IMG/VR virus record: IMGVR_UViG_3300020207_000069 | Location: 1 to 38,004 of that record | Direction: 5' to 3' (one strand) | Length of the DNA stretch: 38,004 nt | From: a virus | Shown: positions 1 to 38,004 of the stretch, piece by piece | Numbering within the stretch: the first letter of the stretch is position 1 | Layout: each line of letters opens with the position of its first letter | Translations under genes and position numbers: made by a program | Notes under the pieces: model-generated | What the model was told of the DNA's origin: nothing | Database searches by the model: none | Seen by the model: the letters and a program-made list of their open reading frames with translations, nothing else

Positions 1-1
1 T

Positions 2-3000
2 ACTAATACATTAGTAGTAAATCTTAATAAGCTGGCTAAGACAAAAGAATCTAATTTAACTACTGCTAATCCTATAGATTTTCTTTCTACAGATCAGCCA
101 GGCTTTAGAGGTATGAGAAGTACTATTAAAGCTATTGTGGAAGAATATGGGGCAAGCGTTGGTAGTACAGGATCTACAAGAAAACTTACAGCAGAGGGTA
201 CAACACAGTTTGAAACATCATTAAATAGTAGAGCTACAAGAGTAACTCAATTATTAAATGAAGCTAAAAGTTTAGATGATTTATTAGCTAACCCTGCTAC
301 GGCTAATTTCCATCCTGACAATAACCCTGCAATGGCAACAAACCCAATTATGAAATCATTATTCATAATGGATAAAGGAGCTATTGGTTATAAGTCTCGT
401 AAACAAGGAACTAAATTATATTTATTTAATGTAAGTGGTGTAACTGTTGAAAGACAGGATATTGTATTTAATGAAAAACTAGGTGCCGATGTACCGTTAG
501 GTCCACCTTCAATTTACGGAACTAAGAATATCTCTCTTGATGAATACACTAAATTAAATCAAGATATACATACATTGTTCCTTGGAGGATATGTAGAAAA
601 TGTTAGAGCATCTGATAAAAGTACATCACTAGCTTGGAAAGTTTCTGGTGAAAATGCAAACATTACTCCTGCAGATGTAATAAATAAAACTTATTTATAC
701 AAAGCTACTCAAGCTGTAGTAGACATTTTAGCTGGTGAAATAGCTACAATGAGTAAATACTATAATGCTGAATTAAATGTATTTGACTCTAAGGGCAATC
801 CTATTAAGCTTAATGAATGGCAATTCTTTTCAGATGATGTTTTAATTGATTCTGATACACGAAGAAGACTTAATGGGTTTATTGGTGAAGCTGAGTACAA
901 TGCGGCTGAACTAAGTCAAATGATAATGAAGGAAATGCCTGAAGTTAGAGAAGGTATTGAAGAAGGCATTCGTAGAAAAATTAGAATAGAGTTAGAAAAG
1001 CTTAATGCTATTATTGATAATAACATTGATCTTACAGGTAATGATATTGTATTAGGTAAAGATCTTAGAAGGAGTATTGAGCAAAGAGCTAAGTTACCTA
1101 GTAGGCCTGCATTAAAAACAGCAGTATTGACAGCATTCATTACAGAATCTATGATTCGTAATCATGCAATGTTTAGCATTACAAATGGTACATTAGCTAG
1201 CTACAGATCTGCAGATGATGTCATTAAGCGTAATACAATTACATCTACTGGTAATTCATTTCGTTCAGATCAAGCAGCTCAAGCATATATTAGTGCTCAA
1301 GGTAGATTATTAGAAGCTGCGTACTCTAGAAGAACCGGTAAGCCTGTAATGCCTAGAGATTACACAGGAGTTCTTAGAACAGCTATTCTTAAAGAAATGA
1401 CTATAGATGGTCAGAAGCTTAATAAAGAATGGTATGAGTTAGCTGAAAATAGTTTTAAAGCAGAAGGATATTCTCAAGAAGAAATAAATAATATTCTAGA
1501 GGCTTATCGTAGCATGGATGAAGCAGATGCTCAAGCTTACATTACTATGGATACTTATAGACAATTAAGTATTGCAAGTGATGAATGGACATCTGAACAA
1601 GAGTACATGTATAACAAATTGGTTGCTGGTGAAAACATTAACAACCCTCAGCAATATTTCCCAGTAAGAAAGTATCAATATACAGGACCGTTGCTTAATG
1701 CAGGAGCTCCTGTACAGGCATTGCATAAGTATTCATTATTTCCATTAATTCCTACTGTTATTTCTGGAACTAATTTGGAGAAGTTGAATAATGCAATGAT
1801 GGAAGCAGGCATAGATTATGCTACTTATGAAACAGGTAATAAAGCTGCAAGAGTTGGACAGCCTGTAGAAGCATTTGTAATTAATGAAGAGAATGGTGTT
1901 CGTACAGTTCCTGAAAATGTTGCATCTGATTTAAAAAATAATGTTAACCTAATTCATGTTGAATACTTAAGAGATCAGCTTAGAATTAATAATCAGTATA
2001 AAAAGTCTGCTACCTTCTCAACTCAGTTTAGAAAACTTCTTGGAGATGGTATTTATGAGAATGGTAAAGCTAAAAACAAAAAGTTAGCAAAAGCTCATGA
2101 AGCGTTTCTAAAAAATATTGATGATTTGATTGCTTATGAAACTGAGCAGTTAGAAAAAGAAATCAATACTAAAAAGAAATTGGTTTCTCTAATCAAGAAA
2201 GAGTTGCAGCGTAGAGATTTAGAAGACTATAAGATTGAAGCTATAGACATAGATCGTAATGGTAATCTTAAGTATAATTTAGATGCATTACCAGCAGCAG
2301 CAGAAATGGAAAAGATTTTAAATGCTGTTGTAAATAGAAGATTGATTAGAGCTAAGCTTACAGGTGAAGCTTTAGTACAAGTGTCTTCAGCTGGATTTGA
2401 AAAAGTTGAAACGTCTAATGATTTAAAATTCTATAGACCAGGGCAAGCAGCTCAAGTTAAAATACCTTTACAAGGAGAATACAGAAAGCTTTTGTATATG
2501 AAGCACCCTGATGGTAAGGCCATTAATTCTTTAGAAAGACTGAATGCTTTGTTAAAAGATCCTAAATGGATGAAAGAAAACAAAGCTCTTGTAAGTATGA
2601 CGGGTGTACGTATTCCAGTACAAGGTCTTAACTCTATGGAATTCTTTGAAGTTGCAGAATTCTTACCACCTGCTGGAGGAAATATTATTGTTGTTCCTAC
2701 AGAAATGGTAGCTAAGTCTGGATCTGATTTTGATATTGATAAACTTACAATGTATTTCCCTACCATTTTTGCAGGTAAGAGAAAAAATGCTAAGAGTAAA
2801 AAAGTAGATGCTTTAACAGATCAAATGTTAGACGCAATCTTTGGGGAAACTATTGAAGAAGGTGAGTATGTAGTAGAGCTTGATGAGCAAGGAGTTAATA
2901 AGTACAAGAATAATATTATTAACTTGTCTAGAGAAATTCTATTACATCCTGATAACTTCACTAAGCTTATTAGACCTATTGCTACAGACTTGGTTAAAGA

Positions 3001-5056
3001 AACATCTGAAGCTTATGCTGAGTTAGAATCTACAGAAGATGCGTTAAGCAAATCATCTGTATTTGATTACTCTTATAACTTAAAGAAGCAGCAAGAAAAC
3101 TCTATTGGTAAAAGAGCATTGGGTATTAGTGCTAAGGGCAATACTTATAACACAATGTTCCAAAAAGTTTCAAAAGAAATGTCTGATACATTTGCGTATC
3201 ATAGCGCATTTACGTCTTTGTATGGCTCTCCTTTTGTTTCTTTAAAGATGGCTGAAAATGTTACAAATGATAGTGGAGAGCCTATAACTATTAACTATAC
3301 AGTTTTCAACAAAAAAAGCATTCAACTACCATTTGGTAAAATTGGTGATCTAAAAGATTCTCAAGGTAAGCATCTTAAATCTGATATTATATCTCAGATT
3401 ATGAATGGTCACGTAGACGTTGCAAGTGATTCTTGGATCTTTAATATTGGTGCAGATGATGTAACAACCTCATATCTTTTAAATCTTATTGATATGGGAG
3501 TTAATTACGATTATGCTGTAAGATTCTTAAACAATTCTTTTGTACGTGAGTATTTAAATTTGTTTAGAGCTTTGAAAAAGAGTGATCTTAACAAGGCAAT
3601 TCTTCCTAATATGATGGAAGACTATACTGTTATAAATATGATGCTTAGAAAGCACGCTCGTTCTGAGTATGATATCATTCTAGGAAAGAAAGATAAGCAG
3701 ACTGGAGAATATCTTTATGATGATCAGGGTAATGTTGTAACAAGACCGCCCGGGACTAAAGATTTATTTCAAATAGTTTCTATATTAGAAGCTAAGTCTA
3801 CATTAACAGAAGACCAGCTTAAAAGCAATACAGATCTTTCAGCTCTTATGGAGTTCATGAAGTTTGTTTATTATGTTAAGCCAATGAAGTCAATAAGACT
3901 TACTACTGATGTAGATACAAAGAAATCTGCAACTTTTGTAGAAGCAGCCGCTGAATCAGAAAATGTATTTAACCTTACTACTAACCCTGTCACTAGTGAT
4001 TTTGTAGACCAGCTTTTGTCTAATAATGTTTTAGGTACGTTTGCAAATGTTAAAGATTTCCAGATGACTGCCTTTAATGAACTGTTTGGATTTAGAGCAG
4101 ATCGTACTTTCATTAAAAGTTTAAATAGATCAATAGCTTCTACAGATCTAGCTTATGATAAAGAGGGAAGAGAAAAATATATTGCAGCGGTAACAAATGG
4201 TTTTACAAGCTACTTAGTTAATCGTATTAGTTTTCCATTCACTTCAGAAAATTTTACAACTGTTAAATCTTACAAGGGTCTGCCTGTAAATTTTGTTAAG
4301 TTTGATAACAATCTTGCTGGTCAGGTTGCTATATCTAAAGATGGTGTAATCAATATAGATATTCAAAACCTTAATGCTAAGAGTGCGGCTTTGATGAATA
4401 AGTTTGATTTAACTTATCCTCAGCTATTATCTGTAGTATTAGAATCTCAATACATAAGAGCTACAGCAGAAGAGTCAGTTACAGATCATATAGAAAGAGC
4501 TATTGCAAATCTATATATTGATAAGCATCTTATTGACTTTACTAATCCAAATGGGGTTGCTCAAAAGTATCAAGAGATGATGGATAATAAAAAAGCTGTA
4601 GCTGCTCTAGAGGGGTACTCTATTGTAGAAGATCTTATAATCTATGATTACAATGGTGGTAAAATGATTGGTATTAAAACTGATCGTGCTAATGTTGAAG
4701 ACATGGAGCGTTACCATGCAGAAATTAAAATGCTGCAAGAGTCTGCAAATCCTATGGTAAGAGAATTCTTTACTAGATTGCCGCAAGTTGTTACATCTGT
4801 AGAAGGTTTTAAAAACGGAAGGTTCTCTCTAATTAATGTTGTACCTTTTGATCAGGTATCGCAAAAAGCTAATGAAGCAATTAAAGACTATAAGTCTCTA
4901 CCAGAAGAAATTAAAGAAACTATTATAGGTGACTACTTTAGTAAAACTAATGGGCCTATTCAAATGATAGAAGTTTCTGAAGAATTTGCTGATAGAACTG
5001 TAGAGCTTAAGACTGATGAGGAAGTTGAAGAATTTATTAAAAAGTGTAAAGTATAA
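2..5056 (+). CDS. virion-packaged DNA-directed RNA polymerase, crAss-like phage type (5' end outside window)
   Basis: Large single-chain RNA polymerase, inferred to be carried in the virion and to transcribe early phage genes after ejection, by analogy with gp66 of Cellulophaga phage phi14:2. The key sign is GSDFDIDK at 2720-2743: DFDID (2726-2740) matches the metal-binding DxDxD motif of double-psi beta-barrel polymerases of the YonO/crAss type. It is preceded by an RIPVQG...FLPPAGG stretch at about 2610-2690, as expected for this barrel. The first in-frame ATG is at 113, but the frame is open back to base 2 without a stop, so the gene starts upstream and this is only its C-terminal 1684 or so residues. 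It overlaps the next gene by one base (TAATG). Family call rests on the motif and its context; no second catalytic motif was aligned. Confidence 0.82.
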   Translation, partial: TNTLVVNLNKLAKTKESNLTTANPIDFLSTDQPGFRGMRSTIKAIVEEYGASVGSTGSTRKLTAEGTTQFETSLNSRATRVTQLLNEAKSLDDLLANPATANFHPDNNPAMATNPIMKSLFIMDKGAIGYKSRKQGTKLYLFNVSGVTVERQDIVFNEKLGADVPLGPPSIYGTKNISLDEYTKLNQDIHTLFLGGYVENVRASDKSTSLAWKVSGENANITPADVINKTYLYKATQAVVDILAGEIATMSKYYNAELNVFDSKGNPIKLNEWQFFSDDVLIDSDTRRRLNGFIGEAEYNAAELSQMIMKEMPEVREGIEEGIRRKIRIELEKLNAIIDNNIDLTGNDIVLGKDLRRSIEQRAKLPSRPALKTAVLTAFITESMIRNHAMFSITNGTLASYRSADDVIKRNTITSTGNSFRSDQAAQAYISAQGRLLEAAYSRRTGKPVMPRDYTGVLRTAILKEMTIDGQKLNKEWYELAENSFKAEGYSQEEINNILEAYRSMDEADAQAYITMDTYRQLSIASDEWTSEQEYMYNKLVAGENINNPQQYFPVRKYQYTGPLLNAGAPVQALHKYSLFPLIPTVISGTNLEKLNNAMMEAGIDYATYETGNKAARVGQPVEAFVINEENGVRTVPENVASDLKNNVNLIHVEYLRDQLRINNQYKKSATFSTQFRKLLGDGIYENGKAKNKKLAKAHEAFLKNIDDLIAYETEQLEKEINTKKKLVSLIKKELQRRDLEDYKIEAIDIDRNGNLKYNLDALPAAAEMEKILNAVVNRRLIRAKLTGEALVQVSSAGFEKVETSNDLKFYRPGQAAQVKIPLQGEYRKLLYMKHPDGKAINSLERLNALLKDPKWMKENKALVSMTGVRIPVQGLNSMEFFEVAEFLPPAGGNIIVVPTEMVAKSGSDFDIDKLTMYFPTIFAGKRKNAKSKKVDALTDQMLDAIFGETIEEGEYVVELDEQGVNKYKNNIINLSREILLHPDNFTKLIRPIATDLVKETSEAYAELESTEDALSKSSVFDYSYNLKKQQENSIGKRALGISAKGNTYNTMFQKVSKEMSDTFAYHSAFTSLYGSPFVSLKMAENVTNDSGEPITINYTVFNKKSIQLPFGKIGDLKDSQGKHLKSDIISQIMNGHVDVASDSWIFNIGADDVTTSYLLNLIDMGVNYDYAVRFLNNSFVREYLNLFRALKKSDLNKAILPNMMEDYTVINMMLRKHARSEYDIILGKKDKQTGEYLYDDQGNVVTRPPGTKDLFQIVSILEAKSTLTEDQLKSNTDLSALMEFMKFVYYVKPMKSIRLTTDVDTKKSATFVEAAAESENVFNLTTNPVTSDFVDQLLSNNVLGTFANVKDFQMTAFNELFGFRADRTFIKSLNRSIASTDLAYDKEGREKYIAAVTNGFTSYLVNRISFPFTSENFTTVKSYKGLPVNFVKFDNNLAGQVAISKDGVINIDIQNLNAKSAALMNKFDLTYPQLLSVVLESQYIRATAEESVTDHIERAIANLYIDKHLIDFTNPNGVAQKYQEMMDNKKAVAALEGYSIVEDLIIYDYNGGKMIGIKTDRANVEDMERYHAEIKMLQESANPMVREFFTRLPQVVTSVEGFKNGRFSLINVVPFDQVSQKANEAIKDYKSLPEEIKETIIGDYFSKTNGPIQMIEVSEEFADRTVELKTDEEVEEFIKKCKV

Positions 5057-8000
5057 TGCAAGCTTGTCCTAATATATCTTCTCCTGAATGGAGAAAGCTA
5101 GTAAGTGTTGTAGGTGAAATGGAAGCTTACAGAGACTTTATGACATACGGTACTATCCGTGATGTTGCCTCTGTATTAATGACTGTTAAATCTAGAACTC
5201 CAGAAGAGAGTAGTAAGATTCAAAAAGCTACAAGTGTTATTGAGAATTCTATTGTGGAGTTAAATAACACAATGGCTGCTGCTGGGTTGCATAAATTAGC
5301 TGGTACTATATCTAATAATCTTGGAGTTGCTTATGAAACAATAAGTATAGAAGATGCATATGAGCTTTTAGAACAGGCTGATACTAAGTACAATAATGAA
5401 GCTGCATTTACTTATCAAAATAAAGTATACTTTGTAAATGAGATCTTAAATAAAGACATGGTTCTTCATGAGTTTTCTCACCCTCTTGTTAAAGCAGTTA
5501 GACTTCAGAACAAAGAGTTATTTACTAAGCTTTATGAAGAAGCAATTGCTTTACCGGGTATTGCAGACATCATTAAAGAAAGATACTCAGACCAGTCTAT
5601 AGAATCACAGCAAGAAGAGGCTATAGTTAGAGCTATGTCTATTGCTAAACCAGAGTCAGGTTTTTGGAAGAGAGTTGGCTATGCATTAAAACAGTTAATT
5701 AGAAAGGTCTTTGGTAGACAGGTTAAAGTAAATACTCTTTCTAAGAATACAACGCTTGCAGATCTGTTTCAAATGATGCAGACTGAAGAGTTTGATATTC
5801 AGTTTGTAGATAGTAGTAATGATAATGTTGTAAGCTTTATTAGAGAGCAAAAAACATTAAATGATTTTTTAGCTAATGAAGCAAGTTCTCCTAAAATAGA
5901 GATACTATTAGAGGATTTAAAAAAGCTTACTAATCATGCTGCAAGATTGGTAGAAGATGAGCAGGTTGATAAGGCTATTGGTGAGTTTTTAGAAACAGAA
6001 GATGGTCGTTTTATATTTGATGAAATTGCTAGAGAGCTTGGTAAGTTTAAGCAGTTTAATCAAGAAGCTGAAAAGTATATTAAGAATGAAAGACCGATGC
6101 CTAAAGATTTGGCATCACTGGTTATTACAAGAAACCTTGCAGTACTTTCAAACTCAATAGCTCAGTTAGATATTCTTTTAGAAAACTTAGGTCAAGCGTC
6201 TGTTAAACTAAGTGCGGATCCTACTCAAGCAGAACTTATTGAAACTCAGGCAATACTTAAAATTGTACAAGGTGTTCAAGTTTGGGTTGGTAGTTTAGAG
6301 TCTTTAATGAAAGAAAATAAAGTTCCTCCAGGAAATGAGGTAAGAACTGATATTGGAAGAATTGGAACTATTGCTTCAGAAATTGAATCAGAGATGAGAT
6401 CTGTATTCAAAGAGTTTGCTATTGAATTTTTATACGAAGAGAACGCAGATATTAGAGAGCAGGTAGAAGCTTACTATAATGAACGCTTAGAACAGCTAGA
6501 AAAAGAAAAAGCTCAAGGTAAAAATGTATCTAGACAGATAACTAATCTTAAAAAAAAGCGTGCTGAAAAACTACTAACTAAAGAAAATTTAAGAAAAGTA
6601 TTGTCTGGTGAATTAGGTGACGTTAACGTTGCTGGGGCAATGCTTGAAAACTTTTTAAATAATCCTGATCCTGTAATAGGTGGTTTTGCTTCTTGGTATA
6701 GAAAGCAAGCGTACAAAGCTCAAACTAAAATGCAAAAGCAGACAAATGAGTTTATTAAAAATGTATTACCTATTATTAAAGAAGCCGGATATAATTCAAA
6801 TAATCCTCAAGCTTTCTTTAGACAATTGCTTTTTCTAGATAAGACAGTTAAACTAGATGCAGCTTTTGATGAAGATTTGGGTAGTGATGTATACCAAAGC
6901 AAAGAGTTTGAAGTTTGGAGTTTATTAAATCCATATAAAAACTATTTAGCAGATCGTAAGATTTTGCAAGAAAAAATTGAGAAGGCACAATCTACAGATG
7001 ATTTAAGAGCTCTTCAAGATCTCTATCAGCAGAGAGAAGAGATGGATAAATTTTTTCATAGACGGTATACAAAAGAATACTATGATGCTTTTGAAGAATA
7101 TAATACTCCTGTAGGTAAAATTGCTCGTCAAAAGCTTGATGACCTTTATAATGAACTTACTCAGATAGATGATAAGATTAATGGGTATAATCCTCAAGAT
7201 GTAACTGAAGATGACTTTAATGAAAAGAAACTTATACTAAGAGATATTCGTCAACTATATTCAGAGGTGGATATTTATGGTAATAAGAAAAAAGGTGAAG
7301 ATCTTGAAGTTGCTCAGCTACTTAAAAGAGTTAGAGAGAAGAGTCAAGATTTTTATGAGTATAATGAAATACCAGGTCTATTTGATACAGCATACAATAA
7401 CTTCTTAGATAGTATTCAGCATGTTGAATTTGGATCAGAAGAATATGATGCTCTAGTAAATGACTGGTTAGATAGTAATACTCAAACTGCAGTTACTGAT
7501 GACTACTTTGAATTAGTAGATCAAATCTTAACTGAAATTGAAGAGCTTCAGAAAATGCTCGGTATGGAAAGCTCTTCAGTTAAAGAGGTATATAAAACTA
7601 TTAATGACATTAGTAAAGGTTTTCGTGATTCTACTAATGAAGTAGAAGCTACAGCAATTACTCCAGAAGCTCAGAAGAAAGTAAAAGATCTACAACAAAA
7701 GCTTTTGGATTTTAAAGCTGAGATGAGAAAGCTTAATGGTTTAACCCAGGCTGAAAGTGATAGGCTTACAGAGCTTTTAACTAAGAAGAATGAAGAAGGT
7801 ACAATAAGCAGAGAAGAAATGCTTGAGATCCGTTCTTTATTTGATAAGAAAAAAGCTGAAGGTAAAGACCCTGCATTATTGAAAAGACTTTTTTCTTTAT
7901 ACGCAAGTTTATCTGAACTAAGACAAACAGAACCTACTCAGTATTATGCTGATGCTATATCTGCACATTTGTCTAGAATTAAATCAGAGGGTACAGCTCC

Positions 8001-10467
8001 TGGATTATTTAGTGGTGCATGGCCTCTTGCTGACAGTTTAGTTCTTACTAAAGCATCTGTACAAGAGTTGATGAGTGATCCTATATTCATTAACACAATG
8101 CTGCAGGATAAAGAATTTTCTGATTGGTATAATAGAAACCATGTCTATGATAAGAAGAAGAATGAAACTCAGCGTACAGCATTGTGGAATGTTAAACGTC
8201 CTGCTGATTCAAGCTTTTATAAAACAATGACTTTACCTACTGGTGAAGAAATCATGCGTATTCCTAATAGAACTTTCCAAGAAAGAATTGTTAAAGACAA
8301 ATATGTATCAGAAAGAGTTGTTGGTAAGACTATAGATGTATGGGGTAATTACTTACCAGATTTATCTATTTCAAATAACCCTTATCGTAATGATGAATAC
8401 TTTAAATTGAAGAAAGAAAATCCTTCAATGTTTAAAGCTTTAACAGCTCTTACTGAATGGCATTTGTCTAAACAAGAAGGTCTTAACGTTACAGCTAGAT
8501 TAGGATATCAAATACCTAGATTTAGACCTGATAGACTTGAAAGAATTCAAGAGCTTACAAAAAGTGGAGCTATTGGTAAAACTTTAGATGATGCTAAAGA
8601 GAAGATCATGACTTCTGTAGATGATATACAGAATGGATTTAACTTTGATCAAAAGCAATTAGCAACTTTTGGTATTATTGATGATGAGTTATCACAAATT
8701 CCTATTCATGGTGTTGCTAAACTTGATAGTCCTAATGTTTCTTTAAACGTTATGGACAGTATTCTTAGATACAATAGCTCAGCTATTATGCAAGAAATGC
8801 TTATTGAAACAAGTCCTATTGCAAGAATGCTTATTGATGTAGTAGATGATCCGGATAATGCAATAAAAGATTTAGAAAAAATAGATAGACAGCTTCTAAA
8901 AAGAACAGGTCAGGTTGTTAATAGAAGTTATGCTAAAATTGCTAAGCATGATTCTATTAGATCTGTGGCATTAAATGCGTTTTATGAAAGAGAATATTTA
9001 GGTAAAGTTCATGCAGAAACTTTTATAGATAGATCTGCCCCACGGTTTAGAGCTGGTTACAGAATGTTCCAAAAAGGTACTGGTATAATGATGAGACTTG
9101 CATCTACATCATTCTTTGCAGTAAACATTCCTTCTGCATTAAAAAACCGTTTTGCAGCTGTTCTTCAAAATAATATAGAAGCTACTGCTGGAGATGTTCT
9201 TACACCTGAAGGTTATTTAAGAGGCAAGGTTGTAGCTAAAAGTGCCATTGCTCAGATTAGTTCTTCTATTACTTCTGATAAAGTAAAAGGTAAGCATGTT
9301 CAGATAGCTCAGATTTTTGATATTGATGGTCAACTTAATAAGCAAAAAGATCCTGTATCAAGAACATTTGCAAGAGATGCTGTATCACTTAGCTGGTTAT
9401 TCTCACCAAGAAAACTTTTACAAATGGATGCAACGTTGGAGTTGCTCTATGGTATGTTACACAGTAAAGTCATTGAACTTAAAGATGGTTCTAAGACAAC
9501 ACTTGGTGAAGCATTAGAATTAAAAGATGGTCAATTACAAGTAAGACCTGACACTAAAGAAGACTGGTCACTTACTAGTGATAACTTTATTAAGTTCCGT
9601 ATTCTATATCAAGGTAAGATGAATAGACTTCAAGGTACTTATGATTCAATTGACCAACCATTATTTGCTAGATACCTTATAGGTAGAATGATGCTTTTCT
9701 TAAGAAAGTATTTCATTTCAATGTTTATGAATAGGTTTGCAAGTACTAGAGTTCAATATGATACTAGACAAGTAGAAGAAGGATATTATAGATCTGGCAT
9801 GAAGTTCATGGGTAATTTTATGCAGGCTCTTTATAATCAATCAAGACATGGTGGAACATTTGCAGAGTTTGATAGAAACACAGCCGTAGAAAAGAAAGGT
9901 GCTATAAGAATGGGAGCAGATATCCTACAGCAAATAGTTCTTCTTACGGCCTATAAAGCTCTCATGAGTGTACTATTTGGTTACGATCCAGAGTCTGATG
10001 ATGATGATGAAAGAAAAACTGCATTGTTACGTAAAGGCTCTGGTGCTTTACCATTACCAATGACAAGTTCTAAGTATGACTTTAATCCCGTAGGTTGGTT
10101 CCAGTTGCACGCAATTAATCAAATGATGCAAGTACATCAAGAAGCTGCAACATTCTCACCATTAGGGTTAAATGGTAGCTCTCCTTTATCAGGATCTCTA
10201 TTAGAAATGTTTACATCGCCGTATAGTGCTATTGTGACTCCAACAGTTAGCCGCGGTATGGATGTATATAGCTTAGGAAGAAAGGCTGTGACAGGTGATA
10301 GAGGTGCTTATTATACACGCGATGTAGGACCATGGATGTGGCAAAAGCAAGGTTCAACTAAGATGACTGCGGAAACTCTGAAGTTTATTGGATTGAACGG
10401 TAAGACTGTAGATCCTGCGAATGCTATTGTGCAATGGCAACAAGGTCAAAAATTACGTAAGAGATAG
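5056..10467 (+). CDS. giant virion-associated protein with N-terminal zincin-like HExxH motif
   Basis: An 1803-residue protein, translationally coupled to the RNA polymerase by a TAATG overlap. In crAss-like phages the genes next to the polymerase encode very large virion or ejected cargo proteins, so a role in the particle or in genome ejection is inferred. Residues 138-142 read HEFSH, a zinc metallopeptidase HExxH motif, followed about 50 residues later by EEAIVRAM, which could supply the third ligand. The middle (about 430-1000) is long, charged and helix-rich with coiled-coil character (many Glu/Lys/Gln heptad-like runs). The last 500 residues have amphipathic or hydrophobic helices (for example near IVLLTAYKALMSVLFG, about 1632-1647) and an acidic run DDDDE. 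It ends just before a strong terminator. The protease activity is inferred from the motif alone. Confidence 0.7.
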   Translation: MQACPNISSPEWRKLVSVVGEMEAYRDFMTYGTIRDVASVLMTVKSRTPEESSKIQKATSVIENSIVELNNTMAAAGLHKLAGTISNNLGVAYETISIEDAYELLEQADTKYNNEAAFTYQNKVYFVNEILNKDMVLHEFSHPLVKAVRLQNKELFTKLYEEAIALPGIADIIKERYSDQSIESQQEEAIVRAMSIAKPESGFWKRVGYALKQLIRKVFGRQVKVNTLSKNTTLADLFQMMQTEEFDIQFVDSSNDNVVSFIREQKTLNDFLANEASSPKIEILLEDLKKLTNHAARLVEDEQVDKAIGEFLETEDGRFIFDEIARELGKFKQFNQEAEKYIKNERPMPKDLASLVITRNLAVLSNSIAQLDILLENLGQASVKLSADPTQAELIETQAILKIVQGVQVWVGSLESLMKENKVPPGNEVRTDIGRIGTIASEIESEMRSVFKEFAIEFLYEENADIREQVEAYYNERLEQLEKEKAQGKNVSRQITNLKKKRAEKLLTKENLRKVLSGELGDVNVAGAMLENFLNNPDPVIGGFASWYRKQAYKAQTKMQKQTNEFIKNVLPIIKEAGYNSNNPQAFFRQLLFLDKTVKLDAAFDEDLGSDVYQSKEFEVWSLLNPYKNYLADRKILQEKIEKAQSTDDLRALQDLYQQREEMDKFFHRRYTKEYYDAFEEYNTPVGKIARQKLDDLYNELTQIDDKINGYNPQDVTEDDFNEKKLILRDIRQLYSEVDIYGNKKKGEDLEVAQLLKRVREKSQDFYEYNEIPGLFDTAYNNFLDSIQHVEFGSEEYDALVNDWLDSNTQTAVTDDYFELVDQILTEIEELQKMLGMESSSVKEVYKTINDISKGFRDSTNEVEATAITPEAQKKVKDLQQKLLDFKAEMRKLNGLTQAESDRLTELLTKKNEEGTISREEMLEIRSLFDKKKAEGKDPALLKRLFSLYASLSELRQTEPTQYYADAISAHLSRIKSEGTAPGLFSGAWPLADSLVLTKASVQELMSDPIFINTMLQDKEFSDWYNRNHVYDKKKNETQRTALWNVKRPADSSFYKTMTLPTGEEIMRIPNRTFQERIVKDKYVSERVVGKTIDVWGNYLPDLSISNNPYRNDEYFKLKKENPSMFKALTALTEWHLSKQEGLNVTARLGYQIPRFRPDRLERIQELTKSGAIGKTLDDAKEKIMTSVDDIQNGFNFDQKQLATFGIIDDELSQIPIHGVAKLDSPNVSLNVMDSILRYNSSAIMQEMLIETSPIARMLIDVVDDPDNAIKDLEKIDRQLLKRTGQVVNRSYAKIAKHDSIRSVALNAFYEREYLGKVHAETFIDRSAPRFRAGYRMFQKGTGIMMRLASTSFFAVNIPSALKNRFAAVLQNNIEATAGDVLTPEGYLRGKVVAKSAIAQISSSITSDKVKGKHVQIAQIFDIDGQLNKQKDPVSRTFARDAVSLSWLFSPRKLLQMDATLELLYGMLHSKVIELKDGSKTTLGEALELKDGQLQVRPDTKEDWSLTSDNFIKFRILYQGKMNRLQGTYDSIDQPLFARYLIGRMMLFLRKYFISMFMNRFASTRVQYDTRQVEEGYYRSGMKFMGNFMQALYNQSRHGGTFAEFDRNTAVEKKGAIRMGADILQQIVLLTAYKALMSVLFGYDPESDDDDERKTALLRKGSGALPLPMTSSKYDFNPVGWFQLHAINQMMQVHQEAATFSPLGLNGSSPLSGSLLEMFTSPYSAIVTPTVSRGMDVYSLGRKAVTGDRGAYYTRDVGPWMWQKQGSTKMTAETLKFIGLNGKTVDPANAIVQWQQGQKLRKR

Positions 10468-10488
10468 AATATTATTTCAGATTTTAAC

Positions 10489-10519
10489 AAGAGGGGTTTT
10501 TATAAGCCCCTCTTTTTTT
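10489..10519 (+). terminator. rho-independent terminator after the virion protein genes
   Basis: Perfect 8-bp stem AAGAGGGG (10489-10496) / CCCCTCTT (10507-10514) with a 10-base loop, running into a T tract to 10519. It lies 22 bases after the stop of the 1803-residue gene and 35 bases before the holin-like gene, so it separates the virion genes from the lysis/signalling block. Confidence 0.9.
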
Positions 10520-10554
10520 GTATTTTATATATATAAGAACCAACAAATTAGATC

Positions 10555-10803
10555 GTGTTTACAAAACTAAAATCAAAGCTTATGGCATTTGCCGACATCT
10601 TTAAAGACGAAAATGATTACAATGAAAAAACTATAATTGGTTTTATGTCTTTTGCAGTAATGGTAGCCTTTGCTACGGCGGATCTGGTTACGGGTTACTT
10701 TGGTAAGGATTTAGTTATTAACGAAGGGATCTACAATTCATTTGTAATTATCACATTGGGTTCATTTGGGATTGCGGGTCTTGAAAAATTTGCAAAGAAA
10801 TGA
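10555..10803 (+). CDS. holin-like small membrane protein
   Basis: An 82-residue protein read from a GTG start. It has a charged N-terminus (about 1-26), a first hydrophobic helix at about 27-48 and a second at about 60-76, ending in Lys-rich EKFAKK. Two helices, small size and position directly upstream of a putative endolysin (ATGA overlap at 10800) fit a class II-type holin, which would open the inner membrane at lysis. The sequence AACCAACAAA lies just upstream of the start. No family signature was recognised, so the holin role comes from topology and neighbourhood. A non-lytic small membrane protein is the alternative. Confidence 0.6.
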   Translation: MFTKLKSKLMAFADIFKDENDYNEKTIIGFMSFAVMVAFATADLVTGYFGKDLVINEGIYNSFVIITLGSFGIAGLEKFAKK

Positions 10804-11270
10804 AATTAGAAGTATTAAGATTTAGCAGTCAAGACGACAGCACTAATGGTATTTTATTTGATGTCACAGAAGGAAGAAAGTTTTTATGCTACACTCTTGA
10901 AGATGAGTATAGGGAAACAAAAGTTATGTCTGAAACACGAATTCCTGCTGGCACATATAAAATTACACTTAGAACGGTAGGGGGTCACCATGAAAGATAC
11001 ACTAAGAAATATGGTGAAATGCACAAAGGCATGTTATGGGTTCGTGACGTGCCTAATTTTAAGTGGATCCTTATTCATACTGGTAATACTGATGAACACA
11101 CTGCTGGGTGCCTCCTTGTTGGTGATAGTCAACAAAGCAATCTTATCAAGAGTGATGGTTTCACAGGTTCAAGTACTCAAGCGTATAAAAGAATCTATCC
11201 TCCGATTGCTGCAGCGTTGGAAGCAGGGGAAGAAGTAACAATCACATATATAGATTACGATACAGTATAA
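10800..11270 (+). CDS. DUF5675-type protein, putative endolysin
   Basis: A 156-residue protein resembling the DUF5675 family, common in Bacteroidetes phages and prophages beside holins. The central motif IHTGN (92-96) followed by DEHTAGCLLVG (99-109) places His93, His100 and Cys104 in an arrangement that recalls the His...(S/T)xGC active site of YkuD-type L,D-transpeptidase folds. Other family-like features are TRIPAGTYKI (46-55) and a beta-rich profile. The inferred role is cleavage or remodelling of peptidoglycan during lysis. It overlaps the holin-like gene by 4 bases and the next small gene by 1 base. No signal peptide is visible, so export through the holin would be needed. The enzymatic activity of this family is not settled knowledge to me. 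Confidence 0.65.
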   Translation: MKLEVLRFSSQDDSTNGILFDVTEGRKFLCYTLEDEYRETKVMSETRIPAGTYKITLRTVGGHHERYTKKYGEMHKGMLWVRDVPNFKWILIHTGNTDEHTAGCLLVGDSQQSNLIKSDGFTGSSTQAYKRIYPPIAAALEAGEEVTITYIDYDTV

Positions 11271-11404
11271 TGGCAAAGCATATTAATAGTGCACAAAGGG
11301 TAGAAGTAAAGAAGTCAAGACCTGGTGTACACGCTAAAACAAAAACAAGTAAGAGTAAGAACTCTGCTAATTATAAAAAGAAATACAGAGGTCAAGGGCG
11401 ATGA
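11270..11404 (+). CDS. 44-residue basic protein
   Basis: Small ORF starting on the last base of the upstream stop (TAATG) and ending in an ATGA overlap with the next gene. The product begins MAKHINSAQRVEVKKSRPG and ends KKKYRGQGR, with about a third Lys/Arg and no acidic stretch. Similar short, very basic proteins with a KSRPGVHAKTK-like segment occur in Bacteroidetes phages as far as I recall. Function unknown; nucleic-acid binding is a reasonable guess from charge. Tight coupling on both sides supports it being a real gene. Confidence 0.65.
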   Translation: MAKHINSAQRVEVKKSRPGVHAKTKTSKSKNSANYKKKYRGQGR

Positions 11405-11613
11405 ACAAGAAAAGTCTATATGATAGAGATAATATTGAACTATATATTCTCTCTAGGGAGCAGCAAGATGAGATTAATGATCTGTTAGCTTGGGATGAAA
11501 CTATAGATGAGCCTGAAGACCTTTTTAATACAAAGGAATTCAAATCACTTTCATTATGGCAAAGACTATATCTGAGATTAAAGATAGCGCTCTGGGTTAC
11601 ATTGCATCCATAG
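11401..11613 (+). CDS. hypothetical 70-residue protein
   Basis: Unrecognised. Starts in an ATGA overlap with the 44-residue gene. The product is acidic in its middle (DDLLAWDETIDEPEDLF) and ends with a basic amphipathic or weakly hydrophobic tail (LWQRLYLRLKIALWVTLHP), which could lie on a membrane surface. Its last 58 bases overlap the next gene in another frame, so translational coupling to that membrane protein is likely. Confidence 0.55.
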   Translation: MNKKSLYDRDNIELYILSREQQDEINDLLAWDETIDEPEDLFNTKEFKSLSLWQRLYLRLKIALWVTLHP

Positions 11614-11798
11614 CAGACTGGACAAGTATCCGTATGGTATACTTACTAATGTCTATTGTATTGTTTATTGGTTGGGCTACATCTACATGGGAGCTTATAG
11701 GTTTTGTTATTGTAATGTTGAATGTTGGTGTGTGGACCAAGTTCTGTCCTAGTAAGTGGATCTTTGAAAAGCTAGGTTGGAAGAAGTGTGATCTATAA
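11556..11798 (+). CDS. small membrane protein upstream of the kinase
   Basis: An 80-residue protein, unrecognised. A hydrophobic region at about 27-60 (MVYLLMSIVLFIGWATSTW then ELIGFVIVMLNVGV) gives one long or two closely spaced membrane helices, followed by a basic tail with Cys65 and Cys78. The start used (11556) lies inside the previous gene by 58 bases; an internal ATG at residue 27 is an alternative but would remove the N-terminal soluble segment. It ends with a TAATG overlap with the histidine kinase gene, so it belongs to the same translational chain and could be a membrane partner of the kinase. That partnership is inference. Confidence 0.6.
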   Translation: MAKTISEIKDSALGYIASIADWTSIRMVYLLMSIVLFIGWATSTWELIGFVIVMLNVGVWTKFCPSKWIFEKLGWKKCDL

Positions 11799-12700
11799 TG
11801 AATGCTTTAGATGGTATATCTCTTCGCAGTAGAATCTGTCTACTGTGTGCAACTATAATCATGATGACATTCTTTGTCTTCAAGACTCTGGTTGTATTTA
11901 GGTATATACATCACAGCACCTTTACACACTACTTTGAATGGTTGAGTGTAATTGCGTTTATGCCTCCGTTCTTTATGGTTGTAAAGGAGTTTCTACAGAA
12001 CAAAGAAATTATTAAAGAAGATTTAGGTAAGAAGAATATATATCTAGAGCATGCTGCTAAGATTATTAGACATGACATGCACAGTGGTATCAATACTTAC
12101 TTACCTAGAGGAATCAAATCTCTTAATAGGAGATTGACTGAAGAGTCTATTAAAGACTTAAAGATTGGGGCCCCGCTTCAGTTAATTACTGACGGTTTGC
12201 ACCATGCACAAAAAGTATATGCAGGGGTATTTGAATTTACCAATCTGGTAAAAGAGAATGCACAATTAAATAAGGAAGTAAAAAACATAAAAGAAATTCT
12301 AGCAGATTATCTCAGGCTGACAGCATACAAAAACCAAGTGATCTTAGACGACAGCCTGGATATTTCTTTTGAAGTTAATGAGCCTTTGCTCTGTACCGCG
12401 TTAGATAATTTTATCCGTAATGGATTAAAGTATAACGATAATGGTACAAAATATGTAAAGCTTAGTATAGAGCAACACTTTACTAAAGGTTTATCTCTGG
12501 TTGTAGAAGATAACGGTAGAGGATTGACTTCAGAAGAGTTCATAGAACTCAGTAAACCATACGTAAGAAAAGAAGGACAAAAGGAAAGTGGCACAGGATT
12601 GGGACTCAACATCTCAATTGCCATATTAAAAGAACATGGTTTTAATGTACGCGCTGAGAAAAGAGAAGAAGGTGGTACAAAAGTAATTATTGAGATATGA
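11798..12700 (+). CDS. membrane sensor histidine kinase
   Basis: A 300-residue two-component kinase that would autophosphorylate on His and pass phosphate to the receiver protein encoded immediately downstream. Seen: membrane helices at about 12-36 and 47-66 joined by a loop of about ten residues; an H-box AAKIIRHDMH with His92; a kinase domain with N-box DNFIRNGLKYN (203-213), G1 box DNGRGL (238-243) and G2 box GTGLGL (265-270). There is no PAS, HAMP or periplasmic sensor domain, the layout of intramembrane-sensing kinases, so the stimulus is probably membrane state or a membrane protein. It is coupled on both sides (TAATG with the membrane protein before it, ATGA with the receiver after it). 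All core catalytic motifs look intact. Histidine kinases are rare in phage genomes. Confidence 0.9.
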   Translation: MNALDGISLRSRICLLCATIIMMTFFVFKTLVVFRYIHHSTFTHYFEWLSVIAFMPPFFMVVKEFLQNKEIIKEDLGKKNIYLEHAAKIIRHDMHSGINTYLPRGIKSLNRRLTEESIKDLKIGAPLQLITDGLHHAQKVYAGVFEFTNLVKENAQLNKEVKNIKEILADYLRLTAYKNQVILDDSLDISFEVNEPLLCTALDNFIRNGLKYNDNGTKYVKLSIEQHFTKGLSLVVEDNGRGLTSEEFIELSKPYVRKEGQKESGTGLGLNISIAILKEHGFNVRAEKREEGGTKVIIEI

Positions 12701-13134
12701 TTGATACATTAATGCTGATAGATGACGAGAATCTATTTCACTTGGTATTTGAAGATGCTTGCAGCATGTTAGATATAGCACTCTCTATAGAGTCATTAGA
12801 CAGCTCAGATGAAGCTGACAGAAAATTTAAAGCATGGTTTCCGGATGATCCAGATCATGAAAGACCTCAGTGTGTCTTTGTAGATCTTAACATTATTGGT
12901 TCCAGCTTTGATGGAATTGAGATGATTAGAAAGATTAATAATGATTACGGTAACGGTTGCGTTATTGGTATCATTTCTAGTTCTTCTGATAATGAAGAGA
13001 TTGAAAAAGCTAAGGCTGTAGGCGCACAGTTTTGGATTATTAAGTCTGATGACATTGAGCCTAGACTAGAAGAGTTCCATAAAGATTACGAAGGGTATGT
13101 AAATAAAACTAACCCTTTTAAAGTATATAGATGA
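12697..13134 (+). CDS. stand-alone response-regulator receiver (CheY-like) protein
   Basis: A 145-residue REC domain without a DNA-binding or enzymatic output domain. Seen: acidic pocket Asp9-Asp10 (LMLIDDEN), phospho-acceptor Asp63 in VFVDLN (60-65), a Ser run at 94-97 at the Thr/Ser switch position, and Lys116 in WIIKSD. These are the full conserved set of an active receiver. The short C-terminal extension (about 130-145) ends KTNPFKVYR. It overlaps the kinase by ATGA, so kinase and receiver are almost certainly a cognate pair made in step. With no output domain, signalling would go by protein-protein contact; the next gene product is the obvious candidate partner. Confidence 0.88.
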   Translation: MIDTLMLIDDENLFHLVFEDACSMLDIALSIESLDSSDEADRKFKAWFPDDPDHERPQCVFVDLNIIGSSFDGIEMIRKINNDYGNGCVIGIISSSSDNEEIEKAKAVGAQFWIIKSDDIEPRLEEFHKDYEGYVNKTNPFKVYR

Positions 13135-13697
13135 TAAGTTCTAAGGACACAGTAAAGGAAGCTATACTTAAAGCCAAGTCTAAGAAAGTTTTTATAGAAG
13201 GAAACTTTGTTAAGCTACTGGCTAAGACTTCTGATGCTGAGGTTAAAGACTATATAGAAGAGTGTAAAGCAAAAGATCTTGCTCAGAGACGTAAGCGTTT
13301 AGACATTACTAAACAAGTACAGGCTCAGAATATAGAGCTTGAAAATGCTAACATATTAAACAAGGCCCTCTTATTAGACCTGCAGAATAAGATGGAAGAA
13401 CTGGAGGAAGCTAAACAAGCTGCTGAAAGTTTACGGGATGAAGCCTTAAATGATCTTGAGGTCATGCAAAAAAAGACTCAGTTTGAGTTAGTAGGTATTA
13501 TTGTAAAGCTTGCACTGGCTGTTATAGTTGGTGTAGGTGTTACAACATCTGTTTTATATATGTTTGTTTTATATCAGGGCTATGATTCTAAGATAATAGA
13601 GAGTACCTGGTCCAATTTATTTGGTATATTGTTAACTAATTCATTTAGTATAGTTGGTACCATTATGGGTGTCAAGTATGCTACAGAAAAAGATTAA
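13131..13697 (+). CDS. coiled-coil membrane protein, putative partner of the two-component pair
   Basis: A 188-residue protein starting in an ATGA overlap with the receiver gene. The N-terminal 40 residues are a small soluble segment, about 44-115 are a long charged coiled coil (QVQAQNIELENAN, LQNKMEELEEAKQAAESLRD), followed by a membrane helix at about 119-148 and a second at about 161-183 (SNLFGILLTNSFSIVGTIMG). The ends would both be cytoplasmic. The coiled coil just before the membrane looks like a signalling or oligomerisation stalk. No enzymatic motif is seen. Inferred: membrane effector or scaffold controlled by the receiver. A channel or lysis-timing component is possible but not shown. 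Confidence 0.7.
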   Translation: MISSKDTVKEAILKAKSKKVFIEGNFVKLLAKTSDAEVKDYIEECKAKDLAQRRKRLDITKQVQAQNIELENANILNKALLLDLQNKMEELEEAKQAAESLRDEALNDLEVMQKKTQFELVGIIVKLALAVIVGVGVTTSVLYMFVLYQGYDSKIIESTWSNLFGILLTNSFSIVGTIMGVKYATEKD

Positions 13698-13699
13698 TT

Positions 13700-14386
13700 A
13701 TGGCAGCAGCTAGATCTCATGAAGATGAGATATTCAAAGCAAAGAGAAGACCTAAGCGTCCAATTAAATTTAATGTTACTCTTAATGAAGAACAAAAGCA
13801 CGCAAAAGCAGAAATACTTGATAACCCCGTCACTGTCTTACAAGGTATGGCAGGAAGTGGGAAAACTTTGGTGGCAGTTCAAACTGGGTTGGATCTCTTA
13901 TTTACAAAGCAAATTGAGAAGATTATTATTACCAGACCAACAGTTGCCAAAGAAGACATTGGTTTCCTTCCTGGAGATATCAAGGAAAAGATGGATCCGT
14001 GGCTTGCTCCTATATACCATAACTTGTACTTACTATATGACAAAGTTAAGATTGACAAGTGTGTTGAAGAAGGACAGATAGAGATTGTACCGTTTGCTTT
14101 TATGCGGGGTAGAACCTTTACTGATGCTGTAATCATTTTAGATGAGGCACAGAACGTTACTATGAATCAAATGGAGATGATGCTGGGCCGTCTTGGTAAA
14201 GGAAGTACAATGATCATCTGTGGAGATAAAGCACAGATTGATTTACGTAATAAAAAAGATTCAGGTTTTGGCTTCTTATATACATTAGAAGCACAGGTTA
14301 AGGGATTTAAAGTAATAACATTAAAAACAAACCATCGTCACGATATTGTTGAACCTATACTAAAAGTATACGAAGATTACAGATAA
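13700..14386 (+). CDS. phoH: PhoH-like P-loop ATPase
   Basis: A 228-residue ATPase of the PhoH family, a helicase-like P-loop domain widespread in marine and other phages and of uncertain cellular role (linked with phosphate stress and RNA metabolism in bacteria). Seen: Walker A GMAGSGKT (49-56), the family motif ITRPTVAKEDIGFLPGD (77-93), Walker B IILDEAQN (145-152), IICGDKAQ (172-179) and a terminal TNHRHDIVEPIL segment. Length matches the short phage type lacking the PIN domain. It starts two bases after the coiled-coil membrane protein gene and overlaps the next small gene by one base, so it is part of the same transcript as the two-component genes. Confidence 0.9.
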   Translation: MAAARSHEDEIFKAKRRPKRPIKFNVTLNEEQKHAKAEILDNPVTVLQGMAGSGKTLVAVQTGLDLLFTKQIEKIIITRPTVAKEDIGFLPGDIKEKMDPWLAPIYHNLYLLYDKVKIDKCVEEGQIEIVPFAFMRGRTFTDAVIILDEAQNVTMNQMEMMLGRLGKGSTMIICGDKAQIDLRNKKDSGFGFLYTLEAQVKGFKVITLKTNHRHDIVEPILKVYEDYR

Positions 14387-14541
14387 TGAACTGGACCGTA
14401 GAACTTATTGCACATTGGCCTCATGATAGATTAGCTATTGGTTTTGAATCCATGAGAGCTACAGAAGAAGTACCTTGGAACACTTTTCAATTGTTTTTAG
14501 GCATTCTTACTGTAAGGATTAACACTTGGGAAGAAGAATAA
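14386..14541 (+). CDS. 51-residue small protein
   Basis: ORF starting on the last base of the phoH stop codon (TAATG), product MNWTVELIAHWPHDRLAIGF... ending NTWEEE. It contains LFLGILTVRI, a short hydrophobic strand or helix. Unrecognised, but the coupling to phoH and position before a stem-loop support it as the last gene of the plus-strand block. Confidence 0.6.
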   Translation: MNWTVELIAHWPHDRLAIGFESMRATEEVPWNTFQLFLGILTVRINTWEEE

Positions 14542-14542
14542 C

Positions 14543-14590
14543 GGGAGTAAGGAAGACCTCTCTTTAATATCTTCCTTACTTTACCCCCGG
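14543..14590 (+). terminator. strong stem-loop at the end of the plus-strand block
   Basis: Perfect 11-bp stem AGTAAGGAAGA (14546-14556) / TCTTCCTTACT (14570-14580) with a 13-base loop, two bases or so after the last plus-strand stop. Outside it, CGGG (14542-14545) can pair again with CCCG near 14586 across a bulge. There is no T tract on the plus strand, so it is an atypical terminator or an mRNA-stabilising hairpin. Confidence 0.6.
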
Positions 14591-14838
14591 CTTATTGCTA
14601 TTCATAGTGGTATGAATGATTACGTGTGTCCAGTTTGATCAAACATATAAGCACAAATCAAGTGGGATTACCTATATGCAGACTGAATAGCCTTCACTCT
14701 CTGTAAGCTGCAGAGAGTTTATTATACACACCACCCATTGTTATGGTTTTAGTCTGTTATGACAAGTGCTATAATGAAAAGAAGTAAGTAGAACATATCT
14801 CTGAGGTTTGTCTCTCAAAGATAATAAACTTTTTTAGT
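14591..14838. other. intergenic region between convergent gene blocks, no recognised gene
   Basis: About 250 bases without a convincing gene. It holds a second hairpin, ACTCTCTG (14696-14703) / CAGAGAGT (14711-14718) with a 7-base loop, and AAACT-T5-AGTTT at 14826-14840 beside the stop of the first minus-strand gene, which could serve as a weak terminator for minus-strand transcripts. No tRNA-like arms or T-loop consensus are seen on either strand. Tiny minus-strand ORFs exist, including a hydrophobic 15-codon one (MFYLLLFIIALVITD), but nothing supports them. Confidence 0.45.
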
Positions 14839-15063
14839 TTAAGAAATGATGGTGTCTACTTTTGCATCAACAATTCCTAAAATATCTAGCTCATAACCGT
14901 CAACTTCTTGACTAGCAGCACGTTTAGCTATGTACATTTTTATTTTAGTGTCTGCTTCATTTACAGATTGAGCTGATACTAGATAGGTTCTTCTCATTTT
15001 TTCTTTACCCATTACTACTATGATACGGGCTTTAAAGTATTTAGGTTGGTTTTTGTTGCTCAT
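14839..15063 (-). CDS. DUF4494-like small protein
   Basis: About 74 residues when read from the ATG at 15063 (MSNKNQPKYFKARI). This start is preferred over one 27 bases upstream because it reduces overlap with the preceding gene to 23 bases and places the family-like KYFKARI near the N-terminus. The pattern KYFKARI...YLVSAQSVNEADTKI...YI resembles DUF4494, a small domain frequent in Bacteroidetes genomes and their phages, with the conserved Y-LV-A-S--EA core. Function unknown. Last gene of the minus-strand block. Confidence 0.6.
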   Translation of the reverse strand: MSNKNQPKYFKARIIVVMGKEKMRRTYLVSAQSVNEADTKIKMYIAKRAASQEVDGYELDILGIVDAKVDTIIS

Positions 15064-15382
15064 TACGTAACTCTTTAAATAGTGCCTCAATTAATATTAG
15101 ATAGTTGATTGCATCTCCAAACTTCTCATCAATCATATCTTGATCAGGGATTATGCTTTCACATTCATATTCACCTATAATTCTACGGACAGAATATAAG
15201 TGTTTTACTAAAAGCTCCCATGCTACAGAAGTGGGTTCTTGGTGCATGCTAAACTCTGCTTGTTCTTTAAAACTTTTCAAAGTGTCTGACTCTACGCCAT
15301 ACTCTTTGCCTTTAGATATAAGAACTTCTTTGCTCTTGTAATATCGTTCAGTAAGTAGCTTGTTAAGTTTTTCAGTATTCAT
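15041..15382 (-). CDS. DUF1599/Nmad1-like helical protein
   Basis: 113 residues. The layout KGKEYG (24-29) then a Lys-rich helix, PTSVAWELLVKHLYSV, then DEKFGDAINYLILIEALFKE resembles the DUF1599 / nucleotide-modification-associated domain 1 family seen in many phages, where the final helix carries a conserved E-K--D--NY--L pattern. The molecular role of these proteins is not established. It overlaps the 53-residue gene before it by 11 bases and the DUF4494-like gene after it. Confidence 0.5.
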   Translation of the reverse strand: MNTEKLNKLLTERYYKSKEVLISKGKEYGVESDTLKSFKEQAEFSMHQEPTSVAWELLVKHLYSVRRIIGEYECESIIPDQDMIDEKFGDAINYLILIEALFKELRNEQQKPT

Positions 15383-15533
15383 GTTGTTTTATGATTTCAA
15401 TTACTTTTTCCCAATATGTCTCATTATAAGGTACCATATCTAAAATTTGTTTCACTTGTATAAGTGCCTCATTTACAGACTTGTATCTTTCTATATAGTC
15501 TTTAGCCTTTACAGCTGGATTTGGATATCCCAT
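15372..15533 (-). CDS. 53-residue hypothetical protein
   Basis: ORF from ATG at 15533 to TGA at 15372, product MGYPNPAVKAKDYIERYKSV... ending IIKQHEY. Charged, mostly helical, unrecognised. Its end overlaps the next gene's start by 11 bases in another frame, which fits the coupled style of this genome. It starts directly next to an 11-bp tandem repeat (15534-15555) and is divergent from the lipoprotein gene. Confidence 0.6.
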   Translation of the reverse strand: MGYPNPAVKAKDYIERYKSVNEALIQVKQILDMVPYNETYWEKVIEIIKQHEY

Positions 15534-15555
15534 AACTTAACATTAACTTAACATT
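15534..15555. repeat. perfect 11-bp tandem direct repeat between divergent genes
   Basis: AACTTAACATT occurs twice without a gap (15534-15544 and 15545-15555), lying in the 31-base gap between the divergent 53-residue gene and the lipoprotein gene. The 11-base period is about one helical turn. TAACATTG (15549-15556) is one mismatch from the Bacteroidetes -7 box TAnnTTTG on the plus strand, so the repeat may be a protein-binding site at a promoter. Confidence 0.55.
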
Positions 15556-15564
15556 GAAACCTTA

Positions 15565-15756
15565 ATGATATCAACGATGAGAAAGTTACTAATTTTATTT
15601 GGAATAGCACTAACCAGCTGCTCAACTAGTCAGTCTGCAGTTGCAGAGGCAACTGATCCTGACGTAGTTTCACGAGCTGGAAATTATACTTATTGTCTTA
15701 TAGAAGATTGTGAGTACAGAACTAATGTACATTACCACATTGTATTTAATAAATAA
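15565..15756 (+). CDS. small lipoprotein, lone plus-strand gene in the minus-strand region
   Basis: Up to 63 residues; the second ATG at 15577 (MRKLLILFGIALTSCS) gives the best signal peptide. The lipobox LTSC (about residues 16-19 from the first Met) predicts cleavage and lipidation, leaving a mature protein of about 45 residues with three further Cys/Tyr-rich spots (YTYCLIEDCEYRTN). It sits alone against the surrounding strand with its own direct-repeat promoter region and its own terminator, the typical layout of a phage moron. A surface lipoprotein could act in superinfection exclusion, but that is inference from the architecture only. Confidence 0.7.
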   Translation: MISTMRKLLILFGIALTSCSTSQSAVAEATDPDVVSRAGNYTYCLIEDCEYRTNVHYHIVFNK

Positions 15757-15791
15757 GGGAGAGGAGACTGGCAGTCTCACTCCCCCTTTTT
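15757..15791 (+). terminator. terminator of the lipoprotein gene (possibly bidirectional)
   Basis: Immediately after the lipoprotein stop: GGGAG and GAGACTG pair with CAGTCTC and CTCCC (15757-15786) around a one-base loop centre, followed by TTTTT (15787-15791). On the minus strand the same hairpin lies 40 bases beyond the PolB stop, so it could end that transcript too. Confidence 0.8.
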
Positions 15792-15831
15792 ATTACTTTG
15801 GGCACAAGTAATGGTTACTAGACAAACATAG

Positions 15832-17832
15832 TTAAAATAATCCAAGCTGCCTAACTTTTTGAATAATACTATTGATTTCTTTTTCTATAAGAGATTTATA
15901 GTATTGGGTATCAACGTCATACTCATTCCAAGATTTATCTTCTATAACATTATACATAGTCTGCAAGTATTTACCTGCAACTAATTGCTGTTCTCTTCCA
16001 TCTGGGTTAGTCTTAAAAAGCTTACCACCCTTTTTACTTACATAGTATCTAATAGTCTTTTGGAGTGGTTCTACATGATGTTCTCCGTCCTTTACAGAGC
16101 GTATCTCCAGTTTCCAGTCTCCTTTAGCTTTAGTTCCTATGCAGTAGTCTAATATGTTCCTATTCTTTCTAAGGAATTCATCTGGTAATGTACCATGTAT
16201 GAAGTAACTATAGATTGCTTTAGGGACTATTAGTTTTGATTTATTCTTATGAAGAGCTAAGCCTTTAAATTCAAATCGGCCTTTGCATTTTGCACTAGCG
16301 TGTAAGAATTTACCTCCTGTAGCTTTAAATAAATCATCAGGGTTAGTTTGTTTAAGTTCTTTCCAGGTTGGATAGTCAAGTTCTTTCCAATCATATACAG
16401 CAATGTAATTGTTTACATCTGCAAATATGATCTTCTGATACTTATCGTGTTCAAGATTTAACTGCGTAATCTTTTCCCAGCGTTCACATATTTCATAATA
16501 CTTGTCTTCATACTCTCTAGGTATAATTGTTTCAAGACCATCTGTGTTCTGCATAATAGGTGTGCAGTTTGGGATCTCTTCACAAATCATTTCATATAGC
16601 ATAGTTAGACTAAGTTGACCATTTACAGTAATCCTCATTGTAAATTCAGGATCATATAAGAAACTGTGAGCATCATTACTAAGTCCGTAAGTTGAGTTAA
16701 GAATAATCTTATAAACATAATTCATAGGATTACTCTTTGGAATCTTCTTACGCTCATCAAAGAACCATTCATATAGTCTGCAGAAGTCTTCTTTAGGAAG
16801 GTGTTCTGGTGACCATTTATTACGAATAGCTAAGTTGGGATAGTATGATGTAACATCTGAAGACATTATTACATAGTCTTCATCACTCTTATAGATACCT
16901 TTTGTATTAGCACCATGAACACCACCTAGACCATAATCTGTTTTAACTCCTTGATAGTTAACAGAATAAGATAGTGCGTTCTTAGTACCAGACTTATTGT
17001 TAGGATCTGTATTTAGAATTTTACTTTTAAAGAAATTAAGCAGATCATTGAACTCAGGTGTTTTAAATTCAATGTATGGTAAGATTAGATCTTTAATCTT
17101 AATCATAGGACGCGGTGTCCGCATCTGCTTTAATTCTTTTTTATCTATACCAAGTGTGTCACTTAGATAGTAAGCAAATAATTCTTTACTAATACGTGGT
17201 TCTGATGCACTGTATAAATCAATATTATACTCATCAGTTAGAGTACCTCTTAATGATATCTGTTGCTTACTTAACTGCATTATAGCTTTAGTACTAGCAA
17301 CATCATTAATACAATACTCTATAACCATGTTCAGGTCATCAGTATTTGTAATAGGCTCAGAGTGATGGAGAGGCATATCTAAGACGTTATGCCAATCCAT
17401 ACTATACTGTATCCATTTTAAAGAAGATCGTTTAGCAGGATTGTCCCAGTGATTTAATTTAAATACATCTAGCTGACGTATTTTCATTTTGTAGGGACTG
17501 TACTTAGGAAACATCTTGTTTCTAGCAAGATCAATTGTATCCTGAGCAAACTGATATATAGCTTGTGCTATAAAGCTTCCATCTAATTTTCTTAATTCAA
17601 AATGGTTATCAAGAATAAACTCTGTTACCTGGGCATCAAAAGCTAAACCGTTGTAAGAAACATGCCATTCATTGTTTGCTATATTGTCTTTCAGAAAGTC
17701 AATGAAAGCAGGAAAGTCATTGCGTAAACTACATACAGCAAATACTTTAGTTTCATCTTCTTTATAATGTTCAAATACAGCTACAAAACAATCAGCTAAT
17801 GTTTCATAGTCCATTACCCAGTGCCCTCTCAT
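15832..17832 (-). CDS. family B DNA polymerase with 3'-5' exonuclease
   Basis: 666-residue replicative DNA polymerase. Exonuclease motifs: DYE (Asp8, Glu10), YNGLAFD (Asn61, Asp66) and YCIND (Tyr173, Asp177). A YGLGGVHG motif (300-307) matches the YxGG link between domains. Polymerase motif A is SSDVTSYYP (Asp326), motif B is KIILNSTYG (375-383), motif C is QNTDG (428-432). Motif C has Asn429 where most family B enzymes have the first Asp of DTD, while the second, Asp431, is kept. It is shorter than cellular enzymes, as in other phage PolB proteins. It is the last large gene of the replication block, one base after the 161-residue gene. Confidence 0.92.
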   Translation of the reverse strand: MRGHWVMDYETLADCFVAVFEHYKEDETKVFAVCSLRNDFPAFIDFLKDNIANNEWHVSYNGLAFDAQVTEFILDNHFELRKLDGSFIAQAIYQFAQDTIDLARNKMFPKYSPYKMKIRQLDVFKLNHWDNPAKRSSLKWIQYSMDWHNVLDMPLHHSEPITNTDDLNMVIEYCINDVASTKAIMQLSKQQISLRGTLTDEYNIDLYSASEPRISKELFAYYLSDTLGIDKKELKQMRTPRPMIKIKDLILPYIEFKTPEFNDLLNFFKSKILNTDPNNKSGTKNALSYSVNYQGVKTDYGLGGVHGANTKGIYKSDEDYVIMSSDVTSYYPNLAIRNKWSPEHLPKEDFCRLYEWFFDERKKIPKSNPMNYVYKIILNSTYGLSNDAHSFLYDPEFTMRITVNGQLSLTMLYEMICEEIPNCTPIMQNTDGLETIIPREYEDKYYEICERWEKITQLNLEHDKYQKIIFADVNNYIAVYDWKELDYPTWKELKQTNPDDLFKATGGKFLHASAKCKGRFEFKGLALHKNKSKLIVPKAIYSYFIHGTLPDEFLRKNRNILDYCIGTKAKGDWKLEIRSVKDGEHHVEPLQKTIRYYVSKKGGKLFKTNPDGREQQLVAGKYLQTMYNVIEDKSWNEYDVDTQYYKSLIEKEINSIIQKVRQLGLF

Positions 17833-17833
17833 A

Positions 17834-18319
17834 CTATTCTACAATAATAGAGCTACCTGGTAATGAAGTTAAACCTCCAGTCTTTTGATTAATGTTGTCT
17901 TCTGCAGGCTTCATATACTTTTCAAAGTCATATGTTTCTGAGTTAACTGCAAACTGTGTAACAAACTCACGTGTTGAATCAAGACCGGTGATAACAATTT
18001 CATGGAATGTATCAATAAGTCTGCGCTCTTCTTTATAGGCTTGACCATTGTTACGCTTTTGAAGTTTTAATTCTTGAGGATCGCCGTTATCATCTAGTTT
18101 AGGAAGCATTTTATAAGTCTGCTTCTTTTCTTTAGAGATAGCAATTAAAGTACCACCTGTTGGTTCAAAGATAACTTCTACCCAAGGGCAAGTAGTATCT
18201 AAAGGTACTAGAGCAAATGTTTTGTAAGGACCCATGTATGAGTCTACAAGCATCATGTTTAGTGGAGCTGTCCAATTAATCTGATTAGGTCCTCCGTATT
18301 TTACATCTTCTTCTGACAT
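17834..18319 (-). CDS. hypothetical 161-residue protein upstream of PolB
   Basis: Unrecognised. The first 75 residues look beta-rich (YKTFALVPLDTTCPWVEVIF), then a charged Lys/Glu-rich helical part (about 75-105) and an Asn/Gln-containing tail. There is no signal peptide or membrane helix. It has an A-rich leader (TTAAAATCA) and is one base from PolB, so it is probably co-expressed with the polymerase. A small DNA-binding or accessory replication protein is possible but unsupported. Confidence 0.65.
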   Translation of the reverse strand: MSEEDVKYGGPNQINWTAPLNMMLVDSYMGPYKTFALVPLDTTCPWVEVIFEPTGGTLIAISKEKKQTYKMLPKLDDNGDPQELKLQKRNNGQAYKEERRLIDTFHEIVITGLDSTREFVTQFAVNSETYDFEKYMKPAEDNINQKTGGLTSLPGSSIIVE

Positions 18320-18324
18320 TGATT

Positions 18325-18864
18325 TTAATTTTTAGAGTTAAGTTGTAAAGTTAGTGTTTCTTTTTGAAGATCTGGTTTATCACAGAGTTCAATAGCTGCT
18401 TCTAGCTGTGATTCTTTGACATTCAGTATTTTAGCATACTCATCATAGTATAATTCTGGATACAAATAGCTTTCTACATATTCTGTTACAGCATCGCCTT
18501 GAGAAAAGAAATCTAATATCTTTTGCTTAAAAGGTTCTGAAAATCTAGAATATTCTCCAATCAAGAATGACATAAAATCAGGTTCCATACTGGAAAAATT
18601 AAAAACTAAATATACATAGTCATCCGTCATATACTCATCAAAATATAATTCATGCCCTCTCATTTTTAATAAATGATTATTGAATGCATTACTATCAAAT
18701 AATGCATATTCACAAATAAGTGCACAGCTAGCAGGATGAATATGATCTTTAACTGCAATGTAGGTTTCTGATGGTTTATATCTTATACCACGTTGCATTC
18801 CAAGTTGGGGATACAAAAAGAAATTACTCTTCTGCACATACTTAGGAAATATTTTATCTATCAT
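18325..18864 (-). CDS. hypothetical 179-residue protein
   Basis: Unrecognised soluble protein, rich in Tyr, Phe and acidic residues (ELYFDEYMTDDYVYLVFNF, about 72-90), likely mixed alpha/beta with a helical C-terminal third (about 120-175). It overlaps the nuclease gene before it by 4 bases (ATGA), so it is translated from the same message as that nuclease and may be its partner. Confidence 0.6.
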   Translation of the reverse strand: MIDKIFPKYVQKSNFFLYPQLGMQRGIRYKPSETYIAVKDHIHPASCALICEYALFDSNAFNNHLLKMRGHELYFDEYMTDDYVYLVFNFSSMEPDFMSFLIGEYSRFSEPFKQKILDFFSQGDAVTEYVESYLYPELYYDEYAKILNVKESQLEAAIELCDKPDLQKETLTLQLNSKN

Positions 18865-19796
18865 AACATTATACGTTCAGGTTGACAAAACTGATAGGGC
18901 ACGTCATACTTTACATTTTCAATATGATATACAGCCTTATCATAAGCTTCTTCAAATCTTTCTAACCAGCTGGTTATAGTATCTTTTGAAACTCCAAAGT
19001 TGTAAACCTGTTCGTACTTGTCAATCACCCAGAAGCTGTAAGATACTTTGTCTACTGGTATATTGTAGATCTTACTTGCTAAGGTAACATAAATAGCAGC
19101 TTGTAACCAATAGTTATAAAATTCTATTGTATCTGGAAAGTCACTGATTGTTTTACCTGTAGTTTTTACATCTATAACTTCAGCGTTTCCAAACTCATCT
19201 ATTACAAGTCTATCTAAAATACCTTTAAGGCCAAACATTCCTTTGTATTCTTTGAGATCCAGTGGAATCTCATTCATTACTTTATATCCATCTGAAGAAG
19301 TTAGTTCTAGATGTTGTGCAATTGTAGGTTCATCTCTCATAACCTGAGCATATGCTTTACATCTTTCTACCATGTCTTCATCTACAAGATCTTTACCTTC
19401 TCTATTAAACAAGAATGTAAAATAGTTTTTGGCATCTTCTGTGCAGATTTTTTCTAGACGTTTTTCATCTTCCTTAAATGATTGATATAAGTTCTGGGAT
19501 TGTAACTCACTGAGTATCAGGTCATGATGGTCTTCTAAATTAGAAGAACCACCATTAACCTGCGTGTACAGCGAGTGTAAAATCTTCAGTACGTTAGCTG
19601 TTGGTACTTTACCTGGTGCTACAGTAAAGAGATTTTTAAACTCTTCAGGCTGTAGTATAAAGCAGTGTACCAACTTACCTTCTACTAGATATGATTCAAT
19701 CTTCTCTTCTCTCTCATTAAGAATGTAGTGAGAGTAAAACAGTTTAGGACTGAATAACATCTTATTAATTGAACTATAGCTTAGATCTAATTTCAT
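18861..19796 (-). CDS. PD-(D/E)XK exonuclease, DUF3799 type
   Basis: 311 residues. N-terminal SYSSINKMLFSPKLF (6-20) and EGKLVHCFILQPEEF (39-53, with His44) are the entry motifs of the DUF3799/RecE-like PD-(D/E)XK nucleases. The catalytic core is GILDRL (Asp195) and VIDVKTTGK (Asp209-x-Lys211), followed by an amphipathic helix with YWLQAAIYV (229-237), which carries the QxxxY-type motif. It should digest or process DNA ends, in recombination or in host DNA degradation. It overlaps its neighbours by 4 bases (downstream gene) and 23 bases (upstream gene). No iron-sulphur Cys cluster like that of Cas4/AddB is apparent. Confidence 0.85.
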   Translation of the reverse strand: MKLDLSYSSINKMLFSPKLFYSHYILNEREEKIESYLVEGKLVHCFILQPEEFKNLFTVAPGKVPTANVLKILHSLYTQVNGGSSNLEDHHDLILSELQSQNLYQSFKEDEKRLEKICTEDAKNYFTFLFNREGKDLVDEDMVERCKAYAQVMRDEPTIAQHLELTSSDGYKVMNEIPLDLKEYKGMFGLKGILDRLVIDEFGNAEVIDVKTTGKTISDFPDTIEFYNYWLQAAIYVTLASKIYNIPVDKVSYSFWVIDKYEQVYNFGVSKDTITSWLERFEEAYDKAVYHIENVKYDVPYQFCQPERIML

Positions 19797-20880
19797 TGTA
19801 TTCTTCTGGTAATGTTAATCCATCAATTGTAATCTTGTAAGTACTATGAGTGACAGACCAGTTATTATTTATTTCATCTACCTTATCCTCCATAAATACT
19901 TTCAAACCTTTTGGCGTAAGCTTATTATTATCTAACAAACCTTTGAGTAGTCCCGCATTAGTGTGAACATTATATGATCTTACTTTTTTCTTTATAGCTT
20001 TAAAACTAGCAGCAGAATATACTTTACTATAGCGCATCCAATCACTATGTTTATACCATAAGAATAATAAAAGATCTTCATGCTTTTCCCAGCTGTATCC
20101 AGAAAGGGTACTCATAGCCAACTCTTTATCATCATCAGAACCCTTCATTAGCTTTTGTATGTTAACAAAATCATCATATGTAGCAACGTTATCTTGTGAT
20201 ACTAGACTAATAAAAGCTTCTTCAGTAAGAACATTTCTACGATTTTTCCAAAGACTCTGTAAAATTTTATTATTCTTTTCTGTAATATAACCTTTTACTA
20301 AATTAGGATTAGACCAGCTACCAAGAGAATTAAATAAATCCAAATGCTTTTTCTCTTCAGGATTATTCTCGTCTAAGAAGTCATTTAGATATGAAGTAGT
20401 TCTTGTAGCAATTTCTGTATCAGATACAGAGCTGTATTGTACTATTAAATTTCTTTGATCTTTTATTTCATCTAAAGGTGTTGTCCAATATCTGTGTTTC
20501 AATTTGTAATTGACACATAGTGTTTCGTAGTTATCAATTATATAATCAAAAGCATCTAAAAGATCCGCACGGTTTACTACAAATATTCTACTGTATGGAT
20601 CAAATTCAAATAAAGACTGAAGATATTTAAGGCTAATTACAACTTTATCAGCTGAATCAACCTTACGAGTTTGAGTTATTTTAAAATCTTCTTTAGCCTT
20701 TGAGATATGATCTCTCGTTACAGTAGAATTTGGATAGAAGTATACAGAATCTGGTTTCTTTAAAACAGTTCTTACATTGTTTATACCATTAAGAAAATTG
20801 CTAAATACATCTTCTTCAGGTTTGTGGGATATATGAACATATACCCCACCTGTTTCATTAACTAATCTGATTTTTTTCAT
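19774..20880 (-). CDS. unknown protein, paralogue of its upstream neighbour
   Basis: 368 residues, no recognised family. Two stretches resemble the gene just upstream: residues 44-82 (SVYFYPNSTVTRDHI...SADKVVIS) match the spacing of the BRCT-like stretch in the neighbour, and 244-278 (LMKGSDDDKELAMSTLSG...HEDLLLFLWYKH) line up with MISSRNDEDTKLANHMIG...HLMTWKFCREL. The two genes therefore look like diverged tandem duplicates. It lies between the AAA+/VWA pair and the nuclease and overlaps the upstream gene by 23 bases. A role with the AAA+ ATPase or in DNA transactions is inferred only from position. Confidence 0.65.
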   Translation of the reverse strand: MKKIRLVNETGGVYVHISHKPEEDVFSNFLNGINNVRTVLKKPDSVYFYPNSTVTRDHISKAKEDFKITQTRKVDSADKVVISLKYLQSLFEFDPYSRIFVVNRADLLDAFDYIIDNYETLCVNYKLKHRYWTTPLDEIKDQRNLIVQYSSVSDTEIATRTTSYLNDFLDENNPEEKKHLDLFNSLGSWSNPNLVKGYITEKNNKILQSLWKNRRNVLTEEAFISLVSQDNVATYDDFVNIQKLMKGSDDDKELAMSTLSGYSWEKHEDLLLFLWYKHSDWMRYSKVYSAASFKAIKKKVRSYNVHTNAGLLKGLLDNNKLTPKGLKVFMEDKVDEINNNWSVTHSTYKITIDGLTLPEEYNEIRSKL

Positions 20881-21871
20881 GTAAATTTTCTTTTAAAAGA
20901 TTTTTGTATTCTTCTTTCATCTCAAACTTTACAAACCAAATACCTGGATTATGTAGTACACGAACTCTTTGTTGTAGAGATTTGTGTAAATACGCAAAGA
21001 TTTCAGGTGTAAGACATTTCTTAGCTTTACAGAATTCAAAGAACTCTGTTTCATTATAGTGAGCATACTTTTCATATACATCATTAAGAAATTCTCTTAC
21101 AGCTTTCATTCTTCTGTTGAGGTACCAAACGTTACCGCCAGCGTATAGCTCTCTACAAAACTTCCAAGTCATAAGGTGTGAAGCTTTATAATCAAACGTA
21201 CCAATCATATGATTAGCAAGTTTAGTATCCTCATCATTACGAGATGAAATCATTCTACATACAGCTTTAATATTATCATCTGTAAGTTCTGTAATAGAAC
21301 CGCTTGCAATACCTAAGTCATAAGGTGTAACCAGTTTATTAGGATAGTTCTTTATAACTGCTAGAGCTACTAAAGCATTATCATCATATAGATTTTTACT
21401 TGTATAGTTCCATTCAGCATGTTCATTTAAAATGTTTTGCTCTACTAAGATATTTATAAAGCCATTCCAATTAGGATACTTTAAATCAGATGTAATTATT
21501 ATAGTACTTTGTGAATCATTAAATTCAATAGCATTTTCATAATATACTTGAGAATCAAACACAGTGTTATCTATTACAATATGATCAGCTTTATCAGCGT
21601 CTTTTGTAATTTTACCACCCGCCATTTGTATGTAGGCTTTGATGTTAGAATAAGGAGTTTTTGTACCACCTACAATAAAGTATCTATCTTTTTGTTTGTA
21701 AGTAAATGTCTTTGATTTTATATCCGTCTTTTTATCACGGATGGATCTTAGATTATATCTAGGTCTTTTTAGAGTTGTATCTAAATAACCACTAGGTGCA
21801 TGATAGTGCTTATAAACTTTGGGGCTGGCTATTGCCAACCCCTCAGTTACTAAATCTTCAAATGTTTTCAT
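20858..21871 (-). CDS. unknown protein with BRCT-like stretch, next to the MoxR ATPase
   Basis: 337 residues. Residues about 63-101 (RYFIVGGTKTPYSNIKAYI then QMAGGKITKDADKADHIVI) follow the BRCT pattern: a beta strand, a glycine turn, a helix ending in GGK, a second strand, and a hydrophobic thHlV-type strand. The rest is helical, with a Lys/Arg-rich part near 245-300 and a paralogous match to the downstream gene (206-240). Its start overlaps the stop of the AAA+ gene by one base, so the two are co-translated. BRCT domains bind phosphopeptides or DNA ends; here the assignment is by eye and unproven. Confidence 0.6.
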   Translation of the reverse strand: MKTFEDLVTEGLAIASPKVYKHYHAPSGYLDTTLKRPRYNLRSIRDKKTDIKSKTFTYKQKDRYFIVGGTKTPYSNIKAYIQMAGGKITKDADKADHIVIDNTVFDSQVYYENAIEFNDSQSTIIITSDLKYPNWNGFINILVEQNILNEHAEWNYTSKNLYDDNALVALAVIKNYPNKLVTPYDLGIASGSITELTDDNIKAVCRMISSRNDEDTKLANHMIGTFDYKASHLMTWKFCRELYAGGNVWYLNRRMKAVREFLNDVYEKYAHYNETEFFEFCKAKKCLTPEIFAYLHKSLQQRVRVLHNPGIWFVKFEMKEEYKNLLKENLHEKNQIS

Positions 21872-23127
21872 TATTCAGTTATCATTTTAGAGATTTCTGG
21901 ATTCATTACAAGCTTCTGGAACTTAGTACGGTTACCGTTAATAATAGTACGTGCAATCATGTACTTGTTATCCATAGTAAAGTAGTCTGAAGTAAGAAGC
22001 ATAGTAAGTCTATCAATTAGATTCTTGTCTACAGTATTATTCTTAGAGTAGAGTAATGTGTAGTTAGCAAGACGCGTTGATAGAATAGATGTAATTGCTG
22101 CAGATAACTCTCCATCACTGTCTTTAACAGAGCTAGATAGTTTAGACTTCATAGTCTTTTCTTCAGCAGTCAACATCTCTTTAGGATGAATCAGCTTATC
22201 TAAGTTATTGTGTATGAACGTAGTAAATGTAGTAGAGAATGCTTCTCCTACAGAACCTTCACCAATCATCTGTACCATAGGTAGATGTTTAGAGAAGTCA
22301 TCAAAGCTTGAAATAGCATTAAAGAATGTAGTAATAGATCTTGCATTACATTCTGGTGTTACCATTTCTGGATAACGCAGCATGAAGTTAATACAACGAG
22401 AATCTACACCTGATTCTTCTGCCCATTCAGCCCATGTATCTACATTAAATTCTAGATTAGCAGAAATGAAACGAGTCTTTTGTGCTGCATCAATAGAATT
22501 AACCATGTAGTTACCATCATCAGGATTAGCAGTCAAGATAATGTGCCAGTCCTGTGGTAATGACCAAGAGATATAAGTCTGTCTGTCAACAAGTTCCATA
22601 ACAGCTTGAATAAATCTAGGGTCTGCACGATTCCAGTCATCAAGCAAAAGGATACCACCTTTAGTTTTACCTGCAATCCACTCTGGCGGTAAGTAAGCAG
22701 TACGCTTTTTCTTAGTCATTTGCCAACCATTATTAAGGAAGATCTTAACTGCTTCAGCATCAACCCACTGACCTACTTTTTTAGAAGAACCTGCAGCTGC
22801 ACTACTGATAGCATCTGCAGCATTAACAGATGAGAAGTTTAGCGTCTCACCTTTCTTTACTGCTACTTCCTTAACCATGTAGTACTCTTTAGTAGAGAAA
22901 CCTACAAGATCACCTAGCTCTTCAATCTGTGCAAGATTAAGTTTTACAAGATCTAGATTATGTTGTTCTGCAATTTGATAAATACTAGTAGTTTTACCAA
23001 TACCTGATTCACCAATAACTTCAACAGCTACAGGGTTCTTGCCCTCACTTTGTAGTTGTCTATTAGTGGTGATAACATGATCCATAAAGGATTTTAGTTC
23101 ATTTGTGTTTAGAGTTACTTGTGCCAT
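21871..23127 (-). CDS. MoxR/CobS-like AAA+ ATPase
   Basis: 418 residues. Walker A GESGIGKT (39-46), Walker B GGILLLDD (157-164) followed by WNRADPRF, the MoxR/CobS-type continuation, sensor 1 ILTANPDD (197-204), then DAAQKTRF with the arginine-finger region. The C-terminal half is a helical lid plus about 150 extra residues. MoxR-type ATPases act as remodelling chaperones paired with VWA proteins for metal insertion or complex assembly, and the gene directly upstream encodes such a VWA protein. The leader is A-rich (ACTAAAAAGAAA before ATG). The target of the phage pair is unknown. Confidence 0.85.
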   Translation of the reverse strand: MAQVTLNTNELKSFMDHVITTNRQLQSEGKNPVAVEVIGESGIGKTTSIYQIAEQHNLDLVKLNLAQIEELGDLVGFSTKEYYMVKEVAVKKGETLNFSSVNAADAISSAAAGSSKKVGQWVDAEAVKIFLNNGWQMTKKKRTAYLPPEWIAGKTKGGILLLDDWNRADPRFIQAVMELVDRQTYISWSLPQDWHIILTANPDDGNYMVNSIDAAQKTRFISANLEFNVDTWAEWAEESGVDSRCINFMLRYPEMVTPECNARSITTFFNAISSFDDFSKHLPMVQMIGEGSVGEAFSTTFTTFIHNNLDKLIHPKEMLTAEEKTMKSKLSSSVKDSDGELSAAITSILSTRLANYTLLYSKNNTVDKNLIDRLTMLLTSDYFTMDNKYMIARTIINGNRTKFQKLVMNPEISKMITE

Positions 23128-23134
23128 TTTCTTT

Positions 23135-24289
23135 TTAGTTTAATTTAATTTTGTAACCGGGTAATTCTTCATTTATTCTAGATCTAGATGAGTGACACCA
23201 TAAAGTTCTTTTAGGACAGTCCTTTGGTGGTGGTGCTTCACCATCTGTTAAATAAATGAGTGTAGTATATTTTCTACGATTTTCATTATAATAATCAATC
23301 ACGGGCTGAAAGGATGTGCCTCCCCTACCATGTACTTTAAAATCCTTTTTAGGATTAAAGGGTTCAACGCTTTGGATTTTAGTATCACACTGGATGATAT
23401 CTACATAACTACCTGTCTTATTAATGTGATGTATTTCATTAAGGAACTCCTTAACTTCATTATCACTTACAGATCCAGATGTATCAATAGCTACTAATAC
23501 ACTGTTTCTATATTTAATTTTAAGACCTGGGTTATCAGGATATCTTTTGTTAGGCTTGCGTCTAAGAATTCTTGTATAAGACTTAATAGATGACCCAACA
23601 AATCTTCTGAGATAACCTTTCCAATCAAATTTTGGAGGTTCAACATGTCTTAATCTTTCAATAAGACCAGAAAGCTCACCAGGTATATTACCCTGTGACT
23701 TTTCTATTTCATCTGCAATAGTTGTAAGCTGATGTTCTACTTGCTTTTCAATAAGTTTCTTTTCAGCTTCACTAAGATTTTCAAACTCACCCCAAGAATG
23801 GTTGTTTGGACCGCCTTCAGATAACATATTCTGTAGATCTTGATCGCCATTTTCTCCTTTATCTCTTTCTTCTTGTAAAAGTTTATAGTACTCTTTAGTA
23901 CCTGCTTTAAAAGGAAGATTTAGATTAGGAAAAGAATCCATAGTAATACCACCTTCTGGTAACCATGAAGGAAGTATGTACTGATTGATCTCTAGATCTG
24001 CAGCTATGTTAAATAGTTCTTTGTCTGCGTAAGAATCACGCATTGTAAGGTGTCCAAAAGCAATATGAAGTAGCTCATGTTTAATCAAACCTTTTCTATG
24101 TAGTTCATTTAAACTATCAAAGAAGTCAGGATTGACTACAAGCTTTACTCCAATACCATCTTTACCAACACCAGCTGTAGGTACGTCACTGCTGAAGGAT
24201 CTGTTAAGACTTGACATAAAATGCCCATAGTAGGGCTCATCAAATAACAAATCCTTACTTACGCGTGACAGCATTTTCATGTCTGCCAT
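23135..24289 (-). CDS. DUF2201-type protein: metallopeptidase-like domain plus VWA domain
   Basis: 384 residues. N-terminal part: HELLHIAFGH (71-80), a zinc-binding HExxHxxxxH motif, with IAADLEIN (95-102) as in the putative metallopeptidase domain of DUF2201 proteins. A Glu/Lys-rich linker spans about 135-215. The C-terminal VWA-like domain has a MIDAS: VAIDTSGSVS (266-275), GRGGTSFQP (321-329, Thr325) and YLTDGE (346-351, Asp349). All metal ligands of both domains look intact. It is the expected partner of the MoxR-like ATPase encoded 7 bases downstream. Such pairs occur in bacteria and in some large phages, but their phage role is not established. Confidence 0.85.
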   Translation of the reverse strand: MADMKMLSRVSKDLLFDEPYYGHFMSSLNRSFSSDVPTAGVGKDGIGVKLVVNPDFFDSLNELHRKGLIKHELLHIAFGHLTMRDSYADKELFNIAADLEINQYILPSWLPEGGITMDSFPNLNLPFKAGTKEYYKLLQEERDKGENGDQDLQNMLSEGGPNNHSWGEFENLSEAEKKLIEKQVEHQLTTIADEIEKSQGNIPGELSGLIERLRHVEPPKFDWKGYLRRFVGSSIKSYTRILRRKPNKRYPDNPGLKIKYRNSVLVAIDTSGSVSDNEVKEFLNEIHHINKTGSYVDIIQCDTKIQSVEPFNPKKDFKVHGRGGTSFQPVIDYYNENRRKYTTLIYLTDGEAPPPKDCPKRTLWCHSSRSRINEELPGYKIKLN

Positions 24290-24305
24290 AGTATGTAAAT
24301 TAAAA

Positions 24306-24674
24306 TTAGTCTAGAACGCGAATAATTACGCCAGGATTATCCTTGCTGTAACTGTGTTCTTTAAAGTACGGAATCATAATACTGCAGTTGTCATCTTCTA
24401 ACCAACCTGCATGTACCAGTTCATCTTGAATAGTTTGAGCCGGATTTATATAGTCAAACTTATGTTTAGTTCCACGTATAAATTCCATTTCAATCTTTAG
24501 AGGTAATGGCTTATCCTTAATGTATTCTACAAAGTCATCTTTGTATTTTTTCCATATAGGTTTAGTAAGAGCTTTCCATTTTTGTGTAGACTTGCTTGCA
24601 ACAAAGTACTTGCCTGTCCACACTCTAGAGTTCTTACTAGAAGGTACATTATATGGGATAAACCACTCTTTCAT
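24306..24674 (-). CDS. rusA: RusA-like Holliday junction resolvase
   Basis: 122 residues, the usual RusA size. Seen: a beta-strand start with IPYNVPSSKNSR (6-17), a basic patch SKSTQKWKALTK, then the acidic catalytic region KFDYINPAQTIQDELV and WLEDD, carrying Asp residues in the D-N-x-K-x-x-x-D...DD order of the family. It should cut four-way DNA junctions formed during recombination-dependent replication. It overlaps the primase gene by 4 bases and precedes the VWA gene by 16 bases. Confidence 0.8.
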   Translation of the reverse strand: MKEWFIPYNVPSSKNSRVWTGKYFVASKSTQKWKALTKPIWKKYKDDFVEYIKDKPLPLKIEMEFIRGTKHKFDYINPAQTIQDELVHAGWLEDDNCSIMIPYFKEHSYSKDNPGVIIRVLD

Positions 24675-25663
24675 TTAGTCAAAGATAGAGCTTTTCTTAA
24701 TATAGGTGTTAACGTTTGACGAACAGATTCAACGCCATGTACAGCAACACTATCAGATAAGTCTTTCATCATCGGTAAGATAGCTCCTGGTATACCATAT
24801 TCATCTAGGTATTTTTTAGCAGAAGCTTTACCCGCACTATCTGTATCAAATAGTGTGACTACTCCTTTATATCTCTTTAAGAATGTTTCTATGTACATGG
24901 GTTTGATCATAGTATTTTCACTATCTGGTGCGACAGTTTCTATATTTTTGTAATCAAGTTCTGTTAAACACATACAGTCTTTAAGAGAAGAGCATATTAC
25001 TAGATAAGGTTTCTCGTATGTAAGTTGATTAAGTCCCTGCAGATAATCCTGTAGTTTCATAAACTTATACTTTTTATTCTGAGGCTGATAAACTTTATAT
25101 AGTTCATCGTCTGCAGTAAAGTATCCATACATATGTGAATGACTTATTACAGAATGTTTAGTTCCTTGATTAGTTTCAGTAATTAGTTCTATAGAGTCTA
25201 ACGGTTTAACGTTGAACTGATTTAGAGTTTTACTACTGATACCATAAAAGGTCCAATATTCTTTATCTAGCTTATTCCATCTTCTTGTTTCTATGTTACC
25301 TACACCAAACTTTGTTTGATCATTATACTCTCTTTTAATTACACTGCCACCATGTTTAGTTACATAAGCATTGTAATCATTTATTACCATCTGGATAGCT
25401 TCTTTTATAGTTAATTCTTTCATATGCATGAGCAAATTAACACCATCACCTTGATGATTTGTAGAGAAACATTTATAACGATAGTCATTATAATTCTCTA
25501 CATAATAAAAGTACATTGAAGGAGTTCTTTCTGAAGGATTAAACATAGAAGTGACTTGAACTCTCTGACCATTAAGAGGTTCAGGGAGGTTAAAGTAATA
25601 CTCAAATACCCAACGACTGGGTACTTGACGTATATCATCTATTATGTTTTTAGTAGAAAGCAT
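24671..25663 (-). CDS. DnaG-like Toprim primase
   Basis: 330 residues. The N-terminal part resembles a primase zinc-binding domain (NPSERTPSMYFYY, CFSTNHQGDGVNLLMHM) but the Cys/His ligands are mostly missing: only Cys65 and His70 are near the expected places. The Toprim domain spans about 218-300, with YLVICSSLKD (220-229) and FDTDSAGKASAKKY (272-285), whose DxD binds metal. It would make RNA primers for PolB, with the DnaB-type helicase of the same block. It is the first gene after a terminator at 25698-25725, but no good promoter was found there. Confidence 0.85.
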   Translation of the reverse strand: MLSTKNIIDDIRQVPSRWVFEYYFNLPEPLNGQRVQVTSMFNPSERTPSMYFYYVENYNDYRYKCFSTNHQGDGVNLLMHMKELTIKEAIQMVINDYNAYVTKHGGSVIKREYNDQTKFGVGNIETRRWNKLDKEYWTFYGISSKTLNQFNVKPLDSIELITETNQGTKHSVISHSHMYGYFTADDELYKVYQPQNKKYKFMKLQDYLQGLNQLTYEKPYLVICSSLKDCMCLTELDYKNIETVAPDSENTMIKPMYIETFLKRYKGVVTLFDTDSAGKASAKKYLDEYGIPGAILPMMKDLSDSVAVHGVESVRQTLTPILRKALSLTK

Positions 25664-25697
25664 TGTGGATGTATAAACATATAAAAAATTATTAGAT

Positions 25698-25725
25698 AAA
25701 AAAAGAGAGGGTCGTAACCCTCTCT
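25698..25725 (-). terminator. terminator between SSB-like and primase genes
   Basis: Perfect 9-bp stem AGAGAGGGT (25704-25712) / ACCCTCTCT (25717-25725) with a CGTA loop; on the minus strand it runs into a run of seven Ts (25704-25698). It would cut the minus-strand message after the SSB-like gene, giving lower expression of the primase and genes beyond. Confidence 0.88.
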
Positions 25726-25749
25726 TCTTAATTAAACTAAATCTATTTT

Positions 25750-26451
25750 TTACAGATTAAATCCACTGCTACTTTTAGAATTATTAGCAGAAAAATCTTC
25801 TACAGATTCTTCACCTTGAGCTTTTTCAGCAGCAAGATCTTTAGCTTTCTGTGTAACATAGATGTCTTTATCCTCTGAGTATTGGAACAGTTCATCAGCA
25901 TTAACACTAAATGCTTTACCGTTTCTACCTTTAGGTTGAGCAAGATCTAGATAATACTTGTAGTATCCATTAGCTGCAGACTTTTTAGCACCTACAACAA
26001 TATGAATGTATTCATTATCACAAATGATATGCTTAGCCATAGCCACAAATTCTTCAATTGTATTAGCTTCAATAGCATCAATCTCATCTTCAACACCTTT
26101 TGCTTTAGCAAAAGCTTTTAGCATTCTTAAGATAGATACATCTCTATTAATAACAGTACCGTCTGGTAGTTTACGAGTAGAGAAACCATAAGGGTTCAAA
26201 GAAACAATACCAATTTGACCTTCTGCTGTACCACCTGCAGGATTATCTTTAAATCTTTCCCAACCTTGTAGTCCTTCAATAGGTTCTGTTTCTACACGAA
26301 TATTCACATTAATTTTATCAGGAGCATTCTGATCTGTATAAGGAGGTACTTCAGAATATAGATCATAGATCTTTACTTTATGAGTTCCTGGTTTAATTAG
26401 TGGACTAGTTTTACCACCACCACCTACTGTAATGTCTTTTGTACTTAACAT
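25750..26451 (-). CDS. single-stranded DNA-binding-like protein
   Basis: 233 residues, located between the Sak4-like ATPase and the primase where crAss-like phages keep their SSB. The core (about 20-130) is beta-rich, compatible with an OB fold (HKVKIYDLYSEVPPY, INVNIRVETEP), and about 135-185 form a second beta/alpha part. The tail is low-complexity and mildly acidic (EESVEDFSANNSKSSSGFNL), reminiscent of the disordered SSB tail. The leader is A-rich (AAATCAAAAAGAAG) and a terminator follows, so it could be highly expressed. The SSB call depends on position and profile rather than a motif. Confidence 0.6.
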   Translation of the reverse strand: MLSTKDITVGGGGKTSPLIKPGTHKVKIYDLYSEVPPYTDQNAPDKINVNIRVETEPIEGLQGWERFKDNPAGGTAEGQIGIVSLNPYGFSTRKLPDGTVINRDVSILRMLKAFAKAKGVEDEIDAIEANTIEEFVAMAKHIICDNEYIHIVVGAKKSAANGYYKYYLDLAQPKGRNGKAFSVNADELFQYSEDKDIYVTQKAKDLAAEKAQGEESVEDFSANNSKSSSGFNL

Positions 26452-26468
26452 CTTCTTTTTGATTTTAA

Positions 26469-27149
26469 TTATTCTTCTTCATTTTCGTATCTAATGATAC
26501 ACTCTTTAACATAGTTAAGGTCGTTAGGAATCTCTGGTTCAAACATACCTTCTGGTGATTTACATGTATTCTCTCCGTTGTTACGAGTTTCAAATATATG
26601 TTCCACACCTTCTTTAGTACGCTTAACTTTAGAGAATAGCACCATAGAAAACAAACCTTCTAAGGTCAAAGCATTATCAATCATTTTACCAATGGTTTTT
26701 GCTTTAATCTTTCTGCGGCCATCCATATCTACAGACTCTTCAGCATGAGATAAGAAGACTACAAAGATATCATCTGGTAATTCAGTTACAGTAAACTTAA
26801 TGATGTCATAGATTTGTTTAGCAAGTTTTACAAACTTATCATAACCTTTTACATCAGCTTGGTTCATGTACTCAAATGCCATCAGATATTGAAAGTCATC
26901 AATAACAATGTTTTTAATCTCTGGCTTAGCTTCAAGCAATTGTGTAATACTTTTAGCTAGACCTAAAGGAGTATTTTGTTTACTCATGTTCATGCTCTCA
27001 CCTTCATACTGGTATTTCTTTTTCCAGCCTCTAAAAGGTAAGGGCTTATTTGCAACATTGTATACAAATGTTTCTGTTGGATCTAATGTTCTAATAGCAG
27101 TAGACTTACCGCTACCAGACTCTCCAATAATTAATACTGCTTGAGCCAT
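26469..27149 (-). CDS. Sak4-like RecA-fold ATPase
   Basis: 226 residues. Walker A IGESGSGKST (8-17), Walker B NIVIDDFQYL (80-89), then FVVFLSHAEE (sensor-like strand) and a C-terminal EIPNDLNYV. This is the layout of Sak4-type phage recombination ATPases, small RecA relatives that anneal or exchange strands together with an SSB. Its SSB-like partner is encoded 17 bases downstream, and its start touches the stop of the 210-residue gene upstream. No DNA-binding loops could be assigned by eye. Confidence 0.8.
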   Translation of the reverse strand: MAQAVLIIGESGSGKSTAIRTLDPTETFVYNVANKPLPFRGWKKKYQYEGESMNMSKQNTPLGLAKSITQLLEAKPEIKNIVIDDFQYLMAFEYMNQADVKGYDKFVKLAKQIYDIIKFTVTELPDDIFVVFLSHAEESVDMDGRRKIKAKTIGKMIDNALTLEGLFSMVLFSKVKRTKEGVEHIFETRNNGENTCKSPEGMFEPEIPNDLNYVKECIIRYENEEE

Positions 27150-27781
27150 TATGCGTTGTTTTCACGATTAATAAATGCATTAATATCTGGTACACTACTA
27201 ACAGGTTTTCTGTGTACAAGAGCATACAAGTCTCTTGCAGTTAGATTAGATAGTTTTGTATCCATTCCTTCATCAGGTGCATCAAATGCTGTTGCAGTAC
27301 TTATTGGTTCATGCTTTGGTTTAACATCAGAAATACCACTCATATCAAATAATGGTAATTCTTGCTGCTTAGAAAAGCTCATCCAATGTTCTACACCTTG
27401 ACCTACTAAATCAAACTCATCCATAGGGACAGCATATTTAGTAAACTTATCACCTGCTTTACTTACAATATCAATTCTTTCATATCCTTCTGAAGGATCA
27501 TTCCAATAAGGATTGTACTTCCATTTGTATAGTTTATAATCACTATCCATAGGGCTCATATCTCTGTAGTCTACATTCATAATATAGACTTCACCTTTCT
27601 TAGAAATAATATCTAGCTCATTCTCAAAGAATGCTGCTGCTAAATATTGTTGACCATTACCTTCTTTACGAATAGGTTTAGGTACAAAGTAAGGATTACT
27701 AATGCCCTGAGCATCCCAGTATGCTTTAAAAATAGCATACAGTTCTTTTTTCTTTTGTTTTCTTTCTTCTGTTGTCATCAT
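27149..27781 (-). CDS. hypothetical 210-residue replication-block protein
   Basis: Unrecognised. N-terminal Lys/Glu helix (ERKQKKKELYAIFKAYWD), a middle rich in Tyr, Trp and Pro (DSDYKLYKWKYNPYWNDPSEGY, about 79-100) and a tail with LSNLTARDLYALVHRKP (about 177-193). No membrane segment. It overlaps the DnaB-type helicase by 4 bases and the Sak4-like gene by 1 base, so it is part of the replication operon. A helicase or recombinase accessory role is possible. Confidence 0.6.
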   Translation of the reverse strand: MMTTEERKQKKKELYAIFKAYWDAQGISNPYFVPKPIRKEGNGQQYLAAAFFENELDIISKKGEVYIMNVDYRDMSPMDSDYKLYKWKYNPYWNDPSEGYERIDIVSKAGDKFTKYAVPMDEFDLVGQGVEHWMSFSKQQELPLFDMSGISDVKPKHEPISTATAFDAPDEGMDTKLSNLTARDLYALVHRKPVSSVPDINAFINRENNA

Positions 27782-28773
27782 ATATCAAAATTGGATTTTG
27801 TTTTTTCTACTGTTTCTAAATAATTAGGTTCAACTTCATTGAATTCATAGTTTTGATAATTAGCTTCTAAGTGCATTATACCATGATCACCAGATCTATT
27901 CTTAAGTATGTGAGCTGCAACATAACTACCATTTTCTGGAACTATTACTTTGTAAGGATCCGGTCCATAATGGAATATGTTAAAATCACTAGGTCTATTT
28001 AGAATCATTAAGAAATCTGCATGCTGTAGTAATGCATCTGCAGTTGAGATATCTGATGTTTGCGGATAATTATCTGCTCTACCTGGTATCTTTCTGTATG
28101 CTTCTTCAATATTTCTATTAAGCTGAGATAGAGTAAATACTATAATAGGATACTTCTTTCTAAGCTTAGTGATTAGCTCACCATACTCATTAATAACTGC
28201 ATGAGTATTTTGGCCTTTGTCTTTTTTAATTAATAAACTATGATCAATAGAGATGATTAATCTTAAATCACCTTTTTTGTTATACTCTTTAAGATATTCA
28301 AGTATAACGTTTTCCATTTGTTTTAGTGTAAGTTGCTCATCAACTATATCCCAAGGAAGAGTTTTAGCTTTTTCTACAATGATTTTAATTCTTTGAAGAC
28401 TGTTCTTATCAATCTTATTGCCGCCTGTACTAAGAAGAGTTTCTTTTGCTTGTTTAATCTCTGCTTGTATACCACGATAACCAGTTGCTTGAAGAGGCAT
28501 TTCAAAACTAAAATCTAAAACTCTGATGTTATCATAAGGGTTAAGAGCAAATGCTCCTTGCAATAACTGATCTTTAATCAAAGTTTTACCTACACCAGAT
28601 CTGGCACCAATAACAAAATGACTTTGCCAGGGAATGCCATCTACACCTTTTTCATTAAGCATGCTAAACGGTGTTAAAAGAGAGGGTTCTTTTCCATCTC
28701 TTCTAGCAATGATATAATCATATGCTTCACTATAAGCATCTCCAATACTTGTAACATAATTCTTTATACTCAT
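27778..28773 (-). CDS. dnaB: DnaB-type replicative helicase
   Basis: 331 residues, a RecA-fold helicase without the N-terminal domain of bacterial DnaB. Walker A GARSGVGKT (56-64), a LDFSFEMP strand (85-92) typical for DnaB motif H2, Walker B region LIISIDHS (about 172-179), then TLSQLNRNIEEAYRK (215-229), the motif H3/arginine-rich segment, and LNRPSDF (259-265). It should unwind the template for PolB with the primase. It is flanked by 4-base overlaps on both sides. Confidence 0.88.
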   Translation of the reverse strand: MSIKNYVTSIGDAYSEAYDYIIARRDGKEPSLLTPFSMLNEKGVDGIPWQSHFVIGARSGVGKTLIKDQLLQGAFALNPYDNIRVLDFSFEMPLQATGYRGIQAEIKQAKETLLSTGGNKIDKNSLQRIKIIVEKAKTLPWDIVDEQLTLKQMENVILEYLKEYNKKGDLRLIISIDHSLLIKKDKGQNTHAVINEYGELITKLRKKYPIIVFTLSQLNRNIEEAYRKIPGRADNYPQTSDISTADALLQHADFLMILNRPSDFNIFHYGPDPYKVIVPENGSYVAAHILKNRSGDHGIMHLEANYQNYEFNEVEPNYLETVEKTKSNFDI

Positions 28774-29318
28774 ATACCTTCTTTTATAAATTTCTCACAC
28801 CATGCTGATAGCTCACTGTTCTGACCCTTCATAATAAAGTTTGTAAGCTTCATTACATATGTATAATCATTAATGCTTTCATAGTATCTGATATATAGTT
28901 TAAATCCACCAGCTACTTCATTCATGGTATAATTATACTTATTAAAAAAGATTCTAAGCTTTCTTAGAAGATCTGTTTTACTGCAACGTAAGTTACCTGT
29001 CTTAGCACTTTCTTTAGGATATCTATTAAGTATAGCATCGGCTAAGTCACTTAACTTATTTTGATCATACTTCTTATCATCATCTTTAGACTCATTAAAT
29101 AATGTGTCTGTATACTTAATAATCTGTTTAGTACTTTGAGTAGGCTTCCAACCGTTTTCAGTTTTAATAAGAAAGTTCTTACTGTGTAACCGATTAAGGT
29201 CAACTGAAAGATTGGGATCTATTAATATACCTTTGGCTATAGAATATAACATGGCATATTCATCTGGAGATAACTTCTTAGCCACCAGATAGCTGAAAAA
29301 GAGAGTTTGTTGGCTCAT
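28770..29318 (-). CDS. hypothetical 182-residue protein between DnaA-like and DnaB genes
   Basis: Unrecognised and mostly helical. The first 65 residues (SPDEYAMLYSIAKG, DLNRLHSKNFLIKTENGW) read like a small winged helix, and the C-terminal half repeats short helices (KTDLLRKLRIFFNKY, YVMKLTNFIMKG). Its position between an initiator-like protein and the helicase, with 4-base overlaps on both sides, would suit a helicase loader or replisome organiser. That is inference; no ATPase motif is present. Confidence 0.6.
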   Translation of the reverse strand: MSQQTLFFSYLVAKKLSPDEYAMLYSIAKGILIDPNLSVDLNRLHSKNFLIKTENGWKPTQSTKQIIKYTDTLFNESKDDDKKYDQNKLSDLADAILNRYPKESAKTGNLRCSKTDLLRKLRIFFNKYNYTMNEVAGGFKLYIRYYESINDYTYVMKLTNFIMKGQNSELSAWCEKFIKEGI

Positions 29319-29926
29319 ATGGCTAGGTTCTTATATCTTTTAACTAATTCTTCTAACTTATTATTTCTATCTACAATAGTATTATACTGTTTGTAGATTG
29401 CATTTAACGTGTTTTTATTTTCTTCTAACTCACTCTTAAGTCTGAGATTTTTAGATTCAAGTTCTGTAATATGACTACGATATACTTTAACTACAGAATG
29501 ATAGTTCATTTCAATAGAGCTTAATTCCGGAAGTTTAAAGTCTCTTAACTCATATTCATCTAAGGTATCCTTAACCATTTTTTCTACATCCATGTAGACA
29601 GCTTTATATTCTCTGTCATAACGGTAATTCATTTCATGCAGCTTCATTGCATGTAATACTGTAGCGTGGTCTTTATCAAATATTTTACCTATATCATTTA
29701 ATGACAATCCACCATGAGTTCTCATTGCAGTCATAGTAGCATGTCTAAATCTTACATTTCTTCTTTGCCTGCTATTAGTTATTTCAAATTCTTTAGCAAT
29801 TGATTTCCAAAGTCTTAATAATACTCTGAACTCTGTAACAATTTCAATTTGCTTTTCACTGTATGAATTTCTCATATTTTGTTGGTTTTGATAGGATAAA
29901 TGCAGGAGCTTTTGTATATTATACAT
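29315..29926 (-). CDS. DnaA C-terminal-domain-like DNA-binding protein
   Basis: 203 residues. Residues about 57-115 match DnaA domain IV, the helix-turn-helix that reads DnaA boxes: RHATMTAMRTHGG (61-73), LSLNDIGKIF (74-83) and DHATVLHAMKLHE (86-98), the counterpart of the DHTTVLHA signature. The AAA+ module of DnaA is absent. The C-terminal 50 residues form a coiled coil (SELEENKNTLNA...NNKLEELVKRY). A second start at 29875 (Met18, MRNSYSEKQ) has a better A-rich leader (CAAAACCAACAAAAT) and may be the true one. It heads the replication block. Inferred role: origin recognition or transcriptional control. Confidence 0.82.
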   Translation of the reverse strand: MYNIQKLLHLSYQNQQNMRNSYSEKQIEIVTEFRVLLRLWKSIAKEFEITNSRQRRNVRFRHATMTAMRTHGGLSLNDIGKIFDKDHATVLHAMKLHEMNYRYDREYKAVYMDVEKMVKDTLDEYELRDFKLPELSSIEMNYHSVVKVYRSHITELESKNLRLKSELEENKNTLNAIYKQYNTIVDRNNKLEELVKRYKNLAI

Positions 29927-29985
29927 GAAGGGAAACCTTTATAGTGTAGTATAATATTGTAACCAAGCCCAGCTTGTAAAGATAA

Positions 29986-29993
29986 TAAATTTG
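29986..29993 (+). promoter_or_regulatory. Bacteroidetes-type -7 element before the spanin-like pair
   Basis: TAAATTTG matches TAnnTTTG exactly and ends 4 bases before the ATG at 29998, implying a nearly leaderless message. No TTG at the usual 19-base distance is seen. It lies in the 71-base divergent gap opposite the DnaA-like gene. Confidence 0.55.
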
Positions 29994-29997
29994 TACG

Positions 29998-30315
29998 ATG
30001 AGTACAACAGAAACAAGTGTTATTAATACCGTAAAGGCATGGATCCTTCCGGGTATTTTTGCTTTTGCTGTAGCAATGCTTAACGATAATCTTCAAGAAA
30101 TGAAGCAAGACATTAAAACGTTACTTGCTCAGTCTGAGAGAGATAAAGTTAAGATTGAGTATCTTGAACAAGAAGTTCAAGCGCTTAGAAATAAGGTTGA
30201 CGATTTGGCTACAAATGAGACACCATATAAAGATAATCATGAAAACCTTCCAACTCTATACGCCATTCTTCCTGGCAAAGATGATAGCTCTGAGTCTTAT
30301 TCTGACAGGGTGTAA
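29998..30315 (+). CDS. small membrane/coiled-coil protein, i-spanin-like
   Basis: 105 residues. A single hydrophobic helix at about 12-28 (VKAWILPGIFAFAVAML) is followed by a coiled coil (about 32-72: EMKQDIKTLLAQSERDKVKIEYLEQEVQ) and a polar tail. N-terminal anchor plus periplasmic coiled coil is the topology of inner-membrane spanins. The last 77 bases overlap the lipoprotein-type gene in another frame, as Rz and Rz1 genes do. Alternatively it is a holin-like accessory protein. Plus-strand gene between minus-strand blocks. Confidence 0.6.
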   Translation: MSTTETSVINTVKAWILPGIFAFAVAMLNDNLQEMKQDIKTLLAQSERDKVKIEYLEQEVQALRNKVDDLATNETPYKDNHENLPTLYAILPGKDDSSESYSDRV

Positions 30316-30814
30316 TCCAGTAAAACAAGTACTTAAAGACAAAAAGAAGTTAGACATTGTAGCTATTGAAGTTATACGTCAAGGCTATTGTGTCAATGAT
30401 ACTGTTGTAGAAACAAGAATAGATACACTTTATGAAGTTGATTCTTCAGCGGTTAACTATATTAAAGTTACTGAGCCTATAGATACAGTCTTTGCAGACG
30501 GTGCTCAATTAGTTATAGATTCAGCTGGTCATGTTACTGTATCGTGTCCTGTTAAAGTACAATATAAAACTGTAACAAAAACAGAAACAGTTAGAGATCA
30601 GTCACTTGAGAGAATTCTTAAAGAAGATATTGCTAAGCTTGATAGTATTAAGAAAGACCTAGAGCTTACTGTAAGAGAACGTAATATCTTAATTGAAGAG
30701 ACTCAGCAAGAACTTAAAAAGTCTGAACGTAAGTTTAAACTTTTCTTATTTGCATTGTTTAGTATGGTTGCACTGGGTGCATATCTTAAAGTAAGAAAGA
30801 TCTTACCATTTTAA
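30239..30814 (+). CDS. putative spanin: lipoprotein signal with C-terminal membrane helix
   Basis: Read from ATG at 30239 (MKTFQLYTPFFLAKMIALSL) because this gives a proper signal peptide with lipobox LTGC (Cys25); the open frame reaches back to 30125 without sense as a signal. The mature part is about 165 residues: a beta-like stretch (about 30-105) with TVTKTETVRD-type repeats, a coiled coil (about 112-165: LERILKEDIAKLDSIKKDLE), and a membrane helix near the end (LFLFALFSMVALGAYL) with a basic tail. A lipid anchor in the outer membrane and a helix in the inner membrane match unimolecular spanins, which fuse the envelopes at lysis. The overlap with the preceding gene supports a lysis role. 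Confidence 0.65.
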   Translation: MKTFQLYTPFFLAKMIALSLILTGCNPVKQVLKDKKKLDIVAIEVIRQGYCVNDTVVETRIDTLYEVDSSAVNYIKVTEPIDTVFADGAQLVIDSAGHVTVSCPVKVQYKTVTKTETVRDQSLERILKEDIAKLDSIKKDLELTVRERNILIEETQQELKKSERKFKLFLFALFSMVALGAYLKVRKILPF

Positions 30815-30821
30815 AAGATAA

Positions 30822-30839
30822 GAGAGGGTTTCCCCTCTC
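30822..30839 (+). terminator. hairpin between convergent spanin-like and UDG genes
   Basis: GAGAGGG (30822-30828) pairs with CCCTCTC (30833-30839) around a short TTTC-type loop, just after the plus-strand stop and abutting the stop of the minus-strand UDG gene. No T tract, so termination strength is uncertain. Confidence 0.5.
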
Positions 30840-31556
30840 CTACCAATTAATACTTGGCAACTCCTGTGAAGCCAAGATTTCATTTACTTTATTAAAGCAA
30901 TCATTACAATCCCACTCATGCTTTGCAGCATAAGCAGCACTTGCAGGGTGACTTGCTTTTATAATATTGTCAGTTTCTAATAGATCTTCCCATTGCTCAG
31001 CTTTCTTACCTAATAATAAGTAGACTAGATTGGGCTTATTTATAGATAATTCATTAAATAAGTGGGCCATAAAGTACTTCCAATGCTCTTGATGAGTACC
31101 GGGTTTACCTATTCTAGTAGTAAGTGCAGTATTAAGTAATAATACACCCTGGTCTGCTAAGTATTGTAGATTTTGTACACTTGGTTGTGCATTTTCTACA
31201 GTATTTTGTATAGCAGAGTGTATATACTGTAAAGATTTTTCTGTTCTATTTTGTCTACTACAAGAGAATGCAAGACCATCTGCTACATTTATTTGTGGAT
31301 AAGGATCTTGACCTACAACTACTACTCTTACATTATCATAATGACATTCTTCAAATGCTTTGAATACATATTTAAATGTAGGTGTAAACCTATGTCCAGA
31401 TTGAACCTCTAGTTGAAGTTTATCCAGTAATTCTACAAAGTCATTAGATTTAATAAACATTCTAAGTACTGTATTCCAACCAGTTGGTTCTAACTTTTTG
31501 TAAATTTTATCAGCAAACTCCCTAGAGTTTACTATATTAGCTTTAATATTATTCAT
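30840..31556 (-). CDS. ung: uracil-DNA glycosylase, family 1 (Ung-like)
   Basis: 238 residues, close to the 220-230 of bacterial Ung. Seen: the water-activating motif GQDPYP (82-87, Asp84; most Ung proteins have His at the last place), GLAFSC (94-99, Phe stacking on uracil), LLLNTALTT (139-147, substrate-binding Asn), and SHPASAAYA (202-210, catalytic His203), where the usual HPSPLS is changed. It would remove uracil from DNA. The divergent 91-residue gene starts only 5 bases away. Active-site variation leaves specificity open. Confidence 0.87.
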   Translation of the reverse strand: MNNIKANIVNSREFADKIYKKLEPTGWNTVLRMFIKSNDFVELLDKLQLEVQSGHRFTPTFKYVFKAFEECHYDNVRVVVVGQDPYPQINVADGLAFSCSRQNRTEKSLQYIHSAIQNTVENAQPSVQNLQYLADQGVLLLNTALTTRIGKPGTHQEHWKYFMAHLFNELSINKPNLVYLLLGKKAEQWEDLLETDNIIKASHPASAAYAAKHEWDCNDCFNKVNEILASQELPSINW

Positions 31557-31561
31557 ACGCT

Positions 31562-31837
31562 ATGATTGTTAGTACTATTAAAGAAGATGATATCATTGAT
31601 ATCAAAGTTAACGGAAGCTTTTACGCAAGAGTTCAAGCATTAATGTTTTGGATGCTTGAAGGTAAAGAGCCTGAATACATTACAGAAGTCTTTAACAAGA
31701 TTTCTGAAAACAACATTGATGATGCTTATGTAGCTCATCTTCAAACTGTTGTAGTTCTTATGCGTGAGATTGAAGAGCAAGCTAAGAATCAAAATAAGCT
31801 TACAGATAAAGAGGTTGAAGATTCTAGCGAAGATTAA
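31562..31837 (+). CDS. hypothetical 91-residue protein, isolated plus-strand gene
   Basis: Unrecognised helical acidic protein: IVSTIKEDDIIDIKVNGSFY start, a hydrophobic helix VQALMFWMLEG (24-34), later EEQAKNQNKLTDKEVEDSSED tail. It is not a shadow of a minus-strand gene, since no minus-strand ORF of good quality lies beneath it. It starts 5 bases from the divergent UDG start and its last 14 bases overlap the convergent 124-residue gene. The promoter must then lie inside the UDG coding region. Confidence 0.6.
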   Translation: MIVSTIKEDDIIDIKVNGSFYARVQALMFWMLEGKEPEYITEVFNKISENNIDDAYVAHLQTVVVLMREIEEQAKNQNKLTDKEVEDSSED

Positions 31838-32198
31838 TTCCAGTAAAATCTCCAAGTTCTATAGCTGCTTGTATTGCTAAGTTGATTTCTTCTTTACTAC
31901 AGTCAGCAAAAGATTTAAAAGAAGCAGGGCCTGAATAAAGTCCTGCTTTCTTTTTTACTTCTACTTTCATCTCTTCAAACGTTGCACCTGTAAATGCTGC
32001 AAGATCTCTAATTGATTTATGTACTTTAGCTAACTGGTTGTTAGTGCTTTTACCAGAAGCATCCGTGCTTATAAAGATATCTGCTTGAGATCCTTCAGGT
32101 AAATTAGATATAAACTCTTCATAGGTTTTCTTTTCAAGATTACTTTTAAATTGAAGAGTGCCATTAATTTTTGTAACCGTTACTTGTATATTATTCAT
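31824..32198 (-). CDS. hypothetical 124-residue protein, recombination-type
   Basis: Beta-rich N-terminal half (IQVTVTKINGTLQFKS), then the segment GKSTNNQLAKVHKSIRDLA (49-67) followed by GATFEEMKVEVKKKAGLYSG. A Ser/Lys-Gln-His helix followed by a GxTxEExKxxxKxxxGL helix resembles small phage proteins of the NinB/recombination-accessory kind, though I cannot place the family. It overlaps the SF2 helicase gene by 8 bases, which would suit a helicase-linked DNA role. Confidence 0.55.
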   Translation of the reverse strand: MNNIQVTVTKINGTLQFKSNLEKKTYEEFISNLPEGSQADIFISTDASGKSTNNQLAKVHKSIRDLAAFTGATFEEMKVEVKKKAGLYSGPASFKSFADCSKEEINLAIQAAIELGDFTGINLR

Positions 32199-33312
32199 AT
32201 TGCAGGTATTGTCTATTTACATGGTCATATATTTTAATCTTTGAAGAGTCAAAACTGTTTAGAGCTTTCTTAACCCAGGTCATATCTATAGTATTTTCAT
32301 ATGCTAAAATGTGGCATGTTGCTTTATCATTAGGATTAAGTCTAAGAAGTCTACCAATACGTTGTGCACTCTTAGTCTCATTGCCATATGCATGAAGTAT
32401 AATGCCTGATCTAAGGTTAGGTACAGTAACACCTTCATTCAACTGTAGAACACAGCTTAGCTGGCTTATACGACCGTCTTTAAACATCTCTAAGTTATCC
32501 TCACTATCCGGGTTACCAGAATGGTAACTATAACTACATAGTTTATCTGCCTGGTCTTTAGTGTTTGCAAAAATGATACACTTATCTTTTATTTGACTAG
32601 CTAAGACTTTAGCATATCTCTCTTTAGTAGGAAAAGACATCATTGCTTTCATTCTTTGAACAGATGCTATAGCTTTAGGCTTACCTAAACCTGCAGAAGC
32701 AACTCTTTCAGACCAAAAATTATACTGATCTAACTCACTAGTTTTAAATGATCTACCATTTTTCATATTTACCCACATATTTTTACCACTGTCTAATGGC
32801 ATTGTATGTATAACAATCTGGTAATCATTTAAAATGTTATTCTCTGTAGCATCATCTACATTGAATGTATACATGACAGGACAATAAGTATTTATCATTT
32901 CATACTTTTCACTACCCTTTCTTTCAGGTGGTGTACCAGTTAATCCTAGTATACCACCGTTATGAAACTTTAAAAAGTAATCATGACTATACTTTAAACT
33001 ATGACACTCGTCTAAGTATATGTAATCATAGACTTCATCCTGTTTAGATAAAGATATATAAGTAGTAAAGGTGATTTTTTCTAGCAAATCAACCATTCCA
33101 AACTTAATTGCATCTTTTTTCCAAGAGTCAAATATAGATTTCTTGGGTGCTGCCACTAAATATTTTGGTTCAACGGCGGCGGCGGCATGTGCTGCCATAT
33201 GTTTTAATCCTATAAGTGTTTTTCCTACACCCATAGATATTGCAAGAGTACAACGGGTGTTATTTAGTGCTACTTCTAGGGCTTCTTTCTGTATTACTTC
33301 CCGTGTCTTCAT
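32191..33312 (-). CDS. superfamily 2 DNA/RNA helicase
   Basis: 373 residues. Motif I SMGVGKT (26-32), motif II YLDECH (99-104), motif III-like GLTGTPPER (123-131), a second RecA domain with CIIFANTKDQADKLC (about 245-259), and motif VI AQRIGRLLR (about 337-345). This is the UvsW/RapA-like SF2 type used by phages for recombination or replication restart. The Ala-rich stretch at 41-47 is encoded by an unusual GC-rich triplet run. Its start overlaps the 77-residue gene by 53 bases. Confidence 0.85.
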   Translation of the reverse strand: MKTREVIQKEALEVALNNTRCTLAISMGVGKTLIGLKHMAAHAAAAVEPKYLVAAPKKSIFDSWKKDAIKFGMVDLLEKITFTTYISLSKQDEVYDYIYLDECHSLKYSHDYFLKFHNGGILGLTGTPPERKGSEKYEMINTYCPVMYTFNVDDATENNILNDYQIVIHTMPLDSGKNMWVNMKNGRSFKTSELDQYNFWSERVASAGLGKPKAIASVQRMKAMMSFPTKERYAKVLASQIKDKCIIFANTKDQADKLCSYSYHSGNPDSEDNLEMFKDGRISQLSCVLQLNEGVTVPNLRSGIILHAYGNETKSAQRIGRLLRLNPNDKATCHILAYENTIDMTWVKKALNSFDSSKIKIYDHVNRQYLQYE

Positions 33313-33493
33313 TTAATTTCTTTTTTAATGTAACCTCACCATGTGGGTTTAATTTGATATCTGGATTAGCAAGTAGGTATTTTTGTAAACTAATTGGTTT
33401 ACTATTAATCCAATTGATTACTGATTTAGTTTCACTATCAATTGTAAGTTTCTCTGTAAGAGTTACTTTTCTACGGTGCCAAAGTTGATTCAT
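33260..33493 (-). CDS. hypothetical 77-residue basic protein
   Basis: Unrecognised, rich in Lys and Ser (HRRKVTLTEKLTIDSETK, DTGSNTERSPRSSTK). It starts 3 bases after the HNH gene ends and its last 53 bases overlap the helicase start, so it fills the gap exactly. No alternative gene covers 33313-33496. The long overlap makes the C-terminal end less certain. Confidence 0.5.
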   Translation of the reverse strand: MNQLWHRRKVTLTEKLTIDSETKSVINWINSKPISLQKYLLANPDIKLNPHGEVTLKKKLNEDTGSNTERSPRSSTK

Positions 33494-33496
33494 ATG

Positions 33497-33898
33497 TTAT
33501 TTACGTTTTAGTCCACGCTCTAACAGTTCTTCTTCTGTTAGTTTATCATGGATCTGGTTATGACAAGATCTACATACAGTTTTCCATGTAGACGTTATCA
33601 AATAATATTTTTCTCTATCACTACCAAAGTAAGTATGATGTATATCTGTACCATTAGTAGTGCAACCAGGTAATCTGGCTTCACAAAAAGGTTTCTGTGT
33701 AAGAAAATCTTTACGAAGCTTGCTGTAAGTTTTATCCTGTGATGCTTTACGTGCTGATACAGGATTTAATTTAGGAGCATCAGGGTCTTTAGCTTTTACT
33801 TTACCCCAGCATGACTTACAATAACGTTGCTGCCCCTCTCTTTTCCATATATATTGTTCTGAATTACATCCGGAACAATGTTTCTTTTTACTTTGCAT
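33497..33898 (-). CDS. HNH nuclease with N-terminal zinc ribbon
   Basis: 133 residues. N-terminal zinc ribbon: CSGC (8-11) and CKSC (27-30). Then a basic region (about 48-66) and an HNH fold: CEARLPGC (72-79), DIHHTYFGSD (85-94, tandem His87-His88), CRSCHNQIHD (109-118) with the metal-binding CxxC and final His. Similar NinG-like or HNH proteins in phages act on DNA at recombination or packaging, or are homing enzymes. It is coupled to the gene before it by a one-base overlap, so a free-standing homing role is less likely. Confidence 0.78.
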   Translation of the reverse strand: MQSKKKHCSGCNSEQYIWKREGQQRYCKSCWGKVKAKDPDAPKLNPVSARKASQDKTYSKLRKDFLTQKPFCEARLPGCTTNGTDIHHTYFGSDREKYYLITSTWKTVCRSCHNQIHDKLTEEELLERGLKRK

Positions 33899-34227
33899 TA
33901 GAATAATGGATCATCATCTTCAAGGTCTTCTTCTATAGGAGACTCTGGAAGATTCATAGGATTTTCTACAACTCTTTTAATTTCAACAACTAACTCAGGA
34001 TTAGTCTCTTCAATTAATTCATAAATAGGTTTAAGAATTACATTGATTTCTTCTAGCATAAGTATATGCTTATTGTTTTTAAGATCTCCTAATGTAGGTT
34101 GTGTTTCAACACCTTCTTTATTAAGCTCTTTGATAGATTCAGTAACCTGATCATGTACATCTATATACCTTAAATGCCTTAGATATAGAAATACTATTTG
34201 TTCTGGTGATAAGTTGTTGAGATTCAT
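33898..34227 (-). CDS. hypothetical 109-residue protein
   Basis: Unrecognised, mainly helical, with a strongly acidic end (EEDLEDDDPLF). The ending of acidic residues followed by PLF recalls the protein-binding tail of ssDNA-binding proteins. It is the first gene of a minus-strand unit with HNH and the SF2 helicase, behind a TAnnTTTG box at 34253-34260. Confidence 0.6.
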   Translation of the reverse strand: MNLNNLSPEQIVFLYLRHLRYIDVHDQVTESIKELNKEGVETQPTLGDLKNNKHILMLEEINVILKPIYELIEETNPELVVEIKRVVENPMNLPESPIEEDLEDDDPLF

Positions 34228-34252
34228 AAGATTGATTTAAGTTACTAAGATA

Positions 34253-34260
34253 CAAAAATA
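34253..34260 (-). promoter_or_regulatory. Bacteroidetes-type -7 element overlapping a terminator
   Basis: On the minus strand TATTTTTG (34260 to 34253) matches TAnnTTTG exactly, 25 bases before the ATG at 34227. It coincides with the T tract of the terminator of the gene upstream. No TTG is found at the usual -33 distance. Confidence 0.5.
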
Positions 34261-34285
34261 TACGGGAGGCTTTTACACCTCCCGC
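34254..34285 (-). terminator. terminator of the acidic-tailed 198-residue gene
   Basis: Perfect 7-bp stem CGGGAGG (minus strand, 34284-34278) / CCTCCCG (34269-34263) with an 8-base loop, followed by TATATTTTTG. It lies 6 bases after the stop of the 198-residue gene. Confidence 0.8.
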
Positions 34286-34290
34286 ACATC

Positions 34291-34887
34291 TTATAGTACA
34301 AAGTCTGTATCTAAGTCTTCTTCAACTTCTTCAACTTCATCAATAACTTCTTCAACTTCTACTTCTTCATTCAAAGAATTGTCTACTTTAGATTCAACTT
34401 CTTCTTCTACTTCACTAGTAGTTTCAGTTTCAAAAGCTTCTGATAAGTCAGCAGGACCTACAACTGGACGAACATCATTGCTTGCTAAAGCTGCAATAAT
34501 TTCTTCTTTGTTATCATGCTGGATTAAAGTGTCTTGTACTGTACCTGTTGCATCATATACAATACGAGAATAAATAGGCTGACCTTTTAATTTACATACT
34601 ACACCACTATCACCTGCTATTTTAGGTGTGCTATAGTCATCAAAAGGTTCAAGAGATTCTTGACGTACTAACTTACCTGGAAGAGTATGACCTGCTTCCA
34701 TACCAGAATTTTGTAGTTGTTCAATCTTACCTTTCAATAAGAAATAACGGTTTTCTTCTTGTAACCAACCGTCTTGGTTAAATTTACTCAAAGTTTGTCC
34801 AACACGGATATAACCAAACTCTGGGTTGTTAGGATTTACATTAATAGCAGATCCATTAGCTGTTTTAATTACTGTTACTTTACTCAT
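34291..34887 (-). CDS. hypothetical 198-residue protein with acidic tail
   Basis: Unrecognised. The first 140 residues are beta-rich (VTVIKTANGSAINVNP, FGYIRVGQTLSKFN, RYFLLKGKIEQL) and could form an OB-like barrel. From about 148 the chain is almost only Glu, Val, Asp and Ser and ends EEDLDTDFVL. A DNA-binding barrel plus an acidic tail ending in hydrophobic residues is how phage ssDNA-binding proteins look, so this is an SSB candidate besides the one at 25750. It stands as a single-gene unit between two terminators, which suggests high expression. Confidence 0.6.
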   Translation of the reverse strand: MSKVTVIKTANGSAINVNPNNPEFGYIRVGQTLSKFNQDGWLQEENRYFLLKGKIEQLQNSGMEAGHTLPGKLVRQESLEPFDDYSTPKIAGDSGVVCKLKGQPIYSRIVYDATGTVQDTLIQHDNKEEIIAALASNDVRPVVGPADLSEAFETETTSEVEEEVESKVDNSLNEEVEVEEVIDEVEEVEEDLDTDFVL

Positions 34888-34904
34888 AATAATTAATTGA
34901 TTAA

Positions 34905-34936
34905 ATAAAAAAGAAACCCCAGCTATTGCCGGGGTT
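34905..34936 (-). terminator. terminator of the 85-residue acidic gene
   Basis: On the minus strand AACCCC (34936-34931) pairs with GGGGTT (34920-34915) around a 10-base loop, followed by TCTTTTTT (34914-34905). It lies 6 bases after the stop of the 85-residue gene. Confidence 0.82.
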
Positions 34937-34941
34937 ATGGG

Positions 34942-35199
34942 TTAAATGTCATCACGTATAAAATCCTCATCAGATAGTTTATCATCTATGTCAATATCTG
35001 GTAGCTCTGGTTCAACATCATCAGCTTCCATATCATCATAGGCCATATACTTACCATCAAGCGCTGAACCAGCAAAAGGATTTTCTACAACTGTACCTAC
35101 ATTAAGACGTACAAATTCATTTAGCTCATCATCATCCATAGATAAATAATGGTCCAAACTAATTTCTACAACCTTACCATTAGGCAATTGATATAACAT
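34942..35199 (-). CDS. hypothetical acidic 85-residue protein
   Basis: Unrecognised. N-terminal LYQLPNGKVVEISLDHYLSM followed by a strongly acidic C-terminal half (DDMEADDVEPELPDIDIDD, EDFIRDDI). It is a single-gene unit with its own promoter (35217-35242) flanked by an inverted repeat and its own terminator, which suggests tight regulation and possibly strong expression. DNA-mimic or acidic interaction proteins look like this, but nothing proves it. Confidence 0.65.
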   Translation of the reverse strand: MLYQLPNGKVVEISLDHYLSMDDDELNEFVRLNVGTVVENPFAGSALDGKYMAYDDMEADDVEPELPDIDIDDKLSDEDFIRDDI

Positions 35200-35246
35200 T
35201 TGTACAGGAGTTTAAACAAAAATAAAAGTATTTGTTACCTGTACAA
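35200..35246 (-). promoter_or_regulatory. promoter with flanking 9-bp inverted repeat (operator candidate)
   Basis: Minus strand: TTG (35246-35244) , 19 bases, TATTTTTG (35224-35217), the exact Bacteroidetes TTG-N19-TAnnTTTG promoter layout. A perfect inverted repeat TTGTACAGG (35200-35208) / CCTGTACAA (35238-35246) brackets it: one arm contains the -33 TTG, the other sits at the start site just ahead of the ATG at 35199. Confidence 0.75.
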
Positions 35247-35277
35247 GATTGTTATTATCTTATTCCTAAGAGTATAG

Positions 35278-35640
35278 CTAACTCTTTAGGATTTTTTCAA
35301 GATTTGGTTTAAAATACAAAGGACCTTTCAAAACTTTACCATCTTCACGATAAATTGGTTTACCATCTGCACCAAGCTTACTCATATTACTAGAATGAAC
35401 TTCATCAAAGAGAGCCTCAATTTTATCATCTAAGTTATGCTTAGTTACAAAACCAAAAGCAATATATAGGATATCAGTAATGGCATCAGCAATTTCAATT
35501 GCATCATTATCTTTTGCTGCAGCTACATATTCTTCTAATTCTTCTAGTAATAAATTAAATTTTGTAATCTCAGTCTGATCTTCAGGGTTAAGATTAAATG
35601 CATTTTCAAACTCTCTAATTTGTTCTATTTGTTTTTTCAT
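35278..35640 (-). CDS. MazG-like nucleoside triphosphate pyrophosphohydrolase
   Basis: 120 residues, all-alpha NTP-PPase type. Seen: LLLEELEEYVAA (26-37), the EExxE metal-binding motif, and EIADAITDILYIAF (48-61) with the ExxD motif, then the C-terminal SNMSKLGADGKPIYREDGKV typical of phage members. It would hydrolyse nucleoside triphosphates, affecting the nucleotide pool or alarmone levels. It overlaps the upstream gene by 4 bases and is followed by the regulated unit at 35199. Confidence 0.8.
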   Translation of the reverse strand: MKKQIEQIREFENAFNLNPEDQTEITKFNLLLEELEEYVAAAKDNDAIEIADAITDILYIAFGFVTKHNLDDKIEALFDEVHSSNMSKLGADGKPIYREDGKVLKGPLYFKPNLEKILKS

Positions 35641-36035
35641 TGTTCCCAGTATATAAATATTTGATCATCTCTTGTTTGTTCAGGGCTTAACTCTTTGACA
35701 GTGAATGCAATAGAAGGTAGATAATCTCTTTCATCATCATAGTCATAGTCAAAAATAGTAGACAGTTCAAACTCTATGTTTCCTATTTTAAAAGGGAACA
35801 TTTGTTTTATATCTTCCATTCTATCATCACTAACAAAAGTAGATTGAATCCATTTAATATTATAAACTTCAGTACCGTTTACAATACAAGTTCCAAAATC
35901 ATATCTATCATCTTGCTTTCTAAGTTTTAAACCTAGTTGGCTTTCAAGTTGAGAACCTAAGTAGTTAAACACTTTTTGATTAAGAGCAATCATTCTTTGT
36001 GGACTACCGTATCTGGCCCATGGTGTCTGCTTCAT
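35637..36035 (-). CDS. hypothetical 132-residue protein
   Basis: Unrecognised soluble alpha/beta protein, with RYGSPQRMIALNQKVFNYL near the N-terminus and acidic DYDYDDERDYLPS (about 95-107). It overlaps the gene before it by 32 bases and the MazG-like gene after it by 4, consistent with co-translation in the accessory block. Confidence 0.6.
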   Translation of the reverse strand: MKQTPWARYGSPQRMIALNQKVFNYLGSQLESQLGLKLRKQDDRYDFGTCIVNGTEVYNIKWIQSTFVSDDRMEDIKQMFPFKIGNIEFELSTIFDYDYDDERDYLPSIAFTVKELSPEQTRDDQIFIYWEQ

Positions 36036-36294
36036 AAATATTATCTAATGTTTGGTTGAGTAAAAATTCAAAGCCTCTACTTAATCTCATCATAGTTTCT
36101 TCAGCGTCACCATTTACAAGATATTCATTGGGCTTAAGTAAAAAGCGTTCAAGCTTCTTTTCTAGATTATTAACAGAATGCTTTACATCTTGCTTATAAT
36201 ACTGTGTATGCTTAAGCTCATCTAAAGATTCTAATAATAGCTGCGCTAATAGCACAGTGCGTGTTACTTTAAAGTGTTCATTCTCTTCTCTCAT
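36004..36294 (-). CDS. hypothetical 96-residue helical protein
   Basis: Unrecognised, helical and charged (REENEHFKVTRTVLLAQLLL, LEKKLERFLLKPNEYLVNG). Its start lies inside the tiny membrane gene at 36278-36367 and its end overlaps the 132-residue gene. Confidence 0.6.
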   Translation of the reverse strand: MREENEHFKVTRTVLLAQLLLESLDELKHTQYYKQDVKHSVNNLEKKLERFLLKPNEYLVNGDAEETMMRLSRGFEFLLNQTLDNIYEADTMGQIR

Positions 36295-36367
36295 TCTGCT
36301 TCCATTTGTAGATTAAGTATCCATTCCAAGCAAGAACAATTACGATCCCTATAATATTATCAACCAT
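36278..36367 (-). CDS. 29-residue single-helix membrane peptide
   Basis: ATG at 36367 to TGA at 36278. Product MVDNIIGIVIVLAWNGYLIY plus KWKQNERRE: one membrane helix (about 4-20) and a basic cytoplasmic end. It overlaps the previous tiny gene and the next gene by 17 bases each or so. The chain arrangement supports reality in spite of the size. Confidence 0.5.
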   Translation of the reverse strand: MVDNIIGIVIVLAWNGYLIYKWKQNERRE

Positions 36368-36462
36368 AGGTTAAAGATAATACTTAGGATCATAACTGTC
36401 AAAGCTATTTTCTCATAGAGAATTCTTCTTCTTAGTTCTCTTCTGGTCTTTTCTATATCCAT
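36349..36462 (-). CDS. 37-residue single-helix membrane peptide
   Basis: ATG at 36462 to TAG at 36349. Basic N-terminus (MDIEKTRRELRRRILYEK) followed by one hydrophobic helix to the end (IALTVMILSIIFNLWLIIL). It overlaps the 41-residue gene by 50 bases and the 29-residue gene by 19 bases in other frames. Confidence 0.5.
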   Translation of the reverse strand: MDIEKTRRELRRRILYEKIALTVMILSIIFNLWLIIL

Positions 36463-36538
36463 AATGAAAAACACTAATGATTAGTAATGTTGATATAACT
36501 CCACATAAGGTGAGCAATACTGCTAATAAATAATCCAT
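36413..36538 (-). CDS. 41-residue single-helix membrane peptide
   Basis: ATG at 36538, two bases after the radical SAM gene ends, to TGA at 36413. Product MDYLLAVLLTLCGVISTLLI followed by ISVFHYGYRKDQKRTKKKNSL: one helix (about 4-24) and a Lys-rich tail. First of three overlapping tiny membrane genes. Confidence 0.55.
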   Translation of the reverse strand: MDYLLAVLLTLCGVISTLLIISVFHYGYRKDQKRTKKKNSL

Positions 36539-36540
36539 AG

Positions 36541-37374
36541 TTAAAATATGTATCTGATTGTGTCTAAACTAAAATACTTACTATAGATCTCTTTAAACTC
36601 ATTAAGTAATCGGGTCTTATGGATAATAGGATATCTCATTACACCACTTTTATTTTTTACTTCTGAGCTGTATCTCATAATCTCTTGAGCTTCAATTGAA
36701 CTCTTGGCCATTTGTAGTTTGTGGTTAGTAAGTGCAATAACTTCACACTTATTCTCACCTGCTACATCTTTTACTTTACTGAAGAGATTATCATACTCAT
36801 CTTTCCATCCTGGATAGAATACTAAAGGACTATAGTTTACATGTACTTCCCAACCTAATGCTTTGAGTCTATTAATGTCATGTATACGGCTCAAAATACT
36901 TGACATCTTGGGTTCAAGTATATCAGAATATTTCTGAGGCATAAGACTTACACGTACTCTAGGCTTCTTATTAAAACTACTGACGTCTAACGTTAGTAAT
37001 CCTGGATATTTAGTTGCCATTGTACTATTAAGTCTTGGATGGTTATCATACCGCTTAAGATAATCTATAAGCGGTTCAGGCATATGCTTTTGCATCAGTA
37101 CTAAATCACTGTTGCATGCTACATCTACCATAGTGTAAATAGGATCTTGTTGATCTGGTGTTTTTATAAATGATTTCTCCCACTCCACTACAGAGTTAAA
37201 GATATCATCAACGTTTGTGTTTACATATACACGGTTACCATTGTAACGAGACATATAACAGTACGTGTTAACACATCCACCAAAACAACCATAAATAATA
37301 TTAGGTGCTATACAGTTAGCACTGTTATCATTATCCTTTGTGACAAGAGTTTTGGTGATTTGTGTTTTAATCAT
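36541..37374 (-). CDS. radical SAM enzyme, spore photoproduct lyase-like
   Basis: 277 residues. The overall pattern follows SPL/SplB-like radical SAM proteins: a cysteine motif early (GCFGGCVNTYCYMSRYNG, 29-46), YTMVDVACNSDLVLMQKH (about 80-97), STMATKYPGLL (about 118-128), RVRVSLMPQ (about 140-148) and HVNYSPLVFYPGWKDEY (176-192). The cysteines are Cys30, Cys34 and Cys39, so the spacing is CX3CX4C instead of the canonical CX3CX2C. The DNA was rechecked and the reading is as given. SPL repairs a UV thymine lesion; DNA repair is a possible role, but many SPL-like proteins act elsewhere. It begins inside the 30-residue membrane gene's end. Confidence 0.8.
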   Translation of the reverse strand: MIKTQITKTLVTKDNDNSANCIAPNIIYGCFGGCVNTYCYMSRYNGNRVYVNTNVDDIFNSVVEWEKSFIKTPDQQDPIYTMVDVACNSDLVLMQKHMPEPLIDYLKRYDNHPRLNSTMATKYPGLLTLDVSSFNKKPRVRVSLMPQKYSDILEPKMSSILSRIHDINRLKALGWEVHVNYSPLVFYPGWKDEYDNLFSKVKDVAGENKCEVIALTNHKLQMAKSSIEAQEIMRYSSEVKNKSGVMRYPIIHKTRLLNEFKEIYSKYFSLDTIRYIF

Positions 37375-37459
37375 CTTGATCTGCTTTACCAGTAAGATAA
37401 ATAAACAGTATACTTACAAGAATAGTAAGTATTATCACCATCCATTTAAATTCAATCAT
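37367..37459 (-). CDS. 30-residue single-helix membrane peptide upstream of the radical SAM gene
   Basis: ATG at 37459 to TAA at 37367, overlapping the radical SAM start by 8 bases. Product MIEFKWMVIILTILVSILFI followed by YLTGKADQDD: one helix and an acidic end. A 20-codon ORF (37514-37452) could precede it in the chain but is too short to call. Confidence 0.5.
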   Translation of the reverse strand: MIEFKWMVIILTILVSILFIYLTGKADQDD

Positions 37460-37523
37460 TTTCTATACCATTTTCATCCAGATCTCTCTGACATAATGTT
37501 ATTATATTCTTCATTTTTAAATA

Positions 37524-37910
37524 TTACTGATCCTGATTAATATAATCTTCATATTCAGATTTAAACTGCAATAAAGCTTCATATAAATACTTTGGAATTT
37601 CATAAGGTAGGCTACAATCTCTATGTTCAAGATCTAACCAATAATAAGATCCTTGATTTTCTGCAATCCATATAGATTTTGCAGGGTTATCTTCATAACG
37701 TGCATCTTTACAAATATGAATAGCTTTAGGTTTAAACTTATCCATTATAACTTGCCACAAGCTCCAACCTATATCACCATCATCATCATTATTCCAATTT
37801 AAAGAATCACGCATATGCATTAATTCTTTGATACTCTTTTCTTTATATTTTATTGCTAGTTCTTTTTCAAGTCTTTCTATTTTGTCAGAATATAATTCTA
37901 CTTCTTTCAT
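37524..37910 (-). CDS. hypothetical 128-residue protein
   Basis: Unrecognised soluble protein. N-terminal coiled-coil-like helix (VELYSDKIERLEKELAIKYK), then an acidic turn (NWNNDDDGDIGWSLWQVI) and a mixed alpha/beta part with Trp/Tyr (SYYWLDLEHRDCSLPYEIP). Starts in an ATGA overlap with the partial gene to the right. Confidence 0.6.
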   Translation of the reverse strand: MKEVELYSDKIERLEKELAIKYKEKSIKELMHMRDSLNWNNDDDGDIGWSLWQVIMDKFKPKAIHICKDARYEDNPAKSIWIAENQGSYYWLDLEHRDCSLPYEIPKYLYEALLQFKSEYEDYINQDQ

Positions 37911-38004
37911 CTCTCGTTGGTTTTAAAGAATTCAGATAAGTCATCATATAAAGATATAATTTCATTATCAGTTAGTTCACTAACTTGCTGCATTAACGAA
38001 GCTC
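37907..38004 (-). CDS. 3' end of a gene cut by the window edge
   Basis: Open frame from the right edge to TGA at 37907, overlapping the next gene by 4 bases. Visible C-terminus: MQQVSELTDNEIISLYDDLS then EFFKTNER. No stop up to the edge, so the start is outside or at the ATG near 37993. Function cannot be judged. Confidence 0.5.
   Translation of the reverse strand, partial: ASLMQQVSELTDNEIISLYDDLSEFFKTNER

Follow-up and report, generated by a model that had tools for sequence, protein, structure and literature searches.

The stretch of DNA analysed here, referred to as the window, comprises 38,004 nt (IMGVR_UViG_3300020207_000069) and is a fragment of a marine crAss-like phage. It was placed among the crAss-like phages because the ORF at 113-5056 matches the RNA polymerase catalytic protein of Cellulophaga phage phi14:2; the ORF that follows matches an RNA polymerase subunit of crAss001 (E 2e-6). 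The reported interval, 21871-24289, is filled exactly by two adjacent minus-strand ORFs with 7 nt between them, coding for a DUF2201 protein and a MoxR-type AAA+ ATPase. The main features are the following:

113..5056, plus strand: crAss-like RNA polymerase catalytic protein (phi14:2 g066, E 3e-26; DFDID motif)
15832..17832, minus strand: DNA polymerase, family B (phrog_1252, 2e-139; phi14:2 PolB, 2e-59)
18861..19796, minus strand: PD-(D/E)XK exonuclease (PF12705, 5.6e-11; phrog_412, 9e-21; phi14:2 orthologue, 1.3e-14)
19774-20880: gene without assigned function, downstream of the BRCT-like gene and next to the exonuclease gene
20858..21871, minus strand: fast-evolving gene directly after the ATPase gene, called BRCT-like below (sub-threshold BRCT match, E 0.0032)
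21871..23127, minus strand: MoxR-type AAA+ ATPase, 418 aa (phrog_1297 'ATPase', 5e-35)
23135..24289, minus strand: DUF2201 protein, 384 aa (PF13203, 8e-20; PF09967, 7.2e-16)
24306..24674, minus strand: RusA-like Holliday junction resolvase, immediately upstream of the pair (phrog_1682, 1.2e-15; phi14:2 orthologue, E 7e-52)
24671..25663, minus strand: DNA primase, upstream of RusA (phrog_12622, 2e-21; CHC2 zinc finger; phi14:2 orthologue, 1.5e-33)

Orthologues of the window's replication module (polymerase, exonuclease, RusA, primase, Sak4, DnaB, UDG and helicase) are present in phi14:2, several of them in the same order. The original prediction had located the pair inside this replication block, and the neighbouring genes agree: RusA is encoded directly upstream with primase beyond it, exonuclease and polymerase are encoded downstream, and two genes of no assigned function separate the pair from the PD-(D/E)XK nuclease gene. 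The DnaB, Sak4, primase, UDG, RusA and exonuclease of the module are retained in phi14:2, but searches of that phage found no match to either member of the pair, to the BRCT-like gene or to the unknown gene after it. Since phi14:2 keeps the module without them, the pair and the two genes that follow are best read as a lineage-specific insertion into, or loss from, a shared replication module.

Other genes of the window deserve mention. The orthologue of the phi14:2 uracil-DNA glycosylase (30840-31556, minus strand, E 2e-43) belongs to a PHROG family listed as unknown, and a gene at 29315-29926 (minus strand) codes for a DnaA C-terminal DNA-binding domain (E 4.7e-10), possibly that of a phage replication-origin binder. 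On the plus strand, a gene for a histidine-kinase-type ATPase domain (11798-12700; HATPase_c, E 5.6e-16) is overlapped by a response-regulator receiver gene (12697-13134; E 1.6e-7), together forming a phage-encoded two-component pair, which is unusual in a phage.

Domain structure, pairing and selection

The identities first proposed, a MoxR ATPase and a DUF2201/VWA protein, were confirmed by Pfam, phrog_1297, Midasin profile and NorQ fold matches. The DUF2201 protein is made of an N-terminal HExxH zincin-like domain (HELLH..H..D) and a C-terminal vWA domain with a MIDAS. The DUF2201 profile search recommended earlier placed both PF13203 (72.0 bits, cutoff 23.2) and PF09967 (58.9 bits, cutoff 26.4) above cutoff. 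The zinc motif and the complete MIDAS had been described as intact, and they are: H71, E72, H75, H80 and D98, as well as the MIDAS residues D269, S271, S273, T325 and D349, never vary in 23 proteins (the window protein and 22 homologues) drawn from phages and plasmids, 5 of them from plasmid records, with identities down to about 22%. The AlphaFold model (mean pLDDT 83) finds its best PDB matches in vWA folds, with solved relatives for the vWA part only. D98, constant and C-terminal to HExxH, may be the third zinc ligand, and together with H80 it fits a putative zinc site. Limited proteolysis is likely, because the catalytic Glu of HExxH is invariant. The label 'HNH endonuclease' attached to phrog_1314 was rejected, the Pfam match giving it no support; this label has been copied into many INPHARED/RefSeq phage records and looks like a propagated misannotation.

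The ATPase matches AAA_5 just above cutoff (E 1e-4), and its best PDB profile match is to the AAA domains of Midasin (E 1e-24). Its AlphaFold model has a mean pLDDT of 74, a moderate confidence; in a Foldseek search of solved structures it was best matched by the NorQ hexamer (1.2e-6), in a structure solved with the NorD vWA domain, and CbbQ2 was also listed. Walker A (GESGIGKT), the sensor-1 residue N201 and the arginine finger R219 are conserved. Walker B reads LLLDDWNRAD, and its second acid is Asp in all full-length members of the clade and also in two plasmid copies; it is Glu in N4, S-TIM5, AR9 and most other phage and plasmid copies. The original prediction of intact Walker A, Walker B and sensor motifs therefore holds for Walker A and N201 and needs amending for Walker B, which is DD rather than DE clade-wide. 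As the variant is fixed in the clade, the DD motif is probably functional, and the Asp may slow ATP hydrolysis. That the pair is active, as had been suggested, is plausible from these motifs.

The pairing itself is constant: as the claim of a gene pair would have it, every one of the 80 IMG/VR loci encoding a DUF2201 relative has the ATPase gene 3' of the DUF2201 gene, with a gap of less than 25 nt in 78 of them, and in loci L007 and L069 one or two small genes lie between the two. The RusA-DUF2201-MoxR arrangement is found between the primase and the exonuclease/polymerase genes throughout the clade. Between subclades the DUF2201 protein and the ATPase are about 60% identical, as is the polymerase, against about 22% for the product of the gene after MoxR. 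Both genes are under strong purifying selection, with dN/dS of 0.015-0.145 for MoxR and 0.05-0.16 for DUF2201, against 0.15-0.46 for the gene after MoxR, by a simple counting method and with dS high in places. Loss of the motifs in close homologues, proposed as the refutation of a selected function, was looked for and not found: the motifs are constant and both genes strongly constrained. In comparison with loci L003 and L004, dS is about 0.5-1.0 for DUF2201, MoxR and the next gene and 1.6-2.6 for RusA, primase and polymerase, as if recombination between related phages had swapped the block from DUF2201 to the next gene.

The BRCT-like gene overlaps the ATPase gene by 1 nt in the window, and the gap between the two is -1 to 4 nt in 48 of 48 loci. 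Its product is only 18-23% identical between subclades. A BRCT domain is possible, judging from a sub-threshold match in 6 of 24 orthologues, and no such domain came up when the PDB was searched with a profile; the gene is a candidate partner or client of the pair. Profiles of the other genes of the clade matched no gene beside distant pairs, and a universal ternary system was rejected, none of these genes being found next to the pairs of distant phages. Pfam, NCBIfam and PADLOC gave no match to VMAP, iSTAND, FtsH or effector domains in the genes at 20858-21871 and 19774-20880. Membership of a defence system was likewise rejected, the only match being to DolB at P-loop level (2.7e-4).

Occurrence in other phages and on plasmids

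Family matches were obtained in more than 430 sequenced phage records and in 106 plasmid records. Homologues are carried by the conjugative plasmid pRK1-1 of Cupriavidus, and in Paraburkholderia p1 type IV secretion genes are found next to them. In the tree, plasmid copies fall among those of phages: S-TIM5 groups with a Synechocystis plasmid (support 100/99) and AD45-P4 and Va1 with an Arcobacter plasmid (98/94), while the groupings of MTATph1 with Pontibacillus (93/89) and of phage G with Burkholderiales plasmids (86/83) are weaker. Single-protein scans of IMG/VR for distant relatives returned few loci (0, 1, 2 and 4), and no part of the diverse alignment was conserved well enough to serve as a scan query; this breadth therefore rests on annotated phages and plasmids.

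Annotated neighbourhoods were compared in a non-random set of about 14 phages and 8 plasmid records. The latter include pRBH2-3 of Acinetobacter baumannii, filed as a plasmid, which carries a phage-type RNA polymerase along with AAA and DUF2201 genes; it probably represents an N4-like phage and was not treated as a plasmid. In MTATph1, SCTP-2, Slicko01, PALS_2 and FBKp27 the neighbours of the pair belong to DNA metabolism; in S-TIM5 and CBB virion structural genes adjoin it. An early promoter precedes the ATPase gene of the pair in AR9, and late expression is the rule for AR9 virion proteins (41 of 43; PMC5312081). N4 gp24 and gp25 are two of the 14 core genes of the Schitoviridae and are found on middle transcripts; in the N4-like phage RPP1 a mid-phase structural module lies near gp24/gp25 (PMC4193335). 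The PA5oct ATPase carries an MS tag, and the virions of the Staphylococcus jumbo phage DC4 reportedly package a MoxR-like ATPase, with contamination possible (PMC10638138). A terminase search (PF03237) in the relatives found none and was of no help in mapping the structural module, and the CRISPRi-ART data held no entry for the genes of the pair under the terms searched.

A link between the pair and the virion-packaged RNA polymerases of N4, AR9 and crAss-like phages was rejected as a rule, phi14:2 having the polymerase without the pair; to our knowledge, S-TIM5, G and CBB are also at odds with it, having the pair and no virion-packaged RNA polymerase.

Pairs of this type are already known in phages, and the window locus adds a member from a crAss-like lineage. 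Iyer et al. 2021 (PMC7824862) reported MoxR and metallopeptidase-vWA pairs from jumbo phages of group 2.2. The window encodes the same pair, with an N-terminal metallopeptidase fused to vWA, but in a roughly 100-kb crAss-like phage and in a replication block with no known structural genes near. The gene order also differs, DUF2201 then MoxR here and MoxR then DUF2201 there; among the phages examined, the order of the window lineage is shared only by Alteromonas phage AD45-P4. Likewise, N4 gp24/gp25 are an adjacent AAA+ ATPase and DUF2201/vWA protein with the same catalytic residues, expressed in the middle phase, but the vWA proteins are 24% identical and the ATPases about 20%, the order is reversed and the N4 Walker B is DE. 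On plasmids, a homologous DUF2201 protein and an AAA ATPase recur in triads (Cupriavidus pRK1-1, Arcobacter p82 and Rhodovastum RHOApb) in which the ATPase and DUF2201 genes are separated by a third gene of about 300 aa, which in Cupriavidus is DUF3150-like; no counterpart of this third gene was found in the window phage. To what was known the present comparison adds the clade-wide position in the replication block, the absence from phi14:2, the interleaving with plasmid copies and the early or middle expression in AR9 and N4.

Possible roles of the pair

NorQ-NorD, CbbQ-CbbO and RavA-ViaA resemble the window pair in joining a MoxR AAA+ ring to a vWA partner; their clients are metabolic enzymes, and NorD, CbbO and ViaA are not known to have a protease domain. 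Midasin (Rea1), whose AAA domains match the ATPase and whose remodelling is MIDAS-dependent, differs in being a single giant eukaryotic protein that acts on ribosome precursors and has no HExxH domain. By analogy with these four systems, the MoxR protein would form a hexameric AAA+ ring and the DUF2201 protein would serve as its adaptor, the vWA MIDAS metal gripping an acidic residue of the client and docking it on the ring, so that ATP hydrolysis could strain or unfold it. The sequence motif suggests in addition that the attached zinc protease domain would make a limited cut in the docked client. In this phage, the context points to a phage or host nucleoprotein complex as the target, which would be dismantled or matured at the early or middle DNA-replication stage.

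That the pair is one such remodelling and cutting machine, working at this stage and not in particle building, is the interpretation we tentatively prefer, at somewhat less than an even chance. Action before particle assembly is argued from the position in the replication block and from the presence on plasmids; together with the absence from phi14:2 and the timing in AR9 and N4, these observations favour, and do not prove, an early or middle DNA stage over virion assembly. The action on host or replication complexes originally suggested is consistent with the same context. Not every gene that sits in a replication block serves replication, which counts against our interpretation, as do the structural neighbours in S-TIM5 and CBB, the RPP1 module, the DC4 and PA5oct ATPases, the Walker B Asp and a literature search that turned up no protease activity of a DUF2201 protein. 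A bolder version, in which an ATP-powered remodelling protease common to phages and plasmids acts early in replicon establishment on DNA replication or recombination complexes of phage or host, with the BRCT-like gene coding for a lineage-specific partner or client, is speculative and seems to us rather doubtful.

The foremost alternative, which we consider rather unlikely, is a virion-assembly chaperone and processing protease, the ring and adaptor folding or cutting structural proteins. It was proposed by Iyer et al. 2021 on the basis of Acidianus two-tailed virus, whose tail assembly requires a MoxR-vWA pair (PMC7824862). The S-TIM5 and CBB neighbourhoods fit it, as do the MoxR protein of DC4 virion preparations (PMC10638138) and the tagged PA5oct ATPase. 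It is harder to reconcile with the replication-block position of the clade, with middle transcription in N4 and the early promoter of AR9, with phi14:2, which assembles without a detectable pair, and with the homologues on conjugative plasmids, since a plasmid has no virion to assemble. The comparison points to an earlier, DNA-stage role than the published guess. In the literature we found no member of such pairs with a demonstrated function, and the family is widespread and core in the Schitoviridae, yet mislabelled as HNH endonuclease in databases; N4 gp24/gp25 in laboratory E. coli and AR9 in B. subtilis offer tractable systems for deciding the question.

Besides this DNA-stage role, the occurrence of the pair in both phages and plasmids, which are all invading replicons and whose copies interleave in the phylogeny, also suits a host-takeover or counter-defence protease, which would free the incoming replicon by unfolding and cutting a nucleoid, transcription or defence factor of the host. 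The early promoter of AR9 and the patchy presence between related phages agree with such a function. We nevertheless judge it unlikely: the pair is among the slowest-evolving genes of its block, unlike most host-targeting genes, it is core across the Schitoviridae despite their differing hosts, and its defence-family match (DolB) stays at P-loop level. Finally, a pure MoxR-vWA chaperone with a non-catalytic zincin domain and a structural zinc site would agree with the action of other MoxR-vWA pairs without a protease, and with literature and structure searches that found neither demonstrated protease activity nor a solved structure for any DUF2201 protein, but it is improbable: zinc bound for structure alone would make no demand on the catalytic Glu of HExxH, yet this residue is constant in 23 of 23 proteins.
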